Shown: positions 1-64,000 of the stretch, one piece after another
Position numbering within the stretch: position 1 is the stretch's first letter
Layout: the number at the start of each line of letters is the position of its first letter
Assembly (NCBI GenBank): GCA_934045905.1
Contig: OW203764.1
Span: 32,653,629 to 32,717,628 of the forward strand
Direction: 5' to 3'
Origin: Leuctra nigra
Lineage: Eukaryota > Arthropoda > Insecta > Plecoptera > Leuctridae
DNA: 64,000 nt
The notes under the pieces: model-generated
The model's input: only the letters and a program-made list of their open reading frames with translations
Told to the model about the DNA's origin: nothing
Database searches by the model: none
Program-made: the position numbers and the translations under genes

Positions 1-85
1 AGAATCGGCTGGTAGTGCATTGATTAGTGTGCTGGGCTACAGTAGTAGAGCATGCCGGTTCAAATCTAGCCTCTCAAAATATTTT
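1..85 (+). repeat. tRNA-like repeat fragment, possibly a SINE head
   Basis: The segment around 50-66 reads like an RNA polymerase III B box (GGTTCAAATCT), preceded by tRNA-arm-like sequence and followed by a T-rich stretch at 76-90. No convincing acceptor stem can be folded, and the window edge cuts the 5' side, so a functional tRNA gene is unlikely. It may be a tRNA-derived SINE head. This is a weak call based on one motif. Confidence 0.25.
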
Positions 86-141
86 TGTTTTGTAATTTTC
101 ATAAGTCCAAATTCTGTCCACCCATAGAGTTATCTTTTTAA

Positions 142-559
142 GGTGATACTAGCGCTCGGCCGTTTTAGAAAATTGAGAGAATAAAATTGTTTCATAAGTG
201 AGTGTTACTTTGATAGGATGTTCACATGATCAGTCTGATTGTATATTAGATTAGTAGTACGTTTTCATTTTAACTCCGTGCCTTGTTAATTAGGCGCCGG
301 TTATTCAACAAAACCGCGCAAAACTATGAAGTTTCCGATACAATTGGAGACCAAACCCGTTAACCAATTGATCTCAAATTTTTATCAAGATTAGATAAAG
401 TACAAACTTAGGATTATCACTTGGCACATTTTTCAAATTAAATTTCATATGGCACCCATTGAGACAAGAAAATAGACCATTTTTCACCAAAAATCAACTA
501 CAAAATTATTAGGTACTAATTAATAAAGCAAAAAATTTAAAAAGTACCAAGGGGTAACC
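142..559 (+). mobile_element. TTAA-flanked MITE, copy 1 (3'-truncated)
   Basis: The element begins GGTGATACTAGCGCTCGGCC directly after a TTAA (138-141). It follows the same internal order as the copies at 564 and 10439, then breaks off at the motif GTACCAAGGGGTAACC, where copy 2 begins after a second TTAA (560-563). The rest of copy 1 is not found after copy 2, so it was lost. It has no coding capacity. The TTAA target points to a piggyBac-type transposase, although the GGTG terminus is not the usual piggyBac terminus. Confidence 0.7.
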
Positions 560-563
560 TTAA

Positions 564-1096
564 GGTGATAGACTAGCGCTCGGCCGTTTTAGAAAATTGA
601 GAGAGAAAAATTGTGTCATAAGTGAGTGTAACTTTTACAGGATGTTCACATGATCAGTCTGATTGTTTATTAGTAGCACTTTTAAATTTTTGCTTATTGC
701 ATCGTTAATTAGGCGCTGGTTATTCAACAAAACCGCGCAAAACGATGAAATTTGCGATACGATTGGAGACCAAACCCGTTAACCAATTGATCTCAAATTT
801 TAATCATGATTAGATGAAAGACAAACTTAGGGTTATCCCTTGGCACATTTTTAAAATTTAATTTTATACGGCGCCCAGGGAGACGAGAAAATAGCTAATT
901 TTTCACCAAAAATCCACTAATTATTACTAATTAACAAAACAAAAAATTAAAAATGTACCAAGGGATAACCCTAAGTTTGTCTTTTATCTAATCACGTGGT
1001 TAAAATTTCTTATCATTTTGTAAACCCATTTTGTTTTTAATCGTATCCAAAAAAGTGCCTGCAACAAGCAGCAAAATCGCTCGCGCTTGCACCACC
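564..1096 (+). mobile_element. TTAA-flanked MITE, copy 2 (full length)
   Basis: This 533-bp element is bounded by TTAA at 560-563 and 1097-1100. The left end reads GGTGATAGACTAGCGC and the right end, inverted, reads GGTGGTGCAAGCGCGAGCGA, so the termini are short imperfect inverted repeats. The interior matches the copy at 10439-10967 closely. It sits upstream of the first visible sphingomyelinase exon, probably in that gene's first intron or 5' flank. It is non-autonomous. Confidence 0.8.
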
Positions 1097-1100
1097 TTAA

Positions 1101-1690
1101 GGACTTCCTCCAACATCCACCATTGATGTTTTAAAAAGAACATAGGTAGGTCCAAAAAATAGGTGAAAATAGGTCCTGGGTAGCCTACTGTGGCCTCACT
1201 ACATCCCTGCTCCATCCTATCTCCCAGTTCCACGTTCCACCATTGTACATCCTCCCAATCTCTTCTGTCTCCCTGACTCACTTTTTTACCACCAGTGCCT
1301 CAAATATGTGCCTTTGAGTATTGTTACATTTTCCATTTGCCCTCTGTTGATGCGTACATTCGTTTAGCAAACCAAGATATCTATAAAATTGCACGATATG
1401 TGCAGAAATGAGAGCTTAGATTACATCTTCTGCTGATTTTCCATTTTTAAGTAGTATTGATTTTAAAACATCCTTCATTTTTATGTTCTTTGCCACCAAT
1501 CAATACCATCATGATCACAGTGTTGCTTCCTCATACCTACCTAGGAATATTGAAATATTGACCAGTAGAAAGATAATCTTCATTTGGCCTACCTACTGAA
1601 TACTTTGAGATCACGGTCTTTGGTAAGTTGTTAGTTGTAAGTAATCTATTTCTTAGCTCAGATTATTAAAACGGTCTCCTTTTGTTTTAG
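1101..1690. other. Non-coding, probable SMPD2 intron or 5' flank
   Basis: No exon is recognised here. The start of the sphingomyelinase protein, which should carry the conserved LNCW motif, is not found in any frame. The stretch ends in the acceptor TTTTGTTTTAG used by the exon at 1691. Confidence 0.5.
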
Positions 1691-1864
1691 GGGTATTCCT
1701 GCAATTTCAAAGAATCGAATTGAACGAGTGAATGCAATTGCCAAACATATAGCGTCATCTTCCTATGATATCGTATGCTTGCAAGAAGTTTGGTCCGAAG
1801 ATGATTACATAACAATAAAGGACGAAGCGGTGGAATGCTTGCCACATTCACACTTTTTCTTCAG
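1691..1864 (+). CDS. SMPD2: SMPD2-like exon (first visible)
   Basis: The acceptor is TTTTGTTTTAG before 1691 and the donor is AG|GTATGA after 1864. It enters in phase 2 and leaves with two bases (AG) completed by T of the next exon to give Ser. It encodes the GIPAIS...LQEVWSEDD region with the metal-binding Glu. Confidence 0.9.
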
Positions 1865-2975
1865 GTATGAGAAGCAAATGATAGCTCTCTATGCTGGTCT
1901 TCAGCCAGTAGAGGATTGGGCCCACTAACATAATGTCCTCTTGCAGTGGAGTAATGGGTTCCGGCCTTTGTGTACTGTCTCGGTTTCCAATCGAAGAAGT
2001 TTTCTTCCACCAATGGGCCGTGAATGGCTACGTTCACAAGATCCAACATGGAGATTGGTTCGGTGGTAAAGGTGTTGGTCTGTGTCGAATGAGCCATGGC
2101 AAATATCAAATCAACGTCTACACTGCTCACGTATGTATCTCGACAAGTCTATGAAGTGAGTGTCGCCCGAAGTTCCGTTGCTTGAATGTTGTGTTGTGAT
2201 CTTGCAGCTTCACGCGGAGTACAACCGGAACTGCGACATGTATCGCTCGCACCGAGTCCTCCAGGCGTTCGACACGGCTCAGTTCATCCGCCTGACGTCT
2301 TCCGGCGCCGACCTGGTGGTCCTCGGTGGCGATCTCAACACCGAGCCCGGTGACCTTCCGTACCGCATCATCACGCTCCAGGCCGCGTTGCGAGACTCCG
2401 GTGAATCAGATGAGCGAGGGACCAACGAGTCCGACAGGAACAGCTACTCCGATCCCAAAGCCATCAAGATGAACAGGTCAGGAAAAAGGATCGATTACGT
2501 TCTCTACAAGTCTGGGCCGAGCACGAGCGTTAGTCTTGTTTCCTATACCTTGCCGCTTCCGGAACGAGTTCCACAATGTCCGTTCAGCTACTCGGATCAC
2601 GAGGCAGTTCTATCCTGCCTCAGGATACAGAATACTCCTGAGAAAAGCAACATCGAGGCAACGTCTGTTGATGATGAACGGAAGCTAGCGATCACCGAGG
2701 GCATCGCAGAATGTGACGAAGCTATGTCGCGACTGAAAAAAGATCGATACACTTATTACATGTGTTCCATTATTCTGTTCATGGTGTTGGTCTTGATTTG
2801 CACGATGGCGGAGATTTTCAGCTACAGATTCTTCGACTTGCTGCGGCTCCTCGTAACGATTGCGCTTTGCTTCACGTTGTTCATGGCCACTTTATGGAAT
2901 CTTATTGAAAGAAATGTTGTACGCTCGGCAAAACTTGGCATGGAATTAGCTGCTGCTCATGATATAACAAAGTAA
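1691..2975 (+). CDS. SMPD2: Neutral sphingomyelinase (SMPD2/nSMase1-like), 5' partial
   Basis: This is a Mg2+-dependent phosphodiesterase of the endonuclease/exonuclease/phosphatase fold that cleaves sphingomyelin to ceramide and phosphocholine at intracellular membranes. Three exons (1691-1864, 1947-2130, 2208-2975) join in frame with GT/AG introns of 82 and 77 bp and give about 375 residues; the family is about 420. Visible family signatures are GIPAISKNR and LQEVWSEDD (metal-binding Glu) in the first visible exon, GVMGSGLCVLSR and HGDWFGGKGVGL in the second, and LHAEYNR, GGDLNTEPGD, RIDYVLYK and YSDHEAVLSCL (catalytic His) in the third. Two hydrophobic segments encoded at about 2749-2815 and 2833-2905 match the paired C-terminal membrane helices of nSMase1. 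The first codon fragment must be completed by an upstream exon ending in TG (Trp). That exon should supply roughly 15-18 residues, including the N-terminal catalytic Asn. The family assignment is firm; orthology within the nSMase family is inferred. Confidence 0.93.
1947..2130 (+). CDS. SMPD2: SMPD2-like exon (second visible)
   Basis: The acceptor is CCTCTTGCAG and the donor is CAC|GTATGT. It encodes MGSGLCVLSRFPIEE through VYTAH, including the conserved HGDWF motif. It ends on a codon boundary. Confidence 0.92.
2208..2975 (+). CDS. SMPD2: SMPD2-like last coding exon
   Basis: The acceptor is ATCTTGCAG before 2208 and the stop is TAA at 2973-2975. It encodes 255 residues: LHAEYNR, the GDLN active-site motif (2331-2339), RIDYVLYK, SDHEA (His codon 2598-2600), then two membrane helices and a short cytosolic tail. 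GC content is clearly higher than in the surrounding DNA over the catalytic part. Confidence 0.93.
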   Translation, partial: LHAEYNRNCDMYRSHRVLQAFDTAQFIRLTSSGADLVVLGGDLNTEPGDLPYRIITLQAALRDSGESDERGTNESDRNSYSDPKAIKMNRSGKRIDYVLYKSGPSTSVSLVSYTLPLPERVPQCPFSYSDHEAVLSCLRIQNTPEKSNIEATSVDDERKLAITEGIAECDEAMSRLKKDRYTYYMCSIILFMVLVLICTMAEIFSYRFFDLLRLLVTIALCFTLFMATLWNLIERNVVRSAKLGMELAAAHDITK

Positions 2976-3520
2976 TATCAGACGTAATTCCCTTCCGTCC
3001 CTTTTAGATTAGGTATACCTATTTGACTTGCTCAATCCTTATAATGTGTACTTTTACTTAAATCTTTGAAAGTTGCTCCATTTATTGATAGTTGCTCACA
3101 AACAGCTCTCTGTGGGACCATACAAATTGATATATCGAAAAGATAAACATTCCCTACATCATGATCAAACTTTCAGAGGGTTGAACAAAATATACCTAAC
3201 TAGCATTATTTTGTTTGTGCATATGTAAAGCACGATAATTATTGATTCCAAATGTAACGGCACGAAGATCCAACAAATAACAAAGAAGCTTTTTTATGAA
3301 GTTTCCTTTTCTTTAAAGCGCATTGCAATGCAATGATTATCTTTTATGTAGGTATGTAGGGTCAGCGTCAAAAGAAGCCGGCCAAATCCCCATGTTGGTA
3401 TACGGGAAACCGGCATAGGAACTATTGGAAGTGGGTGTACTTGAAAACTGTCGTCTACTATGGTCATTGCGTACCCTTTCTGTTATTTTGTATTTAAATG
3501 TTCGACCATTGGTTTACTAA

Positions 3521-3526
3521 AATAAA
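3521..3526 (+). terminator. Possible SMPD2 polyadenylation signal
   Basis: An AATAAA hexamer lies 546 bp past the SMPD2 stop codon. No earlier canonical signal was seen between the stop codon and this point. Use of this site is inferred. Confidence 0.35.
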
Positions 3527-3768
3527 TTAGTTAGGGCTATTTACTTGACAAAATAATGAACAGTGTCAATTTCTGCCGCTGTGTTTCGATCCATGTACTT
3601 TGATGCGATTATAATAACTTGCCGCTATTTTCACCCGTTTCTGTTTCCGGTTCTCTTTAATTGAGGAAGTGAAATCTATGAACTTAAACTATTTCATTGG
3701 CCATTTAAAATATCAAATATACTCTACACAGTTCATTTTTATAAAATATAAAATTCGTCTAAAAGGTA

Positions 3769-3911
3769 CAGCTCGACGCGTCGAAACGCCGACCTTGAAA
3801 GATGAGCATGGTTTATCTTTAAAGGTCACCGCTTCGGCGTTTCAGAGCTGAGCCACCTGATTGGCTAGCGTCGAAGCGTCAGTGCGCACGAGCGCTTGTG
3901 TTGCCGAGCTG
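3769..3911. mobile_element. Small TA-flanked hairpin MITE
   Basis: A 143-bp unit begins CAGCTCG and ends CGAGCTG, with TA on each side (3767-3768, 3912-3913). Its left half folds as an imperfect hairpin, with CGAAACGCCGACCTT opposite AAGGTCACCGCTTCGGCG. The TA flanks suggest a Tc1/mariner-type target. It is GC-rich against an AT-rich background. The call rests on termini and folding; no second copy was seen in the window. Confidence 0.4.
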
Positions 3912-5750
3912 TAAACGTAGCTTTATTATTATAGAAAAACTTCACGTGGAAGGTAAAATATTTGGTTTGGGTTCATCTCTACATTAACCTTAACATCTCA
4001 CTTTTCTTATGTGGTACTACAAGGAGATTCTGTTACCAAATTACTATCGTATTGATGATTTATTTAAGGTTGTTTTATTTTACATTTTATATAAACAAAC
4101 ATGAACAGCCAGGTTCGTTTACCAAATTATAAAACTGATAGCTATATTTAAGAATTGTTAAGTTTATTTAAATGTACATACATACATATTATGTAACGCA
4201 CAAACATTGAAGTCTTATAAGGTAGCTTATTATATGTATTATATATAATATTACATAACAATATTATATGTATCGATCCTTCCAAATATTTAAAAATATG
4301 TTACCACCTACACAATATGTTTCACTATTAGTAGGTACTACAATTTTATATTATAAATTCTTTAAATATACTTTGTTCATTAAATACTTTACATTGAGTC
4401 TTGGGCATAAAAATCTTTTCAATCGCAGCTCCGCAATATCATTCACTTGAACACAATATCTCGGGCTGAGATGAATCATCCCATCCCAACTTCCACTGGT
4501 GACCACGTGTACCCAAACCTCTTTAGTAGGTACCTTCGTTATGCCAGAAGGATCCATTAGCTTTGCCTTCGCAGTCAATGTGTACGAACGAGATCATTTG
4601 AACTGACCAGAAAAGAAAATGTGGAGAATATATTTTTGGGGGGTCATAAAGGACTAGAAAATAAAATACCTACTGAAGAGGTTAGTACGTACTTGTCAAG
4701 CTGCTAGGATGGGTCATCAACATCACAGATCCTACGTAAACATCTACATAATGTGTGACATTCATCAATCATTGGTCTTGACTTTTCGCCCAAATCCGAA
4801 ACGGAAGTTGCCAACCTTTCATGGCTGGGCGAAAATGATGGGAATATTTATATTCTTTTCAAGCGTCCACACTGCACATTCTTGCGACATTTGAAAATCA
4901 TTCAGGTCATCATTCATTCTAGCCTCTAGGTGTAGTCGCTCGAAATTAATAAAAATATTCCTTTTCTTTCCGTACAGCCAAACATCGGATGGCAAACACC
5001 GAGAATGAGGGCTATAGCTCTGTAATGATGCTAGATCATTTATATGTGTACTATACTATTAATACTACGGCACAAATAGTAAATGTAATACCACCACACA
5101 CATTTCAATTAAAAACAAGGCTCAACTCAAGTCAAAATAATTAAGTAAACAAAATACTTTCCATTCAATTAAGAAATTCACAAAATACTTCCAGAACGAT
5201 ATGTTCTTTTCTTCAGAGTGTGCTCCATCTATGTGAATTTTGATGTATTGGCAGCCGTTACTTGGCAACTTCAGGTAAAGAATAACCTGAAGATGGCAGC
5301 ACTTGTCACCGAAAAAATGAACAAATCGTCTGACCGAGGCTCTCAGTCAACATAACTCCAGTAATAAAATTATAAAATATATTAAAAATATTGATATTTC
5401 TTAATGATATTGACACCTAACTCAGACTAGGTGGGTATGCATATCAGATTGTTAAAAGTGCGACGAAGAAGTACGTGGAACTGCATATAATGTATGCATT
5501 ACACTGCACGTCTCTCCTACTGTGTATAAAATAACAAACCCATTCCTTTTCGTCATTGCATAAATTACATCATAGTTGCAGTATAGTGAAGAGCACCGAA
5601 CAAAAAGTAGAGACAATAGTTACACATTTCTAGCAAACTCCTGAAGAAGATGCATATAATAATAAGAGAAATATCACAATATTATTAGCCTTACACCTAC
5701 ATGGTGATAGTGAAGTGATGAATTTACGCTCGCACGAACACGAAATACCT

Positions 5751-5971
5751 CTAGGCCTGGGGGTGTGTGAGACTAGCCTCAGAAGCGAAGTCAATCAACA
5801 TCGGATCGTCTTCTTTAGTGGAGTCATACTCGCCTAGGAAGCCTTCCTCTCCGAGGCGTGCGGGCGCGCTGGCGGGGAACTCCGACGGAACCAACAGCCG
5901 ACTGCTCTCCGACACGCTTCCGCTCACCGTGCGGTACACGCCGCGGCCTCGGATGTGCCGGCTTAGGGAGC
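5751..5971 (-). CDS. TMEM184C: TMEM184C last exon
   Basis: The acceptor is TTCTACTTCCAG and the stop TAG is at 5751-5753. It encodes the cytosolic tail, including a Ser-rich stretch and the acidic end TKEDDPMLIDF. Tail sequence is weakly conserved in the family. The in-frame splice and clean stop support it. Confidence 0.85.
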
Positions 5972-8900
5972 CTGGAAGTAGAAGCGGCTATTAGCTACGT
6001 CAACTCAAACCCCTCTCCCCTATGTCACACCTCGCTTCTCACATAATCAGTCGCCTTCCCCCCAATAATTACATGTGACATATCTATTGATCCACATTTT
6101 TTTAAATTTTTACTGTTTAAAAAACAGTAAACACACATTAATTTTGATTTCTTCCCACAAGAATTTTAATTCACAAATCGTGTTCAAAAATCCCCCCTCC
6201 CATGTAGGTAATTATATGGACACCCCTTAATGCCAGCATGGAGAATTTTCAGATGAATTTCTGAGTTGCAAGTAAATTTTGTGTGTGTAGGCTTTGCTTA
6301 TTAATTTTAAAATGGTACCTTAATTATATGAGATCACATGTCAAAACTGCTTGTCCAGAGATTAGGAAAACAGTTCGAACATGCATTGCTTCTGGCATAA
6401 AAATTTATTTTAAAAATCGATTACATTTTATGACTCATTTGTCCATGGACTTTGAAAATAAGTCGCTTATCAAACTTAAAATGCAAAGATCGAAAGGTCG
6501 ATTCCTGCCCTGCTGCTGACGACCTTCAACACATACCGGCAAGAATTACAATTCAATCTTCATTAAAGTGAAAGAGGCATTTTGAAAATATTAAATTATT
6601 TGAGAACAGGTTATGGTAACTTTCACCATGGCACTTTCCCCATTCAAACCTTTTTATTTTGTCGGCACCGTCGAGGTTACACCAATCAACCCATCGATCT
6701 GAATTTTTGCCACACACCAATTGCCCTTCAAGCACAGACGTGCAAAGATTTTTTTGCAAATATTTTTGATTGGTTGAAATTAATTATTTGATGTTCAGTT
6801 GAAATTTTGAAATGTAATCAAGTCCAATCTAGTTGCATCCTATTTTTAAATATATAAGTATTACTCAATCTGGATGAACCCCGGTATCAGCCCCAGTCAC
6901 CCATGATGACGACGTACCTGACACGACGCCCAGATGCTCCTTGAGGTCGCGCTGCACGTCCGAGACGTCCCACATGGCCTGGAACGCCTCGCAGCACGAC
7001 TGCGTGCCCATGACGTCCACGTACGGCCGGTAGCTGAAGCTGTAGTGGTGCACGACGGCGGCGAGGAACATCTCGATGCAGATGAGAAAGTCCTGCAGCC
7101 GCGACGACAGGTTCTTCATGTCCGGCTCCGACGCGCCGAACACCGAGCCGATCACGCCGGTGTACACCAGGATGGCGATCAGCACGCCTTGGCTGAGAAC
7201 AACGAGAGCAAGGGATACTGTGGCTCGCGCACTTTAAGACAAACTAATCTTGTATCATCATTTACATTCAAATATTATGGATTATGGATCCATATAATAG
7301 TATATAAATACCATATAATATCCCATATAATACCATATAATAGATAAGAGTTATGGATTTTAACTTTAAAGATTATTTTGTTGTCTAAAGGCCCATGCAC
7401 AATTGACATAACCCGCAGCCGCAACCCGCAACCGCAACACGCAACCCGTATCACTATCTGTTCACAATTGACATAACCAAGACGTTACGGACCAAAGAAA
7501 CCAAAGCATATAGAGTGAAAAAATATGACGCACACATCACGGCATCATTGTTCGCAAGGCACGGCTTCCTCTTCGTCAGACATAAATAAACAAGACAAGA
7601 ACGAAAAATCCAGGAAAAATAATGACAACACAGTTTTGACGGCTGGGTTAGGTTATGCTGTTGTAAGTAGAAGCTAGTTTGACTTTGATTTTAACCTGTG
7701 ATATTTGTCTGTTTCCGTTTCCGGTTTTGTTATCTCATTCTGATTGGCTGCCCGTCAGAATGTGGGCGTGGTCTGACGTAGCTTACGTAAAATTGTTGAA
7801 TCTTGGTCAAGTCTTGCGGGCTACGGGCTACGGCTGCGGGTTGCGTGTTGCGGGTATGTCGATTGTGCGCGGGTGCATTGGTATGCATTGTTTCAACTTT
7901 TCACGCAGTTGCGCTTACGGGTTGCGGCTGCGGGTTATGTCAATTGTGCATGGGCCTTAACTTGCTCTACTGAACAGTAAATGCACTTGCACTTCAATCA
8001 CTCAGGTCAGGGACGGCCCAGGAATTTTTGATATGGTGGGCAGTGAGCGGCAGGCAATTATTTAGGGTTGACACATAATTTTTCCACTGAAAGTATAGCT
8101 GTTTGGTTGAAAGAAAGCCATGTCCCGCAGGGCGTTTTTCGGATTTTAAAATCAATACAAACGAATTTGGGACGCTGAAAATACTACTTTTGGGGTAAAA
8201 TATGATTGAAATATCACATAAAAACGGGGTGGATTGTAAAGTTACCAAATAAAGGTTTAGATCTACCTACAGTCTACAGCTTGAATGCAGTGTAATTTTA
8301 AAAAAATCATTCAACCTGTGCTTTGATACATATTTAAAAATTATAATCAAAAATTCAAATTCAAAGACAATTTAATAAAAGTTGACTTGATTATTTTGGG
8401 TAAGCAGAGGGTGGGCAGTAGGCAATTTTAAGTGGGCGCGCGCCCAACCCCTGGCACCAGCCCTGCGATCACTTGCAAATGATTTTCTTTTTCTCAAGTG
8501 TTGATTTTGGCTGTTAATAAGCTGTAAATATGCAGATGTAGATGTTATTTTCAATTGATTGATTGGACCATGTTATGCTTCTATTTGGCATAAATGTTTC
8601 CTGTGTATAATGGAGGTTCGGTTCGAGCTGTTGCACATAACATTGTGCATTCATCTTCGCAACTCACCGACCGTTTTCCTATAGTAAATTGTCACAACAT
8701 GCAATCATTTGCCTGCATCATTCTCACGCAACTTACAAGAACGAGAAGAACACAACGGCCTTGATGCACAGGAACTTGGGTATCGGCCTCATGGGGTGCA
8801 GTCGCTCTCGGTTGGCTCGGTAGAAGAACACCAGGCAGTACATCGCGACGAACTGCGAGAAGTTGTTGAACGCGATCATGTACGGGAACGCGGAGTCCGC

Positions 8901-11900
8901 ACGGAACTCGCCCTCCATGTAGACGCCGTTTAGTTCACACACGCTGAAGACAAACGTGCACTTTTATTTATTGCTTTATTTCACTCGATAGGTATAAACG
9001 AGAAACAACTCATTATTCATACATTCAATTATGTACCTAGATAAAAATAATTATTGAGCGAGCATCACTACAGGACTTATGGCACTTTCTCTGTGTGTTT
9101 GTATTTTTGTTTGTTTTTGTTTTTGTAGGCTATGCCCAGGCTTAACCGTTCAACTGATTGGACTTACATTTTGTATACACAATTAATATCATATGAGATT
9201 ATGTTCAAGAAAAGATTGATAGATGGAGCCAGATGACTGAAGAATACGGTATGCGAATAAGTCAGGAAAAGAGTGAGACACTAGTAATGGAGAGGAAGGC
9301 AACAAGAAATGTGAAGATCAGGCTACGGGGCTTGGAACTGGCGGAGAGAGGAGAATTTAAGTATCTGGGGAGCTGGCTAACTAAGGATGGAAAAATAGGA
9401 AGAGAGATAACATCAAGAGTACAACAGGCTAACACATTTTTCCAGTTAGTCAGGAAACTTCTTTGGAATGAGCAGTTCCCCCAGAAATGCAAGATACTCC
9501 TTTTCAAAAGCTATTTCCTGCCAATACTCACCTACGGTTCCGTAACGTGGGCGATTGGAGGAAAGGAGGAGAGCCAGTTGCAGGCAGCAGAAATGAAGTT
9601 TTTACGAAGCATACAAGGAGTAACTAAGATGGACAAGATCAGGAGTGAAAAGATTAGAGGAGACTTGAAGGAAGAGAGGTTGGCATTTAAAATGGGGAGA
9701 GAGCGGCTACGGTGGTTTGGCCACATGAAGAGAATGCAGAGGGAGAGAATACCGCGTCGGGAGTTCGAAGCTGCGAGAAGTGATAAAAGGAGAGTGGGAA
9801 GACCGAGGGAAAAGTGGAGAGAGCTGGTAGCAGAAGATGTACAAGAGAGACTGGAGAAGTGGGAAGAAGTGGAAGAAGGAAGGTGGTGGGAAGACAGGAA
9901 GAAGTGGAAAAAACTGGTAGAGAAGAAGAACGAAGAGGAAGAGCCAAGCCTGGCCAGCTAGCTTAGGAGTCCGGGCCCTAGTAAATGGTGGCCTCGCCAC
10001 CCCCCGACCCAACTCTTGGAACCGGGAGGAAGATTATTATTGAGCGAGCGTAGCGAGCGTCACCACGGTACTCTTATGGCACTTTCTCTGTGTGTTTGTT
10101 TGTTTGTTTGTTTTTTTTTTTTTTTTTTTTTTTTTTGTGGTCACAGCCCAGGTCTAACCGCTCAAGCAATCGATCTGAAATTTTGTACACATACTAACGT
10201 ACTCTATGCGGTCCCTGGGATCGTTTTTGAACGGGCTCTCGTGATTGGTTCAAATTTTAAAAAAATTATCTTTCGATTGGTTACTTCGATCAATTTGAAA
10301 TTTAGCAAAAACATTGCAACCAACATTGTACCCAATCATAAAAAGTTTCAGCTAAATCCTCCTATTGGTTCAAATTTAAAACCATTTTTCATGTGATTTT
10401 TGACATTTAAACTAGAACCGTATGACCGATCAACTTAAGGTGATACTAGCGCTCGGCCGTTTTAGAAAATTGAGAGAGAAAAATTGTTTCATAAGTGAGT
10501 GTAACTTTTACAGTATGTTCACATGATCAGTCTGATTGTATATTAGTAGCCCTTTTTAATTTTTGCTTATTGCATCGTTAATTAGGCGCCGGTTATTCAA
10601 CAAAACCGCGTAAAACGATGAAATTTGCGATACGATTGGAGACCAAACCCGTAAACCAATTGATCTCAAATTTTAATCATGATTAGATGAAAGACAAACT
10701 TAGGGTTATCCCTTGGCACATTTTTTAAATTTTGTTTTATACGGCGCCCAGGGAGACGAGAAAATAGCTAATTTTTCACCAAAAATACACTAATTATTAC
10801 TAATTAACGAAACAAAAAATTAAAAATGTACCAAGGGATAACCCTAAGTATGTCTTTTATCTAATCACGATTAAAATTTCAAATAATTTGGTCTACCCAT
10901 TTCGTCTCCAATCGTATCGCAAAAAGTGTCTACAAAAAGCAGCAAAATCGCTCGCGCTTGCAGCACCTTAAAACTTCGCGTGGTCATTGGTACCAACATT
11001 TTAGATATTTTTGCCAATTTTCAGTCTAATCTGTCGTTATTTTCAAAAGTTTTGTCATTTTTAGGTCATTTTATTCCGAAAAATGTATACTAAATTGTCA
11101 TCCCTGCCTTCTTTAAGCTTCTGTTCCAAGGCAAGGCCTGTAGAGCAGCCAAGCTATTCACAATGAACAGTAAAATGAAAGCATTTTTGAGCTAGCGCAT
11201 GAAATCGGATGCAGGACGAAGGCCAAATCCTCTACTTGGTTTAAGTTTAAATAATGTCTTCTGATTGGTCGACAATAAAAATGTTCACATTAAGTTCAAA
11301 TTTTGCATGGTGATCAAGACCAACTTAATATTAAATTTGACATATTATTGTAAGCCCAATCAAAGTATTAATTGTAATTTTACGAGTTTAGTATGGGATG
11401 TCACAAGAGATTTCTCGAGAAGGTATGTAGGTAAGACTTCACGACACAATGGATCTGTTATTCATCCAGAGTATTATGGAGATTGAAAAATTGCAGAGAA
11501 AATCGTCTTGTGCCGTGTCGTGCATCGTTACTATGGGGATGTTGCATGTTCTGTGCTCGCTCATCAACGCGTTACACTGAGCGTTTTCCTAGTTATTATG
11601 AGATTAAGCGATTTTTGTAATTTTTTGAAAATTAAAGATAGAACCGTTAAATTATTGATCAACTTAAAACTTTGCATAATCATTGGGACCATCATTATAT
11701 GCATTTTTGACAATTTTCAGTCTAATCAGTTGTTAAATCCAAAAATTATTGAGCGAGCGTCACCACGGTACTCTTACGACACTTTCTCTGTGTGTTTTTT
11801 TTGTGTATTTTTTTTTTGTGGTCACACCCCAGGTCAAACCGCTCAAGCAATCAATCTGAAATTTTGTACACATACTAACATACTCTATGCGGTCCCTGGG

Positions 11901-14900
11901 ATCGTTTTTGAACGGGATCCCGTGATTGGTTCAAATTTATAAAAAATTATCTTTCGATTGGTTTGTTTGATCAATTTGAAATTTTGACAAGTCATTACCA
12001 CTAACATTTTACCCAATCATACAAAGTTTCAGCCAAATCCTCCCATTGGTTAAAATTTAAAACCATCTTTACTGTGATTTTTGAAATTTAAACTAGAACC
12101 GTTTGACCGATCAACTTAAAACTTTGCATGGTCATTGGGACCAACATTATCTGTGTTTTTGACAATTTTCAGACAAATCTGTGTTTAAATCCAAAATATA
12201 TTGACATTTTACGGACATTTTGCTTGTTGCTATGGATCACGGCAACATTGAAGCCTCAGTTCCAATGTTCCAAGGTAGTTAGAACAGAAACTTTCAAACG
12301 CATAATTATAACACTAACAATCAACAGATCGATCTGATATTGTGTAAACATACTTATATCATATGAGTGGTCCCAGGAGGCCAAGTCTTGAAACCTACGC
12401 TTTCAGGACGCAAACGCTCTAGGACGTCAACAAGTCCCATTTACTGTAAGAATGGCGACCTTGAAATCTACTGTCAACTGTTTAGCTATTCATTTTGAAT
12501 AAGGTTTTAACGTTTAATGACTGTATAACATCTGAAATAATAATTATAATGTTAATAAATTGTTTCCAATAGATTGCTGGATGACAATCAAATAAGTGAC
12601 TTAAATTAATGATTCAATGTCGATCACTCTTACAGTGAATGGGACTTTATGACGTCCGAGAGCGTTTGCGTCCTGAAAGCGTAAGTTTCAAGACTTGGCC
12701 TCCAGGTATAATTTTTGAACAAGATCCTGTGATTTTTGAAAATTAACAAGGAACCATTCAATCATAAAGGTTCAGGTTCAATCGATCAACTTAAAACTTT
12801 ACATGCTTATTGAGACCAATATTTTTGGAATTTTTGAAGATTTTCATACCAGTCTGTGACGAAATTAAAGAATTATTGGCTTTAAATGACATTTTCAATA
12901 TTCAGAATTTCGGTTCGATGTGTTGCGCATATCCGTGCTCGCTCATCAACGCGTTACACAGAGCGTGTTCCTAGTTAACATTTTACGGTCATTTTGCAAG
13001 TTGGCTGTCAAATTACTTGAGGGAAATTTAAAATATTTTATCAGTGCCTCTTCGACGCTTCAGTTCCAAGGTCTTTAGCAGAAACTTTCAAACGCATATG
13101 AATTCTCATGCAATATGAAGGCTCTAACTGAACATGTGACCGTTTAACAGATCGATCTGAAGTTTTGTATTCACTTCACACTATGTATCATATGAGTCAC
13201 GAGTGGTTCCAGGTAGGGTCAATCGGGGTAAGTGTGGCCACTTTTTTTTATAATTTCAGTTTTAAATCACTGCAGCAGCTCAAAGTTACACGCTAAAAAT
13301 GTGAAAAAAATCTTACAAGTTACATGCGTTACCAAATGATTCTGCAAACTTAAAAAATGCAGTATAACTACTGATGAGTGATGAGTAATGTAAATTCTAG
13401 AACATGTATTTTGCCGGCTACACTTTCCCTTGAAATTGGGGTAAGTGTGGCCGCTATGTGGGAAAGTGTGGCCTTTGGTAATTTTTCAATGTACCTTAAT
13501 TCATATTTTTTAATGAAGTGAATTGTGGTCATGTTTGAAATACCAATGACTAAATAAGAAAATGCATTTTTGCCCAAAAGTTGTAGTATAAATTTAGTTT
13601 TTCAGCAATAATCATATGTTGGGTTTTTATGAACTTTCAATTTAGGCACTCTGTGAGGCTTCAATCTGCCTAATGTAGGTAGGTAATAAATTACAGTTTG
13701 AATTTATGGATCCTTGCAATAGAGGGGACAACCCCATGCCTAAATTAATGCACCAATTATAAATTATAAAAAGTACAGTCATGTCTTCTCATGTCATGAA
13801 TCCTGGAATAGTCATGCATTGCAAGAATGCTGACTTAGTATGCATGTGGTAGGCTCGGGGTTCTAATCTCCATGAAAGAAATATATTTTTTTTTGTAGGA
13901 AATGTACTGTTTCTTTAAATAAAGTCTTCGGGCTTATTGTATTAAATACCCAGTTACAATATTGAACTGACTTTGATTGTACCACTGTGCGTACACTAGT
14001 GTCCGGGATTTAAATTTTTTGTAACATTACTGGGCACCTAGAATCTGAGCCAATGCTTCTGGATGAGGGGTTTCTCATTCTTTGGTTGATATTTAATTGG
14101 ATAATATGATCAGATAAAATAATGGTCCACATCAGTCATTGAAATCACACAAAATAGTGTGGCCACACTTTCCCATACTTTGTGGCCACACTTACCCCAG
14201 GTCTATTTTTTGAGGGGGGAAGTGTGGCCCCCAATTATTTCAGACTAATAATGAAAATTATTAAATAATTAATTGATAATATTGTTGATTACATGTATAA
14301 GCATCTATATTTAAGCAAGATAATTTATTTTTATGTTTTATTGCCTTCAGTCCACAGCCTTCTCGACAGTCACTTCGTTCTCTGGGTAGCTGCCTGCCGA
14401 CCGCCGATGCAAACTATGACGTCATCGGGTTCTTGCACGCTCGGGAGCGCTACTCCCGGCGGGGTGGCAATAAAATGTACTATTGGTTAGTTCATTTTAT
14501 TGCCACCCAGCCTGGAGTAGCGCTCCCGAGCGTGCAAGAACCCGATGACGTCATAGTTTGCATCGGCGGTCGGCAGGCAGCTACCCAGAGAACGAAGTGA
14601 CTGTCGAGAAGGCTGTGCTTCAGTCAAATTGGAAACATACGAAGTCGAAATAGTGTTTTTAATTTGAAAGAATGCTCCACAATATGAGATCTTAACTGTT
14701 CAAAATTTTTATAATTCATATTTTTTTTTAGTTCTATCAAGACTGTTTAACTATAACTATATAAGTATATATATAAGCGTTGGCGCTGATAACCTTGCTG
14801 TTGAGCGCCATAAACCATAATATCTATCTATATAAGCGTCTGTTCAACTATAGCTAAATATTCATCCTGCAATATTGCTCCATTATCATCTTGAATTCCT

Positions 14901-17900
14901 ATAATGTCATCATTACCGTATTACCGTATTACTAGAGATGCGAGTCGGAAAATTTTCCGGAAAATTTTTCTGGCTTATTTTTCCGGAAAAATTACTGTAT
15001 TGTTTTTTTTTGTATTCTGTAAAATAAATGTGGTGCAAATAATTTTCAACGGTTTGAAGGCCTTTGCTTGAATATTTACCTCAGCAGAAAAGTTACAAAC
15101 TGCATATTTCAAATATCCCGCCAATACTGAACAAAGGCAAGGCATTCACCAATGATAATAATGTTGTCTAAATGTTGAACATTAAAATAATCAATTGAAG
15201 GGCTGTACTGCAATACTGATCATATTATTGAAAGGTATGATAACATCAAAAACATAGTGGAAAGTGAAAATATCGTTTACCAAAACAATTGTAGGACCCA
15301 CAAAATTTTCTAGAAAATATTCCGATTTAAAATTTTCCGGAAAATTAACATCTCTACGTATTACTAGGTATTTTTTTGAATATATTTACTTGTTGTATTA
15401 GTAATTCCATTAGTATGAGCAGGTCACCTATGTATATTCCAATTATTATGAAATATTATTCTTATCTTAGGTCTCTATCTGTTGACTGGTAGTAACACAA
15501 TGTTTGTACTAATAATAATAAATATAACACATTAACAACCAAGCATCATGAACATGATGTATTTTTCAGTGTACTGTATTGTATTTAGGTTAGGTATGGA
15601 TTTTATTTTTAATAAAATATAATTTGCTATCTGGAAATATAAAAATATCTAGATCACCTAATATGCTCATGTGAATGATAGTAGTACCCTATACAATGTC
15701 TATGGTAGTACATAAAGAATATTTTACTAGGAAAACGCTCTGTGTAACGCGTTGATGAGCGAGCACGGACACGCGCAACACCTCGAACCGAAATTATGTC
15801 TATCAAAAATATCATTAAAAGCCAATAATTCTTGAAATTCGTCAGTCTTGTAGGTATAAAAATCTCCAAATATTCCTAAAGTATTAGTCCCAATAGCCAT
15901 GCAAAGTTTTAAGTTGATCGATTGAACCTTTATGATTAAAATGTTCCTTGTTAAAATTCAAAAATCATAGGATATATTAAGAAAAAATATACCTGGGACC
16001 ACTCATATGATAAAAGTGTGTGAACTTACACAATATTAGACGATCTGTTGAACGGTCATATCAGTTTCATACGTTTGAAAGTTTCTGCTCTAACTACCTT
16101 GGAACTATAAAAGTCGAAGAAGCCGTGATCAACATTTTCGAGAAATTTGACAGATAACATGCAAAATGTCAGTAAAATGTCAATAACTTTTGGATTTAAA
16201 CACAGATAAGTCTGAAAATTGTCAAAAATACAGATAATGTTGGTCCCAATGACCATGCAAAGTTTTAAGTTGATCGGTCGTATGGTTCTAGTTTAAATTT
16301 CAAAAATCATATGAAAGATTTTTTTAAATTTTAACCAATGGGAGGATTTGGCTGAAACTTTGTATGATTGGGTAAAATGTTAGTGGTAATGACTTGTCAA
16401 AATTTCAAATTGATAAAACAAACCAATCAAAAGATAATTTTTTTTAAATTTGAACCAATCACGGGATCCCGTTCAAAAACGATCCCAGGGACCGCATAGA
16501 GTACGTTAGTATGTGTACAAAATTTCAGATTGATTGCTTGAGCGGTTTGACCTGGGGTGTGACTACAAAAAAAAAAAAAAAAAAAAAACACACAGAGAAA
16601 GTGCCATAAGAGTACCGTGGTGACGCTCGCTATGCTCGCTCAATTATAATTAGGTAATTACGTGTTTTTTTTATAATTTTAAAAAATAATTGATATTTTT
16701 TATGAACTATGTATTGCAAAATATTATCAAGCACTTGACCTATTGCATGAACTGTGTCTCTTCCGGCTCTTCCACACAATTATTCAAGGTCTGTGGATGC
16801 GTAATATTTGGCATTGAATATGGCATTGATATTTCTTTGTTTTGAATTTCGTTCGTTATGAAAATTGATTTTCGTAACTTCCTTTATTATCTTCAATGGG
16901 TTATCAACTAATTGCAAAACTTAAAATAGACTACTACCTACCACATGCTATAGTCTAGATGTAAACACCAGTCTATTAATAGTATTTGTGTTACTCTTCC
17001 ACCCATTTATGGAAATTAATTGTAATTGTGTGTCTAGAAATATATTATATGGATGGAAAAGAATCTGAATAGAATAAATAAAATTGATGATAATTAAGGG
17101 AGCATTACTGCGATACTCTTATGCCACTTTCTCTGTTTCTTTTTGTTTGCTAATTTGTGTTCTTTCCTGCATTGCACTGGTCACACCAGCCAACATTTTG
17201 GACTAGCACTCTATGTCCTCCAGCAAACAATTAGATTAGAGACTTAATTGTTGTACGTATAATAGCCTTATAGGTACCGAGTATGTACAATTTTTTAGCA
17301 AAATTCTTGAGCCACGATTTGAGCAAGCTCAAATTCTAACAAGATGTTTTTGTAAACAGCATACCACACTATAATAGTACCAACTAGTATGTACCAAAAA
17401 GGAAGTAGACAATTCAATCTGGGCAATTGGCCCCATTGTTATGCCGAGCCTTCTCTTGGGTTGAGCTCGCTATGGGGTTCATAAAATACCGGTTTTTCAA
17501 GAAAATCCCAATCCACAGATCGGATGCGGTTCACTTTAGACCGTTTTTGCGTTTTCCGTTTTTTCTTACCGTCCAATCACAAATCCAGAAACCGCTCAAG
17601 GGATATTTGCGATTGGTTAGGTAATAGAAAAAACGCAAAAACGATCTATGTGGACCTGGCTAGAGTGTCACATGAAGGTGTTTTGTATCAACAATTTATC
17701 CGGTCTTGAACATTTTCAGTCGAATGGTAATTATTCTTATTTTGACAAACTTTTGAACTTTGTTTAATAGAAAGACTAAAGAGGCTCGCTTATCAATGCA
17801 AGTTATAATGATAATTTTTCTAACTATTTTCTGGTTCGAATTATTTCATGACTTAAAAGACTGCATACTTACAATGATACGAACGTCGTGAGAGGCCGTA

Positions 17901-19023
17901 CGACCGTGTACTGCAGTATCCCGTGCTTGCACATGTGAATCAGGTCCCTGTTCGTCGAGTTCTCCCATTCGCCGAGGCAGCAGAACGGGAAGAAGTGTCG
18001 CAGGGCTTGGTTGTCGTCCAGCGAGTCGTCCATGTCCGTCTCCGAGTTGAGATAGTTGAGAAGATACATCATGAAGTTGTAGATTACGTACGCCTCGTAG
18101 CATTCTCGTAAACTGTCCATGTAGATTGATTGATCGGGAAATACGAGTCCCAACCACTGGCAAAGATAAACAAGTGTTAGGTAAATCATCAATTCATATT
18201 TTAAATAGTCTTGCTTGAATCAGCAATTAACTTACCGCATTGACAGCGTATATGGGCACCATCCATAATACTCTGAAAATGAATAATACATTTAATTATA
18301 GCCTGTTGTTCACTTGTACTGTGTATTAATACTGCTCTCTTCCACTAGGTACCTATAGATGAAACGAATGGAAATAGTCCAGCAATACTTTGATCAACAG
18401 GTTTTCTTTCTGTTCCTACTTCAATCTTGCAATGACAAACTTTCTTGACAAACAGGCTTGAAGGTAATTTGATTTTCTTTCATGCCTGGCTTCATTCCAA
18501 GGTCATCTGGCTTGTCAAGAAAGATTGCTGCAAGTTTGATCGAGTATGGCTGCGCCAATTACATCGCCAATGTCAATTTGAATACGTCTTAACTCCGTCC
18601 TGTTATTACCTTGCATTGCATTACAATATTTTGTTGTTCTTAGAGACACAATTATCACAGCAAAGATTGTGTCATTGGCGAAGAGACGTTTGTGTACACA
18701 GGATTGTGCAATTAAGTGGCACAAAACACCAAATTAGTAAATACGCTTGAAGCAAGTGTCAACACTCACCTGATGATATGTTTCTGCAATCGGGGTTTTG
18801 TATAGTGAACCATGTGCTGAGTTATACCCCAAAATGAAATAGGCAATGCCATCATAACAAATACACCACCAATAAGAGCTATTTGATCCCTTTTGCTCAA
18901 GCCATTGTTGATAGCATTCGTAACAAGTATTGGTAGAATTACAATTATTATCAATCCATACACAGTCATAACGACTGGTCGAATCCAAAGCCTCCATCTA
19001 TATATCAAATTTAAGTTACACAT
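5751..19023 (-). CDS. TMEM184C: TMEM184C-like seven-helix membrane protein (six exons)
   Basis: The exons are 19023-18770, 18272-18236, 18156-17873, 8943-8737, 7192-6918 and 5971-5751. They sum to 1278 nt with every splice phase agreeing, giving 425 residues plus stop; human TMEM184C is about 440. Family landmarks run in order: WIRPVV and HMVHYTKPRLQKHIIR near the N-terminus, VLWMVPIYAVNAW, SLRECYEAYVIYNFM, HGILQYTVVRPLTTFV, FVAMYCLVFFYR, PKFLCIKAVVFFSF, LQDFLICIEMFLAAVVHHY, and AMWDVSDVQRDL. A polar Ser/Asp-rich cytosolic tail follows. The family is related to organic-solute transporter alpha and sits in endomembranes; its biochemical role is poorly known. The start at 19023 has A at -3 and places WIRP at residues 13-16, as in the human protein. 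A possible AG acceptor at 18998-18999 leaves an alternative with a further upstream exon. Intron 3 is 8.9 kb and full of transposons. Confidence 0.93.
6918..7192 (-). CDS. TMEM184C: TMEM184C exon 5
   Basis: The acceptor is TGTTCTCAG and the donor is TCAG|GTACGT. It encodes QGVLIAILVYTGVIG, the helix around CIEMFLAAVVHHY, and AMWDVSDVQRDLKEHLG. GC content is strongly raised compared with the flanking introns. Confidence 0.93.
7389..7957. mobile_element. PIF/Harbinger-like MITE in TMEM184C intron 5 side
   Basis: This 569-bp element lies between exons 5 and 4. It has about 40-bp near-perfect terminal inverted repeats beginning AGGCCCATGCACAATTGACA and is flanked by TAA on both sides (7386-7388, 7958-7960). 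A 3-bp TWA duplication and such termini fit the PIF/Harbinger superfamily. Subterminal regions are runs of degenerate GCGGGTTGCG units repeated inward from both ends. It encodes nothing. Confidence 0.75.
8003..8465. mobile_element. hAT-like MITE
   Basis: This 463-bp element begins CAGGTCAGGGACGG and ends CACCAGCCCTG. It is flanked by an 8-bp duplication, CAATCACT at 7995-8002 and CGATCACT at 8466-8473 (7 of 8 match). The CAGG...CCCTG ends and 8-bp duplication fit hAT elements. It sits in the intron between TMEM184C exons 5 and 4. Confidence 0.6.
8737..8943 (-). CDS. TMEM184C: TMEM184C exon 4
   Basis: The acceptor is TTGTCTTCAG and the donor is CTT|GTAAGT. It encodes VCELNGVYMEGEFR through KFLCIKAVVFFSF. 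It lies 8.9 kb downstream of exon 3, across the repeat-filled intron. Confidence 0.92.
9054..9200 (+). repeat. Family A repeat, 5' part only
   Basis: It starts TTGAGCGAGC and carries the family's CTTTCTCTGTGTGTTTG and 'cttaaccgttcaa' blocks. It breaks after CATATGAG, where a non-LTR 3' fragment begins. Confidence 0.65.
9203..10039 (+). mobile_element. 5'-truncated RTE-like non-LTR retrotransposon
   Basis: This is a 3'-terminal fragment of a non-LTR element. It covers the end of the reverse-transcriptase ORF and a short 3' UTR ending in ATT repeats (AGATTATTATT at 10031-10041) just before a family A copy. 5' truncation of this kind is the normal product of target-primed reverse transcription. 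It lies antisense inside TMEM184C intron 3. Confidence 0.7.
9233..9961 (+). pseudogene. Reverse transcriptase C-terminal fragment
   Basis: An open frame of 242 codons continues in frame upstream to about 9206. It matches the thumb and C-terminal region of RTE-like reverse transcriptases: MRISQEKSETLVM, FKYLGSWLTKDG, YFLPILTYGSVTWA, RERLRWFGHMKRM and RRVGRPREKW. The palm with the catalytic YADD is missing, so it cannot work as a polymerase. Such fragments are often mislabelled as craniofacial development protein-like host genes. The tail is very rich in Glu, Lys and Trp. Confidence 0.8.
10040..11150 (+). repeat. Family A repeat interrupted by a TTAA MITE
   Basis: It starts TTGAGCGAGCGTAGCGAGCG, passes a T-rich tract, and carries the usual internal blocks. 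The MITE at 10439-10967 is inserted at GATCAACTTAA; the repeat resumes with AAACTTCGCGTGGTCATTGG. It fades after the CCTGTAGAGCAG block and lacks the 3' terminus. Uninterrupted copies elsewhere confirm the insertion site. Confidence 0.8.
10439..10967 (+). mobile_element. TTAA-flanked MITE, copy 3 (full length)
   Basis: This 529-bp element lies between TTAA at 10435-10438 and 10968-10971. Ends are GGTGATACTAGCGCTCGGCC and, inverted, GGTGCTGCAAGCGCGAGCGA. The empty site is seen in other family A copies as GATCAACTTAAAACTTTG, proving insertion with a TTAA duplication. Sequence is very close to copy 2 at 564. Confidence 0.88.
11500..11596 (+). repeat. Family A repeat, 3' terminal fragment
   Basis: It contains GTGCTCGCTCATCAACGCG followed by GAGCGTTTTCCTAGT, the family's 3' end. 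A second partial copy (internal blocks only) follows at about 11620-11745. Confidence 0.65.
11749..12975 (+). repeat. Family A repeat, full length with nested MITE
   Basis: It runs from TTGAGCGAGCG to GTGTTCCTAGT. Within it the core GATCRAYYTRAAAYTTTG recurs about every 110-220 bp (near 11850, 11970, 12110, 12330). A 324-bp MITE interrupts it at 12378-12701. More family A sequence (12976-13215) follows. Confidence 0.8.
12378..12701. mobile_element. Long-arm inverted-repeat MITE with 5-bp duplication
   Basis: Arms of about 75-80 bp begin AGGCCAAGTCTTGAAAC at both ends. The flanks are CCAGG at 12373-12377 and 12702-12706. The uninterrupted family A sequence reads GTCCCAGGTATAA at this point, so CCAGG is a genuine 5-bp target duplication. 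The interior is short and AT-rich. Confidence 0.8.
13216..14240. mobile_element. Repeat with GGGGTAAGTGTGGCC inverted ends
   Basis: GGGGTAAGTGTGGCCAC occurs near the left edge (13224) and at 13439, and inverted as GTGGCCACACTTACCCC near 14190. Further GGGAAAGTGTGGCC variants lie at both ends. A tRNA-like B-box stretch (about 13850-13875) sits inside. It interrupts a family A fragment at GGTTCCAGGTA. Exact ends and target duplication were not resolved. Confidence 0.45.
14353..14617. mobile_element. Near-perfect 265-bp hairpin (foldback MITE)
   Basis: Two 125-bp arms (14353-14477, 14493-14617) are complementary with about two mismatches and are separated by a 15-nt loop. The arms begin CACAGCCTTCTCGAC. 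A perfect 8-bp duplication CTTCAGTC flanks it (14345-14352, 14618-14625), showing that it moved as a unit. The arms are GC-rich in an AT-rich intron and contain TGACGTCA. It lies in TMEM184C intron 3 and would be transcribed as a long RNA hairpin. Confidence 0.9.
14933..15356. mobile_element. hAT-like MITE
   Basis: This 424-bp element begins TAGAGATG and ends CATCTCTA, flanked by a perfect 8-bp duplication CGTATTAC (14925-14932, 15357-15364). Subterminal runs of GGAAAATTTTCCGG occur at both ends. Ends and duplication fit hAT. No coding capacity. Confidence 0.85.
15726..16643 (-). repeat. Family A repeat, full length, minus
   Basis: Both family ends are present: ACTAGGAAAACGCTC at the left and GCTCGCTCAA at the right. 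An A-rich tract at 16566-16588 is the complement of the T-rich tract of + copies. The family's internal blocks are in order. Confidence 0.85.
17097..17220 (+). repeat. Family A repeat, 5' fragment
   Basis: It carries the block ACTCTTATGCCACTTTCTCTG and the T-rich region, then diverges. A small inverted repeat (17537-17571 against 17618-17646, arms around CCGTTTTTGCGTTTT) lies between this and TMEM184C exon 3. Confidence 0.5.
17873..18156 (-). CDS. TMEM184C: TMEM184C exon 3
   Basis: The acceptor is TATCTTTGCCAG and the donor is TT|GTAAGT. It encodes WLGLVFPDQ through TTFVS, including the family signature RECYEAYVIYNF and the QYTVVRP block. Confidence 0.93.
18236..18272 (-). CDS. TMEM184C: TMEM184C exon 2 (37-bp micro-exon)
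   Basis: The acceptor is TTCATTTTCAG and the donor is GCG|GTAAGT. It encodes VLWMVPIYAVNA, one of the most conserved blocks of the family. It is too short for ORF scanning and was found by bridging exons 1 and 3. Confidence 0.92.
18770..19023 (-). CDS. TMEM184C: TMEM184C exon 1
   Basis: The start codon is at 19021-19023 and the donor is CAG|GTGAGT. It encodes the N-terminus and the first two membrane helices (VVMTVYGLIIIVILPIL and the GGVFVMMALPISFWGI segment). It leaves in phase 2. Confidence 0.88.
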
Positions 19024-21049
19024 GTTTAAATTAGTTGTTACACATTAAAATAAAAGAGGTACTGAATGATTCATGACTGTCACAACTCACAACTAGCTGA
19101 TACACACAAGTTTTGACATTGACATTAATCACCACTTCCACCTGGCTCAGGCTCGTGCATTCTGCACTGATTTATGAAGTGCTGCCCCGTAGCGACAGAC
19201 AAGTAAACTAATGAGAGTAGCGCGAAAATTCAAAATAATATTTTTACTCTATACTTCTAAAGGTAAATAGTTTTATGGTACCTACCTAGGTATTATTCTT
19301 TAATAATTACTTTAAATTTCAGTTTACCCAACTCTCATTCCCTCTCTGGTTCAATCTTACTCCAACATCTCTCATATATCCATCCCATTGACATTACACA
19401 TGAGTTTACTTTGCATTTTTTCCAGAATTTAGTTCAGCAAACAATTATCTTACCGAAGAGTAAAGAGCAGACCTCAGCATCGTTAATCAACGTATACCAT
19501 GCCGCATGAATTATATGCTGGAATCAGCCATGCGTCCACACCGCTGGTCAGCAAGCTCTGACACGAAATATGACCCCGAACACAATAATCAGCACCGATT
19601 AAAAGCCGGCGGTATAATTCACTTCTCGCCCATTGAGTGCGTTTATTACCGGTGATAACTGATAAGTCGAAATATTGCATTACAAAATGTTTGGGGCAAT
19701 AAATTTTGGCTTATTGGGGTGACTGGCTTGGAATACTGCTGATATGGCTTGTTAACAAATGGGGGGGGGGGATTTGTGGAGTTAGCATAACAGATTTTTG
19801 GAACAAGTAACAAATTGCGCAAGCTAATTTCCAGTATTTTAATAAGAAACTAAAATAACGCGTGTCACAGAGAAAATGGATACAGAAAGTGAATTGGATT
19901 ATAAGTATCTGATATTTTTTAGCTGATGACTGGAAATTTAAACGATTATATACGTCACTGGCAAAGAACAGGCAGCTTTATTTATTCGTGGACAGAAATA
20001 AAATCTATTCGGAAGGGTAACCTAACACATTTTAACCTACAACCCAAATGTCAGTCATGGTTCGAAATCATCTTTTGAATATTTTAGTCTCTACACTATT
20101 ATCAATTATCATCAAGAGGTTATGAGAACAAAAATGTATCCAAAATTAGATTTACCTATACAGACTGTGTAAATACTAAATTAAAGTTTCCTACTTCTTA
20201 TACCTTTTTTTATCAGTTCCATGTTATCCAAAACAAGATGGGTCATGGGGTGGGGTCAATGACTAGGTACCAATATTGTCTTGGATCTCATGCCATGGAC
20301 GTCGCTCCTCTTCCACTCTCTTTTCTTCTTCTGCTGATTCTTTGACTTCTCCTCCTTCCTCATTATCATTTCTTTCAACAAATCCCTCTATCTATCTTTC
20401 TGTCTCTCACCCCTTCTTCTCCCCTGATCCCCATGTCTCCCTCTTTCTTCCACAGACAGCCGCCTCCACTCCACTCCACTCTTCTCGGTTTCCCTGCCTT
20501 TCTCCTTTTCTACCCACGCTTCTTTCTTACTTCCTTTCTTGTCCCGACCCTTGCAATCTCCAAATCAACCTCCTTTCCTAGTTTGAAACAAATAGTCTCC
20601 ACCTCAGATCTTTCCTTATCTTGTCCAATTTCGTTACTCCTGTCACACTTCTGAGAAACTTCATTTCGCCGACTGCATTTTCAGTTCTACTTTACACCCC
20701 ATTTATTCAGCAATACTTTCACCTGGGGGCCACCCTCACATTAAAACCTACTCGAGCCGCCACTGGATGTCCATCGCGCTTCGAGAACCGACAAACCAAA
20801 GTTCATTCTGTTGCGACTGTATAGTTGAGATGCAGTGGAGGCCGATGGAAAAGAAGTGCGTCACTCCCTCCTCCACCCCCGCTCCATTGCTCGACGTCGG
20901 TTTAATTAAGAAACTTGTCGCAATGTTGATTATACTTTCCTTGCAGTGTTGTCACATCTCCACTCCCTACTTCCGCATAACAAATCTGGCAACAAGACAA
21001 CTCATAACCTTGTTTGTGTCAATGTAACTCCATGCAAGTTGGCTCAAGC
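19024..21049. other. TMEM184C 5' flank and non-coding DNA
   Basis: Upstream of the TMEM184C start no clear TATA box or initiator was recognised. A G run occurs near 19762 and a pyrimidine-rich tract of low complexity at about 20285-20600. No supported gene is seen. Confidence 0.4.
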
Positions 21050-21215
21050 AGGCTTGCACTCCAGGTTCGATTTCCGCGGCCGGCTTTCTTGACTGTGCTT
21101 TGTACGTGTTTATCTCAGTCGAGAGGCAAGTGTTGGGAAGGTTCCCGACTCTACGACCACGACCGACTCCTTCCCACCATCCCCTATCATCATCATTCAT
21201 CGTACACCACTAAAA
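21050..21215 (+). repeat. tRNA-derived SINE, degraded copy
   Basis: It contains CAGGTTCGATTTCC (B-box region), CAGTCGAGAGGCAAGTG, GGGAAGGTTC, CCACGACCGACTCCTTCCCA and ATCATCATCATTC in the same order as the SINEs at 59471-59747 and 42655-43380. The A-box part is lost. Confidence 0.65.
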
Positions 21216-21885
21216 TAAATTATATAATTATTCTGCACCTTGTTGGTACCACGAGCAAGAGAACAGGACCGAATTTTGTTCCAAATGTCCGTCTAAGTTG
21301 AAACTGAATATTTTGAATATTACCAGATGTCGACGTAACTCCTAAACGTCCTTCTTAATCAAGTCGAACAAAGAATCTCTTAGCAATATTGTTGGTTACT
21401 GACTTTAAATGTATACTCGAAGTAAAACAATTAGCGTCTACTGCCAATTTATCATCGAACTTACCTACTTTGTAGGCTGGAAATGTGACTGACGATTTTC
21501 CTCAAACAGCAAATAGAAAAAGTTTCACGGGACTGAAACTAGTTTGAAAACAAAATATTGTCAACAAAACGAAGTGTTGTTTTTAATAGGCAACATAATT
21601 AGATGTTTTCTTGTAGGTTGTGGCGAGGGTTGTTACTGGCTAGGGAGGTGTTGACATGATCCGAAGAGACAACCCTTGTTACCGTTCTAATCTCCAGCAG
21701 TCACCCGCACTCTGTCACATTGCCAACCCACCGGGAAACACCCCCCCCCCCCCCCACACCGCGGGGGAAGATGCGGCGGCTTCCCGTGCACGAACCTCGA
21801 GTTTGACGCACAATTTAAATCCTATAATCTAAATATTGGTGTAAAATTAGTTTTTACAGCCTCTATTTAGCCTCCAAGATCACGT

Positions 21886-22781
21886 ACTAGGAAAACGCTC
21901 TGTGTAACGCGTTGATGAGCGAGCACGAATACACGCAACACCTCGAACCGAAATTATGTCTATCGAATGTCATTAAAAGCCAACAATTCTTTAGTTTCGT
22001 CACAGACTTGTATAAAAATCTCCAAAATCTCCAAAAATATTGGTGCCAATCCTTGCTAAGTTTTAAGTTGATCGATTAAACCTTTATGATTGAACGGTTC
22101 CTTGTTAATTTTCAAAAATCACAGGATCTCGTTCAAAAAATATACCTGGGACCACCCATATGATATGATATGTAGTGTGTGTACACAATATCAGATCAAT
22201 CTGTTGAACGGTCATTATTAGTTTCATATCGTTTAAAACTTTCTGCTCTAACTACCTTGCCTTGAACTGTAGATTCGAAGTCGCCGTGAATTTGACAGCC
22301 AACATGCAAAATGTCCCTAAAATGACAAAAACTTTTGAAAATAACGACAGATTAGAGTGAAAGTTGGCAAAAATACCTTAAATGTTGGTACCAATGACCA
22401 TGCGAAGTTTTTAGTTGGTCGGTCAATCGGTTCCAGTTTAAATTTCAAAAATCACAGGAAAAATGGTTTCAAATTTGAACCAATTGGAGGATTTGGCTGA
22501 AATTTTTTTTGATTGGGTACAATGTTGGTTGCAATGACTTTGGTAAATTTCAAATTGATCGAACCAACCAATCGAAAGATAATTTTTATAAAATTTGAAC
22601 CAATCACAGGATCTCGTTCAGAAAAGATCCCAGGAATCGCATAGATTACGTTAGTATGTGTACAAAATTTCAGATCGATTGGTTGTGCGGTTTGACCTGG
22701 GCAGTGCAGGCAAAAAAAAAAAAAAACACACAGAGAAAGTGCCATAAGAGTACCGTGGTGACGCTCGCTACGCTCGCTCAA
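21886..22781 (-). repeat. Family A repeat, full length, minus
   Basis: It starts ACTAGGAAAACGCTC and ends CGCTACGCTCGCTCAA, with the A-rich tract at 22711-22725. Internal blocks are in family order. Confidence 0.85.
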
Positions 22782-24084
22782 CTATAACTTTTGTATGTTG
22801 TTAACATTTTGATGGTCATCAAGTACTGCAGTTTGATGGCATGATTTTGCCACGCGCGTGCGGTTTATGGCGAAATCTGATTTAAATTTAGTTATCAGTT
22901 ACAAAATACGCTGTTTAACAAATAAACTGTAGCTGAAGTTGTTTGAAATAAATCGCGCTGAATTAGTTTATATGTTCCTCAGTTGCATGTCTATAAGTTC
23001 TCAAATTAAAAATTAAATAGAAACTTGAACATTAAAACTCCTTTCCGGAGGCGGATATCCGATTTATAAACAATTTCAAATATAATATAAAATAAAATAA
23101 TATGATACTTGATAATTCATCAAGAATTGTGATATTCTGGGATGTACTGGGATGTACTGGGATGTACTGGGATGTACCAAGTGATCAAGACATCAAGAAA
23201 ATTACGAAGAAGTATAGATAGATCTATTGATCCCCCAATAGATCTATTGATCTATTGGGGGAGAGCTGTTTTTCATATGATTGACAATATTTCGGTTCAA
23301 TGACAAAACAAACTGTGTTTTTGATGTGGAATAGTAATTTATAGCAATTTAAAATAGTAGAACGTATAGGTATAAAAAAACATAAGAAGAAATTTAAAAA
23401 TTTGATGTATAGCTTCAAATTGACTTTAAAGCATTGCATTTTATTTAAAAATTAATGTAACAGTAAAACATTACAAATGGTGGCAGATGTAGATGTTGTT
23501 GAGAATATCTTAATAAGTCAATAGTCAATAGTCAATTATAGTAATAAGCCAAGGCAATATGAAGTATAATATTGTAAAATCGTGAACCCTGCGATTTGGA
23601 TTAATATCGATCTGATATATTTAAAAGACACAATGATTAATCAGGGTTGTGCTGGAGAGTAAAGAAGCTGCCGTGAAAGAGTTTCTTTCTCTTCTTCCCC
23701 TGGCAAAGAAATGGCGCGTATTCATCTGAGTCATGTCCCGTGAAATCGACAAGAATGGACCTTGATTTAAATTTCAAAGAAATCACGTTAACTAGATATT
23801 TTTTAAAGGAGTGGGGGAGAGGGGGACGTTTCCTCCTGCGATTGCGGACACAATGCGGAATCAAGTGAAGACTCGAGGCCACTTTCAAGGAGAAGACTTT
23901 CCTTTAGAACAGAAATTTTTAAGAAATATGTGTTGAAACGTGTCCACAGTCTCTAAAATACACTGAGTTTGAAACTGAAGAACTCATAGTTGTATTATCT
24001 GACGCCCAACGATGATATACTCGCAGTTTCCCGATAACATATTGGAATATGAAATGTTTGCAGGGTTTTATATTACTATAGGTA
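22782..24084. other. Non-coding DNA with small repeats
   Basis: It holds four tandem 10-bp units GGGATGTACT at 23138-23177 and a short palindromic cluster built on AATAGATCTATTG at 23219-23262. No gene is supported. Confidence 0.4.
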
Positions 24085-24288
24085 CACTTGGCCAAACAAA
24101 ACTTGAACGTTCAATAAATCTGATAGGCTGAGTGATAAATGTAAGATCGCACCATCAGAAGTCAGTCTAAGCGATCTCATTGTCTCACTCTAGTAGGTGA
24201 CCTCACATTTCAATGATTTGATTGGTTATGGGATATGACCAGCAGTCATTCAAATTTGGTCAACGTTCAAGTTTTGTTTGGCCGAGTG
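24085..24288. mobile_element. Tc1/mariner-like MITE
   Basis: This 204-bp element has about 28-bp inverted ends (CACTTGGCCAAACAAAACTT and its near-complement) and TA on both sides (24083-24084, 24289-24290). The TA target and CAC start fit Tc1/mariner. Non-coding. Confidence 0.8.
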
Positions 24289-25763
24289 TACCTACTCATT
24301 ACTTTACAGAGCTGACATTATAGAGTTTTGCTTTTGGTACAATGTTACTTTGATGTGAATTACTCAGAAACCAGACCAACAACGAGACAAATTATATTGT
24401 AACAGATAGTAATTTGTGTGAATTCACTTACTGTAACCTCACGCTTTCCTCAATTCTTATCTTATTATAATGTAGTTATGAAAGTGTGAAAACTGTTTAG
24501 TATAGAAATAAGATGTAAAGTAATAATTTTGCCGCCGCTGGTACACAAATTTCAGTGAAGTTTCACTGTGAATATTTAAATATATTTTACAAATTGATAC
24601 TATAGTTTGGGGTCAGCCAATGTATAAAATAATACACGTATTATCTTTCATCCCACGCAAAAAGTTTTTGATCATATTGATTGATAGGTAAATGCGGCAG
24701 ATATTTGTGAAATAAGTAGACCCGTGTGGAGGATGTGGAGGATGCATTTCTACAAAAAAATCGGTAATAAAATGGCGTGATAGTTGTGAAATAATGAGAA
24801 AACTGTCGTTCAACCATTCATTCATGTGCATTTTTCAGTGAAAACTTAATAAATGAAAATGTCCTACACGTGTCGAGTTGTTTTTAGCAAGATTTCAGCT
24901 AGATTCCGTCAGGACGCATATTCAAGCGAAGACCTCTCATCCTCTATGCCGTGACAACCCTCCAACACAATCCCATTGAATGTATTACACAATAAAGCCT
25001 TCCATTCTGCACCGATGTTGATGAGATAATAATAGTCGGAATTATCGCTATCATCTCTGGGAATCTCTGTGTAATGAAGTGGGAAGCGCCTGGAGTTTAT
25101 CTCCGTGTAGGGGGGGAGGTAGGGGAAGGGGTCCCGAGGGACTCGTCATGGTGGGTAGTCGACAAGTGACAGGCGTGGCCACCCCCGGGACTCGAACCTG
25201 GCGTGATGTGTATCGCAGATTCCATGTCAATATGTCAGGGAATCGAATGACAGCGTACAGTCGGGGGGAAAAGTGAGGATACTCTTACAAGTAGAAGAGA
25301 GTGAGGTGAAAGCGAGAGCAGAGTGTGAAAGAGAATCCAGCAAGGGGATCGTCTATTATTACATTTAGGTACTTGATTTGTGCCGTCCATAAACTATCCA
25401 TAATGGATTTAATACATTTTCTGGTAGTGAGCATATTTTAACAGTACTTTTTGGAGGTTCATTGCGCTACAAATACTACATTGTATAGCAACCCAAGAAT
25501 GTTTTAGTTTTTACGTGATCTTTTGGTTATAAACCGAACAAAATAGAGGCCTTCATATTTTACGAGCATTTTCAGTCGTTTTCCGTTCCTTTTTTCTCAC
25601 TCTCAATTGTTCTTTTCCGGGTATTTTGCCTCTCCAAAACCCGTGTATCAGCTCCGTCAGCCTCTGAAAAAACTAATATTTTTTAACATATCAGTTCAAA
25701 CAAAATCATAAACATAAACTCATTCGAAACGCACACTTATGAATACAACTAGCCGGTTATTAC
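24289..25763. other. Non-coding DNA with one tRNA-like motif
   Basis: A G-rich stretch at 25108-25140 is followed on the minus strand by a B-box-like GGTTCGAGTCCC (about 25190-25201). No cloverleaf could be completed, so it may be a SINE remnant. Nothing else is supported. Confidence 0.3.
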
Positions 25764-26042
25764 CATGAGCGTTCTATTGTCCTGGTAAAAGTGAACGCCC
25801 ACACTCGAGTAATCGAACGCGGCCACAAGTTTGATCGGCGTCCTCGTTACGTCGTGACGGCCGTGTATGAAGGAGGATAATAAAAAGCATGGCGCTGGCT
25901 TCGTTAAATGGATGTTATTACATGTTATCTGTAATGTACACACTTCTAAAGGGTGTAAAACTCCCCCTCGACGAGTACAGGGTGACTCGCAACCCCACGA
26001 CCGGGGGGAGATCGTCGAGGATGCATTCCGCATACTTATCAC
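25764..26042 (-). CDS. Possible coding exon(s) of an unrecognised gene
   Basis: On the minus strand the stretch 25764-25862 reads without stops as a protein-like segment, including VTRTPIKLVAAFDYSSVG and HFYQDNRTLM. It ends at a plausible donor ATG|GTAATA. Just upstream, 25945-26025 reads in another frame as CILDDLPPVVGLRVTLYSS. Both are GC-richer than their surroundings and use ordinary codons. The join between them (a possible intron of about 85 bp) has no clean GT-AG pair, and the family is not recognised. It could be two exons of one gene or chance. Confidence 0.25.
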
Positions 26043-27196
26043 GTGTACTGTTCAACTACGGCGAACTCAACCGTTTTAAGATATTTTGTCATGCATTTTT
26101 GAACCTGTGTAAACAGAAAATTGATGCTGAAACTCGATTAACTAACTACACACCTAATACAAACACAAATTGAAAAACATATTATATTTTATTATATTAA
26201 TAGAAATTAAATAATTTGTCTATTATGTGCATTTATTTAGCCGTTTACAAATTACATGATCTACCCTATTATTATTAATTAATGATTTATTAATAAATAG
26301 TAAAATAAGTTCATTCGAACTTAGGTATAAAGTTTCTCCTATAGTGCAGTCCGGAACAGCTTATTTCATCACAATCATCACAATCCTCCAGGGAATAGAT
26401 AGGCTTAACCTATAATATAAATCATGTTTGAGCTCTGAAAATCTTGTTGGTATGAAATGCCGGTAAACCGATAAACAGTTATTCCTCCCCCTGGCGGGGT
26501 GCAACTTTGTGTCCACCATGTAGCCCCCTCCCCCTCCCCCTCCCCTCGCACTCGCTATTGTCATGGTGATGACTTCATTAGCAACTGTTCACAGTTGACA
26601 TCACACTAGAATTACTCACAATATTTCCATCCCAGCCTTTTCGTCGTCTACTTCTTCCACATTTCAAGTTCACTTTCTGCCTGTTAGCGATTAAGAGACA
26701 ACAGACACCTTCTCCCTCTCTCCTTCTCTCTCGCTCTCTAACTAATACGTAGCACAAGCACCACGTTGTGATGCAATTATTTCATGTCTTCACTGCTGAA
26801 ATTATTTTCCCAACTTGATTCCTAGGAATAAGAATGAAACAAAATTAGCATCAGAATGTTTCCTTGTTCGTTTCTTAATAAAATTAGTTTACTTACAATA
26901 GCAAAATTGCAACCACGAAATGTATTTTTGTCATGAAAATAGCATTCTATATTTAAAATGCTACTTATAATATTTCGAGAAACATAAACAAAAAAATTAC
27001 AAAAATAATACTTTATTGGTTGAGGCAAATATACTGAACAATGAAATTAGTTTTGTCTTGTTTCCACTTCATACTTTTTATCATCAATGATATTCTTATT
27101 TTGTCTTTTTACACGCAAGTTTCCAGCCATGAACCAGAGTAATTATTAAAATTAAGTTTGCATATTTTTTTTTTACATAAAGTGTGTACTTAGATA
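26043..27196. other. Non-coding AT-rich DNA
   Basis: It contains a C-rich run on the + strand at 26524-26548 and a CT-rich stretch at 26708-26740. No gene or transposon end is recognised. Confidence 0.35.
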
Positions 27197-28096
27197 AAAG
27201 GTGCAACCCAAAAGTTCGTTTAAAGCGACCATAAAATAAAAAAAATACTTGACATAACTCAGATTTCAAAGTCGTATTCGAAGTTCCTTTCGGCATGTAT
27301 ATACAGCAATTTTGGAGTTATTTCAATGATTCCATGACGCCATCAAGTGAGACTATACGATGAGCACGTTTCGCGATGGTGCTCTCACCTCTCGAACTGC
27401 TGAACAACAATTGACATTTGGGATGTCAAAAAGAAGGTCATTCGGCGGAATTTCATCGTGGGGAACAAGAACAAGTTTCAGGGAGTCCGGTCATTCAAAT
27501 TGGGTTGATTTTGGAAGCTAGGAACTGCCGAACAACATTTGATTTATGGGGGCAATCACATCAAGTTAATGTTGATCGGTGTTTTGAATTGTAAGGCATC
27601 ATCCACGAAGAATCCCTTCCCTCTAGTTAAAACGTCAACGGCAAGATGTTCTGTCCAATTTTGAAACGGCTGAGGGAGATAATTTATCGTAAACGTTCGA
27701 ACAATAGAACGAACAACGGCTGGGTACGCCACCATGGAAAGCGTCCGCGCTTTTTAAACGATCTTGCCACCTTCCTGGCTTCCAAAAACATGGCAATCCT
27801 TCCCAATCAACCATATTCTCATAAATTCACCTCCTGCAACTTATTCATGTTACCCTAGATGGAATTCCGGGCTGACTTAAACGATAGAAAATATAAAATC
27901 ACCATCGCGAAAGGTGCTTGACATGGTCACACTTGACGACGTCCAGGGAAGCATAGAATAACAGAAAAACTAAAAAATTGCTGTGTAGGTACATGCCAAA
28001 GGGTACAACTTGGAATAAGACGGTGAAATCTATGAGTATGCGGCAAGTTATTTTCATTTTATTGACATTTTGCGCGAACTTTTGGATTCCACCTCG
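27197..28096 (+). mobile_element. Degenerate mariner-like transposon
   Basis: A 900-bp unit between TA dinucleotides (27195-27196, 28097-28098) has inverted ends: AGGTGCAACCCAAAAGTTCG at the left, and its imperfect complement CGAACTTTTGGATTCCACCT at the right. Inside, about 27786-27855 decodes as MAILPNQPYSHKFTSCNLFM, a decayed form of the LPHPPYSPDLAPCD region of mariner transposases just before the third catalytic Asp. Other parts are shifted or deleted. It cannot encode an active transposase. Confidence 0.75.
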
Positions 28097-28559
28097 TAAA
28101 TAAAATACAAAAATATAAAATTAACAACCAATAAAATATCATGTAAATAAAAAAATATACGTTGATTGTATTGTCAAATAATTATTTACCCAACGTCTTC
28201 TTTTTCTAGCAGTTTCGTTCGTTCCCATTGGACTCTGAGAATTCTTGATGAAGTGATCCAAATACAATCCGTCTGTTTTGGGCGATTTTCTATATATTAT
28301 CTTCTTTTCGTTCGAAATACCAGTGCAATGTTTTGCTGTTATTTTTTTAATGTTGTCACATTCAGAACTAAATTTAACTGAAACTACAGTTAAGTATAAT
28401 TTAATCTGTGCTCTTCTCATGAGGCTTCAGACCACGAAGAAAGTAACTTAAAAATCGTTAAAAATTAAATTGTCAAACATTTAATTGCTTGCCTGTGGGT
28501 GACACAATAGTAATTAACTTTCTAGACTTTAAATTTAAAAGATAATTACTAAACCAACA

Positions 28560-28860
28560 TCTTGCGACAGTGACAGTCGCGCATGCGTGTAACTCTCATG
28601 TAAAGTGCTTGTCGAAGTGTTTTGATTAACGTCTCTAACACAATAGCGATGTAGTTTGACAGCGGCCGCGTGGGGCGCTAGAGGCGCCGGGGCGAACCGG
28701 AAGTAGCAGCCGCGAGCGCGGGTTCCGGTGCTCGTAACTCATCGGAAGGAAGAGTTGAGCTGCCCTTCCGGTTCGAACGAGCAAACCGCATCGCCTGCAT
28801 GTCGATAAAGTAGCCATCTACTAGTCCCACCAGACTCATTCCGAATGGAGATGAAAAATA
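28560..28860. other. CpG-rich island of unknown function
   Basis: GC- and CpG-rich sequence, especially 28660-28830, stands out from AT-rich flanks. It holds two opposite CTTCCGGTTCG-type motifs and GCGGCCGC. It could be a promoter or first exon of an unidentified gene, or a young repeat. No ORF with domain support is present. Confidence 0.3.
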
Positions 28861-29081
28861 TATTACTCGGAAGGTCAATTTTATGGCTTAGTTGAATCTG
28901 AACTCAAAACATCGGACATAGGGCGTTGTAGTTTGATATTGATACGTCAATGCATGCCAATCTTTGTGATGATCTATGTTGTATTTTGTAGTTGTATTTT
29001 CATGTTATGCTCTTTGAAATATTTCAATCATAACCGGTTATTAATTTGTATTATACATTTGCCTAAATCTACATCATCTAC

Positions 29082-29653
29082 TTAAGCGAGCGGAGCGAGC
29101 GTCTCCACTTGAAACTTATAGCTCGAATCTCTGTTTTTTTTTGTCTGTCTGTGCTGTGCATCTGGCGTCTTTTGCTAGAAACGAAGTAACGGATCAGGCA
29201 AATTTTTTAACAAAACTTATATTACTATTTTGGTTGTGGTCAAAATGATTATCAGCAAGTTCGGTCCATTGGTTTGATCGGAAACTTGATGCCATAGACA
29301 TTGTATAGGTTATACTTAGCTTGACAATGGGGATGAAAGACACTCCGTGTGTCAATATAACTTCAATCGTTTGACCGATCATTACCAAATTTTGCATGGT
29401 CATGGGACTATAGCATAAGATAATAGTATTTTTGACACTCTCAGACAAACCTGTAATTAACTTCAAGAGTTAGGTATATTTCCTTCAAAAGAATCATAAT
29501 CAGTTAAATTTCAAATGTCAAAATTAATCTACCAAAGATTTTTTTCACGGCTTCTTTGGTGAATTCATTAGATCAAGAGGAACACATTTCACCCTAAATC
29601 ACATTCAATACGAAGGCTCGCTCATCAACGCGTTACACCGAGCGTTTTCCTAC
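29082..29653 (+). repeat. Family A repeat, short variant
   Basis: It starts TTAAGCGAGCGGAGCGAGCG and ends GCTCGCTCATCAACGCG followed by GAGCGTTTTCCTA. The interior is divergent but keeps the core ACCGATCATTACCAAATTTTG. Confidence 0.75.
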
Positions 29654-30922
29654 AGTAAAATATATTAAAACTCATTTTATTTTGCCTATCAGCGGAGTGA
29701 CGTTCTTATGTCTGCTTTTTCAACGGAAGTCCACTTAATGATTCTTGAGATGAGTTCAAAATTTTAGATTGCAACGCAAAATCGAGAAATGTGTTTCCGG
29801 CCTTCTACATATTAATCGAGAAAATAAGGAACACGACTGACCTCTGGTGGATTCTTTGGTACTATCATAAGGGGGATAATGGAGGATATAAAGGGTTTAT
29901 TTATGTAAATAAATGATATAAAATGTGCTTTAGTTGTTTGTTATTGCTGAAAAAGTAAACTTGTAACTAAATCTAAATTTCATTTGTTTCTCCTTTTTCA
30001 CTGCCCTGTGGAAGCACGAACATCAAAATAAAAAAGTGCATCTAAAAAGTTTCCTGCCAGAAGTGGCTCCATCACGTATCGCTTAATTTTGTTCGAATAG
30101 GTAAGGTAGAAGAAGGTCAGTTTCTTAGTGGTCATTCATGACAATGATGTCCTCATCAACTCTTTACGTTAACGAGCATTGAATAACCGTGTCAGGTACA
30201 GTTTTTCATTTAATTAACCTAACACAGTTATCATTCTAGGAATGTCATTGGTGTTGTCATTAAAATACAATCCTAATTCAACCGCTTAAAAGTTAGCGGA
30301 GTATTGAAAAAGTGTTATAAGTGTTTAAAGTGGCCCTATAAGTGTTACAAACTCATTTTCCTTTAAAAATTCGAAAGATTCTTGGTGCAAAATTGACAGT
30401 ATTCATTGTTCTTTTGTCTCAAATCGATGTCTGTGCATTCTTGTGGATGCGCTTTATTAACTCCTTGGTTTTATGACCTATCGTACATGACTGGTGGGAG
30501 TTTTTTCTAGGTCATGCGCCGTAGTTCCAGTTCAGTTATTTATTCGTGAATTGAATTAAAGGATGTTCTTTTTGTTATCAATAAGTCTGGTTTTTGTTGT
30601 GCAGATGAATGTTTAGTATTGTTGTTGTTGTTTGGTATTCTGCACCGCCAGGATGCGCTGGTGCAGAAGAAAAGATAACTCGCGGAAGCGGAAAACATGG
30701 CGGCAATGCGCGCGGCATCCATTCCGTTCCTTTCCTTCCTCATTTCCTAACTCTTTCAAGGAAAAGGCGAATTCTGTTGCTCGTTTAAACAAAAGACATT
30801 CACGTCGAAACACAATGGAACACGAGACATATAATTACAAGATTAAAACTTTGTTACAAGTTCTTGAGAAGAGAAGAGAACGCAATTCACATTTCATATA
30901 TTTTAAAATTATTTTCAGTAAT
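29654..30922. other. Non-coding DNA
   Basis: Blocks near 30110-30360 ('cgcttaaaagttagcggagtattgaaa', in shorter pieces) resemble the repeat at 60440-60800 and 41000-41070. No gene is supported. Confidence 0.35.
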
Positions 30923-32037
30923 TGATATCCCAGAAAAAAACACTCCGTGTAAAAAAGGCAGCCAAGTCTCTTTACTTAAAAAAAATCAACACCGAAAAGG
31001 AGTGATATCAAAAAAGGAGCCAAGTCAATGACATTTCCAAATATTTAATCGTATCTTTGAAATAAAAGTATAAACACCGAGAAATACTTTACAAAAGGAC
31101 TTGGCGCATCGTTTTTTTAAAGACATCATTCTATCCTAAAAGTGGAAAGATTATTAACAAGTAGGTACATATTCCTCTTTTTATTTGAGCCAGTATCTAT
31201 GAATCAAGCTTCTTTTGGTAATGGCTATTTTATAATTTTGTAATGGCGATAGAAGAAAGATGTCATGCTGTAATAGAAGTAATAATAAGGGAGGTAGAAT
31301 TAAATAACAAGGAAGAGGGCTCATATATATTCTTATAGCACTGTTAATATGGTGATATTAGAAGGATATCTTTTCATAATTTGATCATGACTGAAGGAAA
31401 TCATGAAAAGTTGTCAAATAATTACTAACTATTTATAGAACACTATTATATTATGGCAGTAAATTATTATGGTATATATTATACCATTATATGGTATATA
31501 TTATTATGGTTTTAATAGTTGTTCAATGTGACTTCACTGTGTACTTTGTGAAATGTATTGTTATAAAATGTGGATTAATAGAAATGTATTTCATTGTGAG
31601 AAGGTATAACGCATGAGACTTAATTATGTTGACCACAAAACAATAATATGAAGATAACTATTGTATATTTATTACAAATATAGGCAACAAGTTTCATCGC
31701 GTACATATTCAAATAGAAAATATTTTACAGTAGGTATGTAGGTATAATATGTAATTGAAAGTTGTGTCCCTATTATTCTAAAATTTCTAAATTACGGTTG
31801 TATATAAATGGCATATGCTTATGAATAGAAAAATGTCTTTAAAAAAACGATGCGCCAAGTCCTTTTGTAAAGTATTTCTCGGTGTTTATACTTTTATTTC
31901 AAAGATACGATTAAATATTTGGAAATGTCATTGACTTGGCTCCTTTTTTGATATCACTCCTTTTCGGTGTTGATTTTTTTTTAAGTAAAGAGACTTGGCT
32001 GCCTTTTTTACACGGAGTGTTTTTTTCTGGGATATCA
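30923..32037. mobile_element. Long-TIR element (about 205-bp inverted ends)
   Basis: The arms 30923-31126 and 31833-32037 are almost identical inverted copies beginning TGATATCCCAG. Each arm itself holds three related blocks with CCAAGTC. The 700-bp interior is AT-rich and non-coding. No clear target duplication was found. A related fragment with GATATCAAAAAAGGCCAAGT lies near 48532. Confidence 0.8.
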
Positions 32038-32139
32038 CTTCTTTTGTTAGTTTATTCATACAGCTTGTAGCACATGTCCGAGCAAGGACTAATTTCTTTA
32101 AAAAAATACGCCTCAACCGATTAGGATAGGTACTAAGAA

Positions 32140-33610
32140 ATTACAATCGGTCCAGCCGTTTTCGATATATTATAACGTCCCTTCCGGTTTTGAAATGGCG
32201 GCCGAAATTAATGTCGTCTTGAATTCATAATTATTAGTCCTACAAAATTGCATAATTTGATTGCAATCGGTACAGCCGTTTTCGATATATTATAACGTCC
32301 CTTCCGGTTTTGAAATGGCGGCCGAAAATAATGTCGTCTTGAATTCATAATTATTAGTCATACTATTTCCAAAATTTGGTTGCAATCGGTACAGCCGCTT
32401 TCGATAATGACGTCACTTCGGTTTTAACAATGGCGGCCGAAAATAATGTCGTCTTTAATTCATAATTATTAGTCCTACACATTTCCAAAATTTGGTTGCA
32501 ATTGGTACAGCCGTTTTCGATATATGACGTCACTTCCGGTTTTGACAATGGCGGCCGAAAATAATGTCGTCTTTAGTTCATAATTATATTAGTCCGACAT
32601 AATTCTAAAATTTGGTTGCAATCGGTACATCCGTTTTCGATATATGACGTCACTTCCGGTTTTAACAATGGCGGCCGAAATTAATGTCGTATTGAATTCA
32701 TAATTATAAGTCCTACACAATTCCAAAATTTAGTTGCAATCGGTACAGCCGTTTTCGTTATATGACGTCACTTCCGGTTTTAGAAAATGGCGGCCGAGAG
32801 CACTGCAACCTTGAATTTATAATTATTTACAATGTATGTTTACTAAATATCTATTTAAAAGTATAAAGTGGTGAATTTAGTGTCCTTTAGAATATTAATG
32901 ACGTCATTTAGCATTTTTATGACGTCATTTCCGGTATAGGTAATAAGAAAACAATTTAGTTTTATCTAGTTGATACTTCATGAATGACCTTCTGAATTCA
33001 ATAGCGCTAATTTCCGTCAAATCGCTCATGCCGTTTTCAATATATGACGTCACTTCCGGTTTCATTTAGTGGTTCCTGACGCCATTTCCGGTACCGTTAA
33101 TTTGTATATTCATTTATCCCAATTGATTTTTCAAATAGATTGCAGAATGAATATACAGGAGCTAGTTCAGTGGCAATCGGTACAGGCGTTTTCGATGTAT
33201 GACGTCACTTCCGGTTTCAGGAATGGCGGCCGAGAACACTGTGTATTGAAATTATAATTTTGTATTGTCTTTGTTACAATGTAAGATAATGATATGTGTA
33301 TTTAAAGTATAATTTGATGAAATAAGCTAAATATTGCAAATTTATGACGCCACTTCCGGTCTAGAATATAAGAAAATTATATTTTTAAGTAACATACTTC
33401 ATATAGATGACCATCTAAATCGAATGGCGCTAATTTCGTTCTAATCGGTCCAGCCGTTTTTCATATATGACGTCACTTCCGGTTTAAAAATGGCGGCACA
33501 AAAAATCACAAGAGGCAAGGTATCATCAGACGCCAAAAGTGCATATGTGGTAAAAATTTCAGGTTGATCGGTTCAGCCGTTTAGGCTGTGGCGGTGACAG
33601 CGACCTTTTC
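32140..33610. repeat. Tandem array of ~118-bp units with TGACGTCA/CTTCCGG/ATGGCGGC
   Basis: About ten head-to-tail units begin near 32150; the first six are spaced 116-120 bp and later ones are more divergent. A typical unit holds AATCGGTACAGCCGTTTTCG, then TGACGTCACTTCCGG, then an AATGGCGGCC block. Perfect TGACGTCA occurs at 32408, 32525, 32645, 32763, 32899, 32920, 33045, 33200 and 33468. The array ends with GGTTCAGCCGTTTAGGC. Confidence 0.9.
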
Positions 33611-33615
33611 TGATA

Positions 33616-33653
33616 TCATCTGAAGAAGAAGAAGAAGAAGAAGAAGAAGAAGA
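33616..33653 (+). repeat. (GAA)n microsatellite
   Basis: About twelve GAA units follow directly after the tandem array, as often seen at the tail of a retroposed or array-derived element. Confidence 0.9.
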
Positions 33654-33724
33654 AAGCGGTGTAATTTCACGATTTTCACTGCCCTCTAGGTCGTAAACGG
33701 CATGACTGGTTGTTGTCGCGTGAT

Positions 33725-34335
33725 GTATATGTTGTCAGGTGGGCCATAGCTCAAAATTAAGACATTTCACAACAATGAGAGATTTTTCATAGTTGAGATC
33801 CAGTAGGCTGAAAATGCTATGTTGTTGCTTACAGTAAAAGTAGTTGGTCTGCTCCTCAGTTTATATAGGCAGCGTGTTTAGACAACAGATGGCACTGCAA
33901 AAGTACAGACAGAGCCACCTAATCTGTGGGAAGGAAGCTTACCTTTTGGCAAGGCGTCCAAGTCGCTGCAGTTATATGTTATGTTGCTGCACATATTACG
34001 CATTATCAATTCTTAAAATTTACACAAGTTTATCTAATGTTTATTCGCCTACAAAATATTAACAACAAAGTGTTCACAATTTCACTGAATCTGATCACAA
34101 TATTAATTTGCGCGACTAAGTTCTGATTCCGAAATATTTTGAGTACATTTGTTGACATCTGATCGGTTGCTAGGTCACGGCCAATGAGAAATAAAACAGT
34201 TGACGATCTTCCCACAAATGTTGCTAATTTCTCTCACTCGTGGCGAACACTCGGTGCCTATAGGCATTTACGGTATATGTAGAGTGACTGTGAGTGTACG
34301 GTACGACTTGGCTGTGTGGAGCGACCGCTCCACTA
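33725..34335 (+). repeat. Repeat family C, copy 1
   Basis: It begins GGTGGGCCATAGCTC and ends with the 18-bp palindrome GTGGAGCGACCGCTCCAC (34316-34333) followed by TAGATA. A second, inverted copy starts at 63775. Shared blocks include GAGATCCAGTAGGC and GTACGACTTGGCTG. No protein is encoded. Confidence 0.65.
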
Positions 34336-36640
34336 GATATTTATTACAAACTTTTAGTAAAAATGATATATCTCACGATAATATTTAGTATGATGATAGT
34401 TAGATGACAAGGAATCTAACATTTTGATTATGAAAGACAGAAAATCAGCCCTACATCAGCCCTGGCAGGATTACAGCCCTTCAACCCTTCATGGGACATT
34501 TTCACTTCAAAGTTTAATTTTCATTAAGTTGACTAAACTTAATAATACGCGAATAAACATTTTTTTAATGCTGATTATATTGATATGCGATTTTGGCTCT
34601 AATTAAAGTAATCACATTCTAATATCTACAATGATTCTCCAGGGATTTTCTTCTACTTTGATATCTGAAAAATTTGTTGTTTTTTTGCCTCGCGAACATT
34701 TATAAAAAAAATCCTCTCTTCATAATTCAAACCCCATCAACTCAAAGTACAAAACGTCTTCCAGGTCACAATTAGACTGGAGTCAAACCGTCAGAAACAA
34801 TCCCATCTTTCAGTCAACACACAATCCACTTATAAATATTCAACTTAACAACATTCAATGAACAAGGCGTCAAGGCGTCGACTGCAGTGCGTGAGAACTC
34901 GACAAGATGCAATTACTGTAACCGAAGCTACAATCATTGTTACTGGATGCCACAATTACCGGTCCCCCTTCAATACTCCGTCAATAGGCCCAGCGACGCC
35001 CATTCCTGCGCTGCGAAAAACATTCATCGACATTCGCATTGACAAAGTCAAGAAAGGAAATTCGTTCTTTGAAATCTCTCCGTCGTCATTGTCGATCATC
35101 GACGCATTAATAAGGGACGCGCTAAGGGGGTTCTTCTCAAATGTAGGGTGTTTCTTTCAGGGCGGATAAATTCGATTGTTGCCTCGAGAAAATGTTGAAA
35201 TGTTTCATATTGTTAGGTACGGTGGTTTTTTGGCCGCAGGACATGAAATAATGAACGGTTTTCTTTTCCGAGGTGTTTCTCGAGGCATTGTCGCTGCGGT
35301 GCTTGGCACTCCGTGGGGCTGGGACTCGGTTGACCCTGTAATAGCGGCACAATGGCGTAATACATGGAGCAATGCAGTGGATTCGGGTAATATTTTGATT
35401 TTTACTCGCTTTGACATCGCCAGATAATGGAATCGACGACGGAATCTTTTAACATAATATAGTATTTAGGGTCAATAATTCTATTCATCGATTTATGAGT
35501 TGAAATGTTCTACTGATGTTGGAGAGAGGAACACGTGAATGTGCTGCTCGAGAAGTCAAAGTCCTTGGCGTTGAAGAGAGTCACACTTCTAAGTACACAT
35601 TGTAGCTTGTGGAGTGTTTTGGTTGATCGGGTTTCAAGTGCGAAGGCCCGTGTCGCAACTTGGCGCTGGGGTTGTTTCGGCAGCTTGCGAGCAAACAGTA
35701 GGCCTGACTTGTTACATTACATACCTACTAATACAATTGGTGTTCAACGTCGCACTGTTCTGTTCTGTAATTAACTAGTCTAGCGACGAAAGTCTAGCGA
35801 GTAAGGATGGAAGGTGAGGCGGAAGTGAACACCTTCCCATCATTTACCTCTCGACTGAGGTAAACTACGAGATAAACTCACTCAGTCATGAAATACCCCC
35901 GAGACCTCCAGAGAGCAATTGGTACTACCTGAGCCAACTTGTCGTTAAAATATCACATTTGTAACATTATAAAAATAAAGCAAAATGTAAACACGTCATT
36001 ATGGCGAGCCGGTTTTACTTTCACCTAACCGTATATTATAACGTAAATGTAAATGAAATTAGTATACCTATAGCATTTGTACCTATCGCACTTCCGTGTT
36101 AGCGAAAACCCGGCAAATTACGATTATTATACCATAATTATACCAATGTTTTTCTGTTCCATTGATTTGTTTTGTTCCGATAACCATTTTTGACCGATAC
36201 ATCTTGATTTGATGATTACAATGCCTCTTATCTCATTTTGAATTTTTTTGGAATAGTTGTATTTTGTTCCTAAGCTCCTCCTTGCCTGAAAATAATATTG
36301 GAAACGTTTTAATTATATAAATACGAGTTCCTAAAACGTTTTGCTCCTTGCCGCGTGCATGCGTGTGCGAGTGTCTATGAATGCGTGCGAGACGACGAGG
36401 CGTCATCACGTCTACTGGAGGAAGAGCAGCACATTGCGTGTTCCATATTTCACACCTCATCGGCATCAGAACCGCGCTTCTTCCGACCCGCTGGCGAGCT
36501 TTAGGCGGCGGTGCGTCAAGCTTTCCGCTCGCCTGGCCACGCCGCTTTGACGGAGATCCGGTAAACCAGATGATAATCCATACGCGAATATCGACACAAT
36601 ATCTCTCTGCCGCATGATGAAGCGGAATCAACCCACCGGC
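34336..36640. other. Mostly non-coding, with a SINE fragment
   Basis: A minus-strand SINE fragment lies at 35720-35880. ORFs at 34858-35169 and 35176-35427 have no domain, splice or homologue support. Nothing else is recognised. Confidence 0.35.
35720..35880 (-). repeat. tRNA-derived SINE fragment, minus
   Basis: It shares CAACGTCGCACTGTTCTG, GGATGGAAGGTG and ACCTTCCCA...TCGACTGAGG blocks with the full SINE at 59471-59747, in the same orientation. The tRNA head is missing. Confidence 0.6.
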
Positions 36641-36938
36641 AAGATGCAGCCTCTTCATTAGCGGTGTGACGCGTTGATGAGCGAGCACGCGCAATGCAAG
36701 ATGCAGCCTCTTCATTAGGAACACGCGCGGGGTGACGCGTTGATGAGCGAGCACTCGCAATGCAAGATGCAGCCTCTTCATTAGCGGTGTGACGCGTTGA
36801 TGAGCGAGCACGCGCAATGCAAGATGCAGCCTCTTCATTAGCGGTGTGACGCGTTGATGAGCGAGCACGCGCAATGCAAGATGCAGCCTCTTCATTAGCG
36901 GTGTGACGCGTTGATGAGCGAGCACGCGCAATGCAAGA
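36641..36938. repeat. 57-bp minisatellite derived from a family A terminus
   Basis: Five units start at 36641, 36698, 36764, 36821 and 36878. The spacing is 57 bp except for one 66-bp unit with a 9-bp insertion. Each holds GACGCGTTGATGAGCGAGCA, the inverted 3' end of family A, joined to AAGATGCAGCCTCTTCATTA. Because 57 is a multiple of three, two minus-strand frames stay open across the array; these ORFs are a repeat artefact. Confidence 0.92.
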
Positions 36939-38742
36939 CCACAACATCTTTCAGATTATCCATCAGTAACTTTATATAGGTAAATAATATTTAGGTGAAG
37001 AGATCTCAATGGGGAGATGACTGGATAGTAATGAGTAGGGATACGATGTTTAGGACATATCCTTTTTTAATTTTTTGTTCAGACGTCTAAAAATGATACA
37101 TAAATATGTTTCATAAGTTCCTGATTTCAAAAATAAGTGTTTTACCTTGCCTGAAAATGACTTTTTCTAATTTTTTTTTATTAATTCAGTCATTTTCTTG
37201 CTATTTAAAAGTCTTTTTGTCCTTTTTTAAAATTATTGGGGAAAATAATATCAAATATTTGTTGCAAGTTACAAATAAAATTGTTGTCTTCAATAAATTC
37301 CATCCTTCACTTGGATGACCAACAACGATACTTGACACATTGACACATTCATAATATAATAATATAATACTCCAAATTCAACTCATAAACCATGAATAAA
37401 TCTAATAATATGTTGACGAATATTACAAAGCATAACATTTCATTGGTACTTTTTAGGGATTTTATGGTACTTTTTAAATAGTTTTAATGTATTATTTGCC
37501 TGCCTCTTTGGACGGTTCATCGGTCCTAAACATCCTAGCCCTATAGTAATGAGTGTTTGGTGACATACAATGGTCCAATGTGCCATTTTTAATACAATTT
37601 GTCTGTTCATTGGATTTTCCTTCCAATATAGGCCTTAATTTAAAATAAAGTAAACACAAATATTGAAATTTGGCCAAAGGGGGTTAATTTTATTTTACAT
37701 GTTTTAGTTGAGATTTCCTCTGGTAATATGCTAAAATTGATCTTTGAAAACCTGTTGAAAATAAACTTTTGATAACATCAAATGACAGCTGCGACTTGTG
37801 TGTGGTTTGTCAACCTACTTTTCATAGTGTTTTAGGCAAGACACTTATTATCTTCGCAATTCGTTTACAGTTCTTTTATTTTTACTCAAGTGAAAGTCAA
37901 ATAACATTGAAATCGGTTCATGAATAGCATCAAAATAACGAACTTCAGCAAGAGTCTGATCTCTTAATACACCGCTGTGACGTCAGATGAAAGCACCCTA
38001 TAATGAAAGAGCAATTGATCCTTTTATAGGATCAAAACGCAACGATTCCAAAATGTTTTGAATTTTGATTTTGAGATGAAGGTGGCATTGTATGCTTCGA
38101 AACAACTATTTAAAAAATGTATGTAACTAAAACACAAATTATTTTCACTTGAGCCATCCAGCTAAAGCTGATCATCGTTTTGCATGAGCTTAGACAAATG
38201 AACAATATCATTTGTAAAAATGGGTCTGAAATTGTGTCATCGCTCATTTAGGTACTGTGTTGCATGCTGTAAGAATGCAAAACATATTAACATAATATTC
38301 TAAAATCAAATAACATTTCCACTACTTTGGATCAAAACGCATACTATTGCAATTCCCTCTTTTTCACTTTAAGTTATTTTAAAGTTACTTTTCAACACGT
38401 CTGATATAAATGCAAAATAAAATTATTATTTAGCAAACTATAGAATACATATCTTTTTCACTAAGTAGACCTACTACTAAAACTCATAACCGGGCTTTCG
38501 CGATTATCTCGGAATAAAGAATCGCAATAAAATCAATTTACTCTAAGGTTGACAAGGAACTGAATGCAGCTATCGCCCAAGCCAAGCTACAATTTAGCAG
38601 ACCTGAATATTAATATTTTAAATTTAGTATAGGTATTTTGTGATTTTGTAATTCATCATAAAGTGTACCAAATGATAAGCCTCCCTAGAGCCGTAATGTT
38701 ATATTTTCTCTCTACAATGAATGGATTTTAGTTGCATTTGGA
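36939..38742. other. AT-rich non-coding DNA
   Basis: No gene, transposon end or RNA gene is recognised. Confidence 0.35.
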
Positions 38743-39214
38743 CAGAGTTGGGTAAGTTATTAATTGTAAAAAGGAACTAGTTACTCTGTAAGTTACCTGA
38801 TCTCAAAGGGAACTAAGTAACTGGTAAGTTACTTCATTTGAAAAGTAACTGAGTAGTTACCAAAAAATGAAGTTTATTTTAAGTCACTTTAAAGTTACTT
38901 TTCAACTTTTCAATACTTAACGTCTGGTAGGTACCTATAAATGCAAAATAAAATAAAACTTGGATTTGGATTTTCTGTCAAGAGAAGAGATAGAAAGGGA
39001 GTTCGAAGACTGTACATTTCCACCTAAATATTAAATTTGTCAAATTATTTCACCTAAAAGTAACTTTAAAAGTAACGAAAATTAAGTTACATATACTCTA
39101 AAATTGTAACTTATGAGTTACTCACAACGTTACTGGGAATGAAATGTAGCTAGTTACCCCAAAAGTTACCCAGAAAGTAACTAGTTACTTTCGTTAAGTT
39201 ACTACCCAGCTGTG
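38743..39214. mobile_element. hAT-like MITE rich in AAGTTAC
   Basis: This 472-bp element begins CAGAGTTGGGTAAGTTA and ends AAGTTACTACCCAGCTGTG, flanked by CATTTGGA (38735-38742) and CATTTTGA (39215-39222), an 8-bp duplication with one difference. The subterminal sequence is packed with AGTTACTT and AGTAACT units in both orientations. It shares organisation with the element at 42845. Confidence 0.82.
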
Positions 39215-42200
39215 CATTTTGATCCGAATTCTCGTCGAATGTCCGCGACACCTCCGTATCCATGGCAACGCTTCTCTCATCTCTACACGTGAGTAACAGC
39301 ACTCGCATTAGCCATGCACATTCGCGTCCACACAGCCTCTCAATGGCCATCATGTACGCTACACTAACCCTGCAGTCTACACCTAAAACTCTGGAATAAT
39401 TTAACGATACAGGACTATAGTAGATGTTCTATTGGCGTGACTATAGAAATTAAGTGGAGATTCAGTGAGCAACAAGAACGTGGCCAGTCGGCATGTCGGT
39501 TATTGATGAATGCTGATTCAAAAGTTGACTGTGTGGTGAATTCATTGATGTTTGATTCCGTATTATTAGTATTATTCTCTTCGACAAACGACTTCGAAGT
39601 ATGTTTGCATAATAAGGTTCAAATGCAGTAGATGTGTTTTAAATTAGAATGTATTATTTTTTAAGAATATTTGGAACCTAGGGACGTTTTATCTGACGTC
39701 ACAATCTGAATTGGATGGCAGATGTTTCCAGGCTATTGGTAAATCATTTTATTCAGATGAAAACGTAACTGGTTGATAAGTATACAATATTTTTCATCAA
39801 GTAGGTATATATTAAAATATATTCTTGCATAACAAAACACTCAAATATGTGACATTTTTTATTCTGTCAGATTTATTTGTTTCAGTTTGTTTCAGTGGGT
39901 CACTATAAAGGGCTGGTATATTCTATTAAAATTTCAAAAATATTTCAATTTCTGAACAAGTCAAAGTTTAGAGAGAAATCAAAAGGTAATGTGTTAGGAA
40001 ATAAAAAATAGTGATTTTTTGTATGTGACCACAATAATATGTAGGTAATAGGTTAATAGTTAGGCACCTCCACCAACATATTTAATAATCTGTTTCATAT
40101 ATGAACGTAGAGTCTCAATACTTATTTTTCCAATCTTTTAAAACAATTCCTGCAGCATTTTTGGTAAAATGAAGTGTCTTATACTTTATTCTACTCTTAA
40201 TATTTTCGATGCACAAAAGATGAACTTAATAATATATCATATTCTTATGTAAAGTAATTCACTGTGTCACAGTTCGTGTACAAAAGCAATCTACAATCTG
40301 TACCAAATGCAATGTGGGTCATTCGTTCTGTGCAACAGAAGATTTATATCTGTCGTTTGAATCTGAAATAAGTGTTAACTTTAACAAAACATCTTCATAA
40401 TAAATCTGATTGAACGAGTTGAAAAGTAGCGGGGAAATATAAGTTTGACGGTTTGTTATCTCAGCAGTTTGTAATATTAAGAAAAAGTGATTCACACGTG
40501 AATATCACATCAAACTAAATTTACATCCGAGCAAAATGGCTCCATTCAGAAATTATGTGGGTATCTTCTATAATAGTACATGATGTTTAAACATTCTAAT
40601 AATATTCGTGATGTACTATAATTACTAGGAAGTAAGTCAAAATAATCAATTTGTTGGATCCACTAATTCCCCTTTTCATCACTTACAAATTAATAGCTTT
40701 TGGGCTGTCGAATATGCAAATAAGCACAACAAATCAGCTTATCCTAAATTTAAAGTTGACATTTAGAACTTTAAAGTTGAAAGTTGTAAAAAGCTTATAG
40801 GTATTTCCCAAGAATTTGTGATTGTGGTATTCTAACTCCCTTCTCCTTTCTTTATATATATACATAAAACAATTAACAATAAGTAGTTTAACATCTTATA
40901 AATAGCTTTTATTTAGTTCAAATGCGTTTTGATTTTGAAATGCTGGTTTTTCAATTATCAGTCAAATCAGTACTAGTTAAGGTTTAAGTCATTCTATGAA
41001 TACGTTGCTTGCATTGTCAATCGAGTCCTAACCAAGCTCAAATTTAACAGAGCATTGAAAAAAGGTCCTAAATGTAAACAGATGCTATATTTTTAGAAGA
41101 TAAGGAATAAAACCAATCTAACACCAATATGATTGATGTGGAGATAGCATGTTATTGACATGGAGCAGTGTCCGCGGTGTCCACTTCTCCCGCTAGGTGC
41201 GCTGTAACCCTCTGCCATGTGAATCTGTGCCCCTGCTTGGGGCCCGGCGCCCCACTGAGGCCCCGGTCCACCTGATTAGGTACCCATCTCCTCGTGGGCA
41301 GGGTAATGAGGTGGACAACGCCCTGCCATTCAAGACCACTCCACAAAACTAATGCCTTTATGTATTGACAGCCGGCTCAGAGTGGGGAGTGATCATCAAA
41401 TATTATTACTAACGGTTTGAGTGGATTATTATGTGGATTGTCGGGACACTCGCCAAATATCATTCGTGTCGTTAGAGTTGGAGGATTATTTCAGATTTTA
41501 TTTCAAGTTATTGACGATTTTCAAGTGAATCAAACGTAAAAAAGTTTTCAAACAGATTACATTTTATAAAATTGTGACAGTATTGTGACTCATCCAAAAA
41601 CTTTCTGGCTTCTAAAACAAGTTCACATTTGAGGAGCTAACTTTCAAAAGGCAAATTGTCAAAACGCGATTTTCTATTAGCATGGAAGAGATTCAAAATC
41701 CTGTATTTATAATTAATTATTCGAGTATCAGACTGAGTAAACATTGTTGCTCTTCATAATTTTTCACCTCTTAACAGAAAAAAAGGAAAATGTACTAAAG
41801 TTGCATTTTGAACACCTCATTTAGTTCGGTTACTGTTTGACGGTAAGCATCCAAATTATATTTGAAATTGTCTATTCATGTTGCACAACCCTTTGTTTTA
41901 TATCAACAGTGCAATATGTTGCATTTTCTTTACTATTGATTTGCGAAGAGGCCATTGTCACATGCATTATGTCATTTTTACCTAATAGATTGCGAGTAAA
42001 TTATGATATTTTGTAAAATGAGTTTAGTACTCCTTTGTGAGGTTTTACTGCACTGCAGCTTCTCTGACGTTTGTCATGAAGTTGGACGCTGAACGATTGA
42101 GTGACGTCAAAAGCAATCGATAGGTTATATTTCTTGGAAAAATATGGTTTCATGTTTTGTAAATAAGATCTTATTTGCTTAGTAAGTATAATATAATTTC

Positions 42201-42654
42201 CCTAGAGCTTTCTATGCAATCCACTTTTATCTGCACCCGACTATACAGATTGTACAAGGAATCCTCCGGCTCCCTTAATACACTTTTTGTGTTTTAAATG
42301 TCAGTATTTCTGTGTAGTGAAGTGAATTTTGCCGTGAATTACAACGTTAAAGTGAATCGAATATCCCGCTGTTAGCTAACGGTCACATTTAACGCGTGTT
42401 AACGCTGAAAGGTGCGGTCTTTATGGACACGTTTCAACAGATACTTTTAACGAGGATTAAGACTTAAGCTTGGGACTTAATTGAAACGAGGCTTAGTCGA
42501 TTTAACTTGATTATTCGAATACCTAAGCTCCTCTGCGGTTTTAGCCATTCGATTATTTCACTAAATTTACCAATAAATAATATACTTGAATTAAGTATGA
42601 AGTCTTTTTAATAAACGCATTACTTAAATATTGATATTGATAGTCTATTACGGA
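39215..42654. other. Non-coding DNA with one GC-rich block
   Basis: A GC-rich block at 41160-41345 contains self-complementary GCCCCTGCTTGGGGC and looks like part of a structured repeat or non-LTR 3' UTR. An isolated ATG with a possible donor lies at 40536. No gene is supported. Confidence 0.35.
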
Positions 42655-43380
42655 ACAGGTTTGGTTAAGCTCTGAACTTGTATTCCGGAGGCCCGGGTTC
42701 GATTCCCGAGGCCGTCCTTCCTGACAGGTTTTTTCGTGGTTTTCCCTCAGTCGACAGGCAAATGCTGGGAAGGTACACTAGTAATAGGCCACGACCGCCT
42801 CCTTCTCACCTTCCATCCTTACCTACTCTTCATGTCCCAATCATCAGTGTTGGGGAGGAACTAGTTACCGGGAACTAGTTCCTTTTTAGGAACTTTTAGG
42901 GTAACTTAGTTCCTTTAATTTTAAAGGAACTGAGGAACTAAAAAGTTCCTTTTTGTAAGGAACTTGGGAACTTATTTTACGTTATTTTTAAGTTCCTTTC
43001 GATAGACATGTAGTGTCATATAAAATGATTTTCACAGAATTAACGATGAATGATGATGCATTTTTTGTGGCTACCTAAATTTACATGATTTCTGAAATTT
43101 TCTTGTTCCCTTTGCTCACTCAATTTAGAAACCCCGGTAATTCAAAAAAATATGTGGTTTTTTGAGGGCAAAGTAACTTCAAAGTAACTTAGTTCCTTAA
43201 TGGTAACTTTTCAGTTCCTTTATTTGAAAGGAACTAGGAACTGGAACTATGTCCTTCTTGCTCAAAATAACTGGAACTGGAACTAGTTCCTTATTTTGAG
43301 GAACTTACCCAACACTGCCAATAATCATCATAATCATTCATCCGTCGCCATTAGCCTGCATTAGCCTGCAGATATGTGTT
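42655..43380 (+). repeat. tRNA-derived SINE split by a hAT MITE
   Basis: SINE parts at 42655-42844 and 43326-43380 are in the order of the full copy at 59471-59747: the B box CGGGTTCGATTCCCG, the CAGTCGACAGGCAAATGCTG block, then CATCCGTCGCCATTA. The MITE at 42845-43317 sits between them, inside the ATCATCATC tract. The A-box part has a small deletion. Confidence 0.8.
42845..43317. mobile_element. hAT-like MITE rich in GGAACTAGTTCC
   Basis: This 473-bp element begins CAGTGTTGGGGAGGAACTAG and ends TTACCCAACACTG, flanked by CCAATCAT (42837-42844) and CCAATAAT (43318-43325). Its sub-ends are saturated with AGGAACT and AGTTCCT units. It interrupts a SINE, so it is the younger insertion. Confidence 0.85.
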
Positions 43381-44136
43381 CGCCTGTCATCACTTTCAGC
43401 AGTTTCACCAAGCACGAAAACGGTAAATCAGTTAAAACTGCAATGATATTGGGAACTGCTTTACCATTTAGGTGGAAGAGATGGTGAAAAGTGGGGACAA
43501 ACAAAAAGACATAGTGCGACGTTAAAAACTACTAAAAATATGGATAGTCTAATGCGTGAGTGAGCTTTTAGATAGTTAATTTTTTTTCTTTTATTTTATT
43601 ATTCGAGGAAAGTGGTAAAATTTTTTAAAAACTCTTAAATTAAAATAAAAAATTTGAAGATGATTTTTATCGATTTTTTTTTTAGAGAAACAAAATGTTT
43701 TGAAATAAACAACTTCATTAAAATTCTGCGTTACATTTATTTGAACATGGCATGCAACGCTTACTGAAGTGAAATCTTGAATTTTCTGGAAAATTTATAA
43801 TTTAACGATATTTGGATATTTGTATTTCTAAACGATATTTGTTTTAGGTAAATGCATTTACTTTATTTTTGGCAAGTACTGAGCAATGAAATAAGATAAC
43901 GCTCGTTTGTACTCATGGTACCGAAAGATTTAAAATTCAACAACGTCTTATCTCTGCATCGTAAATCGCGCCTCACCAGCTCCGCGATAACCGCGCACGG
44001 AAACTTCCCCTGCAGTTCCTGCACTCGCTCGAATCCCGCCCCTGCATGTAAAGTTATTATTAAGATTTAACAAGACACAAAGTTTGCGCCATAACTTCCA
44101 CTGCTCTGCATGCAACGAAAGAAGCGAGCGACGTAT

Positions 44137-44144
44137 TATAAATA
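44137..44144 (+). promoter_or_regulatory. Possible TATA box
   Basis: TATAAATA is followed by CpG-rich sequence and, about 30-38 bp downstream, by TTCATTC, a weak initiator match. No transcript or coding exon downstream is recognised, so this is only suggestive. Confidence 0.2.
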
Positions 44145-44430
44145 CCGCCGCCACCGTCGCACGCTATCTTCGCCGTTCATTCTTCTTCTTCTTACGACTT
44201 TCTCCTTCCACTTGCATGCACTTCCTCTCCCATCTCCAGTCCCCTATCTCCCCCCCCCCAACCCCCACCCCACGTCGAGATGCTACCTTGCAGATATATT
44301 TCATTGTATATTTAAAGTCACATCCAGACGCTGTTAAGCCGACATAAATAATAATAAAAATCTAGGAAAGGAGGACAACTATGGAATTCATTTTCTCTCT
44401 GCTTGTGAATAATAATACTAGGAGAATGTA

Positions 44431-44692
44431 GAGTAAATGCGTTGATAAGCGAGGCTTCGAAATTCTTGAAAATAATACCTATTATTGTCGCATTAAGCTC
44501 GGATTATCCATCACTATAGCGGTAGCCTATAAATCCAGTGAAATCAAGAGATCGATCTTGCTAAGAGGATAGTAATGAATCTTTTGTGATACATGACTAA
44601 TCATTTACTTCGTTTGACTTTAATGCGACAAACACAAATAAAAACAGAGATTCGAGCGAAAAGTTTCTAATGGAGACGCTCGCTTAATTCAG
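44431..44692 (-). repeat. Family A repeat remnant, minus
   Basis: ATGCGTTGATAAGCGAGGC at the left and GAGACGCTCGCTTAA at the right match the two family ends. The interior is short. It resembles the short variant at 29082-29653. Confidence 0.55.
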
Positions 44693-45453
44693 AGCTTTGA
44701 AAGCTCGGTGGAGGTGCCGTGCTCCGGCGCCTGCGCGTAGTGTAATGAGTGTAATCGCGTTAGGCACAGTGTATTAGTCACCTAACAGAGTGACGACTAA
44801 TGAAATCTCACGGTGTATTTATCAATATTACTCTCACCCCCCCCCCCCCTTCTTTCTCCTCACACCATCACTCTGTCTCTCTTGCTCTCTCTCTCTCTAT
44901 CTCTCTCTGTCGGAGGCGATGTTCTTTTTCTTGTTTATTTGACTCAGCTTCTAGAGATCTGTTCGTCTTGTCTTCGATTCTCCTCCCCCCCCCCCTCCCC
45001 CAATCTCTTCCTGATGTTTTGAATACTCCAGTAAACTCACCTCCAAGCAAAGCTCCAGAAGTTCAACTTTCAAATAAATATCGTCTCTTTAAATACATGA
45101 TCGGTTTCATAATGTGAGGCTTATAGACGAATACTCTAGTTTTGAAACTGACAGCTCCATAATTTAAATTACTTTTTCCGGTCTTTACAAAATTCTTGAG
45201 TATCGAGTAAAACGTAAACTCCTCTTTGTATTATTTCTGAAATTTCCGTTTTATACTATGGTTTTATAGGTACTCAACGTTTACTTCAAGAAATATGGAC
45301 TAGAGAAACCAATGCCTCGTTTTCAACCGATGATTAAAGTATTGATTAATAACAGTAATAACAGTAATAATATTGAATAACCGGATCTAACTATATGGTT
45401 GAAGTGTATCGTAACATAATATTTTCTAACTGCCAGCCTATGGTGTGCTTCAG

Positions 45454-45843
45454 GTGTGAGCTTTGGGTGTGAGCTTTGGGAGCTAGCTATAGGAGTTAGC
45501 TTTAGAAGTTAGCTTTAGGAGTTAGCTTTAGGAGTTAGCGTAAGGAGTGAGCTTTAGGAGTGAGCATTAGGAGTGAGCTTTATGATTTAGCTTAGGAGTG
45601 AGCTTTGGGAGCTAGCTTTAGGAGTTAGCTTTAGGAGTGAGCTTTAGGAGTGAGCTTTAGGAGTGAGCTTTAGGAGTTAGCGTAAGAGTGAGCTTTAGGA
45701 GTGATCTTTAGGAGTGAGCTTTAGGAGTGAGCTTTAGGAGTGAGCTTTAGGAGTGAGCTTTAGGGGTTAGCTTAGGAGTGAGCTTTAGGAGTGAGCTTGA
45801 GGAGTGAACTTTATGAGTGAGCTTTAGGAATGAGGTTTAGAAG
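45454..45843 (+). repeat. 13-bp minisatellite (GAGCTTTAGGAGT)n
   Basis: About 29 imperfect 12-13 bp units lie head to tail. Variants include TTAGGAGTTAGC and GGGAGCTAGC. No coding meaning is likely. Confidence 0.92.
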
Positions 45844-48800
45844 GTGCATATTATTCTGTCCATGAGTATGCATACGAACGTAGAAAGGCCTGTTATCTGA
45901 AAATGTATATTCACAAGTTGTCGGGGGCGGAAGCAGGGGTTTGGCGGGGAGGGGGAGGGGGATTGTTACTATGGTGACGGCAAATCAAGTAGAACTAACG
46001 TGAAGACGAGATAAGTTCACAACCAATCAGGAGGAATGAAAATGGGCGATGTTTTTAATAGAATTCTGTAATATGATTGGCGAAGCGTGTTTAATGACAA
46101 GATGGTACTGGGTTCGATCCCCCTTCTCATTAAAATGATAGCTTGTGTCTGATTAGATCCTATTAGTGAGTGTTAACTTCACGCCACTGCGCCAAGGAAA
46201 CTTTTGTTCGTTGTTAAACATACGCCTTTTGGATTTTAATGAGGCTTCTAAAGTTGTTTCGTGCAGATTATTAGTTCATTTTTGTCATGTTTTATCACTT
46301 GAAAGATTGTTTGTTGTAAATTTCTTTAGAGCCAATGGAGACGACAACCAAAGAAGCAGCAGTAAACTTCTGTCAATTAGTCTAAAGATTGATTTTTATG
46401 TTGATTTGATATTCTGTCGACAAGAATATTATGTGTAAAGAATTTATGTGAGGATACGTAAGTATATGTTTTAAATCGAATAATTCTCAAATTGACTCAA
46501 ATTGTAGACTAATTCGTAATTTTGAAAATCTGAAAACGTTTGCTGTGTGACATAAATGAGGAGATTATTTTTCTACTCGCGTTGACAGACGGAACGCGAC
46601 ATTGTGTGACGTCAGAGCAGTGGCAAGAAGCATGAGACAGGGGTGGGAAACCTCGTCCTTGGTCATAGGATTCCCTGGGTGACGTCACAAGACTGCAGGA
46701 ATCACGTCAAATATCACCTCCGTGTTTGGCCGCATGCATCGCTTCTGCGGCAGGATTAGTATCAATTCCGTAATGCACAGTTGAGTCATTTAATCTGGAT
46801 TTCACGATTTCGTATAAAAATTTACTTTTCCTGTATAATTTCGTGAGTTTACTTCATTGCATGACCCTCTAGTCTATAGGCTTATTTCACAACATCAAAA
46901 TATCATCCGTTCCAAAGTAATACGTAAATAACTTGAGTATTTAACTGGAAAATGTGTGGATAATAATGTATATTATTACCATGGAAGTAGACTTATTTTA
47001 ATATATTTTATTCATAAGTATAATCACTCTATAAGCATGTGACATTGCCACTCAAGTTCAGTCTCTGCTCTAGAAACTTTTGGATTATGAACGTGGTTCT
47101 GCACATGTGCACTTTTTCGTCACTAAGTGACTCTGCGCACGAGCAGAATCAAGTTGATCAACCAAAAGTTGCTAATAGGAAAGGTCATACACATTTGTTT
47201 GTCCCTCCATGCGTTTCAATTTGTTGCTCAACAATATTGAAAGAAGCCTATAAAATAAACAGCTTCCCAGAGTCATTACGAATATCATGTATAAGTGGTC
47301 CATGAACCATCCATCTGGTAACTGTTGTCTGTATCATTCTACTTGTAACTGTCACGGCACCTCTACTCTCACGGCACCTCCACCCCTTCACACACATCAC
47401 TCTCAGTCAGGCAGGATGGCAGTAAGTATTTTCACTTTTTTCTGATAAGCATAATCTTTTATCTGTCTTGTTTCAAAATGTACTGTGGTACATTTTGAAT
47501 GAAAGTTTTGACTTTATAGACTTTAAATTTTAGTTATACATTGCAAAATTATCAAAAGAACCACACATTCGCTTTGTTCTATGTCTGAAGTTCAAAACTG
47601 ACTGATTGAAGAAGGTCTCTCAAATGCTAAGTATTTCAAGATAATCCCTGTAATATACATGAGTTGCAACCTGCGTGTAAACTGAGTTGATAATTCACAA
47701 GTAAGAGTTTCGAGCGAATGAAATGACTCATCTTGTTCATCCATGATTGTTCTTTGCTGGTTTTCTCTCAAGTTGTCTTCTTCTCCTCGCTTTCTTCGAC
47801 GGCAACGCTCGCTTCGCTGCTCCGCCGCTTGTCTCGCTACACTTGAGCTAACAACCGTAATCAAATTAATTTTAAATTTTGTTCCTCGGATGTACGTATA
47901 TCCGTCCGCTCCGCTACGTTTTCCGGAGCGTTCGCTCGCGAGCGCTCGGCTACGCGACGGTTAATTGTGACTCGGGAAATATGACATTGCGGGTGCGGGC
48001 GCCATCTTGGAAATGCGTCGGCGAAATCTTAAGAGAAAATGAATAAATCATACAAACATGTCTGAATGGATGAAGTGGCTGTTTTCGTTGATACAGGGTG
48101 ACGCAAAAGTACAGACTCCAATGCTACAACTCAAATGCAGATGAAGAAAAGGTCAAGTTACAACAAGCATGAAAAGCTTTTCGTGGATGATTATTTTTGG
48201 GGTTTGAAATCGGATCACATTAAGGGTCAGTTTCTCAATACTCCGCAACATTTTAAACAGTTGATTAGGACTAAATTGCCATGGCAACAACAATTGTAAT
48301 TCCTTGAATGACCGTTTAAACTTAACTATGCTGGTTTCAGAAAGAAATTGAAAAACTGGCCCTAACTCTTCTAGAATAATGGGAACTAATCTACATAAAA
48401 TCCAATATTTAACATAATTATGTTGAAATTATGTTGACTTTCTAGTGAATTTGGGGGATTGTTTATATATCCTTATAAAAATAATCTGTGTCAAATCAAT
48501 CTTTTACAAAAATGAATATTAAAATGTAATGATATCAAAAAAGGCCAAGTCAACAAGTTACTCAAACTTTTAAAAATAAAATATAAACCCTATGGAGCCC
48601 CAGGTCATCCTCTTTTCCAATGGAGAATAGGTGAATGTTGAGATTATATTTTATTTATATACAGAATCAAAGAGCAATGTGATTTTTTTTAATATTTTTT
48701 TAAATCATATATTTCCCATAATTAATTTATTAGTTTTCGACATTTCACTCCTCTGCAAAAACAAGCTGTACGTCACACGCCAAATTCCCTGTGTTACGGG

Positions 48801-49593
48801 ATGTAAGAACCGGTTCTGGCTAACATTATCTATACGGCCCGACTCGGCGTGTGACGTCAGATTGTGTTTCATGGACAGCTACAAAATACCAAACTTTGTA
48901 AATTCGTTCCTTGAAAGCTATTCATCACACAACAAAAATAATACCACATCTGTCTTCAACAACATCTCAACTTTCATAAAATATTTATTATTCTAAAATC
49001 TAAACTTCACTTCACTTCCCTATTCTATTTTTGAGCTGATAGTACTTTCATAAAAAACGATCAGTACATCGTTTTTGTTTTGGAGGTAAGCATGATTGTA
49101 TACTGAGTATTTTCCTTTCAAGAGAGTGTGATAGGAAATACAGTGCAGCTTCTATAATAAACTGTCTAGCAGTAAGATATTGTGCTATCACTTCGGCAAA
49201 TAATCTGCGAGTGCTGCAGGCAAATGCCTTATTCCTCCCCTAAAGCCAATCCGGATAAGAAGGGGTTATTCCCCTTATCTTTAATAAGGTATCAGTTTAA
49301 TAATAACAGTACAGTCACAGCCTTCTAAGACGTATAGCAGAAGGAGAATGTTATCACCGCCTTGCAAGAGCGCTCCTGTTCATTTCAACTTGATTGATCT
49401 CGGGGGCGGTGGGATGGGGGGAGGAGGCGGTGAATTAACTCCCTGCACATTCATTTTCCGGTTGTTTGACGATCCATTGGACCGGGAAGTGATCTTCTAA
49501 GGAGCTTATTCCCTCTCCAGCATACTGTGACGTCACGGGATCTTCAAGCAGGGAATATTAGTCAAGTCAACTCGGGAAAATCGATGTTAAAAT
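45844..49593. other. Mostly non-coding; one possible first exon
   Basis: It contains a weak B-box-like GGGTTCGATCCCC at 46099, blocks near 48221-48370 related to the repeat at 60440, and a fragment of the 30923 element near 48532. ORFs at 46166-46438, 47039-47305, 47592-47864 and 48631-48996 lack support. Confidence 0.35.
47416..47421 (+). CDS. Possible two-codon first coding exon
   Basis: ATGGCA is followed directly by the strong donor GTAAGT and preceded by CACTCTCAGTCAGGCAGG, which contains a TCAGT arthropod initiator-like motif. Short first exons of this kind exist in many animal genes. No downstream exon was identified, so this remains a guess. Confidence 0.15.
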
Positions 49594-50259
49594 TAGGGAT
49601 GGAGCGAACTTGGATTTTGATATCGACTATCGATATCATTTATATATCGATATATATCGATATATCGATATATTGAAATATTGAAATATCGAAATATCGA
49701 AATATCGAACTATCGATATATCGATATATCGATATATTGAAATATCGAAATATCGAAATATTGATATGGAAATAATATTTAGATGTATAGGTATGGAAAT
49801 ATTGATATATCGTATGAATGTATTAAATTGCTCCTTAAACTGCTAGGAATTTCAAAAGAAAATGTAAAAAGAAATAACACAGTCGTTGCAAAATATAGGG
49901 TCACCGACCAGATAAGAAAGAAAAAGTGTATAATTTGAGTAATTGTCCATAAATCTTGTAAACGCTGCACTGCAAATAAGAATTATTTTGCCATAGTAGG
50001 TATAAACTTCAATTAAGAACATAATTGTATCATGCGGTAAGGCTTCAATATATCGATATTTCAAAATTTCGATATTTCAATATATCGATATTTCGATATT
50101 TCAATATTTCGATATTTCAATATATTGGTATTTCAATATTTCAATATATCGATATATCGATATTTCAATATATCGATATTCAATATATTCAGGTATCGAT
50201 ATTTCGATATTTTTTTGATATCGATATATATCGATATATCGATATTTTCTCCATCCCTA
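49594..50259. mobile_element. hAT-like MITE with TATCGATA-rich arms
   Basis: This 666-bp element begins TAGGGATGGAG and ends CTCCATCCCTA, flanked by a perfect 8-bp duplication GTTAAAAT (49586-49593, 50260-50267). Both arms (about 49615-49770 and 50045-50245) are dense arrays of TATCGATA and TTTCGATA units. A unique AT-rich centre separates them. Ends and duplication fit hAT. ORFs inside are products of the repeats. Confidence 0.92.
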
Positions 50260-50267
50260 GTTAAAAT

Positions 50268-50703
50268 GTTTGAGAAGATGAAGAATAAAATGAAGTCAGG
50301 TGTGAGTTAGTTGGGTTGGAGTGTGCTCTTACAACCTTGAGTAATGTTAATGATAATTTATTTTATCAAAAAAATAAAAAATAAAAAGCTGAATGTCAAG
50401 TAATTCTATTACATGGAGGTATATATAACTTACCTATAAGTGTATACATGTTACATTTATTTTTATTTAAAAATGGTTTCTTCTTTGCATTAGATTTTCA
50501 TGGAACATTGAGGATTGAATACCACCTTTTTGTAAACTTACACAATAAAGATGATACTGAACTGAAAACTGAAAAAAAAGTATTATTTTGTATCACGTTA
50601 ACGCATTTCATATATTTTAATAAAATTTACATCTGGTGGGCGACGAGACAAGGGTAATCCAAACAAAGGCTCGATTTGTTGGAAAAGTATGCGTCTCGAA
50701 TGG
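50268..50703. other. AT-rich non-coding DNA
   Basis: No feature is recognised between the hAT-like element and the following family A copy. Confidence 0.35.
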
Positions 50704-51287
50704 TTGAGCGAGCGTAGCGAGCGGCACTTCGTTACTCTTATATAGCACTTTCTCTGTGCGTTTGATTTTTTGTTTTTTTTGTGTTCAGTGCCCAGATCAA
50801 ACCGTTCAACCTATCGATCTGAAATTTTGCACACATACCAATTGTACTCTATGCGGTCTCTGGGATTGTTTTTGAACAGATTCCTTGTGATTGGTTGATA
50901 AAAGAAAATTACACCGTTCGACGAATCAATTCGAAATATTTCACAGTCTTTGAGGCCGTCTTATATTATTAGGATTACATTACATTTGTACACAATGTAT
51001 TAAATACATTTATTATGTGATTTTTTTTAAATTAAACTAGAACCGTTTGGCCGATCAACTTAAAACTTTGTGGGCATTGGGTCCAACATTTTAGGTATTT
51101 TTGCCAATTTTCAGACTAATCTGTCGTTACCTTCAAAGGTTATTGACATTTTAAAGACATTTCATCTATTATAAATGTATGCCAAGAACATACATTTATA
51201 ATACATTTAAACTTGCAAACGCATATCAAATTGCATGCAATATGAAGGTTCGCTCATCAACGCGTTACATACAGAGCGTTTTCTAGT
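50704..51287 (+). repeat. Family A repeat, plus
   Basis: It runs from TTGAGCGAGCGTAGCGAGCG to GAGCGTTTTCTAGT and contains most internal blocks. It is internally deleted relative to the 900-bp copies. It faces the copy at 51456. Confidence 0.85.
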
Positions 51288-51455
51288 AGTTTTAAGCGCT
51301 ACCTAAAATTAATTGGTACTGGTGACGGAAGAACGCAAACACAACGACATAAAAAAAGTTACAAGAATAAGACCATTATGTTTTCAAATTCACACAACCG
51401 GTCACAGTGGACGGTTGTATTTGAAAACGCACGGTCAACCGTCCAACACTCGTAC

Positions 51456-52275
51456 ACTAGGAAAATGCTCTGTGTAACGCGTTGATGAGCGAGCACGTAT
51501 ACGCGCAATACCTCGAATCGAAATTCTGTCCATTGAAAATGTCATTAAAAGCCAATAATTCATCAATTTCGTCACAGACTTGTATGAAAATCTTCAAAAA
51601 TTCAAAAAAATATTGGTCCCAATAACCATGCAAAGTTTTAAGTTGATCGATTGAACCTTTATGATTGAATGGTTCCTTGTTGATTTTTAAAAATCACAGG
51701 ATCTTGTTCAAAAAATATACCTGGGCCCACTCATATGATATAAGTGTGTTTACACACTATCAAATCGATCTGTTGATTATTAGTGTCATAATTATGCGTT
51801 TGAAAGTTTCTGTTCTAACTACCTTGGAACTTAAACACAGATTTGTCTGAAAATTGTCATAAACACAGATAATGTTGGTCCTAATAACTATGCAAAGTTT
51901 TAAGTTGATCGGTCAAACGGTTCTAGTTTAAATTTAAAAAATCATAGTAAAGATGGTTTTAAATTTTAACCAATGGGAGGATTTGGCTGAAACTTTGTAT
52001 GATTGGGTAAAATGTTAGTGGTAATGACTTGTAAAAATTTCAAATTGATCAAACTTACCAATCGAAAGACAATTTTTTAAAATTTGAACCAATCAATGGA
52101 TTTAAAAAAATTAGGGTCTGCAACGCACAGAAATGGTCCGTACATGTGTCAAAATTTCAGATTGATCGAAAAAAAACTGTGACCTGTATATCGTCAGTAA
52201 CAGAAAAAAAAAAAAAAAAAAAAAACAGAGGTCCGTGCCAAAAGAGGCAAAAGGAGACGCTCGCTTCGCTCGCTC
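51456..52275 (-). repeat. Family A repeat, minus
   Basis: It starts ACTAGGAAAATGCTC, ends CGCTTCGCTCGCTCAA, and has an A-rich tract at 52204-52225. With the copy at 50704 it forms an inverted pair separated by about 170 bp. Confidence 0.85.
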
Positions 52276-52399
52276 AATTACGTTCTCCCGTCGCCGTTAC
52301 GTCAAGGTGACTTCAAGACTAAAAAGCAACACGTGGCGCGAACCGACCACTGTGACAGGAAAACAAAGCCCCTTGTCCCTGTCCCTTGTTGTCGGTTAG

Positions 52400-52495
52400 T
52401 TGATGACAAGGTGTTACCCCCGCCACTCGTCCACCGCGAGCGTCCCGGCGGCGGTACACAGCGCCACGACGCTGCACATCGAGCGACGCCTCAAG
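52400..52495 (+). CDS. Possible 96-bp coding exon, gene unknown
   Basis: The acceptor GTCGGTTAG follows a pyrimidine-rich tract and the donor AAG|GTAAGT is strong. The 32 codons are open and CpG-rich (frame reading MTRCYPRHSSTASVPAAVHS, ending HIERRLK); a second frame is open as well. It is flanked on both sides by family A copies. No homologue is recognised, and the rest of the gene is not found here. Confidence 0.3.
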
Positions 52496-52509
52496 GTAAG
52501 TGAATTATA

Positions 52510-52910
52510 CTGGGACAACGCTCTGTGTGACGCGTTGGAGAGCGAGCATCCGTATTGCTCTGCATGCGATTGCATAAGATGCGTTTGCAAGTCTCTGCTC
52601 TACAGGCCTTGGAACGGAAGCATAAACCACTGCTAAAATAATTGAAATTCCTGGCATAAATTTGCAAATATTTCAAGATTATAGAACAAAATGTCCTTAA
52701 AAAAACAAAATAATAACTTTTGAAGATAAGAACAGATTAGTCTGAAAATTGACAAAAAGAAACTAAAATGTTGGTCCCAATAACCATGCAAAGTTCCAGT
52801 CTAGTTTAAATGTTAAAAATCTCAGAAAAAACAATTATAAATTTTAACCAATGGGAGAATATGGTTGAAACTTTGTAAGATTGGGGACAATGTCCCACAA
52901 AGTGTCAAAG
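52510..52910 (-). repeat. Family A repeat, 3' partial, minus
   Basis: It begins GACAACGCTCTGTGTGACGC and continues with blocks matching other minus copies to about 52905, where it stops without the 5' end. Confidence 0.7.
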
Positions 52911-54079
52911 TGTCTCGTGGCACCTCCACCTATAACATTCTATTACAAATGATTAATTACATTAATTATAAATTGACTGTAAACATCACTTGATATATTT
53001 TATAAACTTAATTCAACAACCCTTAAGGGTCCACTTGCAATTCACGCATCCATTTCATCTGTTTCATCGCAATGCCTGTATAAGTGAACATAAAATAACA
53101 CTTAAAGAATCCACCCCCTCCCAATCATTCAGTTCGCTTCTTCTTGTGGTACAGTAAAAAGTATCGGCATCGCTCTGTCTCCGTCACTCCAGCATCTTGG
53201 ACGTAAGTCTGTCTCCGTCTAACACGTCTTCTCTCGCACCGTTAGCGTCTACTCGTCGAGGCTAATCGAATCTCAGCGCGTGGTTAATTGACTCAGAATC
53301 CACTGAGCAGATCTGAACTAAAACATACCTTATTGCAGGCTGAGGGACGTATACTCCCAGCAGGATAAGGGCTGCACAAGTGTATTATTCTACAATTATC
53401 TTATTTTTCATTTATTTTCATTAGACTCTTTGAGGTTCATACTTATCTAAAAATAAAATTATTTTTGCGTTAATCGTAATTTTTTATTTTTTTTTATATA
53501 AAATAGTATGCAAACTTATTTATAGATATTTTAAACGCATTAATATAGTGCTGTAAAATTGTCAACAATTTATTAATTCATTTGATCTGTAGATCAATAT
53601 TGCGATACAGTCATCTAGACCGCTAAAGTCTACTTACGGCTAAAGTGAGATTTATGTTAGGTACTTATCGGGACATTGTACAACCGGGTCTATAACTCAA
53701 AGTTTTTAACAACATTATATTTGATAATTTATAGATAGGTAAATAATTTTATAATAAGAGTTAGTTTCAAGTCCAGAATGTGTTCAGAAATTAAATTATT
53801 AATTTTTAAGGAATTTGTATCAATATTTCCTACAAACCAAGAACTTATTTTGAAACTCATAGTTACAAACCATGATGCAATAATATACTAGCTAGACGTA
53901 GAGATACTTATACCATGGTTACAAACCACTAATACCGCTGGTAGTGTTAAGTTCATTCCATTTCATTTTTCCAAACATGGACAATCTAATGTATAGTTAT
54001 TCCCCTGTGTACCCTCAATTATGTGTCAATAATGTGTCTCTCAATTACTAAAAGTAAAATCATACTCCATTATTATTAG
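52911..54079. other. Non-coding DNA
   Basis: A GTAAGT donor-like site at 53200 and a TTGCAG at 53334 are present, but no open exon connects them. Nothing else is supported. Confidence 0.3.
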
Positions 54080-54227
54080 ACGAGCGTAGCAAGAGTTTTT
54101 TTTCCTGCACTATCCAGGTAAACCGCACAACCAATCGATCTAAATTTTGAAATCATATAATCTAAGCGGTCTCTGGGATCGTTTTTAAACGGGATCCTGT
54201 GATTGGTTCAAATTAAAAAAATCTTTC
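54080..54227 (+). repeat. Family A repeat, left part (split by retrotransposon)
   Basis: It carries CGAGCGTAGC and the block GCGGTCTCTGGGATCG, ending at AAAAATCTTTC. The matching continuation resumes at 58241. Uninterrupted copies read ATCTTTCGATTGG here. Confidence 0.8.
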
Positions 54228-54254
54228 TGTATTCAGTATTCAGTATTTTTTATT
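54228..54254 (-). repeat. 3' tail of the non-LTR element
   Basis: On the minus strand AATAAA is followed closely by ATACTGAATACTGAATAC, that is, tandem ATACTGA units, ending at the junction with family A sequence (54227/54228). Confidence 0.8.
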
Positions 54255-54360
54255 GTCATTTGTGAATTACATTGTAATTATAAAAGACAGTCATTGATAA
54301 ACATTGTTCATTATAAAACTTATTAAACTACATCCACAACACTATTTAATACACAGCATA

Positions 54361-57252
54361 TTAATTGCTCTCACTTTTGACATGTTTAGTTATAGCCAAC
54401 TTAAACTCGTGAACATCTTTGCTATCTTTGATTACTCTAGGGATTTTGTTAAAATCCCTAAACCCTTTATAAAATATACTGTTATTTAACCTACTGTAGT
54501 TACAATGCGTAAGAAAAGCATCATCTGCATGACGAGTCATGTGTTCATGCAGAGATTTGTCAATGATAAAATACTTTGGCATATACCCTTTATAAATTTT
54601 AAAAACAAATATATACACAGCTATGTCTATCATTTCTCTGATAGTACACCATTTAAGTTTTTCTCTCATGCCACTCGTTGGGGTCATCCTCCTTTCTCTA
54701 AGAATACATCGCATTACTTTGTTCTGCATGATCTGCAACCTATTAATATCTTCTTGTGTGTTATTATAAAACAAAGTATTGCAGTATGTAAAATGCGGTT
54801 TTATAATACAGTTATATATCATAACTTTAGTCCATGTTGATAGATTACCTCCAACTCTATACATATATCCGATTTTCTTTCCTAATTTACTTATAACATC
54901 TTGAATATGTTTCTTAAAACATAGTCTATTGTCAATTAAAACCCCCAAATATTTATAAAATTCCACACACTCAATATTAATTCCACTTATAGTTACATTA
55001 TCATGCGGCTGAGTGTTTTTCATTACATTTTTTCTACCAATTACCATCATTTTTGATTTACTTTCGTTGAGTTTAAGTTTATTTACATGAAGCCAATTTA
55101 CTACGTTTATAAGTTCATGGTTTATTGTACATATGGCTTCATTTACATTTTCAGAAGCTACAGAAATCACCATGTCATCCGCATACAAATTTAAAAAACA
55201 TTTTTCAACAACACTCGGAATATCATTAATATACATAATAAAAAGTAATGGTCCCAATGTAGAGCCTTGTGGAACACCATGAATACACAATTTCTTCTCG
55301 GACAAACACTTCCCATATTTGACCTTTTGGTACCTTCCAACTAAATAGCTTTGTAGCCACTTGAGAACAGTTCCTTCTATACCATATTTATACCTGATTT
55401 TGTAGAGTAATCTATCCAAATTAACGGTCTCAAACGCTCTTTTAAGATCCAGAAAAACTGCTACCGTAACTTTATTATCATCTACATCTTTCATCCATTT
55501 AGCTAGGAGACCCTGAACTGCTGTCTCACATGAGTGTTTCTCTCGGAATCCAGATTGATTAATGTACAAAAGTTTATTTACATCCAGGTACTCGCTTAAT
55601 TGACTGTGTACCACACTCTCAAGTATTTTATCCATGATTGCCAACATGTTTATAGGTCTAAATTCACACATTTGAATCGTATTTTTCACCTTAGGAATAG
55701 GAATGATGGTAGATTCCTTTAAATCAGTAGGAAAACAGCCCTGCGATAATGACATATTTATAAAATCAAGAACAAAGTATTTGGACACTTTATGGGAATC
55801 CATGAAAAGTTTATACGGTATACCATCTACATCACCCTTTATGCTTTTCAAACTTTTCATTTCATGTTCTAGAGTCACAAGAGATATACTTTTAAAAGAT
55901 TCAAAAGTATTTACATTTTCTTCCTCTACTGTATAATGATCCAAATTTGGAATACTTTCAACTATCTTAGTGATACTGTCAAGAAAATAATTGTTAAAAG
56001 CATTAGCAATATCCTTTTCCTCCGTCAACAAGATATCTTCATTATTTACAATTTCATTCTGAATATCACATTTCATTTCTGTATTACAAATTCCTTTAAG
56101 TGTACGCCATAACTTATTACTATCCCCTTTAACATCATCAATTTTTCTTTCATAGTAATTTCTTTGAGCAGACTTGAGACTTCTGGTAACCACATTTCTA
56201 CTCTTTTTATACTGTATCCAGTCATCATGATTACCCGACACTTTAGCCCTCTTATACAATAAGTTTCTGCTAGATATATTTTCTTTAATTTCCCTACCTA
56301 GCCACGGAATATTCTTTCTATTTTTTCTTGTTACTTCAACTTTTTTTAAACACTCATTCCTAGACTCTAATATGTTTGTCTTCCACACCTTGTACTTGGA
56401 ATCCAAATCCAAATCATTATAACTCCAATCTCTCGTATAAAGGTCATTCCTAAAAGCATCACTATTGTAATTATTCCAGTCATCGACCCATCTTGTCACA
56501 TCCTTGGCTTCCTTTTTATTTATCTGAGCGTTTCTAATAGTGACACCAATCACCTCGTGATCAGATATACTAACATTAGGCATGATATCTGCAGTTACCA
56601 GTGCACCATAATTTGTAATTACAATATCGATGAGAGTTTTTGTGTCTTTCGTCACTCTAGTAGGGACCTTTATAATCTGTTTGTGACCATATTCAGCAAG
56701 TAGCTCTTTCAGTCTCTTAACATACCCAACATTTACCAACCAATTAAAGTTTAGATCCCCTATCATAATAAATATACCTTTAACTTTCTTAACATCTTCA
56801 AAAATCTTCTCAATAAAATTAACTGCTTCTTTTTTCTTAGCATTAGGAGATATGTACCCTGTGTATATAACACATGTGGATCCTCTTATACAGACCTGCA
56901 CCCCAATAAACCAGTATCCTAATTTCTTTTCACTTATGTTAACAATGACATTTGCACTGATGTTATTTTTAACATACATAATAACTCCCCCCGTAAATCT
57001 CGAATGAGAATTACATCTGATCATTCTATAACCAGGTATGTCAATTTCTTTGTCATATATCTTATCATTTACATGAGTTTCCCCAATGCCTATTAAAATC
57101 GGATTTATTTTCTTAATGTAAGTTAGAATATCATAATAGTTCTTTGTTAAACTTTGAGCATTTAAATGTATGATATCTGTATCTGCATGCTCTGAATTAT
57201 CTATTAATGTAATAGCTTCTATACTACTGCTCGGCAAGCCATCCTTTAGTTG
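54361..57252 (-). CDS. ORF2: endonuclease/reverse transcriptase
   Basis: This copies element RNA into the target site. The open frame runs from just after the ORF1 UAG (57253-57255) to TAA at 54361. Counting from Leu/TTG at 57237 it has 958 residues. The apurinic-type endonuclease spans about 20-235: HLNAQSL (Asn 26), IGETH (Glu 53), IGDLNFNW (161-166), LIDIVITN (204), SISDHEV (Asp/His 226-227). The reverse transcriptase spans about 500-760: FLDLKRAF (Asp 597), HGVPQGSTLGPLLF (653-666), LYADDMV (catalytic YADD 685-688), FYKYLGVLID. There is no RNase H. The first in-frame AUG codes for residue 72, beyond Asn 26 and Glu 53, so an AUG-started protein would lack the endonuclease core. Expression as an ORF1-ORF2 readthrough fusion is inferred. 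No stop or frameshift interrupts it. Confidence 0.93.
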   Translation of the reverse strand, partial: QLKDGLPSSSIEAITLIDNSEHADTDIIHLNAQSLTKNYYDILTYIKKINPILIGIGETHVNDKIYDKEIDIPGYRMIRCNSHSRFTGGVIMYVKNNISANVIVNISEKKLGYWFIGVQVCIRGSTCVIYTGYISPNAKKKEAVNFIEKIFEDVKKVKGIFIMIGDLNFNWLVNVGYVKRLKELLAEYGHKQIIKVPTRVTKDTKTLIDIVITNYGALVTADIMPNVSISDHEVIGVTIRNAQINKKEAKDVTRWVDDWNNYNSDAFRNDLYTRDWSYNDLDLDSKYKVWKTNILESRNECLKKVEVTRKNRKNIPWLGREIKENISSRNLLYKRAKVSGNHDDWIQYKKSRNVVTRSLKSAQRNYYERKIDDVKGDSNKLWRTLKGICNTEMKCDIQNEIVNNEDILLTEEKDIANAFNNYFLDSITKIVESIPNLDHYTVEEENVNTFESFKSISLVTLEHEMKSLKSIKGDVDGIPYKLFMDSHKVSKYFVLDFINMSLSQGCFPTDLKESTIIPIPKVKNTIQMCEFRPINMLAIMDKILESVVHSQLSEYLDVNKLLYINQSGFREKHSCETAVQGLLAKWMKDVDDNKVTVAVFLDLKRAFETVNLDRLLYKIRYKYGIEGTVLKWLQSYLVGRYQKVKYGKCLSEKKLCIHGVPQGSTLGPLLFIMYINDIPSVVEKCFLNLYADDMVISVASENVNEAICTINHELINVVNWLHVNKLKLNESKSKMMVIGRKNVMKNTQPHDNVTISGINIECVEFYKYLGVLIDNRLCFKKHIQDVISKLGKKIGYMYRVGGNLSTWTKVMIYNCIIKPHFTYCNTLFYNNTQEDINRLQIMQNKVMRCILRERRMTPTSGMREKLKWCTIREMIDIAVYIFVFKIYKGYMPKYFIIDKSLHEHMTRHADDAFLTHCNYSRLNNSIFYKGFRDFNKIPRVIKDSKDVHEFKLAITKHVKSESN

Positions 57253-57255
57253 CTA
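57247..57255 (-). promoter_or_regulatory. UAG CAA CUA stop-codon readthrough context
   Basis: ORF1 ends ATG TAG and continues CAA CTA AAG GAT GGC in the same frame into ORF2. TAG followed by CARYYA is the established readthrough context of tobamovirus type. The nearest AUG (57240-57242) is out of frame and opens only seven codons. Function is inferred from sequence. Confidence 0.6.
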
Positions 57256-58167
57256 CATTTTTTGTTTGGACAGGTCATTTTTTATTTTTACGTAATAAGA
57301 GCAGTTAAGGTCACTGGCTTCATGCACCGTGCTAATATCTAGCTTGCATCTACCTTTATATCTAATACAATTTATACAGTTCATGATTTCCTCTTCGCAG
57401 ACACGAATGTTATGCGGTCCTGCGCAAAACTCGCACACCATTTCACCTCGACACTCTCTAGCGATGTGTCCATAACGTTGGCACTGAAAACAGCGCTTAA
57501 TACGCACATATTTGGGAGCTACTGCACTACTCACTTCATTTTGCACTTTACCGACGTTTTTCCACTTATCACGCTGCATTTGTTGATAGTTATTTATCTG
57601 TTGCCCATGTGAATGAGCGTCATCGTTGCTATGGTGCTGATGCGGCTCGAATTCAGGAATTTCGCCGTCATTCGTGATGACCTCCTCGCCTGTTGTTGGT
57701 TTTCTTCTCCGGTGATCTCGCTGAGGCGATGCGCTGGTATTTCTGCCGCCAAGGACAATGCGTTCCTTGTTGACATCGCCGACATCGGGATTGCGATGAA
57801 CGGGTATAACTCCCGCCAAGGTCAATTCGTGCTCCACTGTAGTCGAGATTTCTTCTTTTAGCTTCAACTCTAATTGATCTATTTTATCTCGTTGCAGTTG
57901 AGTAATATATTCTAGATCGGATATTCTTTTTCTTAACAGATTGTTTTCTCTTATTAAGAAATCCACATCACTCTGAGGCATTTGCTCAGACAGAGGCAAA
58001 TTACGTACTATAACACTATTGTCCTCGGTAAAACTTAAGTCAATACTTTTTAAATCGTCGAATATTTCGATAATTTCACGAACACTTTTATTTTTGTCCT
58101 CATTGTCAACAACGGTACCATCCAAACTTGGCACAGTTTTCCTAGATCTCGTAACAACATTCGTCAT
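57253..58167 (-). CDS. ORF1: gag-like zinc-knuckle protein
   Basis: This 304-residue RNA-binding protein of the retrotransposon is expected to coat element RNA and form the RNP. The start is placed at the ATG 58165-58167 (G at -3). The frame is open up to a TGA at 58237-58239 without another ATG. A leucine-rich coiled coil lies at about 67-106 (FLIRENNLLRKRISDLEY region), followed by a His-rich hydrophilic linker. Three Cys/His clusters follow: CFQCQRYGHIAREC at 226-239, CEFCAGPHNIRVC at 245-257, and a stretched third cluster starting CINC at 264-289. This layout matches ORF1 of Jockey/CR1-like elements. It ends in UAG and is followed in frame by ORF2. Confidence 0.9.
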   Translation of the reverse strand: MTNVVTRSRKTVPSLDGTVVDNEDKNKSVREIIEIFDDLKSIDLSFTEDNSVIVRNLPLSEQMPQSDVDFLIRENNLLRKRISDLEYITQLQRDKIDQLELKLKEEISTTVEHELTLAGVIPVHRNPDVGDVNKERIVLGGRNTSASPQRDHRRRKPTTGEEVITNDGEIPEFEPHQHHSNDDAHSHGQQINNYQQMQRDKWKNVGKVQNEVSSAVAPKYVRIKRCFQCQRYGHIARECRGEMVCEFCAGPHNIRVCEEEIMNCINCIRYKGRCKLDISTVHEASDLNCSYYVKIKNDLSKQKM

Positions 58168-58240
58168 TACCACTACTGAAAGGAACTTGTTTCGCGGAGC
58201 TATCAAACACGACCTGCCTCGACCACTGCCAATCAATCAT

Positions 58241-58625
58241 TTTGGTAGTCCGATCAATTTGAAAATTTGCAAATTCATTGCAACCTACATTGTCCCCAAT
58301 CTTACAACGTTTCAACCATTTCATCCTATTGGTTAAAATTTAAAACCAACTCTCTTGTGATTTTTTAAATTTCAACTAGAACCGTTTGACTGATCAACCT
58401 TTGCATGGTCATTGGGGCCAACATTTTAGGTATTTTTGCCAATATTCTGACTAATCTGTCGTTACCTTCAAAAGATATTGTCACTTTGAAGACATTTAGT
58501 TCTATAATCTTGAAATATGTGCACATTAATGTCAATAATATTAATTTCAATTATTATATAAGTGCTATCTTGATGCTTCAGGTCCAAGTCCTGTAGAGCA
58601 GTGACTTGCAAACGCGTATCAAATC
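58241..58625 (+). repeat. Family A repeat, right part
   Basis: It resumes TTGGTAGTCCGATCAATTTG and continues through GTTTGACTGATCAACC and CCTGTAGAGCAG to about 58625, where the copy fades without its 3' terminus. Confidence 0.8.
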
Positions 58626-59470
58626 GCATATACAATGTGATTTTATTAATAAACTAGAGCCAACAGAGAGGGTCTGGATTGGTCTTCGATATTGTTGATC
58701 CTGTTAATAAACTCCACTGATGAGGAGTTACTGAGTGTCAGTTGTCGAAGCAAAATACTTGACATGTGTTGAAACCAGGTTTCCTCTGATCTTCGGTTTC
58801 TCCGTGGAATATTATTTTAAGCAAAGTATTAAATTCAGTCAGGTATCAAATTCGACACCAAACTTGGACATCTAATATAAAATATGCTACGTATAGCAGC
58901 TGCGAAGACCACCTTCGATCAAACCTGAACAAATGGTTGAAAAACTTGACATTTCACTGCGAGTTGTTCTTCATCACTGACTCCTGAAGACTTGAGGCTT
59001 TGAAGCCTGAGGCTCCTGAGGCAATTACAAAGAAAATTGTTTAAATTTTCTTTGCTTGTAGTACAAATTTAGCTAGTCGAACTATCAAGTTTAGCTAGTT
59101 TTTAGCTAGTTTAGTTGATAAATCAAAATTGTACAATTACTAATGTATGTGTAGGTACCTTTAAACTTCACATTTAGTACAAATATTTTTCTATCGAGGT
59201 TGTATATCTCTACCCCAATGGTAGGAGGGAGGCAGTTCATTTCAATGATTCTTGAGGTGAGATCAACAGACAGTAGGCTGCCCTCATCATATTCTGTAAT
59301 AGTGACACCTTAGACTAGTGACACCAATCATTTTGAAAGAGAATACTTCAACATTAACTGTAAGTAATTTTTTACTTCAGTAAAATTGTCGTTCAGAATA
59401 AAAAAATCGAGAAAAAGGAATTGGAGCATTTTATTTCTGAGGTATACAGATTATACACGTAAGAAACGAT
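58626..59470. other. Non-coding DNA
   Basis: No gene, RNA gene or transposon end is recognised. Confidence 0.35.
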
Positions 59471-59747
59471 TTTTTGTCTGGGGCTTAACGTCGCACTGTT
59501 CTGCAGCGAGGTTAATGGCGACGGATGAATGATGATGATGATTGGGAGATGATGGTGAAGAGTAGGTAAAGATGGAAGGTGGGAAGGAGGCGGTCGTGGC
59601 CTATTAGTAGGGTACCTTCCCAGCATTTGCCTGTCGACTGAGGGAATACCACGAAAAAAAAACAGTCAGGAAGGACGACCGCGGGAATCGAACTCGGGCC
59701 TCCGGAATACAAGTTCAGAGCGTTACCACTCAGCCAACCTGTTCCGT
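59471..59747 (-). repeat. tRNA-derived SINE, full length, minus
   Basis: This 277-bp SINE has pol III A box TGGCTGAGTGG (59726-59736) and B box AGTTCGATTCCC (59683-59694) at tRNA spacing, a body containing CAGTCGACAGGCAAATGCTG, and a 3' tail ending CAAAAA. A 13-bp duplication CGTAAGAAAYGAT flanks it (59458-59470, 59748-59760; one difference). It is the reference for the other three copies in this window. Confidence 0.92.
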
Positions 59748-60440
59748 CGTAAGAAATGATAATATCTATGAAATAGTACAATATTTATCGTTAAAAATCA
59801 ATTTTTTGCTGTTGACTAAAACCGATTATTTAGATATGTTCATTGGGTTTTGTTGATACGAATGGAACATTTGAACGGATGGAGAAATTGTCTTTTTCTG
59901 AAAACAAACACTTATTGAACCAAGTTTTATTGATTTGTAGGGATGAGGGGGGGGGGGGGGGGGGGAGTTTTAGTGATTTTAATTTAACTTTATTGTTCTG
60001 GCATCTTTCAACTTCCTAGCTGAAACTCTTCTTTTCGACTAGTAAAGTTGGTATTCCTGGCGCAAGTATAACACGCTCTGAACGTAAAGTTTCCTCGCAA
60101 CGGAGCGCAATGGGCTGGAACGAATCGTCGTGTAAGTTTTCCAATTCAAATTACGTGATGATTACTCCGGCGGTATTTCATACGTATTGGAAACTTATAT
60201 TTGACATTAGATTTACTCCACTGCATTCAATATTGAGTGCTATTACTCATTTTATAAAGTATGCGGTTTTACATTCGATTTGAAGGAAAGTATGGAATTG
60301 TAAAGAATGGTGCAAAAGCAAGCCACAAAAACAATTCTGTTTAAATAATCTACATACCTTGAGAGTATAATCATGGTATATCTGATTTATTGTCAATATT
60401 TTCATCTAGAAGGCACCGACCATTGTTGAAAGATAGCATG
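59748..60440. other. Non-coding DNA with a poly(G) run
   Basis: An uninterrupted G run of about 20 nt occurs near 59947-59966. Nothing else is supported. Confidence 0.4.
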
Positions 60441-60799
60441 GTTGTTGCCATGGCAATATAGTCCTAATTGACTGTTTAAAAGTTAGCAAGGCATTGAAAG
60501 ACCGGTCCTAAAAGTTGAACATAACTATTTTTTATGGATATTATTGTGAAATGTACTAAACGAATTACTAAACTTACGTTTACGATAAAGATCATGTTCG
60601 GTATCATGCCCTAAGGGCCGCTCTTTCAATGCCTTGCTAACTTTTAAACAGTCAATTAGGATATTACCATTAACCATTATTAGGATATTTATTAACTATA
60701 TATTGCCATGGCAACAACCATTCAATACATTCCTAAATGACCACTAACTAACTGTTAAAAGCTTATTGAGACTTTAGCAGAGTATTGAAAGACCGGGCC
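60440..60799. repeat. Inverted-repeat family around GTTTAAAAGTTAGCAAGGCA
   Basis: GACTGTTTAAAAGTTAGCAA with TTGAAAGACCGG (60471-60515) is found inverted at 60614-60665, and each is linked to TTGCCATGGCAAC (near 60446 and 60710). Related blocks occur near 30290, 41020 and 48230. The last part is cut by the TTAA MITE at 60804. Confidence 0.6.
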
Positions 60800-60803
60800 T
60801 TAA

Positions 60804-61429
60804 GGTGGCTGTATATCACGTGACTTTTCAACCAAAAAGGTACACATTTTCTATTGGAAGGGTTCAGTTTAGCAAATACTTCTCACTCATCAGATAAGTT
60901 AGGACACATCTGTTGGAACTTATCTACGCAGAAAAGAACTGCGAAAATAACATATTAGATGATTTTACATCCTTGCACCAAAATATTCTCAAATCAAGAC
61001 CTGAAGTTGAAGGAAATTCTACGAGTTGCCAAGAACAGCAAACATTACTCTAATAAAAAGGCATATATGCATCACAAACCTGACGCAATGTCAGAATATA
61101 TAACATGCGCTCTTTCTTCCTCTTTCCAACGAAATGTTGAGATATTAATTATATCCACTATTATGAATGTAATGTTTAAACGAACAGCACTTATTTTTGA
61201 CAGTCTTCACACGCGTACGTATACACGATATTTGTGTTGTTTTTATTATAAAACCACTGCAAAATTAAATAATATTGACTGCAAATATTGATAAGCTCCA
61301 GTATGCAGTGAATTTCCTTCATAAATCACCTTGGATTACTCAACATGAACGATGTAAGGTATGTACTCATAGGTAACTATTTCTTTTGATCGGATGTAGA
61401 GAAATAAAGTCACGTGATATACAGCCACC
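60804..61429. mobile_element. TTAA-flanked MITE, second family
   Basis: This 626-bp element lies between TTAA at 60800-60803 and 61430-61433, with about 25-bp perfect inverted ends starting GGTGGCTGTATATCACGTGA. It shares the GGTG start with the TTAA MITEs at 142, 564 and 10439 but no interior. The 110-codon ORF inside shows no domain and is probably chance. Confidence 0.88.
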
Positions 61430-61625
61430 TTAAAGCATGATAATCATCGATCAAAACGACATGTGCCAAAATGTAATCTAAAGTGAAGTCTTCTAATCCA
61501 ATCTACACAAGAAAATTTGTAAAATAAATGAATACCACTTTTTCATCAAATTCTTCAACAAAACATTGAAACCCTTCGACGTGAAAATAACTGTACGACT
61601 CTATAAAAATAAATAACTATTTATT

Positions 61626-62325
61626 AGCGAGCGAGCGAGCAGGGGCTAGCCCTTGGGCCGCGCTCGTTATCGTTATCTCTAGAGACCACCCTTGTGTGGC
61701 CGTGTGAGCTCACCCCTATCCCATAACAACCCCGCACATGTGATTAGAAGTCGCCAACCCTTGCGTTCATGCGCTCCATGGACTACACACTCGTCATGAA
61801 GAAGAGCAGGCATCATTTCACTCTTGCGGACTTCTTTGTTTCTGGCGCGATACTGTTTCTCTGATCAAGATGACATTTTGCATACAAAAGCACCTGTCTG
61901 GGTTACACAATGGTTTTTGAACAAAGTAAAATCTTTCGAATGTCAAAATGTTCCGATCAAGTTGAAGATTTTGAAGGACATTAAGACCAAAGTTATGTCA
62001 TATTTTAAAATCTTAGCCTAATCGGTTATAGGCTAGACTTTAACATTTTAATCTTATTTTGCTAGCTGTCAAAATTAATATATTAAATTGTAATCGATCA
62101 TTTTTAAATTATTGGGAGCTTGCAGAAAAGATGTCTTTCTGAGTTATAGGTACTAAGCTGCAATTCAAATCAGACAGAAGCTAATAATTCGTTTTATATT
62201 TTATTGATTGATTGATTTGATCATCCATTATTTGATTGTATTGCTTTCTGTGTTTCGGTTCGAGATGTTGTACTACACCGGTGCTCGCTCACCAACCACT
62301 TCACCAAACAGGGCGTTTTCCAAAT
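61626..62325 (+). repeat. Divergent family A relative
   Basis: It starts TTAGCGAGCGAGCGAGCAGG and ends GGTGCTCGCTCACCAAC...AGGGCGTTTTCC. A GC-rich block at 61640-61790 is specific to this copy. Ends match the family while the interior does not align well. Confidence 0.5.
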
Positions 62326-63774
62326 TTCCTTGTTTCATTATTACCTACAGCTGTAGGTACCTAACTCTTATTTTATTGTGGCCAGCCAGTATTTATTAAA
62401 AAACAGTTATATCAGGTAAGTGATCTTGAAATGAATTCATTGCTATACAAATTAATACGAAATATTCCTTGAGTGTACAAAACAACCGTGTCCAGCCCCT
62501 GAAGTATGTTATTTTATTAAACTTTTAAAAACATGTTCGATACTAAATCAGGGTTTTGTGTCCATTATGACGTTATTTTTACAAATCGATTAAAGTAAAT
62601 CATGTGATTTTACCAAAGCTTCAAGTATTATATAAAAGAGTACAAAAGAATTTACAACATCTCAAAACAGCTTCTTCCATAGAATCTTGCGAAATCTCAA
62701 ATATACTAAAAGGTGTGAAAAGCAATTTTTCACAAATCTAGTATTGACCTCGGAATGCGTCCCATTATTAAGTTTGCCAAGCAAATTGTTACATCCCCTA
62801 AATGCCATAGAACCCGACTATGAAATATGCTATACATTCTGTTGATATTATTGAGTGAAGATTTCTGTTCAAGTCGTCGAGGACAAAAGTGCAAGAGGGC
62901 TTTTGTCCTGTTGGTAAGAGTTATTGCCACTTCTGTTGCAACAGTCGCTGCTTGGAGGTGAGAGTCTGAGAGAGAGGGTGATGGCTTGGTGCTGAAGGTG
63001 AGAGAGAGAGGGTGATGGCTTGGTGCTGGAGGTGAGAGAGAGGGGTGTTCAACACGAGTAGCAACATTGGGGGGAGGCGGCGTGGACTAATGTCAATGGC
63101 AACACTTAGCTACTCGCTTTTCAACGCGTTCCAGGAGGAAAGTCGACTTCTTCAAGGAGATTTTGTTCGCTTTGTGGAAAGAAATGTTTTAGCAAACTTC
63201 CTAGGTACTTGAATGGCGTAGAACAGTTCAATAATGTCTATTTCTTAACATCATTGACTTGGACATTATTGGATGATACTGATTTGAGGTGATATAAATT
63301 ATGTTTAAACGATTATAAATAAGTTCTGAATGTTTCTTATTTGAATAATTTGAACACAAATTTCGACGATCACGTATTTGGATCATGGATCATGTATGGA
63401 TCATGTATGTCATCTGTATCATGGATAAAATTGATCTATAAATAGGAATATTCGTTACCAATACGTATTTGTGTAAACTGGAGTTTCTTCTACACTCTTA
63501 AACATCATGGACACTTTTCCAAACCATCAACGATTGAATAGTAGTTGGCTGTGTAGGTAGTTATAGGTACAAGCATAGGTACAAGCAAATTACTAGGTTT
63601 GATAATACCAAAGTTAGGTTTTGCCGGAAATTATATTAAAAGAAAATTAAAGAAAAAGGAAAAACATATCAATTTTTCATATTTTTATGGAATATTTATA
63701 TGAAAAATAAAACTTTGTTCTTTCAACGTCTTAAATTTTATTAATAGTATTCCGAGAAGATGGGTACCTATCTA
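62326..63774. other. Non-coding DNA with a GA-rich minisatellite
   Basis: The minisatellite at 62956-63040 is described separately. No gene is supported elsewhere; the 66-codon minus ORF at 62730-62930 has no domain. Confidence 0.35.
62956..63045 (+). repeat. GA-rich minisatellite
   Basis: About two and a half units of GGTGAGAGAGAGAGGGTGAT followed by GGCTTGGTGCTGGA, roughly 40 bp each. Confidence 0.75.
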
Positions 63775-64000
63775 GTGGAGCGGTCGCTCCACGCCAGCCA
63801 AGTCGTACGGCGCGCACACTCTCACACAACATACCGTTCAAACCTAAAGGCTGGAGCAACCCACTTTTACTGTAAGCATGAAAGTGGCATTTTCGGCCTA
63901 CTGGATCTCAAAATTGGAAAATCTCACATTGTTGCGAAATATCTTAATTTCGAGCTATGGCCCACCCCACCACATATACCAAATTTGGGAACAATAAGTT
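63775..64000 (-). repeat. Repeat family C, copy 2 (runs off window)
   Basis: This is an inverted copy of the repeat at 33725-34335. It opens with the palindrome GTGGAGCGGTCGCTCCAC (63775-63792) and contains CAGCCAAGTCGTAC, GCCTACTGGATCTC and GAGCTATGGCCCACC. It continues to or beyond the window edge. Confidence 0.65.

Follow-up and report, generated by a model that had tools for sequence, protein, structure and literature searches.

How LINEs produce their ORF2 protein is an old open question, for which reinitiation and frameshifting are the usual answers. A LINE in the stretch of 64,000 nucleotides analysed here (the window) raises this question anew. An initial annotation had proposed that its ORF1 and ORF2 are expressed as a fusion through a UAG in a viral-type readthrough context. 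The LINE anatomy, the in-frame UAG, the type I motif and the lack of a usable AUG were all borne out by our analysis, whereas readthrough itself is only the simplest route by which this sequence could give a complete ORF2 protein, albeit a probable one.

The element, read from the window sequence, lies on the minus strand and extends over approximately 4.0 kb (about 54228-58241), both ends being read by eye. Self-comparison of the window revealed that it is inserted into a dispersed repeat, to which the sequence on either side (54096-54227 and about 58242-58497) belongs and whose further copies are situated at positions 10128-10434, 11809-12220, 16555-16164, 22718-22309, 51016-51162, 52061-51824 and 52893-52564, with pieces of at least 60 nt showing about 73-85% identity to the flanks. 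All four of the aligned copies (the first four of this series) are continuous and lack the LINE, and the ends of the element could be placed at about 54228 and 58241 because the repeat is unbroken at these empty sites. The 5' end is precise to a few bases (58236-58242), and the 3' end was placed at the tail. No clear target-site duplication was readable in the alignment with the empty-site copies. Long terminal repeats were likewise not found, the longest direct repeat in the region 53900-60600 being 38 nt long and internal to the element. This imperfect duplication (79%) lies inside ORF1, at 57726-57763 and 57793-57830, in the stretch that separates the coiled-coil-like part from the knuckles described below.

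In the 5' to 3' direction, all on the minus strand, the element comprises a 5' UTR of about 74 nt (58168-58241), ORF1, in which 304 codons, counted from the first Met, precede a TAG (57253-58167; 58236-57253 if measured stop to stop), ORF2 with 963 codons plus a TAA (54361-57252; terminal TAA at 54363-54361), and a 3' UTR of 133 nt (54228-54360) containing AATAAA and a terminal TACTGAATACTGAATAC tail. The 5' UTR carries the sequence GGTCGTG at 58214-58208, about position +28, which we take to resemble the downstream promoter element that jockey-type LINEs of Drosophila carry, a likeness consistent with a complete 5' end. An out-of-frame ATG at the 5' edge (58240-58238) is relevant only if the 5' end truly falls at 58241, and it would open 32 codons if located inside the transcript. 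A second copy of ORF1 or ORF2 was not found in the 64-kb window at E 1e-3.

Outside the element, two pieces of the endonuclease-coding DNA of ORF2 (56535-56552), a 15-mer and a 13-mer, recur exactly and adjacently at 59297-59330, about 1 kb upstream of the LINE. A SINE-like repeat is present at 59536-59747 and 42846-42650 (87% identity), with partial matches at 21182-21065 and 35831-35885; it shows a tRNA-like stretch by eye, and ARAGORN found no tRNA. The window also contains exon-like frames of an Ostalpha/TMEM184-like gene on the minus strand (17869-18219 and 6865-7233; Pfam PF03619), which, together with impressions by eye, suggest an intron-bearing eukaryote and probably an animal as host, although the family also occurs outside animals. 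On the plus strand, a 271-codon frame ending in TAA (2160-2975) matches Exo_endo_phos (E 3.2e-7), followed by hydrophobic stretches, and appears sphingomyelinase-like by eye, and on the minus strand a 240-codon frame (36233-36955) is made up of repeats of one short unit (LALRVLAHQRVTP...MKRLH) and is open in two frames.

The protein encoded by ORF1 exhibits a leucine-rich, coiled-coil-like stretch, the coiled coil being judged by eye, and three CCHC-type knuckles located by pattern match at residues 249-262, 268-280 and 287-312 of the stop-to-stop frame, with a Pfam zf-CCHC match (E 2.3e-4). A Pfam search gave no RRM match in ORF1. ORF2 encodes an AP-endonuclease (about residues 24-240) and a reverse transcriptase (Pfam match at residues 523-762), and no Pfam match to RNase H was obtained in the LINE. 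In the predicted structure, the model matches the L1 endonuclease from residue 24 onward, with strands at residues 27-31 and 53-57; modelling thus places the start of the endonuclease fold at about residue 24, and the preceding linker of residues 1-23 (57184-57252), where pLDDT is below 50, is probably disordered. The conserved endonuclease residues Asn31 and Glu58 were assigned in an alignment of ten rows, namely the window ORF2 and 9 of its 29 relatives. A reverse transcriptase, an N-terminal AP-endonuclease fold bearing its catalytic residues, the lack of long terminal repeats and a discrete insertion mark the element as an APE-type LINE, of full or nearly full length.

The junction between the two ORFs is gapless. 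ORF1 ends with AAA CAA AAA ATG followed by TAG (57255-57253), and the next codons, CAA CTA AAG GAT GGC, lead in the same frame into ORF2. This agrees, with zero bases in between, with the initial annotation, which had given no strand and had counted 958 codons for ORF2 and no in-frame AUG before residue 72; both figures correspond to ours (963 codons and residue 77) if counting starts after the five codons just named. From the ORF1 Met (58167) through the last sense codon of ORF2, the frame spans 1,268 codons with the junction TAG as its single internal stop, as against 106 and 174 stops in the other two frames across the same span, and this TAG falls inside a 39-codon inter-domain linker. Since no further stop occurs in the 1,268 codons, the copy is apparently young.

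Ordinary initiation at an AUG offers no evident access to ORF2. Nine AUGs are found from 40 nt before the TAG to Met77. Of these, eight lie in other frames and none of them opens more than 15 codons, while the remaining one is the last codon of ORF1, immediately before the TAG, so that no AUG in this interval opens ORF2. The first in-frame AUG past the TAG encodes residue 77 (57022-57024), and in the structure model two endonuclease strands, the first of the fold, lie upstream of it together with Asn31 and Glu58, in line with the earlier claim that this AUG lies past the endonuclease Asn and Glu. Translation of ORF2 could in principle start there, at the first AUG available, yielding a crippled endonuclease in an element that uses pre-existing DNA ends. 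However, the endonuclease core with Asn31 and Glu58 would then be kept for nothing, and scanning ribosomes would hardly reach residue 77 past the 20 AUGs that ORF1 contains downstream of its own start; we regard this explanation as highly improbable. These 20 AUGs also make leaky scanning to ORF2 unlikely. As read from the sequence, ordinary AUG initiation near the junction would therefore yield no complete ORF2 enzyme, and the explanations that remain are readthrough, initiation at a non-AUG codon, editing and a defective copy.

The context of the junction stop is that of a known class of leaky stop codons. Type I readthrough sites are defined by the hexamer that follows the stop, with the consensus UAG-CAR-YYA (PMC3542737). 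The candidate readthrough codon, TAG at 57253-57255, is followed by CAACTA (57247-57252), and the resulting TAG-CAA-CTA (57255-57247) fits this consensus, as had been claimed, with the downstream ORF in frame. CARYYA follows 14 of the 7,721 stop trinucleotides of the window in all frames of both strands, and only one of its 1,552 TAGs, which is the junction TAG; its probability is 0.2% under a first-order Markov model of the element, and chance alone would produce the 9-mer 0.45 times in the window, all these chance figures describing a site that was picked from a long scan and being uncorrected for that choice. By itself, the motif is weak; what is unusual is its placement at the junction, in frame and with no AUG.

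The bases upstream of the stop are less favourable, as the UAG is preceded by UG (from the codon AUG) and not by AA. An AA directly upstream of a type I stop is common, though not obligatory. In yeast, AA before the stop is reported to stimulate readthrough, and to be common at viral sites (PMC3542737). In mammalian cells, CARYYA placed after UGA in the OPRL1 context gave about 15% readthrough, and UAG behaved very similarly (PMC4132726), indicating that the motif is not restricted to plants. The hexamer mutated in that work was CAAUUA, all six bases of which appeared important; CAACUA is within the consensus but differs from this assayed hexamer. No RNA structure stood out 3' of the stop, with z values of -0.41 and +1.18 relative to shuffled sequences, six further stretches ranging from -1.02 to +1.20, and an Rfam search returned a single sub-threshold match, located upstream of the LINE (E 0.64).

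Alternatively, the UAG might be edited before translation (A-to-I, giving UIG) or be a sense codon in the host code, in which case the fusion would be edited or constitutive. Editing of a UAG to a Trp codon is a known parallel (PMC3542737), yet no hairpin stood out around the junction site. Moreover, UAG is used just once in 1,268 codons, compared with 21 CAA and 16 CAG codons, and a host code with UAG as sense is consequently unlikely. We therefore give editing or a sense UAG very little weight.

A separate ORF2 protein could also arise if ribosomes reinitiated after termination, or initiated internally, at some non-AUG codon of the linker. This would be a modified form of the reinitiation-like coupling that has been reported for SART1 and put forward for L1 (PMC5972666, PMC2881922). 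Five near-cognate codons within the first 26 codons of ORF2 are compatible with it. SART1, however, relies on an overlapping UAAUG, whereas ORF2 of this LINE is opened by no AUG close to the stop, and both the in-frame contiguity of the two ORFs and the CARYYA hexamer would have to be coincidental. Such initiation is, in our judgement, improbable, although less so than a start at residue 77 or an edited UAG.

The relatives of the element bear on whether the TAG is a private feature of this copy. Protein searches were made with ORF2 and with a two-sequence profile built from ORF2 and the best relative, P0001; in both, scoring was confined to the 7,991 candidates with the most words in common, and both retrieved the same 29 proteins, 11 of which were viewed individually. 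P0001 shows 34% identity over 97% of ORF2, the highest among the 7,991 scored candidates. ORF1, in contrast to this, gave no match among 1,077 candidates at E values up to 10. No relatives of ORF2 were found in viral contigs, and the two-sequence profile produced 278 pattern matches in viral contigs and 143 in genome contigs, none of them a relative; a ten-sequence profile gave 46 pattern matches with one partial reverse transcriptase match (locus L001, residues 637-703), and P0001 used as query gave no match. A tblastn search of plasmids gave 178 records, and the named features among the best 20 of these 178 were group II intron reverse transcriptases. Overall, neither close relatives nor further copies of the LINE were found in the viral, genome-contig, plasmid or protein collections searched.

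LINE copies commonly decay, and the family to which this one belongs might normally have an ORF2 AUG or a stop-free fused ORF, from which the present copy, now non-autonomous or dead, would have lost the start or gained the TAG. A single copy was examined, and the listed sequence of P0001, its closest relative, starts with MIWYINAQSL, in which a Met immediately precedes the endonuclease core (IWYINAQSL); this would fit an ORF2 start of its own in the P0001 lineage, the listed start being the source's own prediction. Furthermore, several distant relatives are single frames in which an upstream region is joined to the endonuclease, and in 8 of the 29 (P0003, P0008, P0009, P0010, P0011, P0012, P0015 and P0017) a GDI...PGP motif, which we take to be 2A-like, lies in the same frame as the endonuclease and reverse transcriptase, starting at residues 91-672. 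In these distant relatives, the 2A-like motif is another way to join or split two products. We considered a single-ORF family as the ancestral state, and the relatives with a 2A-like motif keep the explanation by a private defect alive. Against it, no other stop occurs in the 1,268 codons, and a random nonsense change would have about a 3% chance of landing in the 39-codon linker and about a 0.2% chance of being followed by CARYYA. Although it deserves more weight than any of the other alternatives, a private defect is an unlikely explanation.

Programmed readthrough of the UAG is, for the single copy examined, probably the best explanation of this arrangement. The contiguous in-frame ORFs, the single stop located in a 39-codon linker, the CARYYA hexamer at the junction and the lack of a usable AUG all support it, while the single copy, the UG before the UAG, the lack of an evident 3' structure and the listing of P0001 with its own Met count against it. 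One mRNA would then give rise to two products. Most ribosomes would stop at the UAG and release the ORF1 protein, a putative gag-like RNA-binding partner, and a minority would decode UAG-CAA-CUA as sense, generating an ORF1-ORF2 fusion with endonuclease and reverse transcriptase. By analogy with some retroviral Gag-Pol proteins and with tobamovirus replicase readthrough, leakage at the UAG would set a fixed excess of ORF1 protein. We infer, rather than observe, that readthrough occurs, as well as its frequency and its conservation in the LINE family.

In its broader form, our proposal is that a LINE lineage, probably from an animal, has given up initiation at ORF2 in favour of programmed UAG readthrough at a tobamovirus-type CARYYA, producing a fixed-ratio, Gag-Pol-like fusion in a non-LTR element, and we judge this to be as probable as its opposite. 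If true, the element would represent a clean natural case of a LINE with a leaky stop of the plant-virus type, that is, a type I readthrough motif employed by a chromosomal element, and six bases would largely fix the ratio of ORF1 to ORF2 products, which a simple reporter could measure.

In ciliates such as Paramecium, UGA is the sole stop codon, so a UAG context would have no bearing on the Group 3 non-LTR retrotransposons of Paramecium tetraurelia. For these elements, translational read-through has been suggested from consensus sequences (PMC5405496, 2017), and this is the only proposal of readthrough between LINE ORFs that we found in the open literature, most subscription papers lying outside the search. 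As in the present LINE, ORF1 and an APE-RT ORF2 share one frame with the ORF1 stop between them, but the Group 3 elements are ciliate elements of a separate RT clade, and the accessible text of PMC5405496 makes no mention of CARYYA. A LINE with a CARYYA-type site was likewise not found described in the open literature searched.

Among LINEs, the element resembles the Jockey superfamily (Jockey, L2 and CR1 lineages) in its APE-RT ORF2 with no RNase H Pfam match and in the three CCHC knuckles of ORF1, as described for type I ORF1s (PMC4120745); type I ORF1s, however, carry an RRM upstream of the knuckles, whereas no Pfam RRM was detected in the ORF1 studied here. SART1 and L1 are also LINEs in which ORF1 precedes an ORF2 for endonuclease and RT, but the overlapping UAAUG stop-start of SART1 and the 63-nt spacer with an ORF2 AUG of L1 (PMC5972666, PMC2881922) are both absent from this LINE.

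Beyond LINEs, MuLV Gag-Pol similarly links a gag-like protein and an RT-bearing product by an in-frame UAG, yet it belongs to LTR biology and needs a 3' pseudoknot (PMC3542737), whereas no 3' structure is evident in the LINE. Tobamovirus and other type I sites share the same UAG, followed by a hexamer within the same consensus, and in tobamoviruses the extension completes the replicase; they differ in belonging to plant RNA viruses and in having adenosines before the UAG, where the LINE has UG (PMC3542737). Readthrough is proven in tobamoviruses, whereas in the LINE it is predicted from the sequence. Both the stop context and the LINE belong to known types; what is unusual is their combination.
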